From Desulforamulus reducens MI-1 (GTDB taxonomy: Bacteria; Bacillota; Desulfotomaculia; Desulfotomaculales; Desulfotomaculaceae): a stretch of 64,000 nucleotides of DNA. Under the pieces are notes generated by a model, which saw only the letters and a list, made by a program, of their open reading frames with translations, was not told where the DNA came from and searched no databases. The translations under genes and the position numbers were made by a program. The stretch spans positions 716,332 through 780,331 of the forward strand of contig NC_009253.1 of NCBI RefSeq assembly GCF_000016165.1, given 5' to 3'. This document shows positions 1 to 64,000 of this stretch, one piece after another (within the stretch, counting starts at the first letter, position 1; each line of letters starts with the position of its first letter).

Positions 1-1
1 A

Positions 2-706
2 AAACCAGGTGTATTTATTGATGAGATAGCGGCAGTGGAGAATTTTTTTATCATGACCCTTAAACTTTTCATCGATGCTTTAAGGCTGCCCTGTCCCTTT
101 CGATCTCCCCTGGGACTTATGAAGGGAGTAAAATTAACACGTTTTATAAGATCAATGCTAGGTAAAAAAAATTTTGAAGGATCACCCCTTCAACTGGCTA
201 TTACCTCCGTTGATATAGCCAGTGGCAAAAAGGTTATCTTTGTTAGCAGGCAGGATCGCATGAAATTAACTGCCAAGGAAGATCAAGTATTTATCAGTGG
301 GGTACCGGTTTGGGAAGCCGTTAGAGCCAGTACTGCAGTACCAGGGATTTATGAACCGAAGAAGATTCATGAATATCTCCTAGTTGACGGTGGCTTGCGG
401 GAAAATGTACCTGCTTTGGTGCTTAAAAGGTTGGGGGCTGATGTTGTGATTGCTGTGGACCTGGGGAATGACGGCCATGAGCATACAGTTCCTCGTAATA
501 TTTTGGAAATGATGGAACAAACCTTGGATATTATTCGTGCAGATGCCCTGGAGTATGTGCTGGATGGTAATGCAGATGTCCGTATCCGACCCTTATTAAA
601 GGGCATTGGGGCATGGGATTTTTATAAAATACCCCATATTATTTCCCAAGGAGAGAAAGCTGCCCGTGAATTATTGCCAGAGATAATAAGGATATGTAAG
701 CTTTAA
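2..706 (+). CDS. Patatin-like phospholipase family protein, C-terminal part (gene cut by window edge)
   Basis: The frame is open to the left edge, so the start and the expected GXSXG nucleophile elbow lie outside the window. The visible part reads as the C-terminal portion of a bacterial patatin-like serine hydrolase (RssA/YchK type). It has the ASTAVPGIYEP segment followed by VDGGLRENVPAL, whose DGG motif carries the catalytic Asp of the Ser-Asp dyad, and then a VIAVDLG strand. Family members hydrolyse acyl esters of lipids; the substrate here is unknown. The last codons overlap a palindrome, TTTAATATATTAAA (702-715), which could be a weak terminator or operator. The next gene follows after 66 bases, with a TATAAT-like box at 730-735. 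The family call is fairly sure; the exact role is not. Confidence 0.8.
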   Translation, partial: KPGVFIDEIAAVENFFIMTLKLFIDALRLPCPFRSPLGLMKGVKLTRFIRSMLGKKNFEGSPLQLAITSVDIASGKKVIFVSRQDRMKLTAKEDQVFISGVPVWEAVRASTAVPGIYEPKKIHEYLLVDGGLRENVPALVLKRLGADVVIAVDLGNDGHEHTVPRNILEMMEQTLDIIRADALEYVLDGNADVRIRPLLKGIGAWDFYKIPHIISQGEKAARELLPEIIRICKL

Positions 707-772
707 TATATTAAAAACCATACTTGTTGTATAATAAGATGAATTTTAGTTACTTGGGGAGAGTGTTTAACA

Positions 773-1579
773 GTGATAGTGGACTATCATATACATACTG
801 CACGTTGTGGACATGCTGTGGGTACCGTAATTGAATATGTGGCGGAGGCAAAGAAGAATAAATTGGCGGAAATTGGTTTTTCGGAACATTTGCCCCTGTA
901 TTGGATACCCCAAGAAAAAAGGGAACCTGATTTTGCTATGTCTGATGAGGAACTTCCTATTTATATTTCCGAAGTTATACAGGCAAAGAAAGATCATCCT
1001 GATTTGTCTATAAAATTGGGAATCGAGGCAGATTATATCCCGGGCTATGAACAAGAATTAAAAAAAATACTTGCCTCCATGCCCCTGGATTATGTATTGG
1101 GTTCCGTACATTTTCTTGGTGACTGGGCCTTTGATGATCCCGACAAGATAGATCAGTACCAAAGGCATGATATCAATGAACTTTACCAAAGGTATTTTTT
1201 GCAGGTTCAGCAGGCAGCAGCTTCCGGTTTGTTTGATATAATTTCCCACCCTGATTTAATTAAAAAATTTGGCTTTAAGCCAACTACTTCCAACACAGAG
1301 CTATACCGAAAAACTATTCAGGTAATCAAAGCCAATGATCTTTGTGTGGATGTTAATGCTGCGGGTTGGCGATATCCCTGTGCTGAATTGTATCCTTCGC
1401 CGGAGTTTTTGAAGCTTTGCTATAATTATGGAGTTCCGGTAACCCTTGGCTCGGACGCCCATAAACCAGAACAAGTGGGTGAAGGATTAGAACGAGCAGT
1501 GGCTATATTGAAAGAAATTGGTTACCGTCAGGTGGCGACTTTCCGTGCAAGGAAACGTATAATGGTAGAACTGGGTTAA
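773..1579 (+). CDS. PHP-domain histidinol-phosphatase (HisJ/HisK type)
   Basis: This is a 268-residue PHP-superfamily metal phosphoesterase, of the usual length for HisJ-type histidinol-phosphate phosphatases (histidine biosynthesis, L-histidinol phosphate to histidinol). Metal-binding motifs are visible in order: DYHIHTARCGH at residues 4-14, FSEHLP near 37-42, the GIEADYIPG segment, GSVHFLGDW near 111-119, ISHPDL near 155-160 and GSDAH near 227-231. The GTG start at 773 follows a GGGGAGAG ribosome-binding site. No his genes are adjacent, so a different phosphate ester substrate is possible. An intrinsic terminator follows immediately. Confidence 0.8.
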   Translation: MIVDYHIHTARCGHAVGTVIEYVAEAKKNKLAEIGFSEHLPLYWIPQEKREPDFAMSDEELPIYISEVIQAKKDHPDLSIKLGIEADYIPGYEQELKKILASMPLDYVLGSVHFLGDWAFDDPDKIDQYQRHDINELYQRYFLQVQQAAASGLFDIISHPDLIKKFGFKPTTSNTELYRKTIQVIKANDLCVDVNAAGWRYPCAELYPSPEFLKLCYNYGVPVTLGSDAHKPEQVGEGLERAVAILKEIGYRQVATFRARKRIMVELG

Positions 1580-1615
1580 ATCAAATCCTAAATTATGGAT
1601 TTGATTTATTTTTTT
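1580..1615 (+). terminator. Intrinsic terminator after the PHP gene
   Basis: Perfect 9-bp inverted repeat ATCAAATCC/GGATTTGAT (1580-1588, 1597-1605) with an 8-nt loop, followed by a T-rich tract. It is AT-rich but well formed, and it separates the PHP gene from the mraZ operon. Confidence 0.7.
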
Positions 1616-1674
1616 GGAAAAAAACTAAAATAAGCTGTGGAAGAAGAAGGGATTTTTATCGCTGTAGCGAATAA

Positions 1675-1721
1675 AAGTGGTGTAAAGTGGTACCAAGTGG
1701 AGGGAAATACCCAGAGAGTGG
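1675..1721 (+). promoter_or_regulatory. Direct repeats resembling MraZ-binding boxes
   Basis: AAGTGG occurs three times at exact 10-bp spacing (1675-1680, 1685-1690, 1695-1700). A related GAGTGG follows at 1716-1721 and runs into the mraZ ribosome-binding site. MraZ proteins are known to autoregulate by binding tandem short repeats of this kind (AAAGTG/GTGG type, one helical turn apart) directly upstream of mraZ, so the placement and periodicity fit. No convincing -35/-10 pair was identified nearby. Confidence 0.65.
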
Positions 1722-1732
1722 AGTAAGATATC

Positions 1733-2161
1733 ATGTTCATGGGGGAATTCCAACACAATATCGACTCGAAAGGTCGACTTATAGTCCCTGCCCGCTTCCG
1801 TGAAGGTCTGGGTGACCGGTTTATTGTCACCAAGGGTTTAGACAACTGTCTTTTTGTTTATCCTCAGCACGAATGGGCTGAGGTGGAACAAAAACTTAAG
1901 TCGCTGCCCTTTACCAGGGCAGATGCCCGGGCCTTTGTACGTTTTTTCTTTTCCGGAGCTACTGAATGTGAAGTAGATAAACAGGGGCGGATTTTACTTC
2001 CCAACAACCTAAGGGAATATGCAAAACTAGATAAGGAAACAGTGGTTGTAGGGGTTTCGACCCGGGTAGAGATATGGTCCAAAGAGGAATGGGATCGCTA
2101 CAATGCTCAGGCGGAAGCTTCCTTTGAACAATTGGCAGAGAACATTGTTGACCTGCTTTAA
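1733..2161 (+). CDS. mraZ: Transcriptional regulator MraZ
   Basis: This 142-residue protein is the conserved first gene of the dcw cluster. It consists of two SpoVT/AbrB-like DNA-binding halves, seen as [12 protein letters not shown] near residues 11-22 and [12 protein letters not shown] near 82-93. Known MraZ proteins form rings that bind short direct repeats in their own promoter and modulate the mra/dcw operon; repeats of that type lie just upstream. ATG codons at 1733 and 1739 are both possible starts; the first has better spacing from GTGGAG. rsmH follows in the standard order. Confidence 0.95.
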
Positions 2162-2238
2162 AATAAAAAATTTTATAACCAAACAAAAACGTGGTTACAC
2201 TATTTTGAAACGAAATCAAACGAGGGTTTAAGATAAAT

Positions 2239-3180
2239 ATGGAATTTAAGCATGTATCGGTATTGTTGCACGAATCAATAGATGGATTAAAGATTAAGCC
2301 CGGGGGTATTTACGTAGATTGCACCCTTGGTGGGGCTGGACATAGTTTAGAAATATTACGGCGACTTGGACCGGAAGGAAAACTGGTAGGGATCGATCAA
2401 GACCCGGCAGCCATTGCCAATGCTGCTGAAAAACTTCAGGAATTCCCCGGTCAGTTTCATGCCGTTCAAAGAAATTTTTTCCAAATTAAACAAATATTAA
2501 GAGAAATGGCCATTTCAGAAGTGGATGGTATTTTGTTTGACCTGGGAGTTTCTTCTTATCAGTTGGATACACCGGAACGTGGCTTTAGCTACATGCATGA
2601 TGCAGAGTTGGATATGCGGATGGGACCGGATCAGACCATAAGTGCCAAAGAGCTTGTTAATGATATTTCTGAGGAAGAACTGGCAACCATTATCCGTAGA
2701 TATGGCGAAGATCGTTGGGCAAAGCGGATCGCCTCGTTTATTGTAAAAGAGAGAAAAAAGCGGGCCATTCATACAACCGGGGAACTGGTGGATATTATTA
2801 AGGCTGCCGTTCCTGTGGGAGCACGTAGAGAGGGGCCGCATCCGGCCAAAAGAACCTTTCAAGCACTACGAATTGCTGTTAATAATGAATTAGAAATTCT
2901 GGAACAAACCATGAAGGATGCTGTAACGGCTTTAAAATCCGGTGGAAGAATTAGTGTCATTACTTTTCATTCGCTAGAAGATCGTATTATTAAGGACACC
3001 TTTAAGGAATTGGCAAATCCCTGTACCTGCCCACCGGCATTTCCTGTCTGTGCCTGCGGCAAGCAACCACAAATCAAAATTGTGACAGGTAAACCCATTC
3101 AACCCAGTAAAGAGGAGTTAGAACACAATCCTCGTGCACGCAGTGCCAAGTTAAGAATTGCTGAGAAGCTAAATATTTAA
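2239..3180 (+). CDS. rsmH: 16S rRNA (cytosine-1402-N4)-methyltransferase RsmH
   Basis: This 313-residue SAM-dependent methyltransferase (formerly MraW) modifies C1402 of 16S rRNA in the decoding centre. The start [13 protein letters not shown] and the SAM-binding [11 protein letters not shown] segment near residues 25-35 are typical. [19 protein letters not shown] and a C-terminal [17 protein letters not shown] followed by a short Cys-rich stretch and [10 protein letters not shown] complete the family signature. The length is normal. The spacing from mraZ (77 bases) contains a weak GAGGG ribosome-binding site; ftsL begins within 40 bases of its stop. Confidence 0.97.
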
Positions 3181-3217
3181 TAAATCAAGTTCTAGATTGG
3201 ATGGAAGGTGCATAAGC

Positions 3218-3745
3218 TTGAGTGTAGCACAGGAAAAATTTAGTTACGCAGTGTCAGAGGAAAAGCTTTACGAGAAAAGAAAAACCAGAAGAGAACTTTC
3301 TAAACGTGCTTTGCGTAGAGGAAAAGTCCTTGTTACCTGCTGTATTTTGGCAATGTTTGCTACGGGAGTTGCCATAGCCTATTACTATTCTCAGGTTTCT
3401 ACTTTGGGATATCAAATCAGTCAATTACAAAAAGATCTGTCAAAATTGCAGGCAGAACAAGAGTATCTGGAATCACAAGCTAACCAATTAATGTCTTTAC
3501 AACGAATTGAGGCCATTGCCACAACGAAGCTTGGAATGGTGAAACCTAATTCTGACGAAGTGGTTCTGGTTGCCGCCTTACCTAAGGAACTAAAACAAAA
3601 AGCAAAAGAAGAAACCAATCTAGAGAAACCCCAATTATCACAGGAAAGCACCGCCAGTGAAAAGGACAATCTCGAAAAGACAGTAGCAGCTAAAAGTCCA
3701 GTCATTGAGGCCTTTGTTGACTTAGTTAAGGGTTGGGAAAAGTAA
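3218..3745 (+). CDS. ftsL: Cell-division protein FtsL-like (septum formation initiator)
   Basis: This bitopic membrane protein is assigned mainly by position between rsmH and the septal penicillin-binding protein. The TTG at 3218 is preferred over the in-frame TTG at 3197 because GGAAGGTG (3203-3210) sits 7 bases before it, giving 175 residues. There is a basic cytoplasmic N-terminus, one transmembrane segment at about residues 35-58, and a leucine-zipper-like extracytoplasmic coiled coil up to about residue 95. The C-terminal tail, rich in Lys, Glu and Ser, is longer than in typical FtsL (about 110-120 residues). It is expected to work with FtsQ and DivIC at the septum. Confidence 0.8.
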   Translation: MSVAQEKFSYAVSEEKLYEKRKTRRELSKRALRRGKVLVTCCILAMFATGVAIAYYYSQVSTLGYQISQLQKDLSKLQAEQEYLESQANQLMSLQRIEAIATTKLGMVKPNSDEVVLVAALPKELKQKAKEETNLEKPQLSQESTASEKDNLEKTVAAKSPVIEAFVDLVKGWEK

Positions 3746-3787
3746 CTGGGGAGGCGATGATCCTTCGGCCTGCGGGGAGGAATCAGG

Positions 3788-5929
3788 GTGAAAACAACAA
3801 ACATACTTATCCGAAGAAGAATTACCTGTCTTTTTCTAATGGCTGCATTTTTTTTATCTTTAATTGTTTTTCGCCTAGTCTGGATACAGTTTGTCCGGGG
3901 AGATGAATTGCGTCAAGAAGGTATCATTAACCGGATGAGAGATGTACCGGTGGAGGCTAAACGAGGCAGTATATTGGACCAGAATGGAAACGAGCTGGTT
4001 ACCAGTATTAGTGCCGATTCTATCTATGTAATTCCCAATCATATTAAGAAACCAGACGAAGTGGCTTCTCAAATAGCTCCTCTACTGGGGATGGATATTG
4101 AAAAGGTAAGGAAAATAATTTCCCAAAAATCTCGCTTTGAGTGGATTAAGCGGAAAGTAGACTTTGAAACTTCTCAGAAATTAAAGGATCTTAAAATAGA
4201 AGGAATCGGTTTTGCTGAAGAGAGTCGGCGCTATTATAAGCAGGAAACCCTAGCACCCCATATTTTAGGTTTCACTGGAACAGATAATCAGGGGTTAATG
4301 GGTATGGAAGCAGCCTATGAAGAGGAATTAAAGGGAATACCCGGTAGAATTGTTATAGAACATGATGCTGCAGGACGGGAAATTCCCCAGGCACTGCACC
4401 AATATATTCCGCCAACCCAAGGAAATAATCTGGTATTAACACTGGATCAGACCATTCAACACTTTGTAGAGAGGGAACTTGATAAGATTGTAGCCAGTTA
4501 TAGTCCTAAAATGGCTGTTATTATTGTCATGGATCCCAAAACCGGTGATATTCTTGCGTTGGGCAACCGACCTACCTTTAATCCCAATAAATGGCGTGAA
4601 GTTCCCCAGAGTGTGTGGGACCGCAACCCAGCAATATGGTATAACTATGAACCCGGTTCAACCTTTAAAATCATTACGGCATCTTCAGCCTTAGAGGAGA
4701 ATGCTGTAAAGACCAGCGATCGGTTTTATGATCCGGGTTTCTACCAGGTGGCAGATAGAAAGATACGCTGCTGGAAAGTAGGCGGACATGGCAGTCAGAG
4801 TTTTGAAGAAGTGGTACAGAACTCCTGCAACCCTGGTTTTATTCAAGTGGGACTTGATTTGGGTAAAGAAAAGTTCTATAAATATATTCGGGCCTATGGT
4901 TTTGGACAGCCTACAGGCATTGGGTTACCTGGTGAGGCAAGGGGAATTATGATTGGGGAAAAGGATGCCACCAATTTAAATATTGCAACCATGTCCATTG
5001 GCCAGTCCATTGCAGTAACACCGATTCAATTAATAACGGCAATTAGTGCAGTGGCTAATGGTGGGAAATTAATGAAGCCGCACTTGGTAAAAAGAATTGA
5101 GGATCCAAAGGGCAAAGTTATTAAAGAGGTTGTCCCCCAAGAAGTAAGGCAAGTAGTTTCGGCAGAAACTGCAAAGGTTACCAGCCAACTGTTGGAAAAT
5201 GTAGTTTTGAAAGGTAGTGGTAAAAACGCCTTTGTGGACGGCTACCGTGCTGCAGGAAAAACCGGTACTGCCCAAGTGGTTTCAGATCGAGGCGGGTATG
5301 CCAGTGGTAAATACGTTGCATCATTTGCTGGTTTTGCACCGGTTAACGATCCCAAAATAGCAGTTCTAGTTATGGTTGCAGAGCCCCAAGGCGGGATGTA
5401 CTATGGTAGTCAGGTAGCTGCACCAGTTTTTGCACCTTTGGCCAAGGATATTCTGCGTTACATGGGGGTTCCCGAGCAAAAGGATCTGCAAAAGCCAAAG
5501 ACCAATCCATGGGAAGTGGAAGAAGAGAAAATTGAAGTGGCAGTACCCAACGTGGTCAACTTACCTTTGAATGAAGCCCAGAAACTTCTAAGGGAGGCGA
5601 GACTGGCCTTTCAGACCAAGGGACAGGGCAAAGTGGTCTATGGTCAGATACCGGAAAGCGGTGCATTGGTATTATCAGGTACGACCGTAATTCTTGATCT
5701 CTTGGGATCCAATGGAGGTAAAGAAAAAATAGGGGAACAGGTTTCAGTACCAAACTTAAAGGGCATGACTATACGGGAAGCCGGGAACTTGCTGGAAAGC
5801 CTGGGTTTGAAACTAGATCCAAGTGGAACAGGTTTGGCCCATACCCAGAGTCCTGCCAGCGGTGCTAAGTTACCCCGGGGTAGTACCGTGAAGGTCGAGT
5901 TCAAGCCACCAACGGAACATAAACCATAA
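3788..5929 (+). CDS. spoVD: Class B penicillin-binding protein (SpoVD/FtsI family) with two PASTA domains
   Basis: This 713-residue transpeptidase crosslinks peptidoglycan at the division or spore septum. It has one N-terminal membrane anchor (about residues 12-32) and a class B dimerisation domain (about 50-210). The transpeptidase active-site motifs are STFK near residue 290, SCN near 347 and KTGTAQ near 490. Two PASTA domains follow (about 580-645 and 650-710), starting VAVPNVVNLPLNEA and VSVPNLKGMTIREA. GTG at 3788 lies 7 bases after GGGGAGG. In B. subtilis, PBP2B has two PASTA repeats and SpoVD one, so vegetative (FtsI) and sporulation (SpoVD) roles cannot be told apart. It is the only class B PBP gene in this cluster. 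Confidence 0.92.
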   Translation: MKTTNILIRRRITCLFLMAAFFLSLIVFRLVWIQFVRGDELRQEGIINRMRDVPVEAKRGSILDQNGNELVTSISADSIYVIPNHIKKPDEVASQIAPLLGMDIEKVRKIISQKSRFEWIKRKVDFETSQKLKDLKIEGIGFAEESRRYYKQETLAPHILGFTGTDNQGLMGMEAAYEEELKGIPGRIVIEHDAAGREIPQALHQYIPPTQGNNLVLTLDQTIQHFVERELDKIVASYSPKMAVIIVMDPKTGDILALGNRPTFNPNKWREVPQSVWDRNPAIWYNYEPGSTFKIITASSALEENAVKTSDRFYDPGFYQVADRKIRCWKVGGHGSQSFEEVVQNSCNPGFIQVGLDLGKEKFYKYIRAYGFGQPTGIGLPGEARGIMIGEKDATNLNIATMSIGQSIAVTPIQLITAISAVANGGKLMKPHLVKRIEDPKGKVIKEVVPQEVRQVVSAETAKVTSQLLENVVLKGSGKNAFVDGYRAAGKTGTAQVVSDRGGYASGKYVASFAGFAPVNDPKIAVLVMVAEPQGGMYYGSQVAAPVFAPLAKDILRYMGVPEQKDLQKPKTNPWEVEEEKIEVAVPNVVNLPLNEAQKLLREARLAFQTKGQGKVVYGQIPESGALVLSGTTVILDLLGSNGGKEKIGEQVSVPNLKGMTIREAGNLLESLGLKLDPSGTGLAHTQSPASGAKLPRGSTVKVEFKPPTEHKP

Positions 5930-5940
5930 AAGGCCTAGGG

Positions 5941-5975
5941 AACCCTGGCCTCCTGTACAGGGGGCCAGGGTTTTT
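5941..5975 (+). terminator. Strong hairpin with T-tract between spoVD and murE
   Basis: Perfect 10-bp GC-rich inverted repeat AACCCTGGCC/GGCCAGGGTT (5941-5950, 5963-5972) followed by T residues. It looks like an intrinsic terminator or attenuator inside the dcw cluster, splitting the ftsL-PBP part from murE onwards. Confidence 0.75.
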
Positions 5976-6053
5976 AAGGCGTGATTCAGGCATAAATGAT
6001 TTTTAATTGGAAAGAATAGGAAGTATATGCAAAAATGGTAAGGGGGGCTCAAA

Positions 6054-7514
6054 TTGTTATTAAAAGAGTTGTTGCAAGCAATTCCTGTAATTACTATTAT
6101 TGGAAATCCCGAAATTGATATAGAAGGTATCTGTTATGATTCTCGCCAGGCTGCGAAGGGCATGATTTTTGTGGCGGTCAAGGGGTATCAAACAGACGGT
6201 CATAAATATATAGAAAATGCTGTTGCAGCTGGCGTTACTGCGGTTGTCTATGAAACTGAAATTGTATTGCCAACTGGAGTGACTGGCGTACAGGTGTCCG
6301 ATAGCCGTAAGGCTCTCGCCTTGATGGCTGACCAATTTTACGGGCACCCCTCAAAAAAACTGTCAATGGTAGGTGTTACTGGTACCAACGGTAAAACCAC
6401 TACAACTCATTTAATTGCTGCTATTTGGAGAAAAGCAAGGGTAAAGCCAGGAGTTATTGGCACCATTCATAATTTAATCGGAGAAAAAGCTTTAGCCGTT
6501 AGCAACACCACTCCCGAATCCTTGGATCTGCAAAAAATTCTTGCACAAATGTTGGATGAAGGGGTAAAGGGTGTGGCAATGGAGGTTTCTTCCCATGCGC
6601 TGGCTTTAAATAGGGTTGCAGGCGTGAATTATGATGTGGCAGTGTTTACAAATATTACCCAAGATCACCTAGATTTTCACAACACAATGGAAGAATACTT
6701 GGCTGCTAAAGCAAAGCTTTTTACCACGGATATACAATATGCCATTATCAATGCAGACGACCCGGCTGCCGAAGAGTTAAAGAAAATAAGCCGCGGGAAA
6801 GTCTATACTTACGGTATTGACCAAGCTGCAGATATCCGGGCTAAAGATATCCAGGTAACTGCCAGGGGAGTTAGTTTTATGGCCAGTGGTCCCTGGGGAA
6901 ACCATCAACTTAATTTAAAATTAACTGGTCGTTTTAATGTCTATAATGCTCTGGCTGCCTATACCACGGGAATGGCTTTGGGTTTTGGCAGTGATACTGT
7001 TGTATCTGCTTTAGAAGATGTTCCAGGGGTGGCTGGTCGCTTTGAACTGCTGGATAAGGGACAAAATTTTGCTGTGGTGGTGGACTATGCCCATACGCCG
7101 GATGGATTAGAAAATATATTAACAACTGCCAGACAGATCACCAAAGGTAGGCTGATCACTGTTTTTGGCTGTGGCGGAGACCGGGATCGAACAAAACGTC
7201 CCATTATGGGCGAAATTGCTGCTCGTTACAGTGATGTTCCAGTAGTAACCTCTGACAACCCTCGTACCGAGGAACCCCAGAAAATTATCCAAGATGTTGT
7301 AGAAGGGGTGAACCGGGTAATTGCTCCGGAAGATTATCTGGTATTAGTGGACCGTCGTGAAGCAATTAATAAGGCCATTGAATTGGCCCAGGAGGGTGAT
7401 GTGGTGGTAATAGCCGGTAAAGGGCATGAGGACTATCAGATTATTGGTACCACAAAATACTCCTTTGACGACCGCAAGGAGGCCGCCAAGGCTTTGGCAA
7501 GAAAAGGATACTAG
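6054..7514 (+). CDS. murE: UDP-MurNAc-L-Ala-D-Glu:meso-diaminopimelate ligase
   Basis: This 486-residue cytoplasmic Mur ligase adds the third residue of the peptidoglycan stem peptide using ATP. The ATP loop [13 protein letters not shown] lies near residues 103-115. The motif DNPRTEEP near residue 400 is the established signature for meso-diaminopimelate, rather than lysine, specificity, so the wall should be of the DAP type. TTG at 6054 follows AGGGGGG by 6 bases. A hairpin separates it from the PBP gene, and murF follows after 245 non-coding bases. Confidence 0.97.
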   Translation: MLLKELLQAIPVITIIGNPEIDIEGICYDSRQAAKGMIFVAVKGYQTDGHKYIENAVAAGVTAVVYETEIVLPTGVTGVQVSDSRKALALMADQFYGHPSKKLSMVGVTGTNGKTTTTHLIAAIWRKARVKPGVIGTIHNLIGEKALAVSNTTPESLDLQKILAQMLDEGVKGVAMEVSSHALALNRVAGVNYDVAVFTNITQDHLDFHNTMEEYLAAKAKLFTTDIQYAIINADDPAAEELKKISRGKVYTYGIDQAADIRAKDIQVTARGVSFMASGPWGNHQLNLKLTGRFNVYNALAAYTTGMALGFGSDTVVSALEDVPGVAGRFELLDKGQNFAVVVDYAHTPDGLENILTTARQITKGRLITVFGCGGDRDRTKRPIMGEIAARYSDVPVVTSDNPRTEEPQKIIQDVVEGVNRVIAPEDYLVLVDRREAINKAIELAQEGDVVVIAGKGHEDYQIIGTTKYSFDDRKEAAKALARKGY

Positions 7515-7693
7515 GAGATATAGGGTATTGATAAAAGTTCATATAGGATAAGAATTTAAGTTAACACCAGCAAAACAACTTATCGGAGCAGAACCCTTAG
7601 CAAAAACAAGAGAGAAATTGGCCGATGTGTCTAGAATTGATGCTCCAGCCAAAACCAAAACACGGACCCAATTTTTCTTGCTATAACATCACA

Positions 7694-7723
7694 TTGTCTG
7701 TTGTGAAGAAAGGTAGCAATAAT
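7694..7723 (+). promoter_or_regulatory. Possible sigma-A-type promoter for murF
   Basis: TTGTCT (7694-7699) and AATAAT (7718-7723) are separated by 18 bases within the 245-base murE-murF spacer, about 40 bases before the murF start. The match is imperfect, and nothing else was recognised in that spacer. Confidence 0.35.
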
Positions 7724-7759
7724 TTCACCCCTCCCAATTTAAAAAACGGAGGTATCTTG

Positions 7760-9133
7760 ATGCTGACATATACAATAGAAGAAATAGCCCAGGTTATTGG
7801 TGGAACTCTGCTTCAGGGTGATCCGGTAACTAAAATTAAGGGAATACATACCGACAGCCGAAGGGCAAAACCCAGAGAACTATTTGTGGCACTGCAAGGT
7901 CAACAGGCAGATGGCCATGATTTTGCGCGAAAGGCCATCGAACAGGGGGCTAGTGCCTTGCTGGTTTCTCGCGAAATAACCGGGATAGCTCCACAAATCC
8001 CAGTTGTGTTAGTAAAAAATACTCTCCAGGCCCTACAACAGTTGGCCAGCCATAACCGTTCCAGACTTAATATACCAGTGGTGGCCGTGACTGGAAGTAA
8101 CGGCAAAACATCCACCAAAGATATGATTGCAGCGGTATTGAATACCCGTTTTAAAACCCTTAAAACTGAAGGTAATTTCAATAATGAACTGGGCCTTCCC
8201 CTAACGTTGTTGGGACTTGGAGAAGAACACCAGGTTGCGGTGGTAGAAATGGGTATGAGAGGGCCGGGGGAAATTGATTTTCTTGCAGGGCTGGCAAAGC
8301 CTACCGGTGCGGTTATTACGAATATTGGAGAGGCCCATCTGGAACGATTGGGGTCGGTGGAGAATATTGCCCTGGCAAAGACTGAGGTGCTGGCTCATAT
8401 TGGAAGAGACGGCTTTGCAATTTTGAATGCCGACAGTCCATACCTAGGGGAATTAGCCCGGAATTGTCAGGGGAAAGTTTGGCTTTACTCCCTAGAAGGT
8501 ATCGGAGACCTGCAAGCTTCCAATATCCGACCCGAGGGCACTGGTGTTCGTTTTAATATCTCTTCTCCTGGTGGAAAAGAAGAAATTTACTTACCAGTAC
8601 CCGGCAGTCACAATGTTATGAACAGCCTGGCGGCCATCGGTGTGGGTTTGCAATTGGGACTGCAGTTAGAGGAGATTGCCCAGGGATTAGCTCAGCTATG
8701 TCTTACCCATTCAAGATTGCAAATATTGTCAAGCAACGGTCGAGTCATTATTAATGATACCTATAATGCGAACCCTTCATCAACCAAGGCAGCTCTAAAA
8801 GTACTAAAGGAGACTGCGAGGAGCCGTAAAATAGCTGTTTTGGGAAATATGTATGAGTTAGGGGACCTAGAACAATCTGGTCACCAGGAAGTGGGCGAGG
8901 CAGCTGCCGCAATCCCGGTGGATTATTTAATTTCAGTGGGAAATCTGGCACAATGGATCACCCAGGGTGGTCTTAAGGGTGGTTTATCACAGGAAAGAGT
9001 GTTTCAATGCCAGGAAAATTCTGAAGCAGTTGAAGTACTGGGGAAAATTTTAAAACCAGGCGATACCATTCTGGTCAAGGGGTCCCGAGGCATGCATATG
9101 GAATATATTGTAAGAGAAATAATGAAAGACTAA
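7760..9133 (+). CDS. murF: UDP-MurNAc-tripeptide:D-alanyl-D-alanine ligase
   Basis: This Mur ligase (457 residues) adds D-Ala-D-Ala to the UDP-MurNAc tripeptide. The open frame extends upstream to 7625, but ATG 7760 is chosen because ACGGAGGT (7746-7753) precedes it and the family homology begins at MLTYTIEEIAQVIGG. Visible features are a Mur ligase N-terminal domain with HTDSRRAKP near residue 32, the ATP loop VTGSNGKTSTKD near 108-119, EGNFNNELGLPLTLL, and a C-terminal domain with DTYNANPSS. It lies between murE and mraY in the usual order. Confidence 0.96.
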   Translation: MLTYTIEEIAQVIGGTLLQGDPVTKIKGIHTDSRRAKPRELFVALQGQQADGHDFARKAIEQGASALLVSREITGIAPQIPVVLVKNTLQALQQLASHNRSRLNIPVVAVTGSNGKTSTKDMIAAVLNTRFKTLKTEGNFNNELGLPLTLLGLGEEHQVAVVEMGMRGPGEIDFLAGLAKPTGAVITNIGEAHLERLGSVENIALAKTEVLAHIGRDGFAILNADSPYLGELARNCQGKVWLYSLEGIGDLQASNIRPEGTGVRFNISSPGGKEEIYLPVPGSHNVMNSLAAIGVGLQLGLQLEEIAQGLAQLCLTHSRLQILSSNGRVIINDTYNANPSSTKAALKVLKETARSRKIAVLGNMYELGDLEQSGHQEVGEAAAAIPVDYLISVGNLAQWITQGGLKGGLSQERVFQCQENSEAVEVLGKILKPGDTILVKGSRGMHMEYIVREIMKD

Positions 9134-9197
9134 CAGAAAGGGAAAGGGAAAGGGATGGAATTACTATCCCCTTACCAAACCTAAGGGAGGGAGCAGA

Positions 9198-10202
9198 ATG
9201 GATTATACAGTGGTCTGGTTGGCCGCCGGTATCAGTTTCTTGGTTACTCTGGTGCTGGGACCGGTAACAATACCCCTTCTTCAACGATTAAAATTCGGTC
9301 AAACCATTCGCGCAGAGGGTCCAGCGGCCCACATGGCTAAAACAGGTACTCCGACCATGGGCGGCATTATGTTTTTAATTGGTATTGCGGTTGCTGGAGC
9401 CGTGTTATTAGTAAGTAATATTCCGGGCCGAGCTGAAGGGTTGGTGGTTTTAGCTGTTACCCTGGGCTACGGTCTTATCGGTTTTCTGGATGATTTTATT
9501 AAAGTGGTGTTAAAGCGGAATCTAGGACTTAAAGCCCGAGAAAAAATACTGGGGCAGCTAGTTTTTGCCACAGTTCTGGCGGTTGTGGCCGTATTTAAAC
9601 TGGGCCGAGGCACTGATTACATTATTCCCTTTTCATCAGGTATTAGCTTTGATCTGGGTTGGTGGCCCTTCTTTTTCCTTACACTGTTCGTACTGTTGGG
9701 TACCAGCAACGGTGTAAACCTAACAGACGGGTTAGATGGTTTGGCCTCAGGCGCTACGGTATTCACTGCCACTGCCTTTGCAATTCTGGCATTGGTTACC
9801 GGTAAAATTGGTCTAGCCATCGTATTAGCTGCTGTAGTGGGCGGTTGTCTGGGATTTTTGTTTTATAACAGGCATCCGGCCAAAGTATTTATGGGGGATA
9901 CCGGTTCGCTAGCTCTGGGGGGCGCTCTAGGCGCTGGGGCGGTTGTCACACGCAACGAATTACTACTGGTGGTGATCGGGGGACTCTATGTATTAGAAAC
10001 CCTTTCGGTCATAATACAGGTGATATCCTTTAAAACCACTGGTAGACGTGTTTTTCGCATGAGTCCACTACACCACCATTTTGAGCTTTCCGGTTGGTCC
10101 GAGCGTAAGGTTGTACGAAATTTTTGGTTATTAAGCTTTCTATTTTCCCTGGTGGGATTGTTGGGTGCACAGGATTTTTGGTTATGGCTTTCCAATCGAT
10201 AG
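9198..10202 (+). CDS. mraY: Phospho-N-acetylmuramoyl-pentapeptide transferase MraY
   Basis: This 334-residue polytopic membrane enzyme transfers phospho-MurNAc-pentapeptide to undecaprenyl phosphate to make lipid I. Family motifs are GTPTMGG near residues 50-56, GFLDDFIKVV near 96-105, NLTDGLDGLA near 174-183, FMGDTGSLALGG near 230-241 and SPLHHHFELSGW near 288-299, plus about ten transmembrane segments. A GGGAGGG ribosome-binding site precedes ATG 9198. The short upstream spacer contains three tandem AAAGGG units (9137-9154). Confidence 0.97.
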   Translation: MDYTVVWLAAGISFLVTLVLGPVTIPLLQRLKFGQTIRAEGPAAHMAKTGTPTMGGIMFLIGIAVAGAVLLVSNIPGRAEGLVVLAVTLGYGLIGFLDDFIKVVLKRNLGLKAREKILGQLVFATVLAVVAVFKLGRGTDYIIPFSSGISFDLGWWPFFFLTLFVLLGTSNGVNLTDGLDGLASGATVFTATAFAILALVTGKIGLAIVLAAVVGGCLGFLFYNRHPAKVFMGDTGSLALGGALGAGAVVTRNELLLVVIGGLYVLETLSVIIQVISFKTTGRRVFRMSPLHHHFELSGWSERKVVRNFWLLSFLFSLVGLLGAQDFWLWLSNR

Positions 10203-10286
10203 CACCAAGAAATTAAAATGGGATGGTAAGTTTGAATTAGAGAAAACAATTTATGCTTATGGAGTATAAATAAAGGAGCATGAAAG

Positions 10287-11657
10287 GTGAACTTTTTAGG
10301 TAAAAGAGTTTTAGTCGTAGGCGCTGGTCTTAGTGGCCAGGCAGTTTGTAAATTTTTGCAGGAGAAACAGTCGGTGGTTACTCTTACGGATACTAGAACC
10401 CGGGAGCAAATTGGGCAGGCTATCGTACAACTGTCAGAATTAGGAATAGAGCTAATTTTAGGGGAATATCCTTCAGTGGATAAGGGTCAATACGATATGT
10501 TGGTGATGAGTCCTGGGGTACCTTTAACAATTTTACCAGTGGTTCAGGCAAAGAAATTTGACATTCCTGTTCTCGGAGAACTGGAGCTGGCCTATCGCTT
10601 TGCTAAGGCACCCATTGTAGCTATCACAGGCACCAATGGTAAAACCACCACAACAACGCTAACAGGTCAATTGTTCCGAGATGCCGGTTTTAAAACCTTG
10701 GTGGCAGGGAACATTGGATTACCTATGGTCAGCGAAATTGAAAACTATCAGGTTGGGGATATTGTTGTAGCAGAGGTATCCAGCTTTCAATTGGAAACCA
10801 CAGAGTATTTTGCACCCAAGGTGGCGGTAATGCTTAACCTTACGCCGGACCATCTGGATCGTCATGGGTCAATGGAAGAATACATAAAGGCAAAATCATG
10901 CATCTTTATCCATCAAAAGCCCTCGGACTATGTCGTATTAAATTATGATGATTTAGCATTAAGAGAATTGGCCAAAAGTTGTCCCTCACAAGTTATATTT
11001 TTCAGCCGTCAGCATATCATAGAAAAAGGAAGTTTTATCCAGAACGATAAAATTATGGTATCTGGTAAGGGTGGACCGGAAGAAGTAATTGATGTTAATG
11101 CCTTACGCATACCGGGTCCCCATAACTTGGAGAACGCTCTGGCAGCCACCGCAGCGGCCTATACCCTGGGGCTCAGCCCCAGGGATATTGCTGGGACCCT
11201 TGGTCGCTTTACTGGTGTTGCTCATCGCTTGGAATTTGTAGCTAATATCAATGGAGTGGAGTATGTCAATGATTCCAAGGGAACAAACCCAGACGCGGCA
11301 ATTAAGGCATTGGAATCCTATGATGCACCGATTATCTTAATTGCCGGAGGAAAAAACAAAGGCATTTCCTTCAATGATTTCGCCAAAAAGATTAAAGAAA
11401 AGGTAAGGGTTTTAATTACCCTGGGCGTACATGGTTATCAGATCGAGGAAGCAGCTAGGGAACAGGGGTTTACCAATATTTACCCTGTAGAAGATTATGC
11501 CCAAGCGGTGCAACTGGCCCGAAAACAGGCAAAGCCAGGGGAAATCGTACTGCTTTCACCGGCTTGTACCAGTTGGGATATGTTCAAAAGTTTTGAAGAG
11601 CGGGGAGAATTGTTTAAAAAACTTGTGTTGGAGATGCAAAAGAACGAAAGTTTTTAG
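10287..11657 (+). CDS. murD: UDP-MurNAc-L-alanine:D-glutamate ligase
   Basis: This 456-residue Mur ligase adds D-Glu, the second stem-peptide residue. It has an N-terminal Rossmann-like UDP-binding domain starting at [13 protein letters not shown], the ATP loop [14 protein letters not shown] near residues 111-124, [16 protein letters not shown] in the central domain, and [11 protein letters not shown] in the C-terminal domain. GTG 10287 is 8 bases after AAGGAG. It sits in the standard position between mraY and the FtsW/SpoVE gene. Confidence 0.97.
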
Positions 11658-11715
11658 AAACTGGAATTAAAATTAAAGGCAAAGATTTTATGGCTTAAGA
11701 TGGGGGGGAGATTCA

Positions 11716-12819
11716 GTGCGTCTAAGGAAGAGGCCACCGGATTTTGTACTTTTTCTTACGGTTCTTATGTTATTAGCTGTGGGTCTTGTAATGGTTTTTT
11801 CCTCCAGTGAGTATGTTACGATGGTACGATATGGAGATAGTTTCTATTTTTTCAAGAGACAATTATTATGGGCCCTGTTAGGACTTGTGGGAATGTTCTT
11901 TATGATGCATTTTGATTACTATCGCTTGAAGCGTTGGATCGGCCCCATTGTCTGTTTAGGATTTTTCCTCTTGGTCGCCGTATTAATTCCCGGTATTGGC
12001 CAAGTGGTAAACGGTTCACGTCGTTGGATTGATCTTGGGTTTATGAATTTTTCACCGGCTGAATTGGTTAAAATATGTCTCATTATGTTTGTAGCCTTCG
12101 GACTCTCCAAAAAGGGAGAAAAGGTAGAGGATTTTAAAGATGGGTTGCTCCCTTATCTAATAGTAATGGGAATGGCTGCTTTGTTAATCTTGTTGCAGCC
12201 GGACCTGGGAACTGCCATTGTTCTCTGTGGTACGATTTTTGTAATGTTTTTTGCCGCTGGGGCAAAGCTTTCTCATTTGGGAGGACTGATGGGTTTTGGG
12301 GTTCTGGGGGTTTGTGCAGCCATTTATTTGGAACCCTATCGAATGAAACGTTTTTTAGCCTTTTTAGACCCCGAGGCAGATCCCCAAGGAACCGGTTATC
12401 ATATTATCCAGTCCCTTTATGCTTTAGGTTCCGGTGGGCTATTTGGCATGGGACTGGGCCAAAGCAAACAAAAATTTCTCTATCTGCCAGAGAACCATAC
12501 CGATTTTATATATGCCATTTTGGGAGAAGAACTAGGTTTTATTGGTGCATCTTTAGTTGTATTGTTGTTTATTATGTTTGTGTGGCGGGGCCTCAAAATA
12601 GCAGTTACCTCACCGGACCCCTTTGCCAGTTTGCTGGCCACAGGAATTACCTGTGGTATTGCCTTGCAAGCTCTCATTAATATGGGAGTAGTTACAGGAT
12701 CTATGCCGGTAACCGGCGTCCCGCTACCCTTTATTAGTTACGGAGGTACCTCACTGCTTTTTACACTGATGGGGATTGGCATTGTATTAAACATTTCAAA
12801 ATATACTACTCCAAGATAA
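11716..12819 (+). CDS. spoVE: SEDS-family peptidoglycan polymerase (SpoVE/FtsW)
   Basis: This 367-residue membrane protein has about ten transmembrane segments. SEDS proteins polymerise lipid II together with a class B PBP. Visible motifs include the start MVFSSSEY, NGSRRWIDLGFMNFSPAEL near residues 97-111, QPDLGTAIVL, LPENHTDFIYAILGEELGF near 256-274 and the C-terminal PFISYGGTSLLFTLMGIG. In Clostridia and Bacilli the copy lying between murD and murG is normally SpoVE-like (spore cortex), while FtsW proper may lie elsewhere; sequence alone cannot decide. GTG 11716 follows a GGGGGGGAG ribosome-binding site. Confidence 0.92.
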   Translation: MRLRKRPPDFVLFLTVLMLLAVGLVMVFSSSEYVTMVRYGDSFYFFKRQLLWALLGLVGMFFMMHFDYYRLKRWIGPIVCLGFFLLVAVLIPGIGQVVNGSRRWIDLGFMNFSPAELVKICLIMFVAFGLSKKGEKVEDFKDGLLPYLIVMGMAALLILLQPDLGTAIVLCGTIFVMFFAAGAKLSHLGGLMGFGVLGVCAAIYLEPYRMKRFLAFLDPEADPQGTGYHIIQSLYALGSGGLFGMGLGQSKQKFLYLPENHTDFIYAILGEELGFIGASLVVLLFIMFVWRGLKIAVTSPDPFASLLATGITCGIALQALINMGVVTGSMPVTGVPLPFISYGGTSLLFTLMGIGIVLNISKYTTPR

Positions 12820-12936
12820 AAAAGGTTGAAAGGAAAGCATACTTTCGAGTTTAGAAGCAATACAATAAAATAATATTACTTGAGTATATTTTTCTTTTAT
12901 TTTCAAATTCAATCTTCATTAATTGAGGTGAAGTAT

Positions 12937-14055
12937 GTGCGTGCTATTATAACGGGGGGGGGCACTGGCGGCCATATTTACCCTGCCCTAGCTATTGCCA
13001 GAGGCTTGCAAAGCCGTTTTTCAAAGGTACAAATATTATATGTAGGAACAAACCGTGGTCTTGAGGCGGATATTGTGCCCAAGGCCAATTTCCCTTTTCA
13101 GGCAATTACCGTATCCGGGTTGCAACGGAAAATTTCATTAGAAAATTTTAAGGTGTTATGGCAGGCTTACCGGGGCTACCGAGAAGCTGTGGGCATCATT
13201 AAAACATTTAATCCCGATGTTGTGATTGGAACCGGGGGATATGTTTGCGGTCCAGTGGTTATGGCTGCAGCAAGACGAGGTATCCCCACCTTGATTCATG
13301 AGCAGAATGCCTTTCCAGGTATTACAAACCGGATTTTATCTAAGTTTGCGGACCAAGTAACCGTTACCTTTGAAGATTCGATCCGATATTTTGGTAATAA
13401 GGATAACATTACTCTTACCGGTTTGCCGGTTCGTCCGGAAATTTTGCAGGCAGAGAGACAAACTGCCTTGGAAATGTTTAAGTTAAAAAATGATAAATTA
13501 ACACTTCTGGTTTTTGGTGGCAGTCGGGGCGCCCGTAAAATAAACCAGGCAATGGTTGAGACCATAAAAAAATATGGTAATGACGAACGGCTGCAAATAC
13601 TACATGCCACTGGGCAAGCTGGTTATGAAGAATTTATGCAAGAATTAAAGGACAATGGTATTAGTCTGGAACATTATGGAAATATTATAATAAAACCTTA
13701 CATATATAATATGCACGAAGCACTGGTTGCTGCAGATATGGTAGTTAGTCGCGCTGGAGCGGCAACTTTGGCTGAACTTACGGTGCTTGGGTTACCATCC
13801 ATCCTCATTCCCTATCCCTATGCCTCGGAAAATCATCAGGAGCATAATGCCAGGGCACTGGCGGAACGGGGAGCGGCGGTGCTCATAAAGGATTCCCAAT
13901 TAACCGGTGAGAAACTTATTCAAGCCATCAAGGACATGCTGCAAAACAAGGAAAAATTAAAAAATATGGCCAAGTCCAGCCAAAAATTAGGGCGTCCGGA
14001 GGCCCTAAGTGATATTATTAAATGCGTGGAAAAGATTTTGCCGCGGCAGCAATAA
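12937..14055 (+). CDS. murG: UDP-GlcNAc:MurNAc-pentapeptide-lipid I GlcNAc transferase MurG
   Basis: This GT28 glycosyltransferase converts lipid I to lipid II at the inner face of the membrane. The frame is open from 12880, but GTG 12937 is preferred: TGAGGTG lies 6 bases upstream and the protein then begins MRAIITGGGTGGH, the glycine-rich loop expected at the N-terminus (372 residues). Further motifs are GTGGYVCGPV, LIHEQNAFPG, FGGSRGARKIN and SRAGAATLAELTVLGLPS with the HQEHNA segment in the nucleotide-binding half. An unusual structured spacer separates it from murC. Confidence 0.95.
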   Translation: MRAIITGGGTGGHIYPALAIARGLQSRFSKVQILYVGTNRGLEADIVPKANFPFQAITVSGLQRKISLENFKVLWQAYRGYREAVGIIKTFNPDVVIGTGGYVCGPVVMAAARRGIPTLIHEQNAFPGITNRILSKFADQVTVTFEDSIRYFGNKDNITLTGLPVRPEILQAERQTALEMFKLKNDKLTLLVFGGSRGARKINQAMVETIKKYGNDERLQILHATGQAGYEEFMQELKDNGISLEHYGNIIIKPYIYNMHEALVAADMVVSRAGAATLAELTVLGLPSILIPYPYASENHQEHNARALAERGAAVLIKDSQLTGEKLIQAIKDMLQNKEKLKNMAKSSQKLGRPEALSDIIKCVEKILPRQQ

Positions 14056-14060
14056 AGAAT

Positions 14061-14327
14061 AAGCCGGGGCAGTCTTTTGTTTCGAAAGAAACAGGACAAG
14101 CTTGGGAAGCCTAGGCAGGGACGGGAAAGTAACACCTCCCGGAGAAACTGCATAATATGGCTTACAGAAACGCTTCAAGGGTCAGATCATTAAAAATTGC
14201 TTGGTTATTCGATTAATAACAAGGCATTCTATATAATGGCCCTGTGGCGCTTAACCTTTGCAAAGGGACTTTCTAGGCCAAAGATGGTGCACAAACCCAA
14301 GAAGCAGTCTTGTTTCGGGAAGGAGTG
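14061..14327 (+). promoter_or_regulatory. Structured leader between murG and murC (candidate RNA regulatory element)
   Basis: No gene is seen in this 267-base spacer, but it is rich in base pairing. An outer stem AAGCC/GGCTT (14061-14065, 14159-14163) and inner GCAGT/ACTGC (14069-14073, 14147-14151) enclose GTTTC-GAAA-GAAAC (14079-14092), GCTT/AAGC (14100-14110) and CGGGA/TCCCG (14122-14141). Bases 14088-14097 can instead pair with 14307-14316, and 14101-14106 with 14296-14301, immediately before the murC ribosome-binding site. Further elements are a hairpin GTTATT/AATAAC (14204-14220), a perfect TATAAT at 14232-14237 with no good -35, and a TGGCC/GGCCA stem (14237-14280). It matches no riboswitch class I recognise. 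Confidence 0.5.
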
Positions 14328-15716
14328 ATGCAATTGCAGGGAAAGGATAAAAAAGTTCATTTTATTGGCATCGGAGGGGCCGGTATGAGCGGCATTGCCA
14401 CAGTAATGCTGGAGATGGGTGGCTATCAGGTGTCAGGTTCGGATATAAAGAGATCTGCAGTTATTGACCGGTTAGAGAATCTGGGAGCCAAATGCAACAT
14501 TGGCCATAAAACCAGTAATATTAACAATGAGATTGATGCCGTGGTTTACTCCACAGCCATTTCGCCGGAAAACCCAGAAATACTGGAAACTCAAAGATTA
14601 GGTATACCTCTCATAAGGAGAGGCCAAATGCTTGCGCGGCTAATGAAAGAAAAAAAAGGCATTGCGGTGGCAGGAGCCCATGGAAAAACCACCACCACTT
14701 CCATGACCGCCTTGATTTTAGAGGAAAATAGTTTTGATCCTACCATAATCATTGGAGGTGACTTAAGCAACATTGGTGGGAATGCCAAACTGGGCCAGGG
14801 AGAATATATGGTGGCGGAAGCCGACGAAAGTGACGGTTCCTTTTTATTACTGGATCCTAACATAGCGGTGGTTACCAACATTGAAGATGATCACCTGGAT
14901 TATTACGGTACAAGGGAAAATATTGCAAAGGCCTTCCGGCAGTTTCTGGCAAAGTTATCGGCGGAGGGTCTGGCAGTGATCTGCTTGGATGACCCTGTAC
15001 TCAAAGAAATCACCACTGGGCTGACTTGTCAAGTTGTAACCTATGGCTCCCTAGGTTCTGGAGCGGATTATCAAATCAAGGTCTTAGAAACGAGGAACGG
15101 AGTCAATCAGGGAGAGGTATATTTTCAGGAGGAAAGACTGGGGATGTTGGAGTTGCATGTTCCCGGTTACCATAATCTGCTTAATGCAATGGCGGCTGTG
15201 GCCATTGGCAGGCACCTTAACCTTGACTTTGAGAAGATTGCCAGAGCCCTGAGAAAATTCACTGGGGCTAAAAGGCGTTTTCAGGTTATTGGAAAAGTGA
15301 ATGGTATTACAGTTGTGGATGATTATGCCCATCATCCCACAGAGGTTAAAGCAACCCTGCAAGCTGCCAGAACTTCGCATCCGGGGAGGATTGTTACCAT
15401 TTTTCAGCCTCATCGTTATAGCAGGACCAAACAGCTCTTTAAAGAGTTTGGGCAATCCTTTACCAATGGGGACCTTATTATACTAACGGACATTTATGCT
15501 GCCAGTGAACTTCCCCTCGAAGGGGTTCATACAAAGTTGATACTAGATGCAATCCCACTCCAGGAGGGACAACAGGTCCTTTATTTACCTACACTAAAGG
15601 ATGCAGCTGATTATTTGGCAGACTATGCGAACCCTGGTGATTTGGTATTAACAATGGGTGCCGGAGATGTCTGGACACTGGGAAGAGAACTGATTAAGAG
15701 ACTGGAGGAAAAGTAG
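14328..15716 (+). CDS. murC: UDP-N-acetylmuramate:L-alanine ligase
   Basis: This Mur ligase of about 462 residues adds L-Ala to UDP-MurNAc, the first amino-acid step. Motifs are HFIGIGGAGMSGIA near residues 9-22, VAGAHGKTTTTSM near 112-124, EADESDGSF, NIEDDHLDYYG and DDYAHHPTEVKATL. The frame is open from 14310. ATG 14328 is given, but TTG 14334 has better spacing (8 bases) from AGGAG (14321-14325), so the first two codons are uncertain. It is preceded by the structured spacer and followed by murB after 2 bases. Confidence 0.95.
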   Translation: MQLQGKDKKVHFIGIGGAGMSGIATVMLEMGGYQVSGSDIKRSAVIDRLENLGAKCNIGHKTSNINNEIDAVVYSTAISPENPEILETQRLGIPLIRRGQMLARLMKEKKGIAVAGAHGKTTTTSMTALILEENSFDPTIIIGGDLSNIGGNAKLGQGEYMVAEADESDGSFLLLDPNIAVVTNIEDDHLDYYGTRENIAKAFRQFLAKLSAEGLAVICLDDPVLKEITTGLTCQVVTYGSLGSGADYQIKVLETRNGVNQGEVYFQEERLGMLELHVPGYHNLLNAMAAVAIGRHLNLDFEKIARALRKFTGAKRRFQVIGKVNGITVVDDYAHHPTEVKATLQAARTSHPGRIVTIFQPHRYSRTKQLFKEFGQSFTNGDLIILTDIYAASELPLEGVHTKLILDAIPLQEGQQVLYLPTLKDAADYLADYANPGDLVLTMGAGDVWTLGRELIKRLEEK

Positions 15717-15718
15717 AC

Positions 15719-16630
15719 ATGATTTATACTTCACTGGCAGGTGAACTTCAGTCACTGGTAAAAGGCTCTATCCAGATTAATGAACCCATGAGAAAACATA
15801 CTACCTGGAAAATTGGTGGTAAGGCAGATCTCTTTTTGAACCCCAGTGATAAAGAAGATATTCGTCAGGCGGTGGAGTTTGCCCGAGAAAAAGCGATACC
15901 CATAACGGTCATTGGAAACGGGTCTAACCTACTGGTCAAAGATGGTGGTATTCGGGGTCTGGTTATTAAAGTTGGGCGTGGTATGGCAAAAATAACGATT
16001 GAAGGCACCAGCATAAAGGCAGGTGCCGGTGCCTTGCTTCCCGAGCTGGCAGTGTTTGCATGTAAGAACAGTCTTGGTGGTTTTGGATTTGCCGCTGGGA
16101 TTCCTGGTTCCTTAGGTGGAGCCATTGTAATGAATGCAGGGGCTATGAACGGGTGCGTATCGGATGTTCTGCAGTCCATAGTAGTGTTAAACGAAAGAAA
16201 CCAGTTTGAAGTTCTAACAAAGGACCACCTCAATTTTGCATATCGTACCAGTAATCTGCAAAGCAGGGGACTGATCTGTGTGGAAACTTGCTGGCAAGGA
16301 TATGCCAAGGATCAATGGCTCATTGAACAGGAAACCAAGGAGTATCTGGCTAAAAGAAAAGCAGCTCAGCCTCAGGGGTTTCCCAATGCGGGCAGTGTGT
16401 TTAAAAATCCTGAGGGTGATTTTGCAGGGAGGCTTATTGAAGGCTGCGGAGGAAAGGGACTAAGAGTTGGAGATGCTGAAGTATCGTCAAAACACGCCAA
16501 CTGGATATTGAACTTGGGCAGAGCTACTGCCCAAGATGTTCTTATCTTAATTGATCATCTTAAGCAAATGGTGCAAGAGCGTTTTGGTGTTTTGCTCCAA
16601 TTAGAAGTAAAAGTGTTGGGAGAAGACTAG
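15719..16630 (+). CDS. murB: UDP-N-acetylenolpyruvoylglucosamine reductase
   Basis: This 303-residue FAD-dependent enzyme reduces UDP-GlcNAc-enolpyruvate to UDP-MurNAc with NADPH. The FAD-binding region shows TTWKIGGKADLF near residues 28-39 and GNGSNLLVKDGGIRG near 62-76. GFAAGIPGSLGGAIVMNAGA near 121-140 and the substrate-binding AGSVFKNPEG near 223-232 follow. The length fits the short MurB class common in Gram-positives. Its ribosome-binding site overlaps the end of murC, so the two genes are translationally coupled. Confidence 0.96.
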   Translation: MIYTSLAGELQSLVKGSIQINEPMRKHTTWKIGGKADLFLNPSDKEDIRQAVEFAREKAIPITVIGNGSNLLVKDGGIRGLVIKVGRGMAKITIEGTSIKAGAGALLPELAVFACKNSLGGFGFAAGIPGSLGGAIVMNAGAMNGCVSDVLQSIVVLNERNQFEVLTKDHLNFAYRTSNLQSRGLICVETCWQGYAKDQWLIEQETKEYLAKRKAAQPQGFPNAGSVFKNPEGDFAGRLIEGCGGKGLRVGDAEVSSKHANWILNLGRATAQDVLILIDHLKQMVQERFGVLLQLEVKVLGED

Positions 16631-16644
16631 GCGAGGTGACAATA

Positions 16645-17898
16645 ATGGAAAAGTTTGTAATTGTAGGAGGGAACCGCCTAAAGGGGAGTATTAAAGCCAA
16701 TGGATCAAAAAATGCAACGTTACCAATTCTAGCAGCTACTTTATTAACCGGCGGTGTAAGTACCGTACATCAAGTACCCAGGCTAAGGGATGTTTTAGTC
16801 ATGCAGGAATTATTAACCTACCTGGGTGCAAGGGTAACCTTTGAGGGAAATACCATGACGGTGGATGGCTCCAATGTGCAGCCCCAGGAGATATCAGAGG
16901 ACCTAATGAGGAAGATGCGAGCATCGAATCTGGTTCTGGGTCCTCTGTTGAGCCGGTTTGGTCATGTTAAGATTTCGCACCCAGGAGGGTGCAATATTGG
17001 CTCCCGTCCGATGAACCTTCACTACAAGGGATTGAATGCCCTGGGCGCCACCATTAAGGAAAAATTTGGCTATATATTAGCGGATACTAGTCAGTTAACT
17101 GGAACAGTTATTCACTTTGATGTACCCAGTGTTGGTGCCACTGAAAATATGATGATGGCCGGGGTATTGGCGGAAGGAACCACAGTTCTTAGAAATGCAG
17201 CAAAGGAGCCTGAGATTGTAGATTTACAGAATTTCTTAAATGCTATGGGTGCTAAAATTGTCGGTGCCGGTACAGATGTTATTCGAATTGAAGGGGTGAA
17301 AGAATTAGATTCTGTCACTCATACCGTGATCCCAGATCGCATTGAAGCAGGAACTCATATGATAGCCGGAGCCATTACCCAAGGGGATGTTACGGTAACC
17401 AATGTAATACCAGAGCATTTGGATCCCGTTATCTATAAATTAATGGAAGCGGGTGTGCAGGTGGATGTGGGTGACGATTGGGTGCGTGTTCAGAGTACTG
17501 GCCAACTAAAAGCTGTGGATATTAAAACCATGCCTTATCCGGGTTTTCCGACGGATATGCAGTCTCAGATGATGGCATTATTAACGGTTGCCGAAGGAAC
17601 CAGTGTAATTACCGAGACGATATTTGAGAATCGCTTTAAACATGTGCCGGAATTCCGTAGAATGGGGGCAGACATCTATTTAGAGGGTCATACAGCGGTG
17701 GTAAAAGGGGTAAAACGCTTAACTGGAGCCTGTGTGGAGGCCACAGATCTCAGGGCGGGGGCAGCCTTAATTCTAGCAGCCCTGGCTGGGGAAGATGGCA
17801 CAGTATTAAGCAATATTGAACATATTGACCGGGGATATGAAAGAATAGAAATGAAATATAATTCCCTGGGGGCACGTATTATAAGAGTCAATAGTTAA
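16645..17898 (+). CDS. murA: UDP-N-acetylglucosamine 1-carboxyvinyltransferase
   Basis: MurA transfers enolpyruvate from PEP to UDP-GlcNAc, the committed step of peptidoglycan synthesis. ATG 16645 is preferred to GTG 16636 because GAGGTG (16633-16638) is then the ribosome-binding site; the product has 417 residues. The N-terminal GSKNATLPILAA and the loop PGGCNIGSRPMNLH are clear. The loop Cys (about residue 116) is the residue alkylated by fosfomycin in sensitive enzymes, so sensitivity is predicted at the target level. An intrinsic terminator overlaps its stop codon. Confidence 0.96.
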   Translation: MEKFVIVGGNRLKGSIKANGSKNATLPILAATLLTGGVSTVHQVPRLRDVLVMQELLTYLGARVTFEGNTMTVDGSNVQPQEISEDLMRKMRASNLVLGPLLSRFGHVKISHPGGCNIGSRPMNLHYKGLNALGATIKEKFGYILADTSQLTGTVIHFDVPSVGATENMMMAGVLAEGTTVLRNAAKEPEIVDLQNFLNAMGAKIVGAGTDVIRIEGVKELDSVTHTVIPDRIEAGTHMIAGAITQGDVTVTNVIPEHLDPVIYKLMEAGVQVDVGDDWVRVQSTGQLKAVDIKTMPYPGFPTDMQSQMMALLTVAEGTSVITETIFENRFKHVPEFRRMGADIYLEGHTAVVKGVKRLTGACVEATDLRAGAALILAALAGEDGTVLSNIEHIDRGYERIEMKYNSLGARIIRVNS

Positions 17899-17912
17899 TG
17901 ACTCTTTTTTTA
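17883..17912 (+). terminator. Intrinsic terminator overlapping the murA stop
   Basis: AAGAGTCA/TGACTCTT (17883-17890, 17899-17906) with an 8-nt loop and a run of T. The murA TAA lies in the loop. It ends the mur block just before a separate ftsQ promoter. Confidence 0.85.
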
Positions 17913-17921
17913 GTTTTGCCT

Positions 17922-17950
17922 TGGACAAGTATGATTATCTTCGTTATAAT
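17922..17950 (+). promoter_or_regulatory. Sigma-A-type promoter for ftsQ-DUF881-sbp
   Basis: TGGACA (17922-17927) and a perfect TATAAT (17945-17950) are 17 bases apart, about 40 bases before the ftsQ start and directly after the murA terminator. Confidence 0.75.
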
Positions 17951-17990
17951 TACTGTAAAACAAGTGAAATATTAAGCAAGGAGTGGGACT

Positions 17991-18746
17991 GTGTATCGAC
18001 CTCAAACAGGTACTCCTAGAAAAAAGAACCACTTGGTACAGAGTGTTTTTTTTATTTTACTGGTAGTGGTTGCAAGCTATATCTTACTTCAATCGCCATT
18101 TTTCCAAATTAAGACGGTGGTTGTAAATGGAAACCGACAGTTAAAGAAAGAGGACATTGTTCGTTACTCCGGTATTAATATCGGTCTCAATATTTTTAAA
18201 GTAAATTTATCGGAATGCGAAGAAAGATTGGGGCTTGTACCCTTTATAAAAAACGTTAAACTGAAACGTTCATTACCTAATAAAGTTATCATTGAAGTCA
18301 GTGAGCGTAATGCAGTGGCCTTGCTTCCGGTAGAAAATGGTTTTATTAAAGTAGATACAGAAGGGGTATATTTACAAAGGGGCCAAATTGCTGCTGCACT
18401 GCCAATCATCACAGGCCTAGACATTCAATTAAAGGGTCCGGGAAAACCCATTCAGTCGGAATATTTACCGATGGCGTTAAGGATTTTGGACCAGTTACCC
18501 AGATCGGTAATTATGAAACTCTCGGAGCTGAATGTAAGTAAAGCGGGGCTTATAACCCTCTATACCATTGATGGTGTGCAAGGAAGACTGGGTTCTGCTA
18601 AAGACCTTGAATACAAAGGAATTGTCTTTCAACAGGTATTAGCCACACTGCAGCAGTCCAATAATGAGATACAGTATGTTGATCTTTCTAACCCACGGGT
18701 ACCTGTGGTGAAATACTTTAAAGACCCGCAGGAGGGACAGAAATGA
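17991..18746 (+). CDS. ftsQ: Cell-division protein FtsQ/DivIB
   Basis: This 251-residue bitopic division protein has a short basic cytoplasmic tail and one transmembrane segment at about residues 17-37. A POTRA domain at about 41-112 carries the typical FQIKTVVVNGN and PNKVIIEVSER strands, followed by the FtsQ/DivIB beta domain. It forms the FtsQ-FtsL-DivIC complex that controls septal PBP and SEDS activity. GTG 17991 lies 7 bases after AAGGAG. Its last four bases overlap the start of the first DUF881 gene. Confidence 0.92.
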   Translation: MYRPQTGTPRKKNHLVQSVFFILLVVVASYILLQSPFFQIKTVVVNGNRQLKKEDIVRYSGINIGLNIFKVNLSECEERLGLVPFIKNVKLKRSLPNKVIIEVSERNAVALLPVENGFIKVDTEGVYLQRGQIAAALPIITGLDIQLKGPGKPIQSEYLPMALRILDQLPRSVIMKLSELNVSKAGLITLYTIDGVQGRLGSAKDLEYKGIVFQQVLATLQQSNNEIQYVDLSNPRVPVVKYFKDPQEGQK

Positions 18747-19444
18747 AAATAAAACAGTACCAATGGGGGCTTGTATTGGTGGGCATAGTAATGGGGTTAA
18801 TGCTTACCGTGCAATATCGCTCCTACAAGGAAATTAATGAAACTCCTCCCATTGCCAGGGTCCAAGCCCTTGCCAATGAGATTAAGCAGAAAAAAGAAGA
18901 ACGTAGCGAACTGCAAAAGAAAGTAAATGAGCTTAGAGAGAAACTAGATAAAAAGGCCACCGTACAGTCCGATAACACACGGACTGACTTGGAGACCTTT
19001 AGAATTTTGGCGGGTATAAAAGCGGTTAAAGGCCCAGGGGTGGAAGTCACATTAAATGATAGTGAGGTGTCCCTGGCTCCTGGTCAGGACCCGAATCTTT
19101 ATGTGTTGCATGATGAAGATGTATTAAAGGTTCTTAATGAACTAAAGGCTGCAGGGGCGGAGGCCATTGCCTTAAATGGTGTAAGATTAATATCCACCAG
19201 TGAGATACGGTGTATTGGCCCAACAATTCTTACCAATAAAAACAAAAGGTTGCCTGCTCCTTTTTCCATCACGGCCATAGGTAATCCAAAAACCTTAGAA
19301 AACTCGCTCTTCATGAAGGGCGGAGTGGTGGATCAACTTAAAATTTGGGGGATACAGGTTGATGTTCGCAAAAAGGATAACCTGCAAATCTCTGAATATA
19401 CAGGACCCACCACCTTTGAGTTTGCTAAGTCCGTACAGGAGTAG
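18743..19444 (+). CDS. DUF881 membrane-anchored protein (first of a tandem pair)
   Basis: This 233-residue protein has a single N-terminal membrane segment (about residues 8-24), a charged coiled coil (about 42-75, Lys/Glu-rich) and a DUF881 domain. The domain is recognised by IKAVKGPGVEVTLNDS and LNELKAAGAEAIALNGVRL. DUF881 genes are common between ftsQ and ftsA/ftsZ in Clostridia and Actinobacteria and are thought to be division-associated, but the biochemical role is unknown. It overlaps ftsQ by 4 bases (ATGA), so coupled translation is likely. It is a paralogue of the next gene. Confidence 0.85.
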   Translation: MKIKQYQWGLVLVGIVMGLMLTVQYRSYKEINETPPIARVQALANEIKQKKEERSELQKKVNELREKLDKKATVQSDNTRTDLETFRILAGIKAVKGPGVEVTLNDSEVSLAPGQDPNLYVLHDEDVLKVLNELKAAGAEAIALNGVRLISTSEIRCIGPTILTNKNKRLPAPFSITAIGNPKTLENSLFMKGGVVDQLKIWGIQVDVRKKDNLQISEYTGPTTFEFAKSVQE

Positions 19445-19455
19445 GTGGCAATTGT

Positions 19456-20148
19456 ATGAATAAAACTTTGTATATTTCCATTACGTTAGTTTCTGTAGTA
19501 CTAGGATTAATGGTTGCATTTCAATTTCGAACTGCTGGCAGGGTTGACTCAGGGGTTCCCATTGATCGGGTTCAACTATTGACTACGGAACTAAAACAGC
19601 TGGACAAAGAGTATGCAACTCTTGTAAATGAAAGCAAAGATTTGGAGCAGAAGTTAGCCCAGGCAGAAAAGGGGCGCCCCCAGGCATCTCAAGCGGTTCA
19701 AGAGGAACTCGAAAAAATTCGTCAACTTGCTGGTCTTACCAAACTGCAAGGTCCCGGTGTCGAGGTTAACCTTTCCCCCCTAACAAAGGGGGAAAATCTT
19801 TTTACTGTGCGGGATGAGGATCTATTGAGGGTCATTAACGAACTGCGAGCGGCAGGAGCGGAAGCACTGGCCATTAATGGTCAGCGTATTGTAGCTACCT
19901 CTGAGATAAGGTTAGCTGGGTCCTTCATTGATGTAAACTTAACTCGTATATCAGCACCCTATTCGGTATTGGCCATTGGCTCACCCGGGCAATTGGAGAG
20001 TGCTCTGCTAATAAAAGGCGGATTGGTGGATACCATGCGAGATTGGGGAGTTTCAGTGACAGTAAATAAGAAAGAAACAGTTACTGTTCCGGCATACACC
20101 CACCGTATTAATCTGGAATATGCCAAACCACTGAAGGAGGAAGGCTAA
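19456..20148 (+). CDS. DUF881 membrane-anchored protein (second copy)
   Basis: This 230-residue paralogue of the preceding product has the same architecture: an N-terminal membrane anchor (about residues 5-22), a coiled coil (about 38-75) and a DUF881 domain. The domain shows KLQGPGVEVNLSPL, INELRAAGAEALAINGQRI and a C-terminal AIGSPGQLESALLIKGG. The two proteins are clearly related but well diverged, which suggests an old duplication with separate functions, perhaps a heteromer (inference). The sbp gene follows after 2 bases. Confidence 0.85.
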   Translation: MNKTLYISITLVSVVLGLMVAFQFRTAGRVDSGVPIDRVQLLTTELKQLDKEYATLVNESKDLEQKLAQAEKGRPQASQAVQEELEKIRQLAGLTKLQGPGVEVNLSPLTKGENLFTVRDEDLLRVINELRAAGAEALAINGQRIVATSEIRLAGSFIDVNLTRISAPYSVLAIGSPGQLESALLIKGGLVDTMRDWGVSVTVNKKETVTVPAYTHRINLEYAKPLKEEG

Positions 20149-20150
20149 CC

Positions 20151-20492
20151 ATGTGGACAGGTATCATATTGGCCGCGGCTGGATTAACTGTGGGTATTTT
20201 AGTTGGTTTGAATGTACCATTGGTATTACCCCAGATTTATGCCCAATATCTGGGCTTAGCTGTGTTGGCGGCTTTGGACTCGGTTTTTGGAGGTGTCCGT
20301 GCTGCTTTAGAAAATCACTATGATAACCATATCTTTATTACAGGTTTTTTCAGCAATATTCTTTTAGCCGCCGGACTGGCCTATATTGGAACCAAATTAG
20401 GCGTTCCCTTAAGTACAGCCGCTGTAGTGGCCTTTGGTGTGCGTTTATTTCAAAATCTTGCCATCATACGACGGTATTTATTGAAAAAATAA
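20151..20492 (+). CDS. sbp: Small basic protein Sbp (DUF1290)
   Basis: This 113-residue integral membrane protein has about three to four hydrophobic segments covering most of the chain and a basic C-terminus (RRYLLKK). The GLAVLAALDSVFGGVRA segment and the position just upstream of ftsA identify the DUF1290/small basic protein family, which is conserved beside ftsA-ftsZ in many Firmicutes; its function is unknown. It is cotranscribed with the DUF881 pair. The 88 bases before ftsA show no clear terminator. Confidence 0.85.
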   Translation: MWTGIILAAAGLTVGILVGLNVPLVLPQIYAQYLGLAVLAALDSVFGGVRAALENHYDNHIFITGFFSNILLAAGLAYIGTKLGVPLSTAAVVAFGVRLFQNLAIIRRYLLKK

Positions 20493-20580
20493 GTATAATT
20501 TATAAAATAAGCAAAAGGGAATTTTTATTCTATGTTGAATTTACAATTTAAGTAAAAGTTTCACTTAGGAGGTGCCTGGC

Positions 20581-21558
20581 TTGGCCAGGAGACATTTCAT
20601 CGGTGGACTTGATATAGGAACGACTAAAATTGTATCGGTAATTGCAGAAATCAGCCCCAGTGGTTATGCAATGGTTAAAGGGTTAGGGGAATGTCCAACC
20701 CTGGGCATAAGAAAGGGTTTGGTTACCGATATCGTTTCGTTCAGTAAAGTGATTGATCAGGCTGTTAGGCTGTCTGAAAAGATGGCTAATGTAAAAGTTC
20801 GTTCGTTTTTTGTGACTGCTTCTGCCTTTAGACAGCTAGCTGACCAGTATCATATGATTGATGAAAAATTGGCAGAGAGTATGCAAAGAGTTGGATTAGA
20901 ACTTGTGAAAATGGTTCCCTCTGTTCTGGCGTCTGCCGAAGCAGTGCTAACAGATACCGATAAAAATATTGGAACTGTTTTGGTAGATATGGGCGGGACC
21001 ATCACGGAAGTGGCTGTTTTTGACCAGGGCTTGCCGATATATATTTCTTCTTTGCCTGTTGGCTGTGAACATATAACCAGTGATTTAGCGGTATGTTTGC
21101 GTACTTCCATTAGTGAAGGAGAACGCATTAAGCGGTTGCTGGGCATGCAAACCCTGGAGCAAAAAAAAGATCTGGAAGTTAGCAGTGTTGGAGGCCATGA
21201 ACAAAGAAAGGTGCCCGTAAATGCTGCTATGGATATAATACATTCACGGGTTCAAGAGATATTTGAACTGATTCACAAGGAATTGACTCAAAAATATCGA
21301 TTGGAGTCATTACCCGGGGGATTGGTTCTGACGGGTGGAGGGTCTCTCTTAAAGGATATTGTGAATTATGCAAATTCACAGATGAATTTTTTTAAGGTGG
21401 AGTTGGGTTCCCCGTCTAAGGTGGGTGTGTCCAAAGAAGAGTGGCTTAACCCCTCCTATGCTTCATCCCTTGGACTGGTGATGTATGGCGCCAAAAATAA
21501 TTCCCGCCGCTTAGAGCGCCTTTCAGGATGGCGTGATGTCTTAAATAAGTTTATCTAG
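20581..21558 (+). CDS. ftsA: FtsA-like cell-division ATPase, apparently lacking subdomain 1C
   Basis: This actin-family protein normally tethers FtsZ to the membrane. TTG 20581 is chosen because AGGAGG (20567-20572) lies 8 bases upstream; GTG 20572 overlaps that site. The product is 325 residues, against about 420-440 for FtsA of E. coli and B. subtilis. The phosphate-1 loop GLDIGTTKI (near residue 9), phosphate-2 VDMGGTITEVAVF (near 139-151), and adenosine loop GGLVLTGGGSLL are present. About 80 residues corresponding to subdomain 1C are missing between VRSFFVTASAF and the LVKMVPSVLASAEAVL segment. The C-terminal LERLSGWRDVLNKFI could be the amphipathic membrane helix. ftsZ lies 44 bases downstream. 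Confidence 0.85.
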   Translation: MARRHFIGGLDIGTTKIVSVIAEISPSGYAMVKGLGECPTLGIRKGLVTDIVSFSKVIDQAVRLSEKMANVKVRSFFVTASAFRQLADQYHMIDEKLAESMQRVGLELVKMVPSVLASAEAVLTDTDKNIGTVLVDMGGTITEVAVFDQGLPIYISSLPVGCEHITSDLAVCLRTSISEGERIKRLLGMQTLEQKKDLEVSSVGGHEQRKVPVNAAMDIIHSRVQEIFELIHKELTQKYRLESLPGGLVLTGGGSLLKDIVNYANSQMNFFKVELGSPSKVGVSKEEWLNPSYASSLGLVMYGAKNNSRRLERLSGWRDVLNKFI

Positions 21559-21602
21559 GATAGCGGTTTGATCGTGATAAATACAGAGGAGGATAAATTT
21601 AT

Positions 21603-22655
21603 ATGCTCGACTTTGAAATGGAAATGGATCATTTTGCGAATATCAAAGTAATTGGTGTAGGGGGCGGCGGGAATAACGCAGTCAACCGCATGATCAGTGC
21701 TGGGCTAAAGGGCGTTGAATTTGTTGCAGTGAACACCGATGCACAGTCACTTTTTTTATCCCAGAGCAATAGTAAAATCCAAATTGGTAATAAATTAACT
21801 AAGGGACTGGGTGCTGGAGCAAACCCTGAAATCGGCTGTAAGGCAGCGGAAGAAAGTCGTGAAGAAATTATGCAGGCCCTTAAAGGGGCTGATATGGTTT
21901 TCGTAACTGCCGGTATGGGGGGGGGGACAGGTACTGGTGCTGCTCCTGTGGTGGCCGAGATTGCCAAGGAATTAGGTGCCCTTACCGTTGGGGTTGTAAC
22001 AAAACCCTTTACCTTTGAAGGAAGAAAGAGACTTTCTCAGGCTGAGTCTGGAATTGAAAATTTAAAAAGCAAAGTTGATACTTTAATTACCATTCCCAAT
22101 GATCGTCTGCTACAAGTTATTGATAAGAATACATCCATCATTGAGGCATTTCGTATTGCTGACGATGTATTACGTCAAGGTGTCCAAGGTATCTCCGACT
22201 TAATTGCAGTACCCGGTTTAATCAATCTGGACTTTGCAGATGTAAAGACCATTATGAAAGATGCCGGTTCTGCCCTGATGGGAATTGGTTCCTCTTCTGG
22301 CGAAAACAGAGCTTCCGAAGCAGCTAGATTTGCCATCTCCAGTCCATTGTTGGAAACCTCTATAGAAGGAGCTAGGGGTGTTCTTCTGAATATTACAGGT
22401 GGTTCATCCTTGGGATTGTTTGAAGTGAATGAAGCAGCAGAAATTATTGCTCAGGCTGCTGATCCCGAAGCTAATATTATATTTGGTGCCGTTATTGACG
22501 AAAGAATGAATGAAGAAGTAAGGGTAACTGTTATTGCTACTGGATTCGATCACAAAGTACCAGTCAAAACGGAAACTAAAAAGCAGGAAATGGATATCAA
22601 GCCCTTTGCTAGTCACGATGATTTGGATATTCCGGCTTTTTTACGCCGTCGCTAA
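21603..22655 (+). CDS. ftsZ: Cell-division GTPase FtsZ
   Basis: This 350-residue tubulin homologue forms the Z-ring. The GTP-binding regions are [14 protein letters not shown] near residues 17-30 and the tubulin signature [14 protein letters not shown] near 103-116. The T7/catalytic-loop segment is NLDFADVK. The C-terminal linker is short, and the protein ends with the conserved peptide DIPAFLRRR that binds FtsA and SepF; both partners are encoded in this window. A strong intrinsic terminator follows. Confidence 0.98.
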
Positions 22656-22662
22656 GAACATT

Positions 22663-22690
22663 AACCTCCTGTCCTTGCAGGAGGTTTTTT
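22663..22690 (+). terminator. Intrinsic terminator after ftsZ
   Basis: AACCTCCTG/CAGGAGGTT (22663-22671, 22678-22686), 6-nt loop, followed by a T-tract. It marks the end of the dcw cluster. Confidence 0.9.
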
Positions 22691-22760
22691 ATTATGTAGA
22701 ATACACTTCTGATTTGAGGACACACTAAATGTAAGAAAAGCCAAAGGAAGGTGCAATGAA

Positions 22761-22910
22761 ATGGAGGATATTCATTTAAACAAAGAAAATCTAACAAGAA
22801 AAGAAAGTTTGGATAAGATTAGGGGCCAGCGACAGTTTGAAGAACCTAACAAAGGTCCAGCTCATAAAGACTCCAATCGAAATGATATAAATGACCCCCT
22901 AAGTAAGTAA
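22761..22910 (+). CDS. Small hydrophilic protein of 49 residues, unrecognised
   Basis: This 49-codon frame begins at ATG 22761 and ends TAA 22910. AAGGAAGGTG (22744-22753) lies 7 bases before the start. The product (MEDIHLNKENL..., ending NDPLSK) is highly charged, with no hydrophobic segment or cysteine, and would be mostly disordered. It lies between the ftsZ terminator and the spoIIG promoter, in an otherwise empty 575-base interval. I do not recognise a family. The ribosome-binding site and isolated position argue that it is translated, but a chance frame cannot be excluded. Confidence 0.5.
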   Translation: MEDIHLNKENLTRKESLDKIRGQRQFEEPNKGPAHKDSNRNDINDPLSK

Positions 22911-22992
22911 GAAAATAGAATGGGTGCTAAACAAGGAAAAGTCCCTTAGTGTAGAATAATAGAGGAAAAAATCTTTATTTTATTTCCAGAAA

Positions 22993-23026
22993 TTGACAAG
23001 TTTCCCTGGTCCTGGCGGTGTATAAT
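22993..23026 (+). promoter_or_regulatory. spoIIG-type promoter with a 22-bp spacer (Spo0A-dependent sigma-A promoter)
   Basis: A perfect TTGACA (22993-22998) and a perfect TATAAT (23021-23026) are separated by 22 bases instead of 17. The B. subtilis spoIIG promoter is known for exactly this abnormal 22-bp spacing, which makes it dependent on Spo0A-phosphate. A 0A-box-like TGTAGAA (6 of 7 to TGTCGAA) lies at 22950-22956, about 80 bases before the predicted start, and the -35 region read in reverse gives TTGTCAA. About 200 nt of leader would precede the spoIIGA start. Confidence 0.75.
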
Positions 23027-23043
23027 ACTGCCAGGGTTTTTTT
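23011..23043 (+). terminator. Intrinsic terminator enclosing the spoIIG -10 box
   Basis: CCTGGCGGT/ACTGCCAGG (23011-23019, 23027-23035; one G-U) has loop GTATAAT and is followed by seven T (23037-23043). The loop contains the promoter -10 hexamer. Read-through RNA from upstream would terminate here, while RNA started at the promoter begins beyond most of the stem. Confidence 0.8.
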
Positions 23044-23230
23044 ATATACAAGGACAACAGAGGTTGCCTGCGATCTTCAGTTTATAGCTTTTAGGTATGC
23101 TCAAAGAGTGCATTAACTTTTGGTAAGGGAAGTTAAATTTTTCTTTTTTTTTCGATTTAATGGAATACTTTATTTTTCCAAACCATAAGATGGTATTGGC
23201 CATTTGAATTTTTATATGAGGTAATTTTAA

Positions 23231-24136
23231 ATGAAACAAGTGGTCTATTTGGACGAGGTCATATTTGTCAATCTGCTTATGAACCTTACTGTACTGTGGT
23301 TAACGTCCCGGTTTACCGGAAATAAGCTGTCCTTTGTAAGGGGTTTGGCCGCAGCGTCAGTGGGGTGTATTTATGCTCTGGTAGTATTGATACCTGGGAC
23401 GGTGGTCATAAAACATATCCTTATCAAGTTAACCATTACAATGTTGATGGTCTTGATTGCCTTTAGATACAAAGGCTGGAAGAAGTTTGCTGGGGATTTT
23501 TTATGCTTATTTTTAACAGGTTTTTTTGTAGGAGGTTTGGCCCTAGGACTTCACTATTTACTGGTGTCCAATTTTGCTAATTTATCAAATACCCAGCTTT
23601 CTGCAAACTACCATAGATGGTTTGTTCTTATGGTAACAATAATACTATCCTTCTGTGTAGGAAATTGGGGTGCTTCCATATGGCATAAAAGGATGGGACT
23701 AATCGATAATCGGGTTCCTCTCACCGTTAACTTATGGGGAAATCGAATTTCTGTTCAGGCATTGGTGGATACCGGAAATCATTTGGTGGATCCTTTAAGC
23801 CACTATCCGGTCATTATTATGGAGTATGAGGCGATCAAGCCTTTACTTCCTAATGAAATATCCCGGTTATACAGTGAGGGGATCAGCCAAGATGGTTCTG
23901 ACATGTTGACATTGCTCTCGGCTAGCCCCTATGCCCAACGATTAAGATTAATTCCCTTTCATTCCCTCGGGAATAATCATGGTATGCTTTTAGGTATTCG
24001 ACCGGATGACATTGAGGTTTGTTATAAAAATAAAATCCAAAGGATACAAAATGTTGTGGTGGGAATCTATGAAAAAAAGTTAAGTCCTGGAACAACTTAC
24101 AGGGCTCTTTTACATCCACAATTATTAGCCTTTTAA
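23231..24136 (+). CDS. spoIIGA: Sigma-E processing peptidase SpoIIGA
   Basis: This 301-residue membrane aspartic protease cleaves the pro-peptide of sigma-E in the mother cell after signalling from SpoIIR. The N-terminal half has about five transmembrane segments (residues 5-155), beginning VYLDEVIFVNLLMN. The C-terminal half carries the protease motif ALVDTGNHLVDPL, with the catalytic Asp near residue 180. It lies directly upstream of its substrate gene sigE. Ribosome-binding site GAGGTAA precedes ATG 23231. The 190-base leader after the promoter holds no gene. Confidence 0.95.
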   Translation: MKQVVYLDEVIFVNLLMNLTVLWLTSRFTGNKLSFVRGLAAASVGCIYALVVLIPGTVVIKHILIKLTITMLMVLIAFRYKGWKKFAGDFLCLFLTGFFVGGLALGLHYLLVSNFANLSNTQLSANYHRWFVLMVTIILSFCVGNWGASIWHKRMGLIDNRVPLTVNLWGNRISVQALVDTGNHLVDPLSHYPVIIMEYEAIKPLLPNEISRLYSEGISQDGSDMLTLLSASPYAQRLRLIPFHSLGNNHGMLLGIRPDDIEVCYKNKIQRIQNVVVGIYEKKLSPGTTYRALLHPQLLAF

Positions 24137-24171
24137 TCTAGACAGGGATCGGGGTTCAGGGGGGGAGATGC

Positions 24172-24897
24172 TTGAAAAACGTTTGGCATTTTAAAATTCT
24201 GATTAGAATCTATTTAGCCCGAGTTATACATTGGCTTGGATACCAACAGGAAGTTTATTACGTAGGAAGTAGTGAGGCTTTGCCCCCACCTCTTTCCATT
24301 GATGAAGAGATTGACTTAATTGAGCGATTGGGAGACGGTGACCTAAAAGTTAAGAATGTACTAATAGAAAGGAATCTCCGTCTCGTAGTATACATCGCCC
24401 GAAAGTTTGAGAACACCGGCATAGGGATAGAGGATCTGGTGTCTATAGGGACTATTGGTCTAATTAAAGCTGTTAATACCTTTGATCCACACAAGAAAAT
24501 TAAACTTGCCACCTATGCGTCCCGATGTATCGAAAATGAAATTTTAATGCACCTAAGGAGAAATAACAAAACCCGTTCTGAAGTCTCCTTTGATGAACCT
24601 TTAAACATAGACTGGGATGGCAACGAGTTGTTGCTTTCAGATGTGCTGGGGACTGAAAATGATATTATTTACAAAAACATAGAGGAAGAAGTTGATAAAA
24701 AACTTTTGCATCAGGCATTATTAAAACTTTCCGGACGAGAAAGGCGAATTATGGAACTTCGATTTGGACTCAATAACGGTTCAGAAAAGACTCAAAAAGA
24801 GGTTGCAGACATGCTGGGGATATCCCAATCCTATATTTCCCGGTTAGAAAAACGTATTATTAAGCGCTTGAAAAAAGAAATTCATCGCATGGAGTAA
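24172..24897 (+). CDS. sigE: RNA polymerase sporulation sigma factor sigma-E (pro-form)
   Basis: This 241-residue sigma-70 factor is the mother-cell-specific regulator after asymmetric division. The first about 30 residues ([17 protein letters not shown]...) are the hydrophobic pro-sequence removed by Spo[18 protein letters not shown] then leads into region 2 ([20 protein letters not shown], residues about 63-82, and [17 protein letters not shown]). Region 4 contains the helix-turn-helix [19 protein letters not shown] near 205-223. TTG 24172 follows GGGGGAGATG. The gene is 35 bases after spoIIGA and evidently cotranscribed. Confidence 0.96.
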
Positions 24898-24923
24898 AAT
24901 TTTAAAGGCAGAAAAAGAAGGAA

Positions 24924-24966
24924 AAAGCTCTTAAAACACACATTTAGTTAGTTTTTTGAGCTTTTT
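24924..24966 (+). terminator. Intrinsic terminator after sigE
   Basis: AAAGCTC/GAGCTTT (24924-24930, 24958-24964) extended by AAAAC/GTTTT pairs, followed by T residues. Confidence 0.7.
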
Positions 24967-24983
24967 CATTGTGTTTTAGCCAT

Positions 24984-25012
24984 GTATATAAGAATTTTGT
25001 CAAGGTAATAAT
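24984..25012 (+). promoter_or_regulatory. Sigma-F-type promoter for sigG
   Basis: GTATA (24984-24988), a 15-base spacer, then GGTAATAAT (25004-25012). This matches the established forespore sigma-F pattern (GYWTA and GGNNANANT). In B. subtilis sigG is transcribed by sigma-F, so the location about 75 bases before sigG fits. Confidence 0.65.
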
Positions 25013-25087
25013 GAACTTGTAAGGTCAACATTAAACGTTTTACCACTGGCGCCACTGGTATTCGAAACGACGTTGGGAGGCCGATAA

Positions 25088-25861
25088 ATGCTTATCAACA
25101 AAGTCGAGATCTGCGGGGTAAATACTTCTAAACTACCTGTGCTAAAAAACACTCAGATGAGAACTTTGTTTGAAGCAATGCAACAAGGGGATAAAGATGC
25201 CAGAAGCCAGTTAATTAATGGCAACCTCAGGTTGGTACTTAGTGTCATACAACGTTTTACCAATCGTGGTGAATATGTGGATGACTTATTTCAAGTGGGT
25301 TGCATCGGGCTTATGAAGGCAATTGACAACTTTGATCTGGGTCAAAACGTAAAGTTTTCTACATATGCAGTACCTATGATCATAGGGGAAATTCGGCGGT
25401 ACCTAAGGGATAATAATCCCATCCGGGTTAGCAGATCCCTGAGAGATGTTGCTTATAAGGCTTTGCAGGTAAGGGATACCCTTGTTAATAAATATTCCAG
25501 GGAGCCATCAATTAATGAGATTGCTGGCGAATTAAAAATGCCCCGGGAAGATATTGTCTTTGCCTTAGATGCTATTCAAGAACCCATTTCGTTATTTGAG
25601 CCCATCTATCATGATGGAGGGGACCCAATCTTTGTGTTGGATCAAATCAGTGATGAGAAGAATCTGGATTTGAGTTGGTTAGAGGAGATATCCATTCGGG
25701 ATGCCTTAAGAAGGTTAAGTGATCGGGAAAAGCATATTTTAACCTTACGATTTTTTGAAGGGAAAACCCAAATGGAGGTTGCTGATGAAATTGGCATATC
25801 CCAGGCTCAAGTATCCCGTTTGGAAAAGGCTGCCTTAAATCATATGAAAAAGTTTGTCTAA
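25088..25861 (+). CDS. sigG: RNA polymerase sporulation sigma factor sigma-G
   Basis: This 257-residue forespore-specific sigma factor begins with the typical VEICGVNTSKLPVL motif that distinguishes SigG from SigF. Region 2 contains INGNLRLVLSVIQRF and DDLFQVGCIGLMKAIDNFD (about residues 43-75). Region 3 contains VSRSLRDVAYKALQ, and region 4 KTQMEVADEIGISQAQVSRLEK near 225-246. Ribosome-binding site GGGAGG precedes ATG 25088. The order spoIIGA-sigE-sigG matches B. subtilis, but here it is joined directly to the dcw cluster. Confidence 0.97.
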   Translation: MLINKVEICGVNTSKLPVLKNTQMRTLFEAMQQGDKDARSQLINGNLRLVLSVIQRFTNRGEYVDDLFQVGCIGLMKAIDNFDLGQNVKFSTYAVPMIIGEIRRYLRDNNPIRVSRSLRDVAYKALQVRDTLVNKYSREPSINEIAGELKMPREDIVFALDAIQEPISLFEPIYHDGGDPIFVLDQISDEKNLDLSWLEEISIRDALRRLSDREKHILTLRFFEGKTQMEVADEIGISQAQVSRLEKAALNHMKKFV

Positions 25862-25877
25862 ACGTAATTCTGTCCGA

Positions 25878-25903
25878 AATAGGGTCCTTTGGACCCTATT
25901 TTG
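25878..25903 (+). terminator. Intrinsic terminator after sigG
   Basis: AATAGGGTCC/GGACCCTATT (25878-25887, 25891-25900) with a 3-nt loop, followed by TTGTTG. Confidence 0.8.
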
Positions 25904-25960
25904 TTGTGCAGAAGTCAGTTACCCCTGCATATAAATTAACAATACAAGGAGGTGGCAGGG

Positions 25961-26230
25961 GTGATTAAGATTTCTGACCTGCGGGTAAGAGAAGTTGTTA
26001 ACATTGTGGACGGGAGAAGACTGGGATTAATTAAAGATATTGATATCGATTTGGAAGCGGGTCGTATTACTGCCATCATATTACCGGGACAGGGCCGCTT
26101 TTTAGGACTTTTTGGCAGGGAAGATGAGTTAATTGTCCCCTGGGACAAAATAAAAAAAATTGGTCTTGACATAATTCTGGTGGAGATACCGCCCTTTCAT
26201 ACCAATCGGGAGGATATTTATCGCTACTAG
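25961..26230 (+). CDS. ylmC: YlmC/YmxH-family PRC-barrel sporulation protein
   Basis: This 89-residue PRC-barrel protein of the YlmC/YmxH family is conserved downstream of sigG in spore formers. GTG 25961 is chosen because AGGAGG (25947-25952) lies 8 bases upstream; an earlier in-frame GTG at 25952 overlaps that site. The signature KISDLRVREVVNIVDGRRLG at the start and PWDKIKKIGLDIILVE at the end are typical. The function is uncertain; family members are expressed during sporulation. Confidence 0.85.
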   Translation: MIKISDLRVREVVNIVDGRRLGLIKDIDIDLEAGRITAIILPGQGRFLGLFGREDELIVPWDKIKKIGLDIILVEIPPFHTNREDIYRY

Positions 26231-26301
26231 GCTTTATAAAAGAAAAAACTACGAAATTATCTGAAGAACAAGACTTGTCTATTAAAAAACATTGCATTTT
26301 G

Positions 26302-26330
26302 TTGAAAATTTTAATATAATTTTTTATAAT
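26302..26330 (+). promoter_or_regulatory. Sigma-A promoter of the lactate-utilisation operon
   Basis: TTGAAA (26302-26307) and TATAAT (26325-26330) are 17 bases apart, followed by a leader of about 185 bases before the first LUD gene. The leader carries hairpins (AGGTT/AACCT at 26347-26360; AGAAATGTT/AACATTTCT at 26364-26385 followed by T-rich sequence) and palindromes. Confidence 0.7.
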
Positions 26331-26363
26331 CAAATAACTAATTATAAGGTTCCGAAACCTAAT

Positions 26364-26396
26364 AGAAATGTTTTTTAACATTTCTTTAATTTTTGT
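26364..26396 (+). terminator. Terminator-like hairpin in the lactate-operon leader
   Basis: AGAAATGTT/AACATTTCT (26364-26372, 26377-26385), 4-nt loop, followed by TTAATTTTT. It is AT-rich. It lies after the promoter, so it could attenuate the operon. Confidence 0.5.
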
Positions 26397-26402
26397 ACTT
26401 AG

Positions 26403-26445
26403 TGGTTAACCAATAGAGTGGTTTATTTGGTTAGTGGTCAGACCA
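26403..26445 (+). promoter_or_regulatory. Paired palindromes resembling GntR/FadR-type (LldR/LutR) operators
   Basis: TGGTCAGACCA (26435-26445) is a perfect palindrome fitting the TNGT-N3-ACNA pattern of FadR-subfamily GntR regulators, the class that commonly controls lactate genes. TGGTTAACCA (26403-26412) is a second, 1-bp-shorter palindrome. An additional inverted repeat, ATGCCT-GTAT-AGGCAT, lies at 26448-26463. All are downstream of the predicted promoter, a roadblock-type position. No GntR gene lies in the window. Confidence 0.55.
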
Positions 26446-26521
26446 TCATGCCTGTATAGGCATAGGTGTTATAAAATGAAAAAGTGTAGTCATGATAAAA
26501 CATATAAAAGAGGTGTATGGC

Positions 26522-27085
26522 ATGAGCGTACAAGCGAAGACTTCTTATGATGCCTTGTACAAAGAATTTAAAGGAAAAGCAGAGGCATTATCGGCAGAAG
26601 TTTACAGGGTTCCTAACATGGAAGAAGCTCATCAACTAATTACTAAGATCATTGGTGAGCTAAATGTTAACAAGGTGGTATATGCCCCATCTGAACTGGT
26701 AGATGCAGTGGATGTCAAAAAGATTGCTACTGCAACTGGGGTTGTAATGACCTCTGAAAATTTACGGCAAAATGCTGCAGATGCAGGCTTGGGAATTTCC
26801 CAATTGGATTATGCCGTTGCTGAGATTGGCGCTCTGGCAGGTAATGCCACCAGCATCGAGAGCAGAATGGTTTCCATCTTAACCCCTATTCATATGGCTG
26901 TGGTACGCACATCAAATCTTTTACCAAACCTTATGGAAACCATAGCCACATATAATAACAAATTAGGGGAGCTTCCTCGTTATTTAACCTTTGTCAGTGG
27001 TCCAAGCCGTACTTCCGATATTGAACGTGTTTTGACCATTGGGGTTCACGGACCTGGCAGACTGATTATTGTATTTATCGACTAA
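26522..27085 (+). CDS. LUD-domain lactate utilisation protein (LutC-like)
   Basis: This 187-residue LUD-domain protein starts at ATG 26522, which GAGGTG (26510-26515) supports over the in-frame ATG 26492. LUD proteins (LutC/LutB/YkgG family) form part of the non-flavin, Fe-S lactate dehydrogenase LutABC, oxidising L-lactate to pyruvate. Visible features are the VGISQLDYAVAEIGAL segment, the SRMVSILTPIHMAVV strand and the end SGPSRTSDIERVLTIGVHGP, typical of the family. It is shorter than B. subtilis LutC (about 240 residues). The next gene, 13 bases downstream, supplies the Fe-S parts. Confidence 0.85.
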   Translation: MSVQAKTSYDALYKEFKGKAEALSAEVYRVPNMEEAHQLITKIIGELNVNKVVYAPSELVDAVDVKKIATATGVVMTSENLRQNAADAGLGISQLDYAVAEIGALAGNATSIESRMVSILTPIHMAVVRTSNLLPNLMETIATYNNKLGELPRYLTFVSGPSRTSDIERVLTIGVHGPGRLIIVFID

Positions 27086-27098
27086 GGGGGGGCTAAAA

Positions 27099-29243
27099 TT
27101 GGCTACAGGTAATTTAAAAAAGGATATTAATTCAGCACTTAATAATGATAACCTTACTGGTGCACTGGGCCGCTTTGGTGAAGCTTATTTACCTGCCCGG
27201 GAAAAGGCTTATGAAGGAAAAGATTTTGAAGCAATCCGCGAAAAGGTAAGTCAATGTAAACGGAATGCTGCTGATAATTTGGAAAAATTAGCTGAGCAAT
27301 TTGCTACACAGGCCGTAAAAAATGGCGCCAAAGTGTTCCGTGCCAAGACAGGCGAAGAGGCTAAGGAATATATTGCTAAAATTGCAAGGGATCATAATGT
27401 AAAGACCATTATTAAGTCCAAATCCATGGCTTCCGAAGAAATTCATCTAAATGATTATCTTATGAAGCATGCAGGAATCGAAGAAGTTGCAGAAACTGAC
27501 TTGGGTGAATGGATTATTCAACTGTGCGGACAGCGTCCTTCACACATGGTAATGCCGGCCATTCACATGACCCGGGGCGAAGTGGCAGAGATCTTTTCTA
27601 AAGAAACCAATCAAAATTTAGAACCGGATATTGCCAAGTTAGTAAAAGTGGCAAGGGAAAACCTGCGCAACAAATTTTTAAAAGCTGAAATGGGTATTTC
27701 CGGTGCCAATATTGCCATTGCAGAATCTGGTACCTTGGTTATGTGTACCAACGAAGGTAATGGTCGCCTAACAACTACCGTCCCTCCTGTGCATGTGGTA
27801 CTGGTTGGCTTGGAGAAACTGGTGGAAAAATTTGAAGATGTGGGTCCTATTTTAGAGGCCCTGCCCCGTAGTGCTACGGGACAAAAGCTTACCAGTTATG
27901 TAACTATGATGACTGGTCCTACTCCTGCCATTGATCTGGACGGTAATATTGTTGAGCAGAAGGAAATGCATATTGTTCTGATGGACAATGGCCGTACCGA
28001 AATGCGAAACGATCCGATGTTTAAACAGGCTCTACAGTGTATTCGCTGTGCTTCCTGTTTGAATGTTTGCCCTGTATTCCAGCAGGTGGGTGGCCACGTT
28101 TATGGTCACGTTTATACTGGCGGTATAGGGACCATTCTAACCGCTTTCTTAAACAGCTTTGAAAAGGCCGGCGAATTGCAAAACCTCTGTCTGCGTTGTG
28201 AGCGCTGCAAAACTTACTGCCCCGGTAAAATTGATTTACCCGGTCTAATTGCGGAATTACGCCGCCGTACTGTGAAAAAAGAAGGATTACCCATGAGTCA
28301 AAAGCTCATTTTGGAAAAGGTTTTAACAAACCGTAAATTGTTCCACTCTTTAATTAGAACTGCTTCTGTGGCTCAGAAGCCCTTTGTCAAGGGTAATGTT
28401 ATACGCCACTTGCCGCTGTTCTTCTCTGGATTGACCGAAGGACGCAGCTTACCTGCTGTGGCTTCTACGCCCCTTAGGGATAAGGTAGGACGTGCGGTAC
28501 CCACCGGTAAGCCTAAGGCCAAGGTTGGTTATTATGCTGGCTGTCTGGGTGACTTTGTCTATCCCGAACAGGGTGAAGCAGCTTACAAGGTTTTGAACAA
28601 AATGGGAATGGAAGTTATTTTCCCTATGGAGCAAACCTGTTGTGGTATTCCCGCCACTCAAATGGGTGCTCCCGAAGTGGCTGTAACCCTGGCTAAACAA
28701 AACATTGAAGCCTTTGAAAAAGAAGGCTTGGACTACATTGTTTCCTTGTGTCCCACCTGTGTTGAGGTACTGAAACATCACTATGTGGATCAACTAAAGG
28801 ATGATCCAGCATGGAAAGCAAGGGCTGAGAAGTTTGCGGCCAAGGTTATTGATTTCCCAACTTTTGTAACTAAATATGGTCAAGACCTTAAATTTAAAAA
28901 CTTGGGCACTAAAGTGACCTATCACGATTCCTGTCACATGAAGCGGGTTCTCAATGTATGGAAAGAGCCCCGGGAACTACTAAACAAGGCAGGGGTTGAA
29001 CTGGTGGAAATGAAGGGCTGCGATGACTGCTGTGGTTTTGGAGGTTCTTATTCTGTTAAGATGCCAGAAATTTCAAAGGCTATCTTGGAGAAGAAGATTA
29101 ACAATACCACTGCTACCAACGCTGCTGTACTGGCCTTAGACTGTCCCGGCTGCAAGATGCAAATTGCAGGTGGTATTGATGCTAAAGGCAAAAACATAGC
29201 TGTTAAGCATACTGTAGAGTTGCTGGCTGACGCCTTAAAATAA
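27099..29243 (+). CDS. Fused LutB-LutA: LUD domain, two [4Fe-4S] motifs and two CCG domains
   Basis: This 714-residue protein starts at TTG 27099 after AAGGGGGGG. Residues about 60-300 form a LutB-type LUD domain (IAESGTLVMCTNEGNGRLTT, then PSHMVMPAIHMTRGEVAEIF nearby). Residues about 313-385 are a ferredoxin-like region with CIRCASCLNVCP and CLRCERCKTYCP. Residues about 470-710 contain two cysteine-rich CCG domains (YAGCLGDF...TCCGIPA and YHDSCHMKR...DCCGFGGSYS) that in B. subtilis are the separate protein LutA. It thus combines LutA and LutB in one chain and should oxidise L-lactate together with the preceding LUD protein. The electron acceptor is unknown. Confidence 0.9.
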   Translation: MATGNLKKDINSALNNDNLTGALGRFGEAYLPAREKAYEGKDFEAIREKVSQCKRNAADNLEKLAEQFATQAVKNGAKVFRAKTGEEAKEYIAKIARDHNVKTIIKSKSMASEEIHLNDYLMKHAGIEEVAETDLGEWIIQLCGQRPSHMVMPAIHMTRGEVAEIFSKETNQNLEPDIAKLVKVARENLRNKFLKAEMGISGANIAIAESGTLVMCTNEGNGRLTTTVPPVHVVLVGLEKLVEKFEDVGPILEALPRSATGQKLTSYVTMMTGPTPAIDLDGNIVEQKEMHIVLMDNGRTEMRNDPMFKQALQCIRCASCLNVCPVFQQVGGHVYGHVYTGGIGTILTAFLNSFEKAGELQNLCLRCERCKTYCPGKIDLPGLIAELRRRTVKKEGLPMSQKLILEKVLTNRKLFHSLIRTASVAQKPFVKGNVIRHLPLFFSGLTEGRSLPAVASTPLRDKVGRAVPTGKPKAKVGYYAGCLGDFVYPEQGEAAYKVLNKMGMEVIFPMEQTCCGIPATQMGAPEVAVTLAKQNIEAFEKEGLDYIVSLCPTCVEVLKHHYVDQLKDDPAWKARAEKFAAKVIDFPTFVTKYGQDLKFKNLGTKVTYHDSCHMKRVLNVWKEPRELLNKAGVELVEMKGCDDCCGFGGSYSVKMPEISKAILEKKINNTTATNAAVLALDCPGCKMQIAGGIDAKGKNIAVKHTVELLADALK

Positions 29244-29252
29244 GTATTATAA

Positions 29253-29284
29253 CAAAAGGGTTGGGGATTATCCCCAACCCTTTG
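29253..29284. terminator. Bidirectional terminator between the lactate operon and splB operon
   Basis: AAAGGGTTGGGGA/TCCCCAACCCTTT (29255-29267, 29271-29283) has a 3-nt loop. On the minus strand it is followed by a T-rich run; on the plus strand the tail is weaker. It separates convergent transcription units. Confidence 0.8.
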
Positions 29285-29289
29285 TCAGT

Positions 29290-29427
29290 TTATTGCTGAT
29301 CCTTTTTAGCTTTATATTTAAACCGCAGCTTCTGTTCAGTGCAGGGTTTATGAGCATCCTGACAGTCACCGCAGGTACAGGTAGTACCTACACAGGTAAG
29401 GCATTGGGAGTCTTCGGGACATTTCAT
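29290..29427 (-). CDS. Small Cys-rich protein (45 residues) downstream of splB
   Basis: This 45-residue frame on the minus strand starts at ATG 29427, with AAGGAGGT about 9 bases upstream. It has seven cysteines in the first 29 residues in the pattern CPEDSQCLTCVGTTCTCGDC...C, then a basic tail ending KAKKDQQ. The Cys pairs could bind zinc or an Fe-S cluster. It begins 36 bases after splB on the same strand, ahead of the shared terminator, so cotranscription with the spore photoproduct lyase is likely. I do not recognise a named family; a role with SPL (electron supply, cluster delivery, or DNA binding) is only inferred from position. Confidence 0.75.
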   Translation of the reverse strand: MKCPEDSQCLTCVGTTCTCGDCQDAHKPCTEQKLRFKYKAKKDQQ

Positions 29428-29463
29428 AAACAAATACCTCCTTGCAATAAGCAAACTTAAATC

Positions 29464-30522
29464 TTATACCAAATACTCTACTTTAGCGGCAGGGAAGTAC
29501 CTATCCACCATGCCTTGCATGAATTCCTTAACCTCTGCCATACTATCCTTGGGATAAACATACTTACCGTAACCAAATTGACCGAATTTAAATTGCCTTT
29601 TTTCCTCATCCATATCCAGACGGCAGTTGGGAAAGATATCCAGAATATTGGTTTTGGCTCGCTGGGTAAAACGGTGGGTTATAAACTCAAAGGTTAAGTC
29701 TTGCTGGGATACAAGGTCCAGCACTCGGTACAGCTCTTCAAAAAGCTCCTGGTAGCCCTGTTGCCAGCCGTCATAAAGCACAATGGGAGCCACCAGGAAC
29801 CCCAGGGGATAACCTGCTTGGGCTACTTTCCCCGCTGCCGCAACCCGTTCATGCATGGGTGGAGTACCGTGTTCAAATTGTCTAATGACATAATCCGTGT
29901 TTAAACTAAAGCGAAAACGAGTACGTCCGTTATGTTTAGCATCCAACAAGGAATCGACATCACTAAACTTAGTTACAAAGCGGAAGCGGGCGTGCTCCTG
30001 ACCACCAAAAAATTCAATGGCTTGTTTTAAAGCACCGGTATAGTGTTCTACAGGAATGGGATCTGATGTAGCAGCTCCTTCAAAGATCGTTTCCCGGGGC
30101 AAATATTCGATTATGTATTCTTTGGCCCGGTCCAATATTTCTTCAATATTTACATACAACCGGATGTAAGGTTTTTTTCCTAGATTGGTTAAAAGATAAC
30201 AATATTCGCATTTGCCAGGACAACTGGTTACCAAGGGAAGCTGGTAATGGGCCGAGGGTTTACAGGTTTGAAAATCCTTTCCCCTGCGCACACCTACCAC
30301 CAGCGTTCGTTTCGACTCCAGAAAAGCCTCTTGGGGTGTTGTACCGGGTATACCAGTGACTCGGTTATGGGAACCAGTGACAGTTACAGGAATCCCCTCA
30401 GCTCTGAATTGCTCTCTTAAACGTTGACCCAGTTCATATTCCAGGGCCGCTGGTTCCATAAAAACACGTTTAGGGATAAAGATATGGTTGGCTGCGGGTC
30501 TTTCCAAAAGGATCTGTTTCAT
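29464..30522 (-). CDS. splB: Spore photoproduct lyase (radical SAM)
   Basis: This 352-residue radical SAM enzyme repairs the 5-thyminyl-5,6-dihydrothymine dimer in germinating spores. Start ATG 30522 is chosen because AAAGGAAG lies about 8 bases before it. The cluster motif is CPGKCEYC (Cys 101, 105, 108), followed by KKPYIRLYVNIEEIL, RFRFSLNTDYVI and the C-terminal FGYGKYVYPK. By alignment from memory, the residue corresponding to the hydrogen-donor Cys141 of the B. subtilis enzyme is Ala151 here (GAATSD instead of SCTSD); a Cys at 87 (TCKPSAHY) lies 14 residues before the cluster. A small Cys-rich gene follows. A GCATA element upstream (minus strand) is a possible sigma-G -35. Confidence 0.93.
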   Translation of the reverse strand: MKQILLERPAANHIFIPKRVFMEPAALEYELGQRLREQFRAEGIPVTVTGSHNRVTGIPGTTPQEAFLESKRTLVVGVRRGKDFQTCKPSAHYQLPLVTSCPGKCEYCYLLTNLGKKPYIRLYVNIEEILDRAKEYIIEYLPRETIFEGAATSDPIPVEHYTGALKQAIEFFGGQEHARFRFVTKFSDVDSLLDAKHNGRTRFRFSLNTDYVIRQFEHGTPPMHERVAAAGKVAQAGYPLGFLVAPIVLYDGWQQGYQELFEELYRVLDLVSQQDLTFEFITHRFTQRAKTNILDIFPNCRLDMDEEKRQFKFGQFGYGKYVYPKDSMAEVKEFMQGMVDRYFPAAKVEYLV

Positions 30523-30708
30523 TAGCATTCTTCCTTTAATCAATTTGTATCAGTTTGTCTCAAAGTTTTTCTTGCTATGCTCTAATCAAAATAAAGTAGG
30601 ACTCTGGATCCAATTTAAATATTTTCCTGGAAATACAGAAAGCGGAGAAAATGAAAGTTATGGACAATCTTTTGGGCCTGAGGAGAAAATATAACAGCTA
30701 AGCGGGAA

Positions 30709-30737
30709 TTGACTCTCAAGATATGGTATTTTATAAT
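30709..30737 (+). promoter_or_regulatory. Sigma-A promoter of nrdR-nrdD
   Basis: TTGACT (30709-30714) and TATAAT (30732-30737) are 17 bases apart. CAAGATAT within the spacer (30717-30724) forms an exact inverted repeat with ATATCTTG (30793-30800), next to the nrdR ribosome-binding site. The leader also has CCACAAC/GTTGTGG (30746-30752, 30773-30779). No site fits the published NrdR-box consensus well. Confidence 0.75.
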
Positions 30738-30812
30738 AAGTCTGCCCACAACATCTTGGTTATTTTGGGGCGGTTGTGGTGGCAAAGACCCAATATCTTG
30801 GGGGGTGACCAA

Positions 30813-31289
30813 ATGCTTTGTCCCTTCTGCAGTTTCCCAGAAAGCCGCGTGCTGGATTCCAGACCAGCTGATGAAGGTAATAGTATTCGCCGCCGTAGGG
30901 AATGCGGTGAATGTGGCAAAAGATTTACCACCTACGAAAGGGTGGATGAGCGACCGCTGGTTGTCGTAAAGAAGGACGGTCGGCGGGAGGTCTTTGACCG
31001 GGCTAAATTATTGGCGGGATTTATGAAGGCTTGTGAGAAAAGACCTGTACCAGTCCAGAGAATTGAGGATACGGTCCATTCCATTGAAAGGGAATTGCGA
31101 AGCCACGGGGAGTTGGAAGTACTTAGCCAAGCTGTGGGGGAATTGGTTATGAATAGTCTGCTGGAATTAGATGAGGTTGCTTATATTCGCTTCGCCTCGG
31201 TTTATCGGCAGTTTGGTGATATTTACAGTTTTCTTCATGAAGTAGAAAAGCTGTTAAAGAGCAAGGAAGATAAAAAGGGGGCCCTATAG
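30813..31289 (+). CDS. nrdR: Transcriptional repressor NrdR
   Basis: This 158-residue nucleotide-sensing repressor of ribonucleotide reductase genes starts at ATG 30813 after GGGGGTGA, although the frame is open from 30723. The zinc ribbon shows MLCPFC at the start and CGECGKRFTTYE near residues 30-41. The ATP-cone domain (residues about 49-139) contains VVVKKDGRREVFDRAKLLAGF. It ends with EVEKLL and a basic tail. It lies directly ahead of nrdD (2-base gap), an unusually tight link between the regulator and its expected target. Confidence 0.95.
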   Translation: MLCPFCSFPESRVLDSRPADEGNSIRRRRECGECGKRFTTYERVDERPLVVVKKDGRREVFDRAKLLAGFMKACEKRPVPVQRIEDTVHSIERELRSHGELEVLSQAVGELVMNSLLELDEVAYIRFASVYRQFGDIYSFLHEVEKLLKSKEDKKGAL

Positions 31290-31291
31290 AG

Positions 31292-33322
31292 ATGTTTACA
31301 AAAGTAAGAAAAAGGGATGGCCGTGAGGTGGCCTTTAATGAAACTAAGATTACCGAAGCTATTTTTAGGGCGGCAAAGGCCGTTGGCGGAGAAGACCGTC
31401 AAACAGCAATGGAATTGACCCTGGATGTCCTGAAAATGCTGAAGAAACAATATAATGGCAATCTTTTTGGCGTAGAAGAAGTTCAGGATATGGTAGAAAA
31501 GGTTCTCATTGAGTCAGGTCATGCACGTACGGCTAAAGCCTATATCCTCTACCGTGCCCAGCGAACCCGCCTGCGGGATGCCCGTAGCGACTTAATGGAT
31601 GCAGTGGAGGAAATTCTGGGTGAAACCAGCCGGGAAAACGCTAACGTATCCAATTCTCCATCTGCAAAAATGCTGCAAATAGCCAGTGCTGCCAGTAAAA
31701 AATACTATTTAACTAGGTTAATTCCAGAAGAGATGTCTCAGGCCCATGCCAGGGGGGATTTACATATCCACGACCTTGACTTTTATGGTAAAACTCTTAC
31801 CTGCATTCAGATTCCCCTGGGGAGGTTACTCAAAGAAGGTTTTAACACCGGGCATGGCTATATCAGGGCACCCAAGCGCCCCACATCTGCCACTGCCTTA
31901 GCAGCTATCATCCTGCAGAGTTCCCAGAATGACATGCATGGCGGCCAATCCTTTGCTTTCTTTGACCGAGATATTGCACCCTTTGTGGAAAATGCCTCTG
32001 AGGAAGAGACCTACCAGGCAATGGAAGCGTTAATTTACAATTTAAACAGTATGCACAGTCGAGCCGGTGCCCAAGTGCCCTTTTCCAGCTTAAACCTAGG
32101 GACGGAAACCTCCGAGGCAGCACGTATGGTGATAAAAAACCTGCTGCTGGCCTATGAAGCTGGTTTGGGACGGGGCGAAAACCCGATCTTCCCCAATATT
32201 ATCTTTAAATTAAAGGAAGGCATTAACCTGAATCCAGGGGACCCTAACTACGATTTATTCCAGTTAGCTATTCGTGTGTCGTCCAAGCGCTTGAATCCTA
32301 CCTTTAGCTTTATGGATTCATCCTTTAACAAAGAATATGGAGATCAGGTTGGATACATGGGTTGCCGGACCCGGGTCATGGCTAATCGTAAGGGTCCAGC
32401 GGTAACCGATGGCAGAGGTAACCTATCTTTTACTACCATTAACCTGCCCCGCATTGCCATTAAAGCTGAACGCAATATCGATAAATTCTACCGTTTATTG
32501 GATGAAACCCTGGACATGTCTTTCCGACAGTTGTATCACCGTTTTACTGTTCAGGCTAAACTAAAGGTGAAAGATATGCCCTTTGTCATGGGACAAGGCC
32601 TCTATCTGGGTTCCCAGGGTCTGAATCCTAACGATACCCTGGAAGAGGTTATTAAACACGGTACCCTGTCTCCGGGCTTCATTGGACTGGCAGAGGCCCT
32701 GGTGGCATTGAACGGGCAGCATCATGGACAAAGTGAAGAGACCCAGAAACTAGGTCTGGAAATTGTTTCCTACATGCGTCAGAAGATTGATGAGGCTTCG
32801 GAAAAGTACGATTTAAACTATACTCTGCTGGCCACCCCAGCAGAAAGTGTATCCGGTCGGTTTGCCAAACTGGATCGCAAAGAATTTGGGATTATTCCCG
32901 GCGTAACTGATAAAGAGTACTATACCAACTCCTTCCATATACCCGTTGGTTACCCCATCGGAATTTTTGAAAAGATTTCTCTGGAAGGTCCTTATCACAA
33001 ATACTGTAATGCCGGACACATAAGTTATGTTGAAATGGCTTCACCCCCACTGCATAACCCACAGGCTGTGGAAGCCATCATTAAACATATGCAGGCCAGT
33101 GATATGGGCTACGCCGCCATTAACTTCCCGGTGGATTATTGTACCTCATGCAGTGTGACCGGTGTGATTAACCAAGACAGCTGCCCCCGTTGTGAATCTC
33201 CGGAGATTCGTCGGGTGCGTCGTATCACAGGGTATCTTAGCACCGTTGATCGGTTTAATGATGCCAAGGTGGCCGAACTGAATGACAGAACAACCCACTC
33301 GGGCTTTAGCCCAAAGGGTTAA
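31292..33322 (+). CDS. nrdD: Anaerobic (class III) ribonucleoside-triphosphate reductase
   Basis: This 676-residue glycyl-radical enzyme makes dNTPs from NTPs under anoxia. An N-terminal ATP-cone (residues 1-95, KVRKRDGREVAFNETKI) provides allosteric control. The body contains LHIHDLDFYGKTLTCIQIPL and NDMHGGQSF. The C-terminal zinc site is CTSCSV...CPRC, and the radical loop RRITGYLS places the radical at Gly647, 30 residues from the end. The activase gene nrdG follows after a spacer containing a long hairpin. Confidence 0.97.
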   Translation: MFTKVRKRDGREVAFNETKITEAIFRAAKAVGGEDRQTAMELTLDVLKMLKKQYNGNLFGVEEVQDMVEKVLIESGHARTAKAYILYRAQRTRLRDARSDLMDAVEEILGETSRENANVSNSPSAKMLQIASAASKKYYLTRLIPEEMSQAHARGDLHIHDLDFYGKTLTCIQIPLGRLLKEGFNTGHGYIRAPKRPTSATALAAIILQSSQNDMHGGQSFAFFDRDIAPFVENASEEETYQAMEALIYNLNSMHSRAGAQVPFSSLNLGTETSEAARMVIKNLLLAYEAGLGRGENPIFPNIIFKLKEGINLNPGDPNYDLFQLAIRVSSKRLNPTFSFMDSSFNKEYGDQVGYMGCRTRVMANRKGPAVTDGRGNLSFTTINLPRIAIKAERNIDKFYRLLDETLDMSFRQLYHRFTVQAKLKVKDMPFVMGQGLYLGSQGLNPNDTLEEVIKHGTLSPGFIGLAEALVALNGQHHGQSEETQKLGLEIVSYMRQKIDEASEKYDLNYTLLATPAESVSGRFAKLDRKEFGIIPGVTDKEYYTNSFHIPVGYPIGIFEKISLEGPYHKYCNAGHISYVEMASPPLHNPQAVEAIIKHMQASDMGYAAINFPVDYCTSCSVTGVINQDSCPRCESPEIRRVRRITGYLSTVDRFNDAKVAELNDRTTHSGFSPKG

Positions 33323-33349
33323 GGATACGATAAGGAACAAAAACAGTTT

Positions 33350-33379
33350 AAAGGCCAGGTAGTCGGATACCTGGCCTTT
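33350..33379 (+). other. Long hairpin without T-tract between nrdD and nrdG
   Basis: A perfect 12-bp inverted repeat AAAGGCCAGGTA/TACCTGGCCTTT (33350-33361, 33368-33379) has a 6-nt loop. There is no T-run after it, so it is more likely an mRNA processing or stability element than a terminator. Confidence 0.6.
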
Positions 33380-33425
33380 GCAATGGTGAAGTGCCACAAT
33401 AACCTTATTTTGAGAGGGTGAAAAA

Positions 33426-33932
33426 ATGAGTCTAACGCTTCGTTTGGGAGGTATTACAGCCAATAGTGTGGTGGATGGACCGGGACTTAGGATCGTTGTT
33501 TTTTTGCAGGGTTGTCCCCGTTATTGTCCGGGGTGTCATAATGAAGAATTACTGGAGCCAGAGGGAGGGCGGGAAATAACTACTGAGGAAGCCATAGAAG
33601 AAATTAAGGCCACCATCTCTCCACTAACCCAAGGCATCACCTTCAGTGGTGGTGACCCGCTGATGCAACCCCAAGCCCTGCAATTTTTAGTTAAAAGGGT
33701 AAGGCAGGAATTCCCCAGGCTGGATATCTGGGTCTATACTGGTTACCGCTATGAGGAGGTAAAGGACCTGCCGGTGTTGGAGCAGGTGGATGTACTGGTG
33801 GACGGACCTTTTCTACAGGAACAGAGGGATCTGGATTTAGTCTTTCGGGGTTCGGGCAACCAGCGGTTAATTGATGTGCCAAAAACACGGCAGACCGGCC
33901 AGGTGGTTGAATGGCAACAGCCAGTGTGGTAA
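33426..33932 (+). CDS. nrdG: Anaerobic ribonucleotide reductase activating protein
   Basis: This 168-residue radical SAM activase generates the glycyl radical on NrdD. Motifs are NSVVDGPGLRIVVFLQGCPRYCPGCHNEEL, here broken as VDGPGLRIVVFLQGC with the CPRYCPGC cluster (CxxxCxxC) near residues 29-36, and TFSGGDPLMQP near 73-83. The length is typical. ATG 33426 follows GAGAGGG. A terminator follows about 60 bases downstream of the stop. Confidence 0.95.
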   Translation: MSLTLRLGGITANSVVDGPGLRIVVFLQGCPRYCPGCHNEELLEPEGGREITTEEAIEEIKATISPLTQGITFSGGDPLMQPQALQFLVKRVRQEFPRLDIWVYTGYRYEEVKDLPVLEQVDVLVDGPFLQEQRDLDLVFRGSGNQRLIDVPKTRQTGQVVEWQQPVW

Positions 33933-33990
33933 ATTTGTTAGATTGAGCGGAGATAATGAAATACCGATAGAGAGGTTTATCAACAAACTC

Positions 33991-34016
33991 ACCCTGTATT
34001 GACAGGGTTATTTTTT
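33991..34016 (+). terminator. Intrinsic terminator after nrdG
   Basis: ACCCTGT/ACAGGGT (33991-33997, 34002-34008), 4-nt loop, followed by TATTTTTT. Confidence 0.85.
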
Positions 34017-34021
34017 ATCCC

Positions 34022-34037
34022 TGTGACCAACATCACA
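34022..34037 (+). promoter_or_regulatory. Perfect Crp-type operator TGTGA-N6-TCACA
   Basis: TGTGA (34022-34026) and TCACA (34033-34037) with a 6-base spacer match the E. coli CRP consensus core exactly. A TATGAT -10-like box follows at 34082-34087 with no good -35, placing the site at about -64 (class I activation geometry). The Crp/Fnr protein encoded at 35762-36445 has a CRP-like SRETxxR recognition helix and is the obvious candidate binder (inference). Confidence 0.75.
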
Positions 34038-34195
34038 GATGGACAGTAACTGAGTTCACTTCATTCCTATGCTATTTTGGGTATGATATAGGAAAGACAT
34101 AAACAAATCAATTCCTGGCCGGGAAACGATAAAACTTTATATTTAATAAACAAACTGAGCAAACTAATATGGAGATGTTAAGGAGGAATATTCAT

Positions 34196-34393
34196 ATGTC
34201 AAAAATTACAAGGGATATGACAATGGGTTACATTGTTAAGGAATTTCCCCAAACGGTTGAAGTATTTCAGCGTTACGGCATGGGCTGCCTGAGTTGCCCC
34301 ACTGCCCAATTGGAATCCCTGGAAAAGGGAGCCATGCTTCATGGTCTGGATGTACAGGAATTATTGGAAGAACTAAATAAAGTGGTACAATAA
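34196..34393 (+). CDS. DUF1858 redox-disulfide domain protein
   Basis: This 65-residue single-domain protein starts at ATG 34196 after AGGAGGA. It belongs to the DUF1858 / hybrid-cluster-protein-associated disulfide family: MTMGYIVKEFPQTVEVF, then the redox motif MGCLSCPTAQLESLEKGA. The CxxC is expected to be a thiol-disulfide or metal-binding pair. Family members often sit beside hybrid cluster proteins or respiratory enzymes in anaerobes. It is first in a three-gene operon controlled by the upstream Crp-type site. Confidence 0.85.
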   Translation: MSKITRDMTMGYIVKEFPQTVEVFQRYGMGCLSCPTAQLESLEKGAMLHGLDVQELLEELNKVVQ

Positions 34394-34403
34394 GGGGTCT
34401 GAG

Positions 34404-34886
34404 ATGCTGACATTGACTCAATTAGCCAGATTCTTTCATGATCTGGCTTTTACCACATGGATAGGTAGTATGATCTTTATGATGCTGGTTCTTACACCGG
34501 CTGTTGGAGGTAAGGGTATTCCACCCCAATTTCTGCGATTGATGGGGATAGAACGGTTTAAGAACTGGGCTTGGGCCAGTATTGTTATTTTAACTGTAAC
34601 AGGGACCTACCGCCTCTACGGGCGTTTCTATCTCTTTGACTTATTTGTGATGACCAGCTATGGTAAACTAATGCTTCTAAAGATAAGCCTGTTTCTGATG
34701 ATGGTATTATTAACGGCCATTGTTAGCTTTAACTATGCCAAGCGCATTCCTGCAGAGGCTCCCCAGAAACCGGGAGAGCAGCCGACGCCGGGTTTTTTAA
34801 GGATGCAGAGGAGATTTATTAGCTTTTCTACCATTAATTTAGCCTTAGGAATTATAATCTTATTTATTATGGCCATTATCCGTTGA
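34404..34886 (+). CDS. CopD-like four-helix membrane protein
   Basis: This 160-residue integral membrane protein has four predicted transmembrane segments (about residues 8-30, 50-70, 84-106, 137-158). The start LARFFHDLAFTTWIGSMIF resembles the CopD/YkgB-like family, where conserved His residues in helices may bind heme or copper. A cytoplasmic Pro-rich loop lies near residues 112-128. It sits between the DUF1858 gene and a siroheme-type Fe-S protein gene, suggesting a membrane electron-transfer role (inference). Confidence 0.65.
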   Translation: MLTLTQLARFFHDLAFTTWIGSMIFMMLVLTPAVGGKGIPPQFLRLMGIERFKNWAWASIVILTVTGTYRLYGRFYLFDLFVMTSYGKLMLLKISLFLMMVLLTAIVSFNYAKRIPAEAPQKPGEQPTPGFLRMQRRFISFSTINLALGIIILFIMAIIR

Positions 34887-34902
34887 AGGGAGGGACAAGT
34901 TT

Positions 34903-35541
34903 TTGAACCTTAGACCAGAAGCTCAAAATAATACTGGGTCGGGCATTCAAATGTATCAGATTATCAGGTGCCGCAACTGTCCCAATGCGGTGATTGATTT
35001 GGACCAGATAACAGCAGCTTGTACAGAAATTTTTCGAAGTACAGATTTTACCAATAAACAGTTGGAACGTCTGGGAAGCACTAAGCCCAAACAGCACCAT
35101 ATTTTTCAAGTAGGCATAGCAGGTTGCCCCAATTCTTGCAGCCAGCCACAAATAAAGGATTTTGGCCTGCAGGGACAAGCAGTGCCAGTGGTGGGAGATG
35201 GCTGCACAGCTTGTGGATTGTGTGTATCAGCTTGCCCGGATCAAGCCATTGTGTTAGGAGAAGAAGGACCCTGCATTGTTGAATCACAATGCCTTAACTG
35301 TGGCAAATGTGCCAAGATTTGTCCCACAGGAGCCATTTACACGGGTACTACTGGGTATCGAGTTATTCGTGGCGGTAAATTGGGACGAAGGCCTCAACTG
35401 GCCAGGGAAGTTTATTCCCTAACTAACCAAGAGGGGGCTGTGCAGTGCCTTAGGGAGACCCTTGATTTACTACTGTGGGTAGGTAAGCCAGGAGAAAGAT
35501 TGGGTGCCTTACTGGAAAGGATTGAAAAGGGTAGTTCTTAA
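34903..35541 (+). CDS. Nitrite/sulfite-reductase-like 4Fe-4S protein with ferredoxin insert (short)
   Basis: This 212-residue protein starts at TTG 34903 after AAGGGAGGG. It carries the coupled [4Fe-4S]-siroheme fold half: RCRNCPNAVID near residues 24-34 and AGCPNSCSQPQIKDFG near 74-89. Two ferredoxin motifs follow, CTACGLCVSACP near 101-112 and CLNCGKCAKICP near 129-140, then GYRVIRGGKLGRRPQLA. This resembles the C-terminal part of AsrC or dissimilatory sulfite reductases, but the usual N-terminal half (ferredoxin-like Nir/Sir domain) is absent. It may be an electron carrier rather than a full reductase. The spacing to the gene before it is 16 bases. Confidence 0.75.
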   Translation: MNLRPEAQNNTGSGIQMYQIIRCRNCPNAVIDLDQITAACTEIFRSTDFTNKQLERLGSTKPKQHHIFQVGIAGCPNSCSQPQIKDFGLQGQAVPVVGDGCTACGLCVSACPDQAIVLGEEGPCIVESQCLNCGKCAKICPTGAIYTGTTGYRVIRGGKLGRRPQLAREVYSLTNQEGAVQCLRETLDLLLWVGKPGERLGALLERIEKGSS

Positions 35542-35594
35542 GTTAATAAATTTGTAATAAAGAATGAAAAGGTATTTTATTGTTATTGGCCAAT

Positions 35595-35626
35595 ACCTCC
35601 TATAGCTTACAAAAGGGGGTTTTTTT
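35595..35626 (+). terminator. Terminator-like hairpin after the redox operon
   Basis: ACCTCC/GGGGGT (35595-35600, 35615-35620; one G-U), 14-nt loop, followed by a run of T. The stem is short but the T-tract is strong. Confidence 0.6.
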
Positions 35627-35735
35627 ATTGGAAAACAGTGTGGGCGGTGTTGTCATCGTTGTAGAAGACCGTGAGAAATTGGTAACTCCATTCTAACGGA
35701 ATAACCTACAATTCTTAAAAACAGTAGTACATATT

Positions 35736-35763
35736 AGAAGCACCGTGCAAGTACGGTGCTTCT
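35736..35763 (-). terminator. Hairpin overlapping the Crp gene stop codon
   Basis: Perfect 11-bp repeat AGAAGCACCGT/ACGGTGCTTCT (35736-35746, 35753-35763), 6-nt loop. It covers the minus-strand stop codon. The following sequence is only moderately T-rich. Confidence 0.6.
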
Positions 35764-36445
35764 AGCGTAGTAAATCCTCTAATTTATTTCTGTCTAAAAC
35801 CGTAATTTGTTGTCGATCCACATCAATGGCCCCGGCCCTTTTAAAACTGTTTAACATTCGGTTGATGGTTTCCCGGGAACTGCCGGTTAAACTTGCCAGT
35901 TCTTGGTTCGTCAAGTTTATATTGATTAAAATACCGTCATTTTTTTGAATACCGTGTTCCTGGGACATTTTCAGCAGAGTAAAGGACAAACGGCGGGCTG
36001 TGTCATGCAAGGCTAGATTCATAACTTTTTCCTGGGCTGTGCGCAGGCGACGGGACATGATTCTTAGCATACTGACAGCCATGTTTGGGTTCTGGCTGAT
36101 TAGCCTTTCGATATCCTGGTTTCGTAAAACACCTACGATACAGTCTTCTTGTACTTCCGCAGTGGCCGGGTAATCGCCCCCTTCAAAAAGCACCACCTCC
36201 GCAAAGACTTCTCCGGGATTCACGAAGTGCAAAATGTGCTCACGTCCGTCTTCCAGTCTTTTGGTTAATTTAATGAGCCCTGACTTTAAGACATACAGTG
36301 CTTCACCGGGTTCACCTTCCATAAAAATAATACGCCCCTTCTGGTAACTCCGTTCCAATAAAAGGCTGGATAGATCCCGTATTTGTTCCTCCGATAAGCC
36401 AAAAAAGAGCGGTATCCTTTGTAAATATTTTGCAATGGTGTTCAC
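35762..36445 (-). CDS. Crp/Fnr-family transcriptional regulator
   Basis: This 227-residue regulator has an N-terminal cyclic-nucleotide-binding-type beta barrel (about residues 15-125, including FMEGEPGEALYVLKSGLIKL and FAEVVLFEGGDYPATAEV). A dimerisation helix and a C-terminal winged helix follow. The recognition helix reads SSRETINRMLNSF (from residue 189), with Arg191, Glu192 and Arg196 in the positions that in E. coli CRP contact TGTGA half-sites. It lacks the N-terminal Cys cluster of FNR, so it is not an Fe-S oxygen sensor; the ligand is unknown. It is cotranscribed after a methyltransferase gene and convergent with the redox operon that carries a perfect TGTGA-N6-TCACA site. Confidence 0.9.
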   Translation of the reverse strand: MNTIAKYLQRIPLFFGLSEEQIRDLSSLLLERSYQKGRIIFMEGEPGEALYVLKSGLIKLTKRLEDGREHILHFVNPGEVFAEVVLFEGGDYPATAEVQEDCIVGVLRNQDIERLISQNPNMAVSMLRIMSRRLRTAQEKVMNLALHDTARRLSFTLLKMSQEHGIQKNDGILININLTNQELASLTGSSRETINRMLNSFKRAGAIDVDRQQITVLDRNKLEDLLR

Positions 36446-36460
36446 TTATTACACCCCCTA

Positions 36461-37216
36461 CTAACCTAACTTGCAAGATCTTCTGCGAAAGGTTTGAAGC
36501 ACCGTCGATTGACTGTCTCGCCCGTGTGTTTTACGGTTAAAGTCACCATACACTTCAGTGTCCTCAAAACCCACATCTTCTAAGAAATTCTCCAACACTG
36601 AGCGAGTTAATGGGCGTAAGGGAACCTGAGCATTGCCTAAACTTTGCTGACTACCATTGGGTTGGTTTTTAATCAGAGTGGTCTTAAAATCTATGAGCCC
36701 ATCGGGGCGAAAATCATAATGCCGGGTAAAAATAATATTGGCTTGGCGATTGATAATATCAGGTAATTGAGTAATATTCCCTTTTAATATCCGATCATAG
36801 TTTACGGTTTGGATAATAAGTATTCCCCCGTGGTATAACTTTTCTTTCATTTGTTTGAGGGCAGTGGTCAGGTCTTTATCCGTTAATAGGTGGGGTAAAG
36901 AATTACCGATGCAAATTATTGCATCAAATTTACCATCAATATCCTCTAAATTCCTCATATCCCCGGTCATGAAATCCACTGAAACACCGGCTTTTCTTGC
37001 CTTCTCCCGGGCTAAGCGAATCATTTCTTGTTCATAGTCAAGGCCAACTACAGTAAGGCCCCACTTGGCAAACTCCAAAGGGTAATTTCCAGAACCACAG
37101 CCTAAATCCAGCACCCTGCTGACCCCAAGATCATCAAAGGTTTGTCGGAAAAATTTAAGTTGGCTTTCTCCAGCCGGAAAAATAAAGTCATAGTAATGGC
37201 TAAGTTCTTTATACAT
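36461..37216 (-). CDS. SAM-dependent methyltransferase (class I)
   Basis: This 251-residue class I methyltransferase has motif I VLDLGCGSGNYPLEFA near residues 37-52 and motif II VVGLDYEQEMI. The motif III/IV region includes GKFDAIICIGNSLPHL near 93-108. The substrate is unknown. The start ATG 37216 follows GAGGTG on the minus strand. It is the upstream gene of a two-gene minus-strand unit with the Crp/Fnr regulator (15-base gap). The 211-base divergent region toward nrfH (37217-37427) is AT-rich; I found no convincing operator there. Confidence 0.85.
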   Translation of the reverse strand: MYKELSHYYDFIFPAGESQLKFFRQTFDDLGVSRVLDLGCGSGNYPLEFAKWGLTVVGLDYEQEMIRLAREKARKAGVSVDFMTGDMRNLEDIDGKFDAIICIGNSLPHLLTDKDLTTALKQMKEKLYHGGILIIQTVNYDRILKGNITQLPDIINRQANIIFTRHYDFRPDGLIDFKTTLIKNQPNGSQQSLGNAQVPLRPLTRSVLENFLEDVGFEDTEVYGDFNRKTHGRDSQSTVLQTFRRRSCKLG

Positions 37217-37427
37217 ACTTACACCTCAAAAATTCATTTTAGTTTTTTATATTTTTTTCTAAGTAGTTTACCCTGATTAATGTTTCTTCTTATTCTATAG
37301 GATGGTGAAATATATAGCAATAATTGGAGAGTCTTCCTTCCATACGTATAAATAACCATAGACATGGCAATTCTAACTTAAGTTTGATTGAAATAGCAGG
37401 ACTTTACAGCGGAATAGGGGAGGTTGC

Positions 37428-37889
37428 ATGAAGAGAACCTTGCAATTATTGCTGGTGCTGGCTGTGGTGGGTTTGGGAAGTATACTGGCAATTAAAATCC
37501 CATTTATTTCAAAGCACCTGGATGGGTCCAAATTTTGTGGCAGCTGTCACATTATGGATCCCTGGGTTGATACTTATCTGGCTTCTGAGCACCGAGAACA
37601 CGCTACATGTGGGGATTGCCATCTTCCACATGATTTTATTCCTGGGGCCTTTTACAAAGCCTTTACAGGGACAAGGGATACCTTTGATATAATCTTTGGC
37701 CGAATGCCAAACAGGATTGAAATAAGTAGTCACGGTTCCAATGTGGTAAACGACAACTGCCTCCGTTGCCACACGAAAGTAATGGAGGTTGTAGGATATC
37801 CGAAGAATGACCGTGGTCAGGACTGTTACGATTGCCATCAAAACATACCACATAGCCGATACTGGTATATACAGAAGGAGAGTGAATAA
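37428..37889 (+). CDS. nrfH: Cytochrome c nitrite reductase small subunit NrfH
   Basis: This 153-residue NapC/NirT-family membrane quinol dehydrogenase has an N-terminal transmembrane anchor (about residues 5-23). It carries four CxxCH heme c motifs: CGSCH, CGDCH, CLRCH and CYDCH. It oxidises menaquinol and passes electrons to NrfA. ATG 37428 is preceded by GGGGAGG. nrfA follows after 6 bases. The protein would sit on the outer face of the membrane, with hemes attached after export. Confidence 0.95.
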   Translation: MKRTLQLLLVLAVVGLGSILAIKIPFISKHLDGSKFCGSCHIMDPWVDTYLASEHREHATCGDCHLPHDFIPGAFYKAFTGTRDTFDIIFGRMPNRIEISSHGSNVVNDNCLRCHTKVMEVVGYPKNDRGQDCYDCHQNIPHSRYWYIQKESE

Positions 37890-37895
37890 TTAGCC

Positions 37896-39179
37896 ATGAA
37901 GAACAAAGGACTGATCATAGCACTGTCTGTGGTGGTGGCAGCGATGGTTCTTGGGGCAGTATATACCGCATTTACCATTAATAACAGAACCTTGAGCGAA
38001 GCGGCCAGAAAGATTAATGCCCAGGAGATTCAAGATAATTACGAAAAAAGTGAAGTTTGGGGGAAATACTACCCTAAGCACTGGGAAAGTTTTAATGAAG
38101 GCAGCAAATACGAAACCAAGACCAAATACGGCGGCAATAACAAGACAGATAAATTAAAAGTTCAACCCTATTTAAAGATTCTTTATAAGGGTACGGGCTA
38201 TGGCGAAGAGTTTTACGAGCCCCGGAGTCACTTTTATGCGGTGCAGGATATTGGCGCCATTAACCCCATAAGAACCAAGACTGGCGGTGCTTGCCTAACC
38301 TGTAAGGCCACCGAGGTGCCCCGGTTGATCAAAACCTATGGGGACGCTTTTTATAGTAAACCCTTTAGTGAAATGTATAAACAGGTGAAGCACCCCATTG
38401 GCTGCTCTGATTGCCATGATCCGAAAACCAATGATTTGCGTATCAGCAGGCCAGCATTGATAGAAGCCTTTGAGCGGCAGGGTAAAGATATTACCAAAGC
38501 CACCAAGCAGGAAATGCGTTCTCTGGTATGTGCCCAGTGTCATGTTACCTACTACTTCCAGAAGGATACCAAGAAGACTACTTTCCCTTGGGATAACGGG
38601 CTAAAGGCAGATGAAGTGCTGGCTTACTTTGAAAAAATAAAATTTACTGAATGGACCCATCCGGAGTCCCAGACACCCATGTTAAAGGCAAGACATCCAG
38701 ATTATGAATTATTCCAGGGCAGTGTTCACCAGTCTGCTGGAGTAGCTTGTGCCGATTGCCACATGCCTTATATCAAACAAGGAGATTCGAAAATTTCTTC
38801 CCACTGGTTTACCAGTCCGGTGCACACCATGGAGAAGAGCTGTACCCAGTGTCACAGGGAGGGTACAGAACAACTTAAGAACATGGTTTATAATATTCAA
38901 GACCAGCATCATGAGATTCTAGATATCGCTGGCAATACCAACGTGAAGGCTATCAATGCCATAAAGCAAGCAGCGGCTACACCCGGAGCTAACCAGAAAT
39001 TAATTGAAGAAGCAAGGCAGTTGCATCGTCAGTCTCAGTGGATGTGGGATTGGGTTGCCACTGCCAACGGTATGGGCTTCCATAACCGTCAGGAAGCAGC
39101 CATGTTCCTTGGCAAGTCCATTGATTTAGCGCATCAGGCTATACAAACCGCTGAAAAGGCACGGGGGGCAGCAAAGTAA
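37896..39179 (+). CDS. nrfA: Cytochrome c nitrite reductase catalytic subunit NrfA
   Basis: This 427-residue pentaheme ammonia-forming nitrite reductase reduces nitrite to ammonium with six electrons. The N-terminus is a signal anchor (about residues 5-26). The catalytic heme motif is the Lys-ligated CLTCK, and four normal motifs follow: CSDCH, CAQCH, CADCH and CTQCH. The HQSAGVACADCHMPY and WFTSPVHTM segments carry distal heme-ligand His residues. The stop overlaps the start of resB (TAATG). Its substrate could be environmental nitrite; no nitrate reductase genes are nearby. Confidence 0.97.
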   Translation: MKNKGLIIALSVVVAAMVLGAVYTAFTINNRTLSEAARKINAQEIQDNYEKSEVWGKYYPKHWESFNEGSKYETKTKYGGNNKTDKLKVQPYLKILYKGTGYGEEFYEPRSHFYAVQDIGAINPIRTKTGGACLTCKATEVPRLIKTYGDAFYSKPFSEMYKQVKHPIGCSDCHDPKTNDLRISRPALIEAFERQGKDITKATKQEMRSLVCAQCHVTYYFQKDTKKTTFPWDNGLKADEVLAYFEKIKFTEWTHPESQTPMLKARHPDYELFQGSVHQSAGVACADCHMPYIKQGDSKISSHWFTSPVHTMEKSCTQCHREGTEQLKNMVYNIQDQHHEILDIAGNTNVKAINAIKQAAATPGANQKLIEEARQLHRQSQWMWDWVATANGMGFHNRQEAAMFLGKSIDLAHQAIQTAEKARGAAK

Positions 39180-40366
39180 TGGGTAAAATAGCTTTAGCAA
39201 TGGCAGGGACATGGAGGTTTCTAACCTCCATGTCCCTGGGGTTAGCTCTATTAGTTTTGTTAATTGTCTTTGCTATAATGGGAACCTTCAGTGCAAGAAT
39301 CTTTGTTTCACCCTGGTTCCTGGGATTGAGTACCTTATTAACACTCAATATGTTAGGATGTACTGCCCAGAGGCTAAAAGGGCTTCTTAGAAGGGAAAGG
39401 GCATTACCCTTTGTATTAACCTCGGATGACCAGCACAGAACCCTAATCCTGGAAAACTGTCCAAAGGAAAAGATATCCCAGGAGGCACTCTGCGAACTGC
39501 AACGTCTGGGATTTCGGGTGCAAAGGAAAAGGGTTGAAGAAGGGGAAATGCTCATTGGGAAAAAGCAAATCTGGGCAAACCTGGGCTCTCCCCTGCTTCA
39601 CCTAGCAATGGTGTTTGTTATTGTCGGCAGCGTATTGGGTAGCATATGGGGGCAAGAACAGTATGTGCAGGTACAGGCCCCCGGGCGTTCCCAGTTAAGT
39701 CAGCAAGGTTTTCCCTTTGATATTTATGTAAAAAAATTTACCATAGACCATTATAAAGATGGTACCCCCAAACAATATACGTCTGTTATTGAGGTTTTAT
39801 CAGCCAACCAAAAAAGAATGGAAAAAGTTGTTTCAGTAAATCATCCCCTAAACTACCAGGGGGTTAAAATTTACCAAGCATCCTATGGCTACCAACTTCA
39901 GGGTGCTGTGAGAGATGACAAAAATTCCTTTGATTTTAACATCGAAGAAGGAAAAAGAATTTTATTAGGTGGCCCAGCCCAGTTGGAACTAGAGGTTCAA
40001 TGGCCCAGATACGTGGTTTACAGTAAAGGGCTGCCCTTTTCAATGGGTATGGCAGAGTTGGGAGAGCCCATTAAACTGTTGCAAACTGAAGTGGTCTTTA
40101 CCAATCGAACCACCTATACCGGGCTGCATGTAAAAAAAGATCCGGGTTTGCCTTTTATTTGGACAGGATTTATTCTGTTTTTAGTGGCATTGCCCATCCG
40201 TTTCTATATTAAACCCAATCAAATTTGGTTGTTGCTTTCCCAGGATTCAGCGGGAACAAAGATTCGACTGGCTGCCCGACACCGATTAAAGGGTAAGGAG
40301 CAAGAAGATCAATTATTAGAAAAATTAAATGGAATTACCCGGGAGGAGGGTTCCCTTCAAGCATGA
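39179..40366 (+). CDS. resB: Cytochrome c biogenesis protein ResB/Ccs1
   Basis: This 395-residue System II cytochrome c maturation protein has transmembrane segments near residues 15-40, 45-65, 138-160 and 315-340, plus a large extracytoplasmic domain between the third and fourth. Typical starts are FLTSMSLGLALLVLL and LLGCTA-like NMLGCTAQRL. With ResC it exports heme and ligates it to CxxCH motifs. Its ATG overlaps the nrfA stop, which directly links maturation to the multiheme NrfHA products. Confidence 0.9.
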   Translation: MGKIALAMAGTWRFLTSMSLGLALLVLLIVFAIMGTFSARIFVSPWFLGLSTLLTLNMLGCTAQRLKGLLRRERALPFVLTSDDQHRTLILENCPKEKISQEALCELQRLGFRVQRKRVEEGEMLIGKKQIWANLGSPLLHLAMVFVIVGSVLGSIWGQEQYVQVQAPGRSQLSQQGFPFDIYVKKFTIDHYKDGTPKQYTSVIEVLSANQKRMEKVVSVNHPLNYQGVKIYQASYGYQLQGAVRDDKNSFDFNIEEGKRILLGGPAQLELEVQWPRYVVYSKGLPFSMGMAELGEPIKLLQTEVVFTNRTTYTGLHVKKDPGLPFIWTGFILFLVALPIRFYIKPNQIWLLLSQDSAGTKIRLAARHRLKGKEQEDQLLEKLNGITREEGSLQA

Positions 40367-41214
40367 ACTCGATCATTGAACAACTTATCTTTAATAGTAC
40401 CCTGTGTCTTTATGCTCTTGGAGCATTAATATTGTTAGCCTATACCGTTACAGAAAAAACCAGACTGGTAAACTGGGCAGTCTTTGCAGTGTGGACTGGC
40501 TTCCTGGCACATACAGCGGGTCTTGTTATGCGTTCCATACACGTTGGCCGACTACCCTTTACCAATATGTATGAATTTATTCTCTTCTTTGCCTGGGGGG
40601 TCACACTGGCTTATTTGTTTACACACCGCAAGCAGCCGCTGCCCCTGCTGGGTACTGTGGTTGTACCTATGACTGTAATGCTGATGGCGGCCGCCAGTAT
40701 GATGAACGGGGCAGTTAGACCATTAATGCCTGCTCTGCAAAGTTATTGGCTGCACTCCCATGTGGCGACGGCGGTATTGGCCTATGGTGCCTTTGGGGTA
40801 TCCTTTGGGGTTGGGGTACTATATTTAATTCGAGATGCCCAGCCGATGTCCCTTAGTTCTACGGAAATAGGCAATACCGCTGTAATCCGTGGTGTACCCA
40901 TGCTGCCCAGTATAGAAACCCTGGATAAACTGCTTTATCGGGTCATTGCCTTTGGCTTTGTATTCTTAACCCTGGTACTGATAACCGGAGCAGTATGGGC
41001 CGAACAGGCCTGGGGTACTTGGTGGAGTTGGGATCCCAAAGAAACCTGGGCCCTTATCACCTGGTTGATCTATGCCATTTTCCTGCATGGACGTTTTACC
41101 CGGGGCTGGCAGGGAAGACGTTCTGCCTGGCTGGCCATCCTGGGTTTTGCTGCAGTAATCTTTACCCTTTTTGGAGTAACTTGGCTGATGCCGGGTATGC
41201 ATAGTTACAGCTAA
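40363..41214 (+). CDS. resC: Cytochrome c biogenesis protein ResC/CcsA
   Basis: This 283-residue heme-handling membrane protein of System II has about eight transmembrane segments. The tryptophan-rich WWD motif is seen as WGTWWSWDPKETWALITW near residues 218-235, with flanking His residues (HTAGLVMRS, HSHVATAVLAYG). It overlaps resB by 4 bases. A terminator follows, closing the nrfH-nrfA-resB-resC unit. The thiol-handling partners ResA and CcdA are not in the window. Confidence 0.93.
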   Translation: MNSIIEQLIFNSTLCLYALGALILLAYTVTEKTRLVNWAVFAVWTGFLAHTAGLVMRSIHVGRLPFTNMYEFILFFAWGVTLAYLFTHRKQPLPLLGTVVVPMTVMLMAAASMMNGAVRPLMPALQSYWLHSHVATAVLAYGAFGVSFGVGVLYLIRDAQPMSLSSTEIGNTAVIRGVPMLPSIETLDKLLYRVIAFGFVFLTLVLITGAVWAEQAWGTWWSWDPKETWALITWLIYAIFLHGRFTRGWQGRRSAWLAILGFAAVIFTLFGVTWLMPGMHSYS

Positions 41215-41238
41215 CCGCCGTTTCCTCGGCGGTTATTT
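41213..41238 (+). terminator. Intrinsic terminator after resC
   Basis: AACCGCCG/CGGCGGTT (41213-41220, 41227-41234), 6-nt loop, followed by ATTTTAT. Confidence 0.8.
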
Positions 41239-41338
41239 TATCTTTCTTACACAATATTTCCACCTTAAAAAAATAACCTCTGGTTACGTTCCTTCATAAG
41301 ATGGGTAAAAGACTTATGTTGAAAGGAAGGGGACAGTT

Positions 41339-42574
41339 ATGGCAGTATATATTGTGCAACCAGGGGATACTTTCTCTAAGATAGCACAGCAATATGGTAT
41401 CTCCATCTCTGAACTTCAAAGGTTGAATCCCCAGGTTACCAACATAAATATGATCAATGTGGGGCAACAATTAACAGTTCCAAACGCAGGTGGTATCCCT
41501 ACGGGTGAAGGAGTAGAGGGAGAAGTACCAATTTCAGGCAATCAGTTAGGAAATGTTGATCTGGAGGAAGAAAGTATAAGACAGTATAGTTCAACCATTA
41601 ATACGGTACTGCGGGTCCAAGGGGTTAGCGGTTCGCAGTATACCGCAAGGTTGGTTAATGGCTTGCTTTACATTCTTGTGGTGGGTGACGGTGATTTCCG
41701 CCAGGGTGAACCCATTCCCATCACCCTCTACAAAGTAAATATAACAAACCGTTCTATAACATTAAGATACACCACCGGTCAACGGTTTGAGTTAATCGTA
41801 CGTAGAGCTTCCGACTTTGTGGAGGTTTGGCGTTACTCCCGGGGCAGATTTTTTACTCAACAATCAGCCACAGTTACCATCAGACCAAATCAATATGCCA
41901 TTTACCGTTTTACTTGGGATCAAATCAATAATTTAGGAAATCAGGTTAGATCTGGTAATTTTATTTTAGATGCCATTAATGTTGCCCAGGGTCTAAGAGG
42001 TCAGGCAATACGAGGACGGTTTAGAATTCGAGCTGGGGTTGTTCCAACACCGGTCCCCACTGTACCACCCAGACCCGGCGCATGTACAGGTGAAAACCTG
42101 CTGTCTAACTCCAGTTTTGAAAGCTGGCGAACGGCCACTCGGCCCACTGGCTGGAATGCCACCAATGTCCGTCGCTCAACAATTGCTTTTTCCGGCAGGT
42201 ACTCTGTGGAAATGGGCAATGATCCCACAGAAAGGGCCACCCTTTCTCAAATCTTCCCCATCACTGCTGGAAGTAATAACCGTGTGAGCTTCCGGGTTGC
42301 CGAAGATGTAGAAGGCTCCAGAGTAGGGAATTTCCAATTTGGCATTCAAGTGTTATTCCGCGACCGTTCCGGCAGAGTGGTGGGTGTTGCACCCCAGGGG
42401 CCCTATTCGCCGGCTATTATTGAGGATGAAAGATTTGAACTATTCACCTTTACCACCGGAGATGTTCCTGGTACGGCCGTAACCGGAGAACTTGTGTTTA
42501 CCTTTAATCCCCGGGCCACCAATAGCAGCCGTGTTCGTATTGATATGGCTGAGGTCCGTTGCTTAAGTCTATAA
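41339..42574 (+). CDS. LysM protein with BsuPI domain and C-terminal jelly-roll-like domain
   Basis: This 411-residue protein has three parts. Residues 1-48 form a LysM domain (VYIVQPGDTFSKIAQQYG...NVGQQLTVP), which binds peptidoglycan or chitin-like glycans. Residues about 75-228 include a BsuPI-type domain (ITLRYTTGQRFELIVRR...FTWDQ), related to the intracellular proteinase inhibitor of Bacillus. Residues about 245-411 look like a carbohydrate-binding jelly roll (NLLSNSSFESW...GWNATN, ending RVRIDMAEVRCL). There is no signal peptide, as in spore-coat LysM proteins such as SafA, so deposition on the forespore surface is possible (inference). It is monocistronic, after an AAGGAAGGGG ribosome-binding site. 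Confidence 0.8.
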   Translation: MAVYIVQPGDTFSKIAQQYGISISELQRLNPQVTNINMINVGQQLTVPNAGGIPTGEGVEGEVPISGNQLGNVDLEEESIRQYSSTINTVLRVQGVSGSQYTARLVNGLLYILVVGDGDFRQGEPIPITLYKVNITNRSITLRYTTGQRFELIVRRASDFVEVWRYSRGRFFTQQSATVTIRPNQYAIYRFTWDQINNLGNQVRSGNFILDAINVAQGLRGQAIRGRFRIRAGVVPTPVPTVPPRPGACTGENLLSNSSFESWRTATRPTGWNATNVRRSTIAFSGRYSVEMGNDPTERATLSQIFPITAGSNNRVSFRVAEDVEGSRVGNFQFGIQVLFRDRSGRVVGVAPQGPYSPAIIEDERFELFTFTTGDVPGTAVTGELVFTFNPRATNSSRVRIDMAEVRCLSL

Positions 42575-42590
42575 AAGTTACGAAAGAAAA

Positions 42591-42620
42591 AATCCCCGGG
42601 GGGAATCATCCCTGGGGATT
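42591..42620. terminator. Bidirectional terminator between the LysM gene and fmdB-like gene
   Basis: AATCCCC/GGGGATT (42591-42597, 42614-42620) extended by GGG/CCC. On the minus strand it is followed by TTTTTTCTTTC. It overlaps the fmdB-like stop codon. Confidence 0.8.
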
Positions 42621-42843
42621 AATGTTTGCACGCACTACAATTGCTGGAAGTACAGCCTTTACAACTGTCACCGCGGCTACCAGCCAAGGCACCGGGGTTA
42701 TTTAAGGTAAAACCGGACATGACTCTTTTGGGGTCAGCTGACTGACAGGCGGGACAGGTTATATTTTTGCCGGTTTCCCCAATGGAACAGAGTTTTTGAA
42801 ACCGATGGTCACATTTTTGACAGCGAAATTCATAAATGGGCAT
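42619..42843 (-). CDS. FmdB-family zinc ribbon protein
   Basis: This 74-residue FmdB-type zinc ribbon starts at ATG 42843, with GGAGGTG 6 bases upstream (the frame is open further to 42867). MPIYEFRCQKCDHRFQKL and CPACQS form the treble Cys pairs of the ribbon. The C-terminus adds another Cys-rich stretch (SCKGCTSSNCSACKH). The family is a putative regulatory protein group with little functional data. Palindromes in its promoter region suggest its own control. Confidence 0.85.
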   Translation of the reverse strand: MPIYEFRCQKCDHRFQKLCSIGETGKNITCPACQSADPKRVMSGFTLNNPGALAGSRGDSCKGCTSSNCSACKH

Positions 42844-42870
42844 ACAACACACCTCCGTGTTAAACATCTA

Positions 42871-42894
42871 TGGTATGACCATACTTAGAGTATG
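42871..42894 (-). promoter_or_regulatory. Adjacent palindromes upstream of the FmdB-like gene
   Basis: TGGTATGACCA (42871-42881, fits TNGT-N3-ACNA) and CATACT-TAG-AGTATG (42880-42894, perfect arms) abut. A minus-strand TTGACA (complement of 42910-42915) lies 17 bases before a TACTCT-like -10 inside the second palindrome, so a repressor here would block the gene. Confidence 0.45.
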
Positions 42895-43075
42895 ACTAAC
42901 CTTCCAATTTGTCAAGCTTTCTGATTTAGGAAATTTGCTGAAAATTGATATTTATTAAATAGGATCCTTTATAAGGACTGATTGTCCTATTATGAAGAAC
43001 CTTGCCAATGAATAAAGGTTTTCGTAATATTATCAAGAAATAAGTAGTAATGTTATTGAATGGGGAGGTTATGCT

Positions 43076-44653
43076 ATGTATATTCAATTTTTGGGAGCTG
43101 CTCAAACCGTTACAGGTTCTTGTTTTTTAGTGGAGGCAGGTGCCACTCGTCTACTGGTGGATTGTGGTTTATTCCAAGGCTCAAAAGAAATTAAAGAACG
43201 AAACTACCGTAATTTTCCCCTGGCACCTTCCAGTGTGGATTTCATTTTATTAACCCATGCCCATATTGACCATAGTGGATTATTGCCAAAATTTATAAAG
43301 CAGGGTTTTAAAGGAAAAGTTATTGCAACTTCTGCCACAGTAGATTTATGTGAAATACTGTTGCCGGACTGCGGGCATATACAAGAGATGGAAGTTGAAC
43401 GGAAAAATCGTAAGTACCGTCGTCAGGGACGTAAGTTAATTGAGCCCATTTATACGGCGGAGGATGGTGAACGGGCTTTAAATTATTTTGAACGAGCCAA
43501 TTATAATGAAATAATAACCATCAGCTCGGACATACGTGTTTGTTTCCGTGATGCAGGACATATCCTAGGATCATCCATGATTGAAATGTGGGTGAAAGAG
43601 AATGGCAAGGAAACTAAGCTGGTCTTTTCCGGTGATATTGGTAATACCAATCAACCCTTTATTAAAGATCCTTCTTTTATTGTTGATGCTGACTATGTCA
43701 TCATGGAATCTACCTATGGTAACCGTGTTCATCAGGATAGCGATAATAAATTAGAACTCTTGCAAAGGGCCATTAAAGATACTTATCATAGGGGCGGTAA
43801 ATTAATTATACCTGCCTTTGCTGCTGGGCGAACCCAGGACATTCTCTACAGCATTAATAAATTACACGTACAAAGGGCCATTCCCGAAATGCCAATTTAT
43901 ATTGACAGTCCAATGGCCATTCGTGCTACGGAAATCTTCCGAAATAACAGCCAACTTTATGATCGGGAAACCAGGGAATTGATTGCCCAGGGGCATAACC
44001 CCTTGGAAATGCCCAATATAAAAACTTCTTTGACAGTGGAAGAATCAAGGGAGCTTAATTTTTTCAAGGGCCGTGCCATAATTATCTCTGCCAGCGGCAT
44101 GTGCGATGCTGGGCGAATTAAGCACCACCTGCGCCATAATCTCTGGCGTCCGGAGTGCATGGTTTTATTTGTAGGTTATCAAGCCGAAGGAACCCTGGGA
44201 CGTCGCATTCTTTCCGGTGAAAAGGCCGTACGTATTCATGGGGAAGAGATTGTAGTAAAGGCAGACATTCGCCATATCGATGGTTATTCAGCCCATGCAG
44301 ATCAACCTGCATTATTAAACTGGGTTAAGCAATTCTCCCCAGAGTTAAAGAAAGTATTTGTAGTACATGGTGAAGCAAAGGCTGCTGATAACTTGGCAGC
44401 TTTAATAAGGGATGGGGGAACAGAAACCTATGTACCCGGTTGGCTGGAAAAGGTGGAGCTAACCCCTGGGGAGCAAAAACAGGTACCGGAAGTTTTGGTT
44501 CAAACATGGAGAAATATTACCGAAAAGATGCAAGGAATCCTCCAAGGCCAGTTGTCTCCTGCCAAGTATTCTGTGTTGTTACGCCAACTGGCTGAGTTAG
44601 AGGCCCAGATTAATGAGACTGTTCAGGCAGACGTTGAGGTCGATATCAGTTAA
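43076..44653 (+). CDS. MBL-fold beta-CASP ribonuclease-like protein
   Basis: This 525-residue metallo-beta-lactamase-fold protein has a beta-CASP domain, the architecture of RNA-processing nucleases related to CPSF73 and YsH1. Metal motifs are LTHAHIDHSGLLPK near residues 59-72, DAGHILGSSM near 158-167 and FSGDIGN near 183-189. ESTYGNR and the beta-CASP segment IISASGMCDAGRIKHHL near 336-352 follow, and HIDGYSAHADQ lies near 401-411. It is not RNase J (different length and C-terminus). Cellular RNA targets are unknown. pgeF follows after 16 bases, probably cotranscribed. Confidence 0.85.
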   Translation: MYIQFLGAAQTVTGSCFLVEAGATRLLVDCGLFQGSKEIKERNYRNFPLAPSSVDFILLTHAHIDHSGLLPKFIKQGFKGKVIATSATVDLCEILLPDCGHIQEMEVERKNRKYRRQGRKLIEPIYTAEDGERALNYFERANYNEIITISSDIRVCFRDAGHILGSSMIEMWVKENGKETKLVFSGDIGNTNQPFIKDPSFIVDADYVIMESTYGNRVHQDSDNKLELLQRAIKDTYHRGGKLIIPAFAAGRTQDILYSINKLHVQRAIPEMPIYIDSPMAIRATEIFRNNSQLYDRETRELIAQGHNPLEMPNIKTSLTVEESRELNFFKGRAIIISASGMCDAGRIKHHLRHNLWRPECMVLFVGYQAEGTLGRRILSGEKAVRIHGEEIVVKADIRHIDGYSAHADQPALLNWVKQFSPELKKVFVVHGEAKAADNLAALIRDGGTETYVPGWLEKVELTPGEQKQVPEVLVQTWRNITEKMQGILQGQLSPAKYSVLLRQLAELEAQINETVQADVEVDIS

Positions 44654-44669
44654 AGATGGGAGGAACTAA

Positions 44670-45488
44670 ATGCCAGAAATAACTGTTGTCCAAAAGGGTT
44701 GTTGCCAATTTATTCAGTTTAATTCTTTTGCTCAATGCCATAGGATTATTCACGGTTTTACTACCAGGCAGGGGGGAGTCAGTAAAGAACCCTTTGATGA
44801 TTTGAATATGGCCCTGCATGTGGAGGATAATCCTGCACATGTTAGGGCCAACCGTAAGATCGCTTGCCAGGCTCTGGGTATTGATTCCGAACAACTTGTT
44901 GCAGCAATCCAGGTACATGGTAAGAGGGTGGAAGTTGTTGGACCGGAACATCGTGGAAGGGGAGCCTTGCAGTATGATACGGCCCTGCCAGATGCAGATG
45001 CTTTAATTACAAATTCCCCCGGGGTACCCCTTTCCAGCTATTATGCGGACTGTGTACCAATCCTCTTCTATGATCCAGTAAAAATATGTGTGGGTTTAAC
45101 CCATGCCGGTTGGCGGGGAACTGTCCAGCGCATTGCCGCTGAGACCGTTAAACGTATGAGCGAGGTCTTTGGCAGTATTCCCGGGGATATACTGGTGGGA
45201 GTTGGACCATCCATTGGTGCCTGCTGTTATCAAGTAGATGAACCGGTTCAACAAAGGGTAGCAAGCCAGTTTAAACAGTGGCAGGAGCTATTGAAGCCTG
45301 TGGGTGTGGGTCACTGGCAGTTAGATTTATGGGAAACCAATCGTCAGGTTTTATTAGAGGTAGGGGTCAAGCCAGAACATATCGTTGTGGCGGGCTTGTG
45401 CACCGCCTGTCATAACGATATGTTTTTTTCCCACCGTGCAGATAAAGGAAAAACTGGCCGTATGGCGTCCTTAATTATGATCAAGTAA
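44670..45488 (+). CDS. pgeF: Peptidoglycan editing factor PgeF (YfiH/laccase-domain family)
   Basis: This 272-residue protein belongs to the Cu-oxidase-4/YfiH family. E. coli PgeF (YfiH) removes wrongly incorporated L-Ser from UDP-MurNAc, and related enzymes have purine nucleoside phosphorylase activity. The active-site motifs are HGFTTRQGGVSK near residue 27, YYADCVPILFYDP near 126-138, THAGWRGTVQRI near 146-157 and the C-terminal CTACHNDMFFSHRAD. In other Firmicutes it often sits near ylm/sepF genes, which appear 5 kb downstream here. Confidence 0.88.
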   Translation: MPEITVVQKGCCQFIQFNSFAQCHRIIHGFTTRQGGVSKEPFDDLNMALHVEDNPAHVRANRKIACQALGIDSEQLVAAIQVHGKRVEVVGPEHRGRGALQYDTALPDADALITNSPGVPLSSYYADCVPILFYDPVKICVGLTHAGWRGTVQRIAAETVKRMSEVFGSIPGDILVGVGPSIGACCYQVDEPVQQRVASQFKQWQELLKPVGVGHWQLDLWETNRQVLLEVGVKPEHIVVAGLCTACHNDMFFSHRADKGKTGRMASLIMIK

Positions 45489-45512
45489 TGATACGAAAGA
45501 GGGAGAAATGCG

Positions 45513-46211
45513 ATGCCCAAAATTCTTGTGGTTGAAGATGAACAACCCATTCGCGAATTAATCAAGTATAACCTTGAGCGAGAAGGCTTTCAAGTTATAC
45601 AGGCGGCGAACGGAGATATTGCCCTAGACATGGCCAAAAGCGAAGTTCCCGATATTATTTTACTGGATATTATGTTGCCCGGGCAGGATGGACTGTCTGT
45701 ATGCCGCTATCTTCATCAAGATGCTGCTACCCGTTCCATTCCTATTATTATGCTTAGTGCCAGAGGTGAAGAGTTGGATAAGGTTTTAGGCCTGGAGATG
45801 GGGGCCGATGATTATATTACCAAGCCCTTTAGCCCACGGGAACTCATTGCACGTATAAAGGCACGCCTAAGGCGACAAACTGTGGAAAATCAAGTTTTAG
45901 AAGATGCAGGTAGAATTACGGTAGGTAAGCTGGTGATTGATCAAGACCGCTTTGTTGTTTCGTATAACGGGATTAAACAGGATCTTACACCAAAGGAGTT
46001 TGAATTATTGCGGTATCTGGCTAGGAACCCGGGCAAGGTGTTTACCAGGGATTTTCTACTGGAGCAAATTTGGGGCTATGATTTCTCTGGGGATTCAAGA
46101 ACGGTGGATGTTCACATCCGCCACATAAGGCAGAAGCTAGAGCAACTTCCCGATGCACCTCAGTTTATTGAAACTGTACGTGGAGTAGGCTATCGGTTCA
46201 AGGAGGTATAG
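45513..46211 (+). CDS. phoP: OmpR/PhoB-family response regulator, probable PhoP
   Basis: This 232-residue response regulator has a receiver domain (1-120) with acidic pocket EDEQ near 8-11, phosphoacceptor Asp in LLDIMLPGQDG (about residue 53) and Lys in ITKPFSPRE. A PhoB-type winged-helix domain follows (about 132-230, with LTPKEFELLRYLARN and SRTVDVHIRHIRQKLE). Adjacency to a PhoR-like kinase and pstB-phoU supports a phosphate-starvation role. The kinase gene begins 3 bases after its stop. Confidence 0.88.
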   Translation: MPKILVVEDEQPIRELIKYNLEREGFQVIQAANGDIALDMAKSEVPDIILLDIMLPGQDGLSVCRYLHQDAATRSIPIIMLSARGEELDKVLGLEMGADDYITKPFSPRELIARIKARLRRQTVENQVLEDAGRITVGKLVIDQDRFVVSYNGIKQDLTPKEFELLRYLARNPGKVFTRDFLLEQIWGYDFSGDSRTVDVHIRHIRQKLEQLPDAPQFIETVRGVGYRFKEV

Positions 46212-46214
46212 GTA

Positions 46215-47576
46215 GTGCTTAAAGGTATAAGGCAGCGTACTATTGGTAGTTATGCTAGCCTTTTCTTTATCTTTGTTTGTCTGTCTGTTCTCTTTTATCT
46301 TAACATAATCAATATCCTTACTGTATTGCTGGGGGCCTTTTGGGCCACAGTGTTTATGGCCTGGCTAACCAACCGACGGTTAATTACTCCGGTAGAACAA
46401 ATTACTTCCGTGGCCCAGGAAATGGCAGGGGGATTTTTGGATACGGAGATTCGGGTGGAAGGTGAAGAAGAACTGGATGACCTGGCCTGGAGTATTAACT
46501 ACATGGCCCGGGAACTTAGAAAAAACCTCATTGTTATTACAGAGGAACGTAACCGTGCCAGGGCCATATTAAACAGTATGGCGGACGGTGTTATTGCCCT
46601 TGATAAATACGGGCAAGTGATACTTATTAACCCGGTTGTGGAGGAGATATTTAAAATTAAAGAGACCAATTGGCTTGGTAACAAGATAATTAAAGTGATC
46701 CGTAATCATGAGTTAGAAGAATTATTTATTAGGGCCTTGCACAGTATGCAGCCGGTTATGAACAGTGAGTTACAAGTACTGACACCACAGCCCAGATTAT
46801 TTAACATTCATGTTACACCTCTTAAAGGAAATAATGATGAGAAGATTGGTGTGGTGGGACTGATAACAGATGTGACCGAGAGGCGTAAGCTGGAAAGGAT
46901 GAGGACAGAATTTGTGGCAAATGTTTCTCATGAATTAAGAACTCCCCTTACATCCATTAACGGTTTTGTGGAAACCTTGTTAGATGGCGCCATTGAAGAA
47001 CCTATCATTGCCCGAAATTTTCTGGAGATTATCAGTGCAGAAGGAAAGCGTTTGGCAAATATTATCGATGACCTGTTGAAGCTGTCCCGTCTGGAAGATC
47101 GGCGTACCAAATTGAATAAACAGCCTGTGGATTTAGCTGAAGTTATTGGCAATACTATCACCATGTTTGAGGGGCGGGCTTTGGAAAAGAACATCCAAAT
47201 AACAACGGAGATATCACCGAAACTACCTTTGGTACCCGGTGATCAAGGTTTTTTATCCCAGGTTATGATCAATTTGGTGGACAACGCCATCAAGTACACA
47301 CTAACTGGTGGGACGGTTCATATATCTGTTAAATTTAACGAGCACGAAGTAACAGTGACTGTTTCCGATACAGGTATTGGCATTCCCATAGAGAGTATAC
47401 CCAGGGTCTTTGAGAGATTTTATCGGGTTGACAAGGCCAGAAGTAGGGAAATGGGGGGAACGGGTCTTGGACTGTCCATCTGTAAACATATTATGGAAGC
47501 TCATGGCGGAAAGATTCGTGTGGAGAGTGATTCTTCAGGCAGTCAATTTTCTTTTTCCTTGCCCCTTAAGGAATAA
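46215..47576 (+). CDS. phoR: PhoR-like sensor histidine kinase
   Basis: This 453-residue kinase starts at GTG 46215. Two adjacent membrane helices (about residues 12-52) have almost no extracytoplasmic loop. A HAMP-like region, a PAS domain (about 115-225, MADGVIALDKYGQVILINP), HisKA with VSHELRTPLTSINGF (phospho-acceptor His239), and HATPase with NLVDNAIKYT, DTGIGIP and MGGTGLGLSICKH follow. The lack of a periplasmic sensor fits PhoR proteins that sense transport state through PhoU/Pst rather than an external ligand. It is paired with the upstream response regulator. Confidence 0.88.
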   Translation: MLKGIRQRTIGSYASLFFIFVCLSVLFYLNIINILTVLLGAFWATVFMAWLTNRRLITPVEQITSVAQEMAGGFLDTEIRVEGEEELDDLAWSINYMARELRKNLIVITEERNRARAILNSMADGVIALDKYGQVILINPVVEEIFKIKETNWLGNKIIKVIRNHELEELFIRALHSMQPVMNSELQVLTPQPRLFNIHVTPLKGNNDEKIGVVGLITDVTERRKLERMRTEFVANVSHELRTPLTSINGFVETLLDGAIEEPIIARNFLEIISAEGKRLANIIDDLLKLSRLEDRRTKLNKQPVDLAEVIGNTITMFEGRALEKNIQITTEISPKLPLVPGDQGFLSQVMINLVDNAIKYTLTGGTVHISVKFNEHEVTVTVSDTGIGIPIESIPRVFERFYRVDKARSREMGGTGLGLSICKHIMEAHGGKIRVESDSSGSQFSFSLPLKE

Positions 47577-47588
47577 TTCCCGGCTATG

Positions 47589-47621
47589 TTAATTTTGTTA
47601 ACGGGATTTTAACATTATATA
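47589..47621 (+). promoter_or_regulatory. Pho-box-like repeats and -10 upstream of pstB
   Basis: TTAATT (47589-47594), TTAACG (47598-47603) and TTAACA (47609-47614) resemble the TTAACA-type repeats bound by PhoP in Gram-positives; the last two are 11 bases apart. TATATA (47616-47621) could be the -10. This fits PhoP-controlled transcription of pstB-phoU. Confidence 0.55.
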
Positions 47622-47667
47622 AACGGATGCATAACATGACCTTGTTAAACTTTGATCAGTGTGAAGT

Positions 47668-47731
47668 GAGAGGTAAGGAGTGACAATAATTATATTATTA
47701 CACCTCTTACCTCTCGTTTCTCATTTTTATA
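47668..47731 (+). terminator. Long hairpin between phoR and pstB
   Basis: A perfect GAGAGGTAAG/CTTACCTCTC stem (47668-47677, 47706-47715) with additional inner pairs, followed by a T-rich stretch. It may terminate phoPR transcription, or attenuate RNA from the Pho-box promoter because it lies downstream of that promoter. Confidence 0.65.
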
Positions 47732-47746
47732 CAGGGAGGCAAAACT

Positions 47747-48502
47747 TTGACCTACAAAATAACTGTCCAAGATCTGAACTTATTTTATCGCGAATTTCAA
47801 GCCCTATTAAATATAAACTTAGATATTGAGGAGAAGAAAGTAACAGCACTGATTGGCCCTTCTGGTTGTGGTAAATCTACCTTTTTAAGGACCTTGAATC
47901 GTATGAATGACTTAATTGAAGGCGTACGGGTAGAAGGGAAGGCTCTTCTGGATGGAAAGGACCTTTATGGCCCTGATGTGGATGTGGTGGCTTTACGTAA
48001 AAAGATTGGTATGGTTTTTCAAAGACCAAACCCTTTCCCCATGACGGTTTTTGAAAATATTGCCTATGGTCCTCGAATTCATGGAGAAAAGGATCGGCGT
48101 GTGCTGGATGAAATTATTGAAAACAGTCTAAAGTCAGCAGCCCTTTGGGATGAGGTTAAGGATCGATTGCATAAATCTGCCCTGGGTCTTTCTGGTGGCC
48201 AGCAGCAACGCCTATGTATTGCCAGATTACTGGCCGTGGAACCAGAAGTTCTGCTGATGGATGAACCCACCTCTGCCCTGGACCCCATTTCCACCTTAAA
48301 GGTGGAAGAATTAATCAGGGAACTTAAAAATAAATATACCATTGTCATAGTAACCCATAACATGCAGCAGGCAGCTAGGGTTTCTGACAGCACAGCCTTT
48401 TTCTTAAATGGTGAATTGGTTGAGTTTGGCAATACGGAATTGATTTTTACCGGACCAAGGGACAATCGGACGGAGGATTATATCACCGGACGTTTCGGTT
48501 AA
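47747..48502 (+). CDS. pstB: Phosphate ABC transporter ATP-binding protein PstB
   Basis: This 251-residue ATPase drives high-affinity phosphate import. Walker A is GPSGCGKST (near residues 37-45), the phosphate-family linker reads [18 protein letters not shown], the ABC signature is LSGGQQQR, and Walker B is [16 protein letters not shown] 47747 follows GGGAGG. The partner genes pstS, pstC and pstA are not adjacent and not in the window. phoU follows. Confidence 0.95.
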
Positions 48503-48530
48503 AATTTAAATATAAGGGGGAACTTCTGTT

Positions 48531-49187
48531 TTGACTACTCGTCAATCCTTTGATAAAGCGCTGGCAGACCTGCAGCAGGATGTGCTACGGATGGCAAGTG
48601 TGGTGGAGAAATCCATTTTTGATGCAGTAAAATCATTGGCTACCCAGGATCCCATCTTGGCCGGGGAAATTATTGAAGGCGATGATGTGGTTGATGAAAT
48701 GCGTTTTCAAATTGAAGACAAGATAATAAAAATTATTGCTACTCAACAACCCATGGCTAAGGATTTACGTATATTAATTACAGGTATTCGAATTATCATT
48801 AGTTTGGAACGGATGGCAGATCACTCGGTGGATATTGCTCGGGTTACCATGTGCCTGGCAGAGCAGAAACTTATTAAACCCTTGGTTGGTATAACTGCTA
48901 TGGCAAAACTTGCCCAACAAATGGTAAAAGACGGCTTAGATGCCTATGTAAATAATGATCCGGAGAAAGCAAGAGAAATGTGTGCAGCCGATGATGAAGT
49001 GGATCATATTTATCATCAAACCTTTAAGCATTTAGTGTCCTTTATGAAAAAAGACCCGGATACCATTGGTCAGGCAACCTATTTGCTTTTCGTAGCAAGA
49101 TTCCTAGAGCGCATTGCGGATCACGCTACCAATATAGGCGAGGCAGTAATATTTCAGGCTACCGGTGAATGGAAGGAACTAAACTAA
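48531..49187 (+). CDS. phoU: Phosphate signalling regulator PhoU
   Basis: This 218-residue all-helical protein is made of two three-helix-bundle repeats with metal-binding acidic motifs: EIIEGDDVVDEMRFQIED near residues 44-61 and AADDEVDHIYHQTF near 144-157. PhoU links the Pst transporter to the PhoR kinase and represses the Pho regulon when phosphate is ample. TTG 48531 is the start. An intrinsic terminator follows the gene. Confidence 0.95.
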   Translation: MTTRQSFDKALADLQQDVLRMASVVEKSIFDAVKSLATQDPILAGEIIEGDDVVDEMRFQIEDKIIKIIATQQPMAKDLRILITGIRIIISLERMADHSVDIARVTMCLAEQKLIKPLVGITAMAKLAQQMVKDGLDAYVNNDPEKAREMCAADDEVDHIYHQTFKHLVSFMKKDPDTIGQATYLLFVARFLERIADHATNIGEAVIFQATGEWKELN

Positions 49188-49197
49188 CGGAAATAAA

Positions 49198-49222
49198 AAA
49201 CGCCCTAAAGGGCGTTTTTTTT
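49198..49222 (+). terminator. Intrinsic terminator after phoU
   Basis: AAACGCCC/GGGCGTTT (49198-49205, 49210-49217), 4-nt loop, in a T-run. Confidence 0.9.
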
Positions 49223-49286
49223 ACAAAGGAATTCTTTACTGCCTTGTCGAAAACATTTAACTGGCATATTTAGGCAGGTGATGTTT

Positions 49287-50261
49287 TTGACAGAAGAGTC
49301 CAGTACCAAGACAAAAAGAAGAAGAACCAGAAAAACCCGTTTAATTAAAATAAAAAAGTTACTATTTTTTTTAATAATCTTGCTGGTTGCCATTTGGTTT
49401 TTCCTTGGGTTAAAATCCCTTATTTATAGAACTCTGATTAACGTTGAGATTATGCAACCGGGAGAATTGACAGAGAATATTAGTACGGAAGGTATTTTAA
49501 TTAAACAAGAATATTTAATAAAGTCCCCCCTAAAAGGGACCATGAAATATTCCATTTCGGATGGTCAAAGGGTTAAAGTGGGGACAACCCTCGGGGTGCT
49601 GGAGGCTCCTAGCATGGACACAGTATCTGGTGTCAAGCAATATGCAGTGAAAGCCTCCGTGGGTGGTATGCTGTGTAATCATGTGGATGGCCTAGAAACA
49701 ATTTTAATGCCTGGTAATTTAGATGGTGTTGAAATACCATCTATGGATAAAATAAGTAATAGAGGTCAAGCTTTGACTGAGGGGAATGTGGAGAAGGGTG
49801 CCCCAGTGGCCAAAGTAATTGATAACCTGTCACCTGTTTTTCTCTTTGGGACTCTTAAGGCTGAGGATTATAAAAAGATTGAACAGCGAAAGGAACCAGA
49901 GCTAAAGTTGCTGTGGCAAAATCAAACCATCTTGGCCAGGGTAGAAAAATTATTGAATGATGAAACAAAGGGTTTCCTTCTTGTATTAAAGAATTATCCC
50001 GATCTGATTTTGCATAACCGTAGAGTTAAATTTCAATTTTCCCTAGGTAAAATGGAAGGGCTGTTAGTAAAGGATGAGTCCTTGGTGACTCAGGGTAATG
50101 AAGAAGGTTTATTTATTATTTGGAAGGGCTTAGTTCACTGGGTTCCTGTAAAAGTAAAGGGACGTTTAGGTGGACAGGCAGTGATAGAAGGGGCAGACAT
50201 ACAACCGGGCATATCCTATGTAATAAATCCAAGGTTTGCCCGGGAGGGTGATAAGCTTTAA
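49287..50261 (+). CDS. HlyD-like membrane-anchored protein of the sepF cluster
   Basis: This protein of about 324 residues has a very basic N-terminus (KTKRRRTRKTR), one transmembrane segment (about residues 26-46) and an extracytoplasmic region. The latter carries a biotinyl-lipoyl-like hairpin (IKSPLKGTMKYSISDGQRV near 73-91) as in HlyD/membrane-fusion proteins. TTG 49287 fits the AGGTGAT ribosome-binding site; ATG 49281 and GTG 49278 are alternatives. No ABC transporter or TolC partner is nearby. The link with ylmE-sepF suggests a division-related role, but that is inference. Confidence 0.75.
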   Translation: MTEESSTKTKRRRTRKTRLIKIKKLLFFLIILLVAIWFFLGLKSLIYRTLINVEIMQPGELTENISTEGILIKQEYLIKSPLKGTMKYSISDGQRVKVGTTLGVLEAPSMDTVSGVKQYAVKASVGGMLCNHVDGLETILMPGNLDGVEIPSMDKISNRGQALTEGNVEKGAPVAKVIDNLSPVFLFGTLKAEDYKKIEQRKEPELKLLWQNQTILARVEKLLNDETKGFLLVLKNYPDLILHNRRVKFQFSLGKMEGLLVKDESLVTQGNEEGLFIIWKGLVHWVPVKVKGRLGGQAVIEGADIQPGISYVINPRFAREGDKL

Positions 50262-50271
50262 AAAGGCGGGA

Positions 50272-50958
50272 ATGACTTTGAGTATTGCTGAAAACATATC
50301 GGTAATAAAAGGAAAAATTATTGAGAGTGCCTTAAGGGCCGGCAGAGATCCTGCATCAGTTCGATTAATTGCGGTAACCAAGACTGTATCAGCAGATAAG
50401 GCCAGAGAATGTATAGATGCTGGTGTGGGCGATCTGGGAGAAAACAGGGTGCAAGAATTTCGAAATAAATTACCCGAGGTACCAGGAGCCCGCTGGCATC
50501 TTATCGGTCACCTACAAACAAATAAAGTAAAGTATATTACAGGAGAGGTAACACTGTTGCATTCTCTGGACCGGTGGTCATTGGCTGAAGAGATTCACAA
50601 GAGGTCTTTGGAGGCTGGTATTGTGACTCCAGCACTGGTTCAGGTTAATGTGGCCGGGGAAGAAACCAAGTTTGGCATGGCCGTGCAAGAAGTTAGAGAT
50701 TTTATTACGGAAGTTGCCGGGTTATCGGGTATTTCAATACAGGGGCTAATGACCATAGCCCCGTTGGTGGAAAACCCAGAGGAGGTCCGACCGGTTTTCA
50801 GGCAGTTAAGGGAACTTGCCACTGATTTACAGGAGGTTCCAGGTGTAAAAATGGAGCAACTATCCATGGGTATGACCAATGATTATCAAGTTGCCATTGA
50901 AGAAGGGGCGACTTTGGTAAGGATAGGAACAGCTATCTTTGGCAGCCGGCGGTTATAA
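50272..50958 (+). CDS. ylmE: PLP-binding protein YlmE/YggS family
   Basis: This protein of about 228 residues is a PLP homeostasis protein with a single alanine-racemase-like barrel. ATG 50272 (MTLSIAENISVIKG) is chosen over the upstream overlapping frame at 50236, because AAGGCGGG precedes it. The PLP Lys lies in LIAVTKTVSADKA near residue 36. HLIGHLQTNKVKYI, LSMGMTNDYQVAIEEGATLVRIGTAIFG and the end GSRR are typical. It binds PLP without known catalysis. It lies upstream of sepF as in B. subtilis. Confidence 0.92.
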   Translation: MTLSIAENISVIKGKIIESALRAGRDPASVRLIAVTKTVSADKARECIDAGVGDLGENRVQEFRNKLPEVPGARWHLIGHLQTNKVKYITGEVTLLHSLDRWSLAEEIHKRSLEAGIVTPALVQVNVAGEETKFGMAVQEVRDFITEVAGLSGISIQGLMTIAPLVENPEEVRPVFRQLRELATDLQEVPGVKMEQLSMGMTNDYQVAIEEGATLVRIGTAIFGSRRL

Positions 50959-50972
50959 AGGAGGGTGATGGA

Positions 50973-51416
50973 ATGGCTATGGGAATGTTTGATAAAATTC
51001 TGGGATTCATTGGTTTCGATGAGACGGAAGAACAGCAGGTGGATAGAGAAAGGGAAGCAGTGGAGAAAACAGAAACCCTGCAGCAGATCAAAAGAAAAAA
51101 CGCACAGGTGGTTAGTATTCACTCTGGACGCCAGTTGCGAGTGGTGGTTTGCGATCCTGCTTCCTTTGATGAAGCACAAAATATAGCAGATAACCTCAAG
51201 AATCGAAGGGCGGTTGTGGTGAATCTAGAAAAGGCCGGGGCTGAACAGGCCCGCCGAATTGTGGATTTTATCAGTGGGGCAACCGCTGCTTTAAATGGGG
51301 ATATGCAGAAGGTCGGGCAAAACATTTTTCTTTTTGTACCCAGTAATATTGACATAGCCAATGATACAGCCAGAGAAACCAAAGAAAAAAGTATTTTTGC
51401 CTGGGCAAAGTCCTAA
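50973..51416 (+). CDS. sepF: Cell-division protein SepF
   Basis: This 147-residue FtsZ-binding protein bundles FtsZ filaments and can replace FtsA as membrane tether. The N-terminal MGMFDKILGFIGF helix is amphipathic and likely binds membrane. The C-terminal DUF552 domain (about residues 48-140) contains RRAVVVNLEKAG and ARRIVDFISGATAALNG. Its presence is notable because the FtsA in this window seems truncated. AAGGAGGGTG precedes ATG 50973. Confidence 0.95.
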   Translation: MAMGMFDKILGFIGFDETEEQQVDREREAVEKTETLQQIKRKNAQVVSIHSGRQLRVVVCDPASFDEAQNIADNLKNRRAVVVNLEKAGAEQARRIVDFISGATAALNGDMQKVGQNIFLFVPSNIDIANDTARETKEKSIFAWAKS

Positions 51417-51526
51417 TCTTGTGCGGGAAACTTTAAAAATTACCGCTTGTCTGGGTTCCTAGAGGCAGCTTTGTGCAGCCCAAGTATAAGGCTTTTCAAA
51501 ATGTTGTAAATATAACGGGGTGAACC

Positions 51527-51781
51527 ATGAATAGTTTATTTTCCTTTCTTGATGTGGCCTTTTGGGTCTACGAAATGATGTTGTTAATAAGAATCTTGAT
51601 GTCCTGGTTTCCACACAATCCCTATAACCCAATTGTTCGATTTCTCTATGAAACCACGGACCCTTATTTGAATATTTTCAGGCGTATTATCCCGCCCCTT
51701 GGCATGGTTGATATTTCCCCCATTGCGGCGTTTCTGGTATTGCGAATGATTCAATCCTTTGTCTTTAACTTGGTAAGATAA
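51527..51781 (+). CDS. yggT: YggT-family membrane protein
   Basis: This 84-residue protein has two transmembrane segments (about residues 8-28 and 62-82). The YggT signature ILMSWFPHNPYNPIVRFLY and the TDPYLNIFRRIIPP loop are present. In many bacteria it lies between sepF and ylmH, as here. In Firmicutes the gene is also called ylmG and affects division or cell shape; the mechanism is unknown. Its stop lies 1 base before the ylmH start. Confidence 0.92.
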   Translation: MNSLFSFLDVAFWVYEMMLLIRILMSWFPHNPYNPIVRFLYETTDPYLNIFRRIIPPLGMVDISPIAAFLVLRMIQSFVFNLVR

Positions 51782-51782
51782 A

Positions 51783-52574
51783 ATGAGATTGGAGCGAGCT
51801 TCCCTTTTGGGTTATTTAAAAAATCCGGAGGAAAAGGCTGTGTTGGCCAAGGTTTTAGATTCTGCGGAAACCGTTTTAAGAAACCATCGCCCACTGTTGA
51901 CATCTTTTTATGACCCGTATCATACGGGTCTTATCGCTTCTATACTAGAACGGATTCAGGATATCGACTTTGCATCCTATGGGGGATATGATCTGTCGGA
52001 AAGGGTTCGTACGGTCATTTTCCCCGATTACCTGGAGGGTGAGGTTTTTGACTATGAAATTACCCTGTTAGCCGTGGAGGGTAATTTTAAAATGGTGAAG
52101 GTTAATCATAGGGATTTTCTAGGTTCTCTCTTGGGACTGGGTATTAAGCGAGAAATGGTTGGGGATTTAATTGTTTCAGATAAGGGATGCCAAGTCATGG
52201 TGGCCCGGGAGATTGCTCCCTACTTGATGGCAAACTTGACGAAGGTTCATAAAGTTCGGGTGGAAGTAAGAGAAATTTGTCCGGAAGAATTGAAACTGCC
52301 GGAGTTAAAGGTTAAGGAAATAAAAACCACCGTGGCTTCCCTAAGATTGGATACAGTGGCTGCCGCAGGCTTTGGCACATCCAGAAGCCGTATTGCCAGG
52401 GAAATACAAGCAGAAAGATTGAACTTAAATTGGCATTCCTGCTCGGATGTTGCTGCTTCGGTAAAAAGTGGTGATATGCTTTCTATACGAGGGCGGGGTA
52501 GGGTCGAAATAGCAGAAGTTAAAGGAAACACGAAAAGTGGCCGAATAAGTATAGTATTAAAACGATATTTATAG
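51783..52574 (+). CDS. ylmH: S4-domain RNA-binding protein YlmH
   Basis: This 263-residue protein has an N-terminal YlmH-type domain (YDPYHTGLIASILER near residues 44-58, SYGGYDLSERVR near 67-78) and a C-terminal S4 RNA-binding domain (about 180-250, LRLDTVAAAGFGTSRSRIA and KSGDMLSIRGRGRVEIAEV). B. subtilis YlmH (RqcP-related) binds ribosomes and takes part in stalled-ribosome handling. It is translated almost directly after yggT. Confidence 0.92.
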   Translation: MRLERASLLGYLKNPEEKAVLAKVLDSAETVLRNHRPLLTSFYDPYHTGLIASILERIQDIDFASYGGYDLSERVRTVIFPDYLEGEVFDYEITLLAVEGNFKMVKVNHRDFLGSLLGLGIKREMVGDLIVSDKGCQVMVAREIAPYLMANLTKVHKVRVEVREICPEELKLPELKVKEIKTTVASLRLDTVAAAGFGTSRSRIAREIQAERLNLNWHSCSDVAASVKSGDMLSIRGRGRVEIAEVKGNTKSGRISIVLKRYL

Positions 52575-52617
52575 CCCTGAAGATACTCGGGCTAGAAGGC
52601 AACGGGGGTGTTTCGTA

Positions 52618-53157
52618 ATGAGTTATTTAACGCCAATGGAGATTCAGGCTAAGGAGTTTGCTAAATCCCTAAGGGGCTATGATGCTAAACAAGTTGACCT
52701 GTGGGTTCAGAAAATAAAAGACAATTATGAGAAATTATATGTGGAAAACCATGAATTAAAAGAACGACTAAGTCAGAGCGAGGAAAGCATTGTTCACTAC
52801 CGGGACCTGGAGGATGCTTTACAGCGTACCTTAGTAATGGCTCAAAAAAGTGCGGAAGATATGAAGAATAATGCTGAACGGGAATCAAAAATTATGTTGG
52901 AGCAGGCTGAGGTCTCTTCCAGAGCCATTACGCAAAAGGCCGAGGAAGAGGCAGAACGTATGGTTAAAGATGCTACCCACAAAGCTGAAAATATGTTGAA
53001 AATGGCTGAAGAAAGAGTTGGAGCCATCTTAGAAGAATACCGACGTTTGGAAAAACAGGCCAATGTGTTTAAGGTGAAGTTTAAAGCCCTGCTGGAGGCC
53101 CAGTTGGAGATGGTAGAGGGCAAACTCGGGACGGTGGATGAGGAGCATACTGCATAA
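52618..53157 (+). CDS. divIVA: DivIVA-domain protein
   Basis: This 179-residue coiled-coil protein recognises negatively curved membranes at poles and septa. The N-terminal lipid-binding domain reads LTPMEIQAKEFAKSLRGYD (residues about 4-22), followed by long coiled coils (about 30-70 and 80-170, rich in Ala, Glu, Lys). It ends the ylmE-sepF-yggT-ylmH-divIVA cluster as in B. subtilis. ATG 52618 follows GGGGGTG at a slightly long distance. Confidence 0.92.
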   Translation: MSYLTPMEIQAKEFAKSLRGYDAKQVDLWVQKIKDNYEKLYVENHELKERLSQSEESIVHYRDLEDALQRTLVMAQKSAEDMKNNAERESKIMLEQAEVSSRAITQKAEEEAERMVKDATHKAENMLKMAEERVGAILEEYRRLEKQANVFKVKFKALLEAQLEMVEGKLGTVDEEHTA

Positions 53158-53235
53158 ATGTAGTTTAACAGCTACTTTGCTAAGAATTTTATGGCCTTTT
53201 TAATAGGATGCTGTTTTTTCATAGGAGTGTAATGG

Positions 53236-53520
53236 ATGTTTGATATAAAAGAGGATCAAAATGGTGTGGTGGTAAAAGTACGGGTTCAGCCTAGGGCTTC
53301 CAAGAACAGCCTAGCCGGGGAGATGGAGGGGGCCCTTAAAGTGCGCCTTACGGCACCACCGGTGGACGGAGCTGCTAACGAAGCCTGCTGCAAGTTTTTT
53401 GGGGAACTCTTCGGAGTGGCAAAATCGAAGGTAGAAATCATAGCCGGACATACCGGACGCAATAAGCTAGTCCACATACAGGGGGTCACCGAGAAACAGG
53501 CACGATTTATCTTGAAGTAG
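53236..53520 (+). CDS. yggU: DUF167/YggU-family protein
   Basis: This 94-residue DUF167 protein is a conserved small alpha/beta fold of unknown function. The signature VVVKVRVQPRASKNSLAGE near residues 11-29, LKVRLTAPPVDGAANEAC near 35-52 and IIAGHTGRNKLVHI near 70-83 are clear. It is often found downstream of yggT, as here. Ribosome-binding site AGGAGTG precedes ATG 53236. Confidence 0.92.
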   Translation: MFDIKEDQNGVVVKVRVQPRASKNSLAGEMEGALKVRLTAPPVDGAANEACCKFFGELFGVAKSKVEIIAGHTGRNKLVHIQGVTEKQARFILK

Positions 53521-53575
53521 GGTCTACCCATGAACAACCATTCACCCTATGGATATGAACAGTTTCTTGGGAATG

Positions 53576-53604
53576 TTGACCTTCCTGTCGGATTTGGTTA
53601 TAAT
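53576..53604 (+). promoter_or_regulatory. Sigma-A promoter of ileS
   Basis: TTGACC (53576-53581) and TATAAT (53599-53604) are exactly 17 bases apart. The predicted RNA start near 53611 begins the T-box leader. Confidence 0.8.
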
Positions 53605-53610
53605 AGTGCT

Positions 53611-53876
53611 GTTTATTAATATTTTGAGTACCCTTGAACGGGATAGTAAATTGATGGAAGCTGTACAGAGAGTCCGGTGCCTGGTGGAATCCGGATCAGT
53701 GCCATCCTTTGAAGATCACCCGGGAGGTGCCTTTTGAAACCTGTAAAACAGGGAGTAGTTTTGGCCGGCTACACTCCGTTATCAGTGTATCGAGTGTTCG
53801 GGAAATAATCCTGTTCATTAGGGTGGTACCGCGGGTAAAACAGCTCGTCCCTTTGGGACGGGCTTTTATTTTTTGA
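53611..53876 (+). promoter_or_regulatory. T-box riboswitch (isoleucine, specifier ATC) upstream of ileS
   Basis: This leader of about 265 nt has the T-box sequence AGGGTGGTACCGCG at 53820-53833. Stem I elements include the kink-turn AGAGAG and a GGTGG-containing loop, and a specifier-loop ATC codon follows TTTGAAG at about 53719-53721. The competing terminator is AGCTCGTCCC/GGGACGGGCT (53842-53851, 53855-53864) with a long T-run. Uncharged tRNA-Ile binding would favour the antiterminator and raise ileS expression. Confidence 0.93.
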
Positions 53877-53907
53877 CAAATTATGTAAATGTCAGGAGTG
53901 AACTTAC

Positions 53908-56703
53908 GTGGATTACAGTAAAACCTTAAATTTACCCCAAACACAATTTCCCATGAGAGGTAATTTGCCCCAGAGGGAACCGGAAACACAAAAGTACTGG
54001 CAAGAAATTGACCTGTATAAAAAGGTGCAGGAAAAAAACAAAGGCAAAACAAAGTTTATATTACATGATGGACCTCCCTATGCCAATGGACACATTCACC
54101 TGGGCCATACCCTTAACAAAGTATTAAAGGATATAATTGTCAAATATCGTTCCATGAGTGGTTATGATGCCCCCTATGTACCTGGTTGGGATACCCACGG
54201 TTTACCCATTGAGCAGCAGGCCATTAAACAACTGGGTATTAACCGTCACCAAGTTAATCCGGTGGAATTTAGGGCTAAATGCAAAGATTATGCCCTGAAA
54301 TGGGCCAATACCCAAAGTGAGGAATTCCAGCGTTTGGGTGTCCGGGGAGACTGGGAAAACCCCTATTACACTTTGTTACCCCAATATGAAGCTACTCAAA
54401 TTCGAGTCTTTGGTGAAATGGCCAAGAAAGGCTATATTTATAAGGGCCTGAAGCCTGTATATTGGTGTGCCAGCTGTGAAACTGCTCTGGCCGAAGCCGA
54501 AGTGGAATATGCTGATAAAACCTCTCCGTCTATTTATGTAAAATTCCCTGTTAAAGATGGCAAGGGCGTTTTACCCCAGGATGCTGCAGTGGTTATTTGG
54601 ACCACCACTCCCTGGACATTGCCTGCTAACGTAGCTATCAGTGTTCATCCTGAATTTGAATATGTACTGGCTGCTGTACAGAACCAGAAGATTGTAGTGG
54701 CCAAGGAACTGCTGGAATCCTTTAAACAGGCCGTAGGTGCTGAAGAAGCAGAAATCCTAGCGACCTATCAAGGAGAGCAACTGGAGCGGGTAGTTTGCCA
54801 ACATCCCTTTATTGATGAGCGCGAGTCGCTGGTAATTTTGGGTGAACACGTAACCTTAGATGCCGGTACCGGCGCTGTGCATACGGCTCCCGGACATGGT
54901 GAGGAAGACTTTATGGTTGGTAAAAAATATGAACTGCCGGTGCTGGCTCCCATAGATAACCGGGGTAGGTTTACCTCTGAGGGAGGCAAGTTTCAGGGAC
55001 AGTTTATTATGGACGCCAACAAGACTATTATTGAAGAATTAAAAGAACGGGATGCTTTAATGGGGCATGTTAGCATTAAACACCAGTACCCCCATTGCTG
55101 GCGCTGCAAGCAGCCCATTTTCTTCCGGGCCACTGAACAGTGGTTTGCCTCGGTGGACGGTTTCCGACAGGAAGCTTTGCAGGCTATCCGTAATGTAAAA
55201 TGGGTACCATCCTGGGGTGAAGATCGTATTTACAATATGGTAGAAGGCCGTGGTGACTGGTGCGTATCCCGTCAACGCACCTGGGGTGTACCTATTCCTA
55301 TTTTTTATTGCAATGATTGTGGTAAAGAAATTATCACGGAGGAAACCATTTCTCATATTGAAAAGTTGTTCAGGGAGCATGGGTCTGATATCTGGTTTGC
55401 CAAGGAAGCTAATGAATTGGTGCCGGCCAGTCTGACTTGTCCTCACTGTGGTAAGGGTAAGGATTTCCGCAAAGAAACTGATACCATGGATGTTTGGTTT
55501 GACTCTGGCTCCAGTCACCTGGCTGTGTTAAATCAGCCGGAGCTTTGGCCGGAACAGCAACGGCCTGCCGACCTTTATCTGGAGGGCAGTGACCAGCATA
55601 GGGGTTGGTTTAATTCCTCTTTGTCCACCTCAGTGGCCGTCACAGGTAAGCCGCCCTATAAAACTGTGTTGACCCATGGTTTCACAGTGGATGAGAAGGG
55701 ACGTAAAATGTCTAAATCCCTTGGTAATGTGGTGGATCCTTTAAAAATTTGCAGTCAAATGGGTGCGGATATTCTGCGACTGTGGGTTTCTTCTGCTGAT
55801 TACCGAGCAGATCTGGCTTTATCCCAGAATATTTTAAAACAGATGACCGAGTCTTACCGTAAGATTAGAAATACAGCTAGGTTTCTGCTGGGTAACCTAT
55901 ATGACTTTGACCCGGTGAAAGACAAAGTGGCCTATGATAAGCTGCCGGAACTGGACCGTGTGGCCCTGATGGAGTTGCACAAGTTAATTAAACAAGTTTT
56001 GGCTGCCTATGAAAATTATGAGTTCCATATTGTTTACCACGCTGTACACAATTACTGCGTAGTAGACCTCAGTGCTTTCTACTTAGATATTATTAAGGAC
56101 CGTCTCTACACTGCAGTTCCAGGCTCGCTGGAACGTCGGGCTGCTCAGACTGTTCTTTATGAGGCACTGGATGCCTTGGTTCGCCTGTTGACACCAGTAC
56201 TTGCCTTTACCACCGAGGAAATTTACAAATATATGCCGGTGGTAGGAGACCGTTTGGCCAGTGTACAAATGCTGGATATGCCGGAAGTGAATGTTGAATA
56301 TATGGATGTAGAGTTAGAGAAGAAGTGGGATAAAATTCATGAAATCCGCAAAGAGGTACTGAAGGCACTGGAAGTAGCTCGTAAGAACAAGGTGATTGGT
56401 AATGCATTGGAGGCAAAAGTAGACCTTTATGTTGCCGGGGATGTGGAAGAAGTTCTTAAACCAATGGCAGCAGAATTAACTACTCTGTTCATTGTTTCCA
56501 AGGTGAACCTGCATGGGCTGGCGGCAGCTCCCGCAGATGCCGTAAAAGCGGAAGAGTTGGAATTGGCTCTTCAAGTGGCTACTGCTGAAGGTGGTAAGTG
56601 TGAACGCTGTTGGATGTACCACGAAGAAGTAGGCAACGATGCCGAACACGCAACCCTCTGCCCCCGTTGTGCAACGGTGGTAAAAGAACATCATACTGCA
56701 TAG
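53908..56703 (+). CDS. ileS: Isoleucyl-tRNA synthetase
   Basis: This 931-residue class Ia synthetase charges tRNA-Ile. The HIGH motif is [12 protein letters not shown] near residues 52-63, and the KMSKS motif is [10 protein letters not shown] near 596-605. The CP1 editing region lies between, with [12 protein letters not shown] near 231-242. A C-terminal zinc site (CERCWMY...CPRC) is present, as in bacterial type enzymes. GTG 53908 follows AGGAGTG. It is controlled by an upstream Ile T-box. Confidence 0.98.
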
Positions 56704-56710
56704 ATAAATC

Positions 56711-56743
56711 AAAAGAGTTACCTCCCAGTGAGGTAACTCTTTT
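56711..56743. terminator. Bidirectional terminator between ileS and the spore-protein gene
   Basis: A perfect 14-bp stem AAAAGAGTTACCTC/GAGGTAACTCTTTT (56711-56724, 56730-56743) has a 5-nt loop. The convergent genes share it. Confidence 0.9.
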
Positions 56744-57003
56744 CACTCCTCTGCCCGCAGAGCATCCAAATCAATAAGTCCCTTTTTTGCCCGCTGGGTA
56801 ATAATACCGCCGATTCGTCCCGACTCTATGGATGTCAAGCCACCCCAGCCTTCTTTTTTAACCTTATCCGCCAGTCCCAATTCCTCGGCAATTTCCATTT
56901 TTAAAAGGTCCATAGGAGTAGGTTTTTTTTCACCTTTAATAGCATGTTTACTTTCTTTTTTCTTTTTAATCTGATTGTCTAATTTTGTAATGATGGAAAC
57001 CAT
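56743..57003 (-). CDS. Alpha/beta-type small acid-soluble spore protein
   Basis: This 86-residue protein would coat and protect DNA in the dormant spore. The GPR protease site region reads KMEIAEELGLADKV (cleavage in EIA, near residues 36-39). The DNA-binding helix segment is GWGGLTSIESGRIGGIIT. The N-terminal extension, rich in Lys, is longer than in typical Bacillus alpha/beta SASPs. ATG 57003 lies 7 bases after AAGGAGG on the minus strand. A hairpin with T-run lies in its leader. A forespore sigma-G promoter is expected but not clearly identified. Confidence 0.85.
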   Translation of the reverse strand: MVSIITKLDNQIKKKKESKHAIKGEKKPTPMDLLKMEIAEELGLADKVKKEGWGGLTSIESGRIGGIITQRAKKGLIDLDALRAEE

Positions 57004-57021
57004 GATAACCTCCTTAGAAAA

Positions 57022-57045
57022 ACTTGGCTTCTGCCAAGTCTTTTT
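57022..57045. terminator. Terminator-like hairpin in the spore-protein leader
   Basis: ACTTGGC/GCCAAGT (57022-57028, 57033-57039), loop TTCT, followed by T-runs on both strands. On the minus strand it lies just before the spore-protein ribosome-binding site. Confidence 0.55.
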
Positions 57046-57070
57046 AGACGTTGGCGGAAGCTAGTTTACC

Positions 57071-57320
57071 CTTATGCAGATCAGAAAGTTTTATACTTCT
57101 GATCTGCCCATAAGAGAACCCCCCGAAGGGGGGCTCTTATGGGGGTCCATAATGGTCAGTGGAGCGGTTGTAAACCTTTCATCGCAGACCCACGAAGGGA
57201 TGAAAGGACAAAGGCGCCGACTTTCTTCAAGATCTAGCATTGGGAGAAACCATTTAGAACCCCGGTAAGTACATTATGCCCGGTAAGTACAAAATTATTA
57301 TGAAACTACCGGGCTATTTG
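57071..57320. other. Unexplained hairpin array with an 18-bp tandem repeat
   Basis: No gene was recognised in 57046-57435. The region holds an 11-bp stem GCAGATCAGAA/TTCTGATCTGC (57076-57086, 57097-57107). Next comes a very stable CCCATAAGAG-AA-CCCCCC/GGGGGG-CTCTTATGGG hairpin (57107-57143), then CCTTTCATC/GATGAAAGG (57175-57183, 57199-57207). CCCGGTAAGTACA occurs twice 18 bases apart (57261, 57279); the second copy forms GCCCGGTA/TACCGGGC (57278-57285, 57307-57314). CTTATG (57071-57076) can pair with CATAAG (57109-57114), which competes with the second hairpin, as in a switch. The strand that is transcribed is unknown. Confidence 0.5.
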
Positions 57321-57435
57321 ATATAGTATATTGAATAAAAGAAAACAACTAAGAAAGGATTAAATATTTTTTTCACTAAAAGGAAATGGTGAAAAAAGCT
57401 AGAAATAGTTAGAAAAGTCAAAATGAAAACGGATG

Positions 57436-57669
57436 ATGATCGTGGGAGAGACCCCTCGGGGCGCCGAAGGAGCAATCTGGTTTACAGACGCTGTGTAAGA
57501 CTGGTTAAACTCTCAGGCAAAGGGACTGCGATCGGACGGAACTCTGGAGAGTTCTTGCCAATGGCAGTTAGGCAAGACACCAAAGGGGAAGCTTCAAAGG
57601 AAGTCATCTCTCAGGTTACAAGGACAGAGTTATACCAGCATAGGTATAACTCCGTCCTTTTTGTTTTTG
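57436..57669 (+). promoter_or_regulatory. Tandem glycine riboswitch with terminator
   Basis: Two glycine aptamers precede gcvT. The first shows GGGAGAGACCC, CGAAGGAGCAA and CTCTCAGGCAAAGGGAC. The second shows CTCTGGAGAG, CACCAAAGGGG and TCTCAGGTTACAAGGACAG. The expression platform is a terminator GGAC-AG-AGTTATACC/GGTATAACTC-C-GTCC (57622-57636, 57643-57657) with TTTTTGTTTTT. Glycine is expected to switch on the cleavage-system genes. Confidence 0.95.
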
Positions 57670-57720
57670 TTAGCGTATAGGTATTTTGTTTAGAACATAA
57701 TACTACAGGGAGGTGGAAAA

Positions 57721-58815
57721 ATGCAGGAACTAAAACGTACACCTTTGTACAACATCCATCTGGCAGCTGGAGCTAAGATGGTGGAATTTGGCGGTTGGTT
57801 GATGCCAGTACAGTATGAAGGAATTATTGCCGAACATCAGGCTGTGCGGTCCGCTGCGGGGTTATTTGATGTATCCCACATGGGTGAAATACAAATCTCT
57901 GGCCCAACTGCCAGGGAGTTTGTTCAAAGGCTGGTAACCAACGATATATCCAGATTAAAACCGGGGTGTGCAATTTATTCCCCCATGTGTAATCCCCAGG
58001 GAGGTACCGTTGATGATTTATTAGTATATCAACTGGAAGATCAACAATACTTGTTGGTAGTTAATGCCTCTAATACAGATAAGGATTTTCATTGGATTGT
58101 CAGTCAGCAGGTACCAGGTGTAGAGATACAAAATGTTTCAGAGGTAACTTGTCAATTGGCACTACAAGGGCCACAGGCAGAAAAAATTTTACAGAGGTTG
58201 ACTGCAGTGGACCTAAGCCATATAAAATCCTTTTGCTTTGTCTATGGAGCCGTTGAGGGTATTCACTGTCTGATTTCCCGTACCGGTTATACTGGCGAAG
58301 CAGGTTTTGAACTATATTTTCCGGCGTCCCATGCGGAAAGGGTTTGGCAGGCGATTATGGCAACCGGAGCCACAGATGGCCTAAGACCTGTGGGCCTTGG
58401 AGCCAGAGATACTTTGCGCTTTGAAGCTTGCCTGGCACTCTATGGTCATGAATTAACCGATGATATTTCTCCACTGATGGCCGGATTGGGCTGGACGGTA
58501 AAATTTAATAAACCGGAATTTGTAGGGAAAGAACCTTTGCTGAAACAGAAGGAAGCAGGAACTACCTATCAGTTAGTGGGACTAGAGATGATTGACCGGG
58601 GCATTCCTCGTCAGGGATACGCTATTTTTAAAGAAGGTCAAGAAGTAGGGTGGATTACCTCTGGAACCTTTGCACCAACCCTGGGAAAAAATATGGGATT
58701 GGGTTATGTTGAAATACCATTTGCAGATGTAGGCAAAGAATTGAATATTATGGTTCGTAACAAGCCATTAAAGGCACGCATTGTGAAAAAACCATTTTAT
58801 AAGCGGGAGGTTTAG
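57721..58815 (+). CDS. gcvT: Glycine cleavage system T protein (aminomethyltransferase)
   Basis: This 364-residue tetrahydrofolate-dependent aminomethyltransferase releases ammonia and forms methylene-THF from the aminomethyl-lipoyl H protein. Typical segments are KRTPLYNIHLAAGAKMVEF, GLFDVSHMGEI near residues 46-56, TGYTGEAGFELYFP near 186-199, GLGARDTLRFEACLALYGHE near 222-241 and TSGTFAPTLGKNMGLGYV. It is the first gene after the glycine riboswitch, with GGGAGGTGG before ATG 57721. Confidence 0.97.
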   Translation: MQELKRTPLYNIHLAAGAKMVEFGGWLMPVQYEGIIAEHQAVRSAAGLFDVSHMGEIQISGPTAREFVQRLVTNDISRLKPGCAIYSPMCNPQGGTVDDLLVYQLEDQQYLLVVNASNTDKDFHWIVSQQVPGVEIQNVSEVTCQLALQGPQAEKILQRLTAVDLSHIKSFCFVYGAVEGIHCLISRTGYTGEAGFELYFPASHAERVWQAIMATGATDGLRPVGLGARDTLRFEACLALYGHELTDDISPLMAGLGWTVKFNKPEFVGKEPLLKQKEAGTTYQLVGLEMIDRGIPRQGYAIFKEGQEVGWITSGTFAPTLGKNMGLGYVEIPFADVGKELNIMVRNKPLKARIVKKPFYKREV

Positions 58816-58818
58816 AAA

Positions 58819-59199
58819 ATGAAAGTACCCTCTGAGTTAAAGTATACCAAAGAACATGAATGGGTAAAAATTGAAGGAAACCGTGCTATTATTGGAATTA
58901 CCTACTACGCCCAGGACTCCCTGGGGGATATTGTGTTTGTTGAACTCCCTTCTGTCGGAGATGCTGTTGAAGTAGAAGAACCCTTTGGTGTGGTAGAGTC
59001 CGTAAAGACAGCCAGTGATTTGTATGCACCGGTTAGTGGTCAGGTAGTAGAGGTTAATAATGAACCAATGGATTCACCGGAGGTTGTTAACCAGGACCCC
59101 TACGGCCAGGGCTGGATGATTATGGTGGAAATGTCCGACCCGTCCCAAATTGAGAAGCTAATGAGTGCCGAGGAATATCAGGCTTTAATAGAAGCCTAA
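58819..59199 (+). CDS. gcvH: Glycine cleavage system H protein
   Basis: This 126-residue lipoyl carrier protein shuttles the aminomethyl group between P, T and L proteins. The lipoylation site is Lys63 in [36 protein letters not shown] at the start and the C-terminal [12 protein letters not shown] are standard. It begins 3 bases after gcvT. The fourth component, L protein (dihydrolipoamide dehydrogenase), is not in the window. Confidence 0.97.
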
Positions 59200-59219
59200 A
59201 GAGGAAGAAGGTAGGTACG

Positions 59220-60560
59220 TTGAAATTTATTCCTCATACAGATGAAGAACGTCGCCAGATGCTAAAGCATTTGGCAGTGGAAAACACAGACCAACTGTTT
59301 AAGGATATTCCCTCAGAACTGCGACTCAATAGGGATCTGGCAGTGGAGGGTGGCTTGTCTGAAATGGAGCTGCAGAGCCATATGAACTCCCTAGCAGGCT
59401 TAAATACAGGGGTTGATCAAACCATTTGTTTTCTGGGGGCAGGGGCCTATGACCACTATATACCCAGTGCAGTAAAACATATTCTATCCCGTTCAGAATT
59501 TTATACAGCCTATACCCCCTACCAACCAGAAATCAGTCAAGGGGTATTACAGAGTATCTTTGAGTATCAAAGCATGATTTGTCTCTTAACTGGTATGGAT
59601 GCGGCAAATGCATCCATGTATGATGGGGCCAGCGCTTTGGCTGAAGCGGCCTTGATGGCCTGTGCTGTTACCCGGCGTGATAAGGTTCTGGTAGCTAGTA
59701 CCCTTCACCCGGAATATCGGGAAGTAGTAAAAACCTACTTACACGGTCCTGGTATTGAAATATCTGAAATTGCTTACCAGGAGGGGTTGTCCCAACTGGC
59801 CGATATAGATCAAAAGTTAGATAAAAAAACAGCTGCAGTCTTAGTCCAGTATCCAAATTTTTTTGGTTGCATTGAGGATCTGGGTAAAATTGCAGAGCAA
59901 GCCCATGCTAAGGGGGCCTTGCTGGTGGTTTGTGTGGATCCCATAGCCTTGGGAATCCTAAAATCGCCCGGCCAGTGTGGTGCTGATATTGTAGTGGGGG
60001 AAGGACAGTCCCTGGGAATTCCCCTATCCTACGGAGGTCCCTACCTTGGTTTTATGGCATGCAAGGACAAATATCTGCGCAAAATGCCGGGACGAATAGT
60101 GGGGCAAACTGTTGATGTAGAAGGACGCCGGGGCTATGTACTAACCCTGCAGGCCCGGGAACAACACATTCGCCGCGATAAAGCAACTTCAAACATTTGT
60201 TCCAACCAGGCCCTGTGTGCCCTGGCGGCCACCGTGTATTTGAGCTTAGTGGGTCGGCAAGGATTCAAGCAGGTAGCAGAATTATGTCTACAAAAGACAG
60301 CCTATGCTAAGGAATTACTGGCCGCTTTACCAGGATACCAACTACCCTGGCAGACACCAGTGTTTAAGGAATTTGTATTAAAAACTAAAGAAGCACCAGA
60401 GGTTATTAATCGAGAACTCCTTAAGGAGAATATTCTGGGTGGTCTTGATTTAGGAGGTTATTACCCAGAGTTAGCAGGACATATGTTATTTTGCGTAACA
60501 GAGAAAAGAAGTCGCCGGGAAATAGAATTACTGGCGGCACGATTGGGGGCAATATCATGA
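59220..60560 (+). CDS. gcvPA: Glycine dehydrogenase (decarboxylating) subunit 1
   Basis: This 446-residue alpha subunit of the two-subunit P protein decarboxylates glycine using PLP bound in the beta subunit. Family segments are [30 protein letters not shown] near residues 70-84, [34 protein letters not shown] and [17 protein letters not shown] 59220 is the start, with GAGGAAGAAGG upstream. Its stop overlaps the start of gcvPB by 4 bases, which suits equal production of the subunits. Confidence 0.96.
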
Positions 60561-62011
60561 CGGAAAAATTAATATTTGAACTGGGTTCACCCGGTCGTCA
60601 GGGTGTCCTGTTTCCGGCCAATGATGTTCCAGAGATTCCCCCCCATGAATTGTTGCCAAGGGATTTAATAAGGGAACAAGAGGTACCGCTGCCGGAGGTC
60701 AGTGAAGGGGATGCTGTACGACATTTTGTCAGGCTATCCAGAATGAACTTTGGAGTGGATGTGGGGTTTTATCCTCTGGGTTCCTGCACCATGAAATACA
60801 ATCCCAAAGTGGCAGAGGATGCAGCAGGGCTAAGTGGCTTTGCCAATATTCACCCCTATCAGCCCGATGAAATTAGCCAGGGGGCACTGCAACTGATGTA
60901 TGAAACCCAGCAGGATCTTGCTGAAATCACCGGTATGGATGCCTTTACCCTACAGCCGGCTGCTGGGGCCCAGGGTGAATTAACTGGGATGTTGATTATT
61001 AAGGCCTACCTGGAAAGCAAGGGAGAGACCGGGCGGAACAAGGTCATTGTTCCGGATTCGGCTCACGGTACCAACCCAGCCACAGCGGCCCTTTGTGGTT
61101 TTAAAGTGGTGGAAGTAAAATCGGATCAACGAGGTGGTGTTGATCTCGCAGCTTTAAAGCAATTGTTGGGGCCGGATGTGGCGGCTCTCATGCTGACGAA
61201 CCCAAGCACCTTAGGCTTGTTTGAAGATAATATTACAGAAATTGCTGCACTGGTACACCAGGCCGGAGGACTATTATATTACGACGGTGCAAACCTGAAT
61301 GCTATTATGGGGTATGCCCGTCCTGGCGATATGGGTTTCGATGTGGTTCACCTGAATCTACATAAAACCTTTGGCACACCCCATGGTGGTGGAGGCCCAG
61401 GCTCTGGGCCCGTAGGTGTAAAGGCTGAATTGGCACCGTTCCTTCCTAAACCTGTGATTATTCAAAGAGAAGGCAACTACCTGCCGGATTATCATCGTCC
61501 CCAGTCCATTGGTCGAGTTAAAGCCTTTTTTGCAAATTTTAGTGTTATTGTTAAGGCCTATACCTATTTGCGGTCTTTGGGCGGTAAGGGGTTAAAAGAG
61601 GTTTCAGAACACGCAGTACTAAATGCAAACTATCTAATGAAACAGCTTTCGGACCATTTTCGGGTTCCCTATCAAAGGACTTGTATGCATGAGTTTGTGG
61701 TTTCCCCACCTGAGGATATGAAGGAGCAGGGGATTAAAACCCTGGATATTGCTAAAAGGCTTCTGGATTATGGTTATCACCCACCTACGGTTTACTTTCC
61801 TTTAATTGTGGAAGAAGCTCTGATGTTTGAACCCACGGAAACGGAAAGCAAAGAAACTCTGGATGAATTTGCTCATAATTTAATTAAGGTATTGGCAGAG
61901 GCCAGAGAAAACCCGGATAAGTTAAGAAATGCCCCTTACACCACACCGATACGGAGGTTGGATGAAGTAATGGCTGCTCGCAAGCCCCTAGTGGGTTGGT
62001 TTCCGGAATAA
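60557..62011 (+). CDS. gcvPB: Glycine dehydrogenase (decarboxylating) subunit 2
   Basis: This 484-residue PLP-containing subunit starts at ATG 60557, overlapping the gcvPA stop (ATGA); the frame is open upstream to 60491, but homology begins at [20 protein letters not shown]. The PLP Lys is Lys270 in [33 protein letters not shown] near residues 73-86 and the [10 protein letters not shown] loop are typical. It is the last gene of the gcv operon. Confidence 0.96.
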
Positions 62012-62029
62012 TACGGGCAGGCAGTGTGC

Positions 62030-62059
62030 TTGCTAGAAATATTTATACTATGATATACT
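62030..62059 (+). promoter_or_regulatory. Promoter before the metal riboswitch
   Basis: TTGCTA (62030-62035) and TATACT (62054-62059) with an 18-base spacer; the predicted RNA start is near 62066. Confidence 0.55.
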
Positions 62060-62064
62060 TTATC

Positions 62065-62163
62065 CGTCAGGCCATCGTTAAAAGGCCGGACCGACACAGG
62101 TAACGGACTCCCGTGGGATTCATCTGACCCTCAAAGGATGAAGTCACACGGGTTTTATTTTTT
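62065..62163 (+). promoter_or_regulatory. Probable NiCo (czcD) metal-sensing riboswitch with terminator
   Basis: The leader contains closely spaced GGCCGGACCGACACAGG and CGGACT motifs resembling the repeated GGAC/ACAGG junction elements of czcD (NiCo) riboswitches, which bind Co, Ni or Fe(II). It overlaps a terminator CCCGTG...CACGGG (62110-62115, 62147-62152) with inner GATTCATC/GATGAA-GTC pairs and TTTTATTTTTT. The cation diffusion facilitator gene immediately downstream is the classic context. The class assignment is from memory of the motif. Confidence 0.6.
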
Positions 62164-62175
62164 GGGAGGCAACTG

Positions 62176-63123
62176 GTGGAGTCTACACAAAGGAAGAAAT
62201 TAAAAGTAGCAAGACTTTCTATAATATCGAATACCTGCTTAACCATCGGTAAATTGGTGGTGGGCTTGAGCATGGGCTCAGTTGGGGTGATATCCGAAGC
62301 GGTTCATTCGGGACTGGATTTAATTGCATCCCTAATTGCTTTCATGGCGGTGCGTCAATCGGGCAAGCCCGCCGATGAAGATCACCACTATGGGCATGGA
62401 AAATATGAGAACCTGGCTGGTATTTTAGAAGCCCTATTGATTCTTGTTGCAGGTGTGGGCATTTTTATTCAGGCTGTACCGAAGATACTAGGGGGTGGCG
62501 GTGAAATTGAATCCCTAGGTTGGGGGGCTGCAGTGATGGCTCTTTCCGCAGGAGTTAACTTTATTATTTCCAAAAGATTGATTGCCGTGGGGAAAGAAAC
62601 CGATTCACCGGCTCTGGTGGCAGATGGCTGGCACCTAAAAACGGATGTTTATACTTCACTGGGGGTTTTTGCGGGGTTAGGAACCATTTACTTAACTGGA
62701 TATACTCTGCTGGATCCCATCATAGCAATTATAGTGGGTATTTTGATTCTAAAAGCAAGCTTTGATTTAATTCGAGAATCCTTAGGGGTTATACTGGATG
62801 TTAGCTTACCACCGGAGGAAGAAGAAAAAATCAAAGAGGTATTAAGAAGGCATGCGGGACAATATATTGAGTACCATGGTCTGCGCACCCGGAAATCTGG
62901 TCCTTACCGTTACGTGGACCTTCACTTGGTGGTACCAAGGCACTTGCCTATTGGTACAGTTCATTTGTTATGTGACCAGATTGAGGAAAAGATTGAGGAA
63001 GAGTTATCGAAAGTTCAGGTATTAATTCATAGTGAGCCCTGTGAAGCGGCGAAGGAACCCCTGGAAGAGGGCTGTTCAACATCATGTATTTCAAGGAGTT
63101 GTCCCAAAGGGCCAAAAGATTAA
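62176..63123 (+). CDS. Cation diffusion facilitator (metal efflux) transporter
   Basis: This 315-residue CDF transporter has six transmembrane segments (residues about 12-205) and a C-terminal cytoplasmic metal-sensing domain (about 210-290). Metal-site motifs are SEAVHSGLDL near residues 40-49, DHHYGHGKYENLAG near 68-81 and ADGWHLKTDVYTS near 150-162. It exchanges Zn, Co, Ni, Fe or Mn for protons; the exact metal cannot be read. The C-terminal tail has extra cysteines (EGCSTSCISRSCPKG), possibly a metal-binding addition. GTG 62176 follows GGGAGGC. A metal riboswitch precedes it. Confidence 0.9.
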   Translation: MESTQRKKLKVARLSIISNTCLTIGKLVVGLSMGSVGVISEAVHSGLDLIASLIAFMAVRQSGKPADEDHHYGHGKYENLAGILEALLILVAGVGIFIQAVPKILGGGGEIESLGWGAAVMALSAGVNFIISKRLIAVGKETDSPALVADGWHLKTDVYTSLGVFAGLGTIYLTGYTLLDPIIAIIVGILILKASFDLIRESLGVILDVSLPPEEEEKIKEVLRRHAGQYIEYHGLRTRKSGPYRYVDLHLVVPRHLPIGTVHLLCDQIEEKIEEELSKVQVLIHSEPCEAAKEPLEEGCSTSCISRSCPKGPKD

Positions 63124-63153
63124 AAATATAGTTGATGAGACCGAGGGATGCTT

Positions 63154-63173
63154 CTGCCCTGGGGCAGTTTTTT
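63154..63173 (+). terminator. Short terminator after the efflux gene
   Basis: CTGCC/GGCAG (63154-63158, 63163-63167) followed by TTTTTT. Confidence 0.6.
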
Positions 63174-63210
63174 GCGACAAGGGAGAATCGTCCCCCTCTG
63201 TCACAAAGGT

Positions 63211-63588
63211 TTATCGGGCCACTCCTTTATGGAAGGAGTGTTTTTCATTTTTGCCCTGCAACACTGCATAGGGGGAGAGAGTACCGGCTATGCTGGCCAG
63301 ATTTGGTGCCTTAAAATCGATTTTTACAGAATAGATTCGTTTGATTGTAGATTTTACATTTTTAATACAAGGAAAAGAAAAATCGCTATTTTGATTGAGC
63401 AGGGCAGTGTCTGGGAGTTGTTCTATGACAAGAACAGCAGGCTTAAAACGACGATTTAAACCTACAGAATTTCGAGCGTCAATCATGGCTTCTAACAAAG
63501 TGGCTCGAATCCGATGTTTTGCTTGTAGTCCAGCTTCCATAATCGCTCTGATCTCATCAAGGGGTCCCCCGAAATATACGATAGCCAT
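63211..63588 (-). CDS. Unrecognised 125-residue protein
   Basis: This minus-strand frame starts at ATG 63588, with GGAAAGGAG 7 bases upstream (the frame is open further to 63609). The product begins MAIVYFGGPLDEIRAIMEAG and looks soluble, with an N-terminal alpha/beta pattern and a basic C-terminal half (FPCIKNVKSTIKRIYSVKI...FHKGVAR). I do not recognise a family. Its last 13 codons overlap a plus-strand terminator-like hairpin (63220-63250), so the C-terminus may be a recent extension. Upstream are an 18-bp inverted repeat and repeated TTCGAACA motifs that may regulate it. Confidence 0.55.
   Translation of the reverse strand: MAIVYFGGPLDEIRAIMEAGLQAKHRIRATLLEAMIDARNSVGLNRRFKPAVLVIEQLPDTALLNQNSDFSFPCIKNVKSTIKRIYSVKIDFKAPNLASIAGTLSPYAVLQGKNEKHSFHKGVAR
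63220..63250 (+). terminator. Terminator-like hairpin inside the 3' end of the minus gene
   Basis: CACTCCTT/AAGGAGTG (63220-63227, 63233-63240), 5-nt loop, followed by TTTTTCATTTTT on the plus strand. It would act on plus-strand RNA from the efflux gene. Confidence 0.65.
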
Positions 63589-63630
63589 AGGAAAACTCCT
63601 TTCCTGCAAGTTTGGTTAAAACATTTAACA

Positions 63631-63678
63631 TAATATTGCAAAAAATATGCCAATAAAAAAATATTTTTTGCAATATTA
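63631..63678. repeat. 18-bp perfect AT-rich inverted repeat
   Basis: TAATATTGCAAAAAATAT (63631-63648) and its exact complement (63661-63678) are separated by 12 bases. It lies 43 bases upstream of the minus-strand 125-residue gene. It could be an operator or a cruciform-forming element; it is not a typical terminator. Confidence 0.75.
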
Positions 63679-63690
63679 GAATATACAAAA

Positions 63691-63824
63691 TGTTCGGATA
63701 AACACACGGAAAACAAGATAATAGCTGGCCTGGCTTGTCTTAAACAATAGTATTCGAACATTCGGGTGTGACAGTTTTTAGAACAACAATGTTCCGAAAT
63801 TACACATTGCACTAATTTCGAACA
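63691..63824. repeat. Repeated TTCGAACA/TGTTCG motifs
   Basis: TTCGAACA occurs at 63753-63760 and 63817-63824. Related TGTTCGG (63691-63697) and TGTTCCGAA (63790-63798) lie between and before. They resemble half-sites of a regulator operator (LexA-type sites use CGAAC/GTTCG halves, but no complete site is present). Confidence 0.5.
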
Positions 63825-63866
63825 CATAAAAGGAGAAGAGGATTATCTCCCCTCCTCCTTTTATGT
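63824..63866 (-). terminator. Terminator overlapping the EamA gene stop
   Basis: ACATAAAAGGAG/CTCCTTTTATGT (63824-63835, 63855-63866) with additional inner pairing; the minus-strand stop codon lies inside the stem. Confidence 0.7.
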
Positions 63867-64000
63867 ATCCTTAACTTCCTTGGGCTGAGCTTCGGTTGAA
63901 ATGTGGTCTTTAAATTCAGCAATTAACATACCAGTTAAAATCAACAGACAGCCAACCCATTGACGGTCTGACAAGATTTCTCCGGCCCAGAGCCAGCCAG
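63861..64000 (-). CDS. EamA/DMT-family transporter, C-terminal part (cut by window edge)
   Basis: The last 45 codons of a minus-strand gene that continues beyond 64000; this frame is too short to be noticed by length alone. It reads WLWAGEILSDRQWVGCLLIL, then TGMLIAE and a hydrophilic tail EFKDHISTEAQPKEVKDT. The W-GE-L--RQW-G--LIL-G--- pattern is typical of the final two helices of EamA (drug/metabolite) transporters. The substrate is unknown. Confidence 0.7.
   Translation of the reverse strand, partial: GWLWAGEILSDRQWVGCLLILTGMLIAEFKDHISTEAQPKEVKDT

Follow-up and report, generated by a model that had tools for sequence, protein, structure and literature searches.

The spoIIGA-sigE operon of Desulforamulus reducens MI-1 most likely has a Spo0A-type sigma-A promoter with an intrinsic terminator around its -10 element. 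Such a segment would act as a one-way boundary, stopping RNA from upstream and starting sporulation RNA. Comparison of related sequences separates two layers in this arrangement. The promoter with its 21- or 22-nt spacer is the old layer, and the terminator around the -10 is derived, a trait of the order that includes Desulforamulus, Pelotomaculum, Desulforudis and others. The result is a compact merger of two usually distinct regulatory signals. It has been retained across an order and combines two kinds of evidence, fixed promoter letters and a covarying stem. By-products of the analysis are a phylum-wide spoIIG signature, the 21/22-nt spacer, and a likely sigma-E promoter for sigE.

The window (the whole stretch of 64,000 nucleotides analysed) belongs to a genome of 3,608,104 bases. 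On the 3' side of the element lie spoIIGA, sigE and sigG (NCBIfam), and ftsZ is on its 5' side (Pfam). The initial annotation placed TTGACA and TATAAT 22 bases apart directly 5' of spoIIGA-sigE, and the window sequence confirms this arrangement (Table 1). An automated promoter scan leaves it unlisted because the scan is restricted to spacers of 16-18 nt. TATAAT had further been described as the loop of a 9-bp stem followed by seven T. The hairpin and the T run are present; the nine-pair stem includes one G.U and encloses the loop GTATAAT, and a G separates the 3' arm from the seven T. In the computed fold, however, the stem extends into the TATAAT hexamer and leaves a 3-nt loop, and the -10 is therefore more exactly the hairpin apex than its loop. 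The RNA fold has an energy of -18.0 kcal/mol, which is not equalled by any of 200 dinucleotide shuffles (z -4.46). This hairpin is the first-listed of 27 terminator-like sites in positions 14000-33000, where shuffles expect 20.5. Rfam gave no match to positions 22400-23600.

Table 1. Features of the spoIIG region, in positions of the window.
Feature	Position	Strand	Basis or remark
Separate terminator-like hairpin after ftsZ	22663..22686	+	terminator scan; -15.3 kcal/mol
49-codon ORF between ftsZ and the promoter	22761..22910	+	ORF list; unmatched in Pfam and NCBIfam
Putative distal Spo0A box TGTAGAA	22950..22956	+	one mismatch to TGTCGAA; 43 nt 5' of the -35
Conserved CA, putative partner half of a tandem Spo0A box	22987..22988	+	10 bp upstream of the -35 CA
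-35 element TTGACA; a putative reverse Spo0A box of degenerate sequence overlaps it	22993..22998	+	sequence, conservation
22-nt spacer, with the hairpin's 5' arm in its 3' part	22999..23020	+	sequence, comparison
5' arm of the terminator stem, CCTGGCGGT	23011..23019	+	sequence, fold, covariation
-10 element TATAAT at the hairpin apex	23021..23026	+	sequence, fold
3' arm of the terminator stem, ACTGCCAGG; contains the predicted spoIIG start, ~23033	23027..23035	+	start predicted from the place of the -10
T run; predicted release region for read-through RNA	23037..23043	+	termination inferred
Sigma-E-type promoter-like element: ATA 23165-23167, 16 nt, CATAAGATGGTA 23184-23195	23165..23195	+	sequence, comparison
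spoIIGA	23231..24136	+	PF03419, E 1.1e-89; TIGR02854 over cut-off
sigE	24172..24897	+	TIGR02835, 420.5 bits, over cut-off

The spoIIG promoter of Bacillus subtilis has a 22-bp spacer. SpoIIGA is present in all nine genomes of the genus and in 106 of the 113 genomes of the order, with no match in the other seven; no relatives were obtained by a protein-only scan of genome contigs. A free search of the order upstreams for spacers of 15-26 nt, with TATAAT intact and no more than one -35 mismatch, found 40 pairs at 21 nt, 16 at 22, three at 20 and three at 19, and none at 15-18 nt or beyond 22 nt. A rule-based choice placed a promoter in 102 of the 106 upstreams (74 at 21 nt, 25 at 22, two at 20 and one at 24). 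The final placement comprises 104 promoters, 78 at 21 nt and 26 at 22 nt, and includes five hand choices (G042, G098, G059, G012 and G013) and one re-pick (G087). G012 and G013 have poor -10 boxes with two mismatches (TAAACT and TAGACT) and were chosen with their hairpins in view. The two genomes without a placed promoter are G014, where the rule gave none, and G021, where the contig ends; the element of G021 is located at the end of another contig and stands outside the count of 104.

The phylum pool holds 252 genomes with SpoIIGA, 10 of them from the window's order. Outside the order we examined 88 genomes, 28 with loci supplied by the search and 60 picked for family spread, with upstream lengths of mostly 500 nt as against 1100-1500 in the order. 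The rule placed a promoter in 73 of these (65 at 21 nt, six at 22, one at 16 and one at 23) and none in the remaining 15, which were left out of the hairpin counts. A spacer of 21 or 22 nt is thus found in 104 of 106 upstreams in the order and in 71 of 88 elsewhere, which makes the long spacer a phylum-wide mark of spoIIG. Its conservation, which the initial annotation had singled out for checking in a clostridial lineage, holds, and it is no clostridial peculiarity.

For the hairpin test, the -10 was folded with 18 nt of sequence before it and 20 nt after it, and a hairpin was accepted with at least six enclosing pairs, four G-C and an energy of -8 kcal/mol or lower. In the order, 84 of 104 promoters pass, 82 of them with a T-rich tail, compared with 14.5% and 8.1% for shuffled flanks; one re-picked site raises the number with hairpin and T tail to 83. 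Outside the order, seven of 73 pass and two have a T tail, compared with 9.6% and 2.1% for shuffles. A first, stricter fold test demanded that hexamer positions 2-5 be unpaired. It passed 40 of 102 promoters in the order (37 with a T tail; shuffles 13.1% and 6.5%) and seven of 73 outside it (two with a T tail; shuffles 9.7% and 1.9%). It was judged too strict and replaced because stems extend into the hexamer, as in the window. Acceptance rests on mismatched stems in 13 of the 83 hairpins, where the unbroken stem is shorter than six pairs. Of the 17 families in which a promoter was placed, 14 have at least one hairpin and three have none (f3, f10 and f13, each represented by one genome). In family f16 the longest T run is 2-5 (13 genomes), compared with 3-9 elsewhere (70 genomes), and termination may be weak there because the runs are shorter. 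Outside the order, genome G129 (locus L175) has a GC-rich stem and a T-rich tail around its spoIIGA -10, possibly an independent case, or chance at 2%.

Among the 25 named loci, 14 were compared, and ten have both promoter and hairpin: three Desulforamulus, three Pelotomaculum, Desulfotomaculum sp. GB_MAG20, Ca. Desulfopertinax cowenii, Desulforudis sp. Kmv41 and UBA911. D. putei, D. aeronauticus and D. aquiferis are among the named relatives in the genus. Three metagenome-assembled genomes (L288, L293 and L300) have the promoter without the hairpin, and in Orenia metallireducens the rule found no promoter. Another terminator on the 5' side of the -35, either after ftsZ or within 300 nt, occurs in 43 of 73 genomes outside the order and in 14 of 104 inside it. 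The terminator therefore seems to have been moved into the promoter in this order. The promoter is kept without an accepted hairpin in 21 of the 104 order genomes, 16 of which have no other terminator by the scan. Within the order, other terminators are found in five of the 21 genomes without a hairpin and nine of the 83 with one, a weak test of replacement.

The stem is conserved as a structure while its letters change. The 83 stems have 61 different 5' arms and 65 arm pairs, for example CCCTGGC/GCCAGGG, CCCCGGC/GCCGGGG, CCTCGGC/GCCGAGG, GTCTGGT/ACCAGAC and CCATGGC/GCCATGG. Covariation was measured in an alignment of 78 distinct rows, which were chosen for having a hairpin and whose kinship inflates the counts. 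Paired cells make up 81.0%, compared with 75.0% after shuffling, and cells changed on both sides number 80, compared with 32.5, a value that none of 500 shuffles reached. When the 3' side is slid by one to three columns, pairing falls to 25-51%. One of the five measures is not striking: eight pairs have a change on both sides, compared with 5.9 in shuffles, and 33 of 500 shuffles reach this number. The covariation and the recurrence of the hairpin in 83 of 104 genomes uphold the stem conservation that the initial annotation had put up for checking. G.U cells outnumber A.C cells by 59 to 17 (nine of ten pairs), and the window sequence folds at -18.0 kcal/mol on the + strand compared with -11.7 on the - strand. 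The excess of G.U over A.C argues that the + strand RNA is what stays paired, and a DNA operator would not show it.

This evidence bears on the reading of the inverted repeat as a DNA operator or cruciform with no role as an RNA terminator. The repeat is a palindrome centred on the -10, as would suit such a site. The variety of the 5' arms, the G.U bias and the T-rich stretch after the 3' arm do not, and this reading, which we hold to be extremely improbable, was rejected. It is also very unlikely that the element is a promoter and nothing more, with GC-rich flanks kept around the -10 for the discriminator or for melting and the hairpin as their by-product. The promoter is indeed commoner than the hairpin, both in the order and outside it. 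Under that explanation, however, the paired changes in both arms and the T-rich tail remain without a cause. The same is true of the missing alternative terminators in the genomes where ftsZ lies closest to the promoter, described below, and the explanation was rejected on these three grounds.

In 24 genomes of the order, 27-43 nt separate ftsZ from the -35 (these are all 15 of f4, three of f2, three of f8, and one each of f3, f11 and f12). In 23 of these the hairpin is present and no other terminator was found; the 24th, G017, lacks the hairpin and carries a separate terminator instead. The situation differs in the genome of the window. Its ftsZ ends at 22655 and is followed by its own terminator-like hairpin, which ends 306 nt before the spoIIG -35, and then by a small ORF. 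For this reason the spoIIG hairpin is not the ftsZ boundary in this genome. The initial annotation had proposed insulation from ftsZ and dcw transcription in the shortest possible space; this agrees with the 23 tight-gap relatives and fails in the annotated genome itself. More broadly, its promoter-in-terminator design is conserved at the order level, and it overlooked the ftsZ terminator and the 49-codon ORF. This ORF (...KGPAHKDSNRNDINDP...) is conserved; a similar ORF, which has no NCBIfam match, occupies 938-1087 of locus L006 from a member of the genus, and others are visible in relatives. Locus L006 also encodes a DUF2007 protein (PF09413, 1097-1321) between the small ORF and spoIIGA, and no DUF2007 gene was seen between ftsZ and spoIIGA in the window. 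In locus L062 of f16, selD (247-1077, minus strand of the locus) precedes spoIIGA instead of ftsZ.

We infer termination, the start site, Spo0A control and the biological benefit of the element from sequence, and the following mechanism is proposed on that footing. RNA arriving from upstream would carry both arms, fold while the T run is copied and be released at about 23040-23044. The spoIIG RNA would start at ~23033 within the 3' arm and pass freely, as its start inside this arm leaves the 5' arm out and it cannot fold the hairpin. The segment would then work as a one-way boundary whose benefit may be to keep sigE RNA out of growing cells. In the genome of the window, the RNA halted by the hairpin would come from the 49-codon ORF or have leaked past the ftsZ terminator. 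Protection from occlusion is not given by this layout because a terminating polymerase would sit on the promoter.

This last point leads to another explanation, in which the overlap was selected for an effect of upstream transcription on the promoter. The polymerase that terminates there would cover the -10 and the start. It would either block spoIIG for as long as the upstream genes are active or stay on the DNA and be re-used once Spo0A~P is bound. Release is predicted about 10 nt past the predicted start, where the enzyme would cover the -10, and bacterial RNA polymerase is described as able to stay on DNA after termination and re-initiate (PMC6978322, in the text available). Hairpins are more frequent among genomes with ftsZ homology in the fetched upstream (62 of 71 genomes compared with 21 of 33 without it; Fisher p 0.008), also when f16 is left out (62 of 68 compared with eight of 12; p 0.038), although these genomes are not independent and the association ignores their relatedness. 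The mean T run is longer beside ftsZ (5.28 compared with 4.15). Against this explanation, re-initiation in the same direction is reported in the available text to be rare, at less than 2% of retained molecules (PMC6978322), and ftsZ RNA probably ends earlier in the genome of the window. We regard occlusion or hand-off as rather unlikely to have shaped the overlap. A fuller switch is also unlikely and is put forward tentatively. In it, division-gene transcription would strip or occlude the Spo0A-RNA polymerase complex and end on the promoter, and sigE could be activated only after ftsZ-side transcription had ceased or a retained polymerase had been passed on; the downstream sigma-E promoter would then lock the operon on. 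The arrangement offers a natural test set for interference between termination and initiation on shared bases, and it may connect the transcription of cell-division genes with the commitment to sporulate.

The consensus of the Spo0A box is TGTCGAA, and tandem 0A boxes stand 10 bp apart. A CA at -6/-5 relative to the -35 is conserved in the 104 order promoters (C 0.88, A 0.91) and in 71 phylum promoters outside the order (C 0.89, A 0.79). The rule for choosing promoters favoured ACA in the -35 and was blind to this CA. The CA within the -35 follows ten bases further 3', one helical turn away, a spacing that fits tandem 0A boxes. The proximal box in the window is degenerate, and control of the promoter by Spo0A is putative. 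A distal TGTCGAA with at most one mismatch is found at -43 in six genomes of f1, all of the window's genus and the window included, and is exact in G001. It is found at -33 in 12 genomes (f4 and f18), at -42 in five (f15 and f4) and at -32 in three. In the order upstreams scanned at this threshold, a distal box is not evident beyond parts of f1, f4, f15 and f18. An inverted repeat of the type TGGAA-N5-TTCCA was seen by eye directly 5' of the -35 in loci L002 and L004-L006 of the genus, and in a weaker form in the window; it is possibly the site of a further regulator.

The element can be compared with known systems. The spoIIG promoter of B. subtilis is described as dependent on sigma-A and activated by Spo0A~P, with Spo0A boxes upstream (PMC12090719, available text). 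The present element resembles it in the gene driven, the class of the -35 and -10 and the long spacer, and would share the upstream Spo0A boxes, which are putative here. It differs from the B. subtilis promoter in the terminator hairpin that encloses the -10 and in the sigma-E-type element downstream. In C. difficile, a sigma-A promoter of spoIIGA (GTGACA, TATAAT) was mapped by RNA-seq; its boxes likewise lie upstream of spoIIGA, and the accessible part of the source describes no embedded terminator (PMC3789822). A parallel in logic is the predicted hairpin at the sigG ribosome site of B. subtilis. According to the available text, it arises solely when transcription from the spoIIG promoter reads through, and it blocks translation (PMC5942855). 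In both cases the 5' arm lies upstream of the local start, a predicted one here, and folding would be confined to read-through RNA; unlike the sigG hairpin, the present one would end transcription before spoIIGA. Other Bacillota (43 of 73) have a terminator that precedes the spoIIG promoter and stands apart from it; it would likewise stop upstream RNA before spoIIGA. Among the matches listed, titles and abstract openings in the open literature held no spoIIG promoter inside a terminator and no conserved terminator-embedded bacterial promoter.

A second promoter-like element lies between the hairpin and spoIIGA (ATA-N16-CATA in the window, 66 to 36 nt before the start codon). The pattern ATA-N15/17-CATATNNTGG, with at most one mismatch, is found in 58 of 104 order segments and in 15 of 67 outside the order, with 0.4 expected from shuffles in each case. 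Mismatches in the -10 are more numerous in the window's copy. A loose pattern, ATA-N15/17-[CA]ATA, is present in all nine genus loci 5' of spoIIIAA, a gene listed under sigma-E in the available text of PMC3416734; 175 of 800 shuffles also hold it. For spoIVA the pattern is present in six of eight genus loci, or seven of eight after the offset of L261 was corrected, compared with 22% of shuffles; L263 was left out of this comparison. The spoIVA of the window's own genome (L255) lacks the loose pattern, and the -10 letters of the spoIIIAA and spoIVA elements differ in part. Since 22% of shuffled upstreams meet the loose pattern, the weight lies on the constant place and letters of the element. 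A pattern for the element between the hairpin and spoIIGA has 11 matches genome-wide compared with five in a reversed control, and by eye only spoIIGA was recognised as a sporulation gene among the next genes of the 11. By sequence and comparison, the element is probably a sigma-E promoter, and if so, its place before spoIIGA-sigE would suggest a positive loop of sigE autoregulation. For spoIIG of B. subtilis and C. difficile, the available texts name only sigma-A (PMC12090719, PMC3789822).

A promoter box at the apex of a terminator could also arise by chance. Over 464 kb of the window's genome, on both strands, 297 terminator-like hairpins were found, and one of them, at spoIIG, has an exact TATAAT at its loop. 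Other arrangements of the same letters average 0.95 at these loops; the lone TATAAT loop therefore matches chance and is no proof by itself. This chance level is one of two points in favour of a terminator whose TATAAT is coincidental, the other being that upstream RNA from the 49-codon ORF has to be ended somewhere. Relatives nevertheless repeat the -35, the spacing and the -10, also outside the order in sequences whose -10 is not enclosed by a hairpin, and the mapped C. difficile promoter described above (PMC3789822, available text) has corresponding boxes. A pure terminator was rejected on the recurrence of the promoter pattern in relatives, and its probability is close to negligible. The case against chance, as a comparative one, is conservation, spacing and covariation in relatives.

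A covariance model built from the 83 hairpins matches 91 of the 113 order genomes, 83 of these matches being its own training sequences. In the window's genome it has one match, at the spoIIG element. Together with the single TATAAT loop, this indicates that the design is no habit of that genome. Five further matches lie at spoIIGA despite a failed fold test (G080, G085, G086, G088 and G109). The match of G021 is at a contig end, apart from its broken spoIIGA contig, and G044 and G069 match elsewhere. Among 299 phylum genomes 38 match, 10 of them from the window's order, and the best of the others reaches 7e-7. Of 18 matching places inspected, 12 are without TATAAT; the matches with TATAAT in G112, G095, G069 and G192 have, at a distance of 21 or 22 nt, no -35 within two mismatches. 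G252, from another order, carries a second spoIIGA with an element of the present order's type (contig 5, locus L319). This copy has TTTACA, a 21-nt spacer and TATAAT in a hairpin, 67 nt 5' of the reading frame, and would stem from contamination or transfer.
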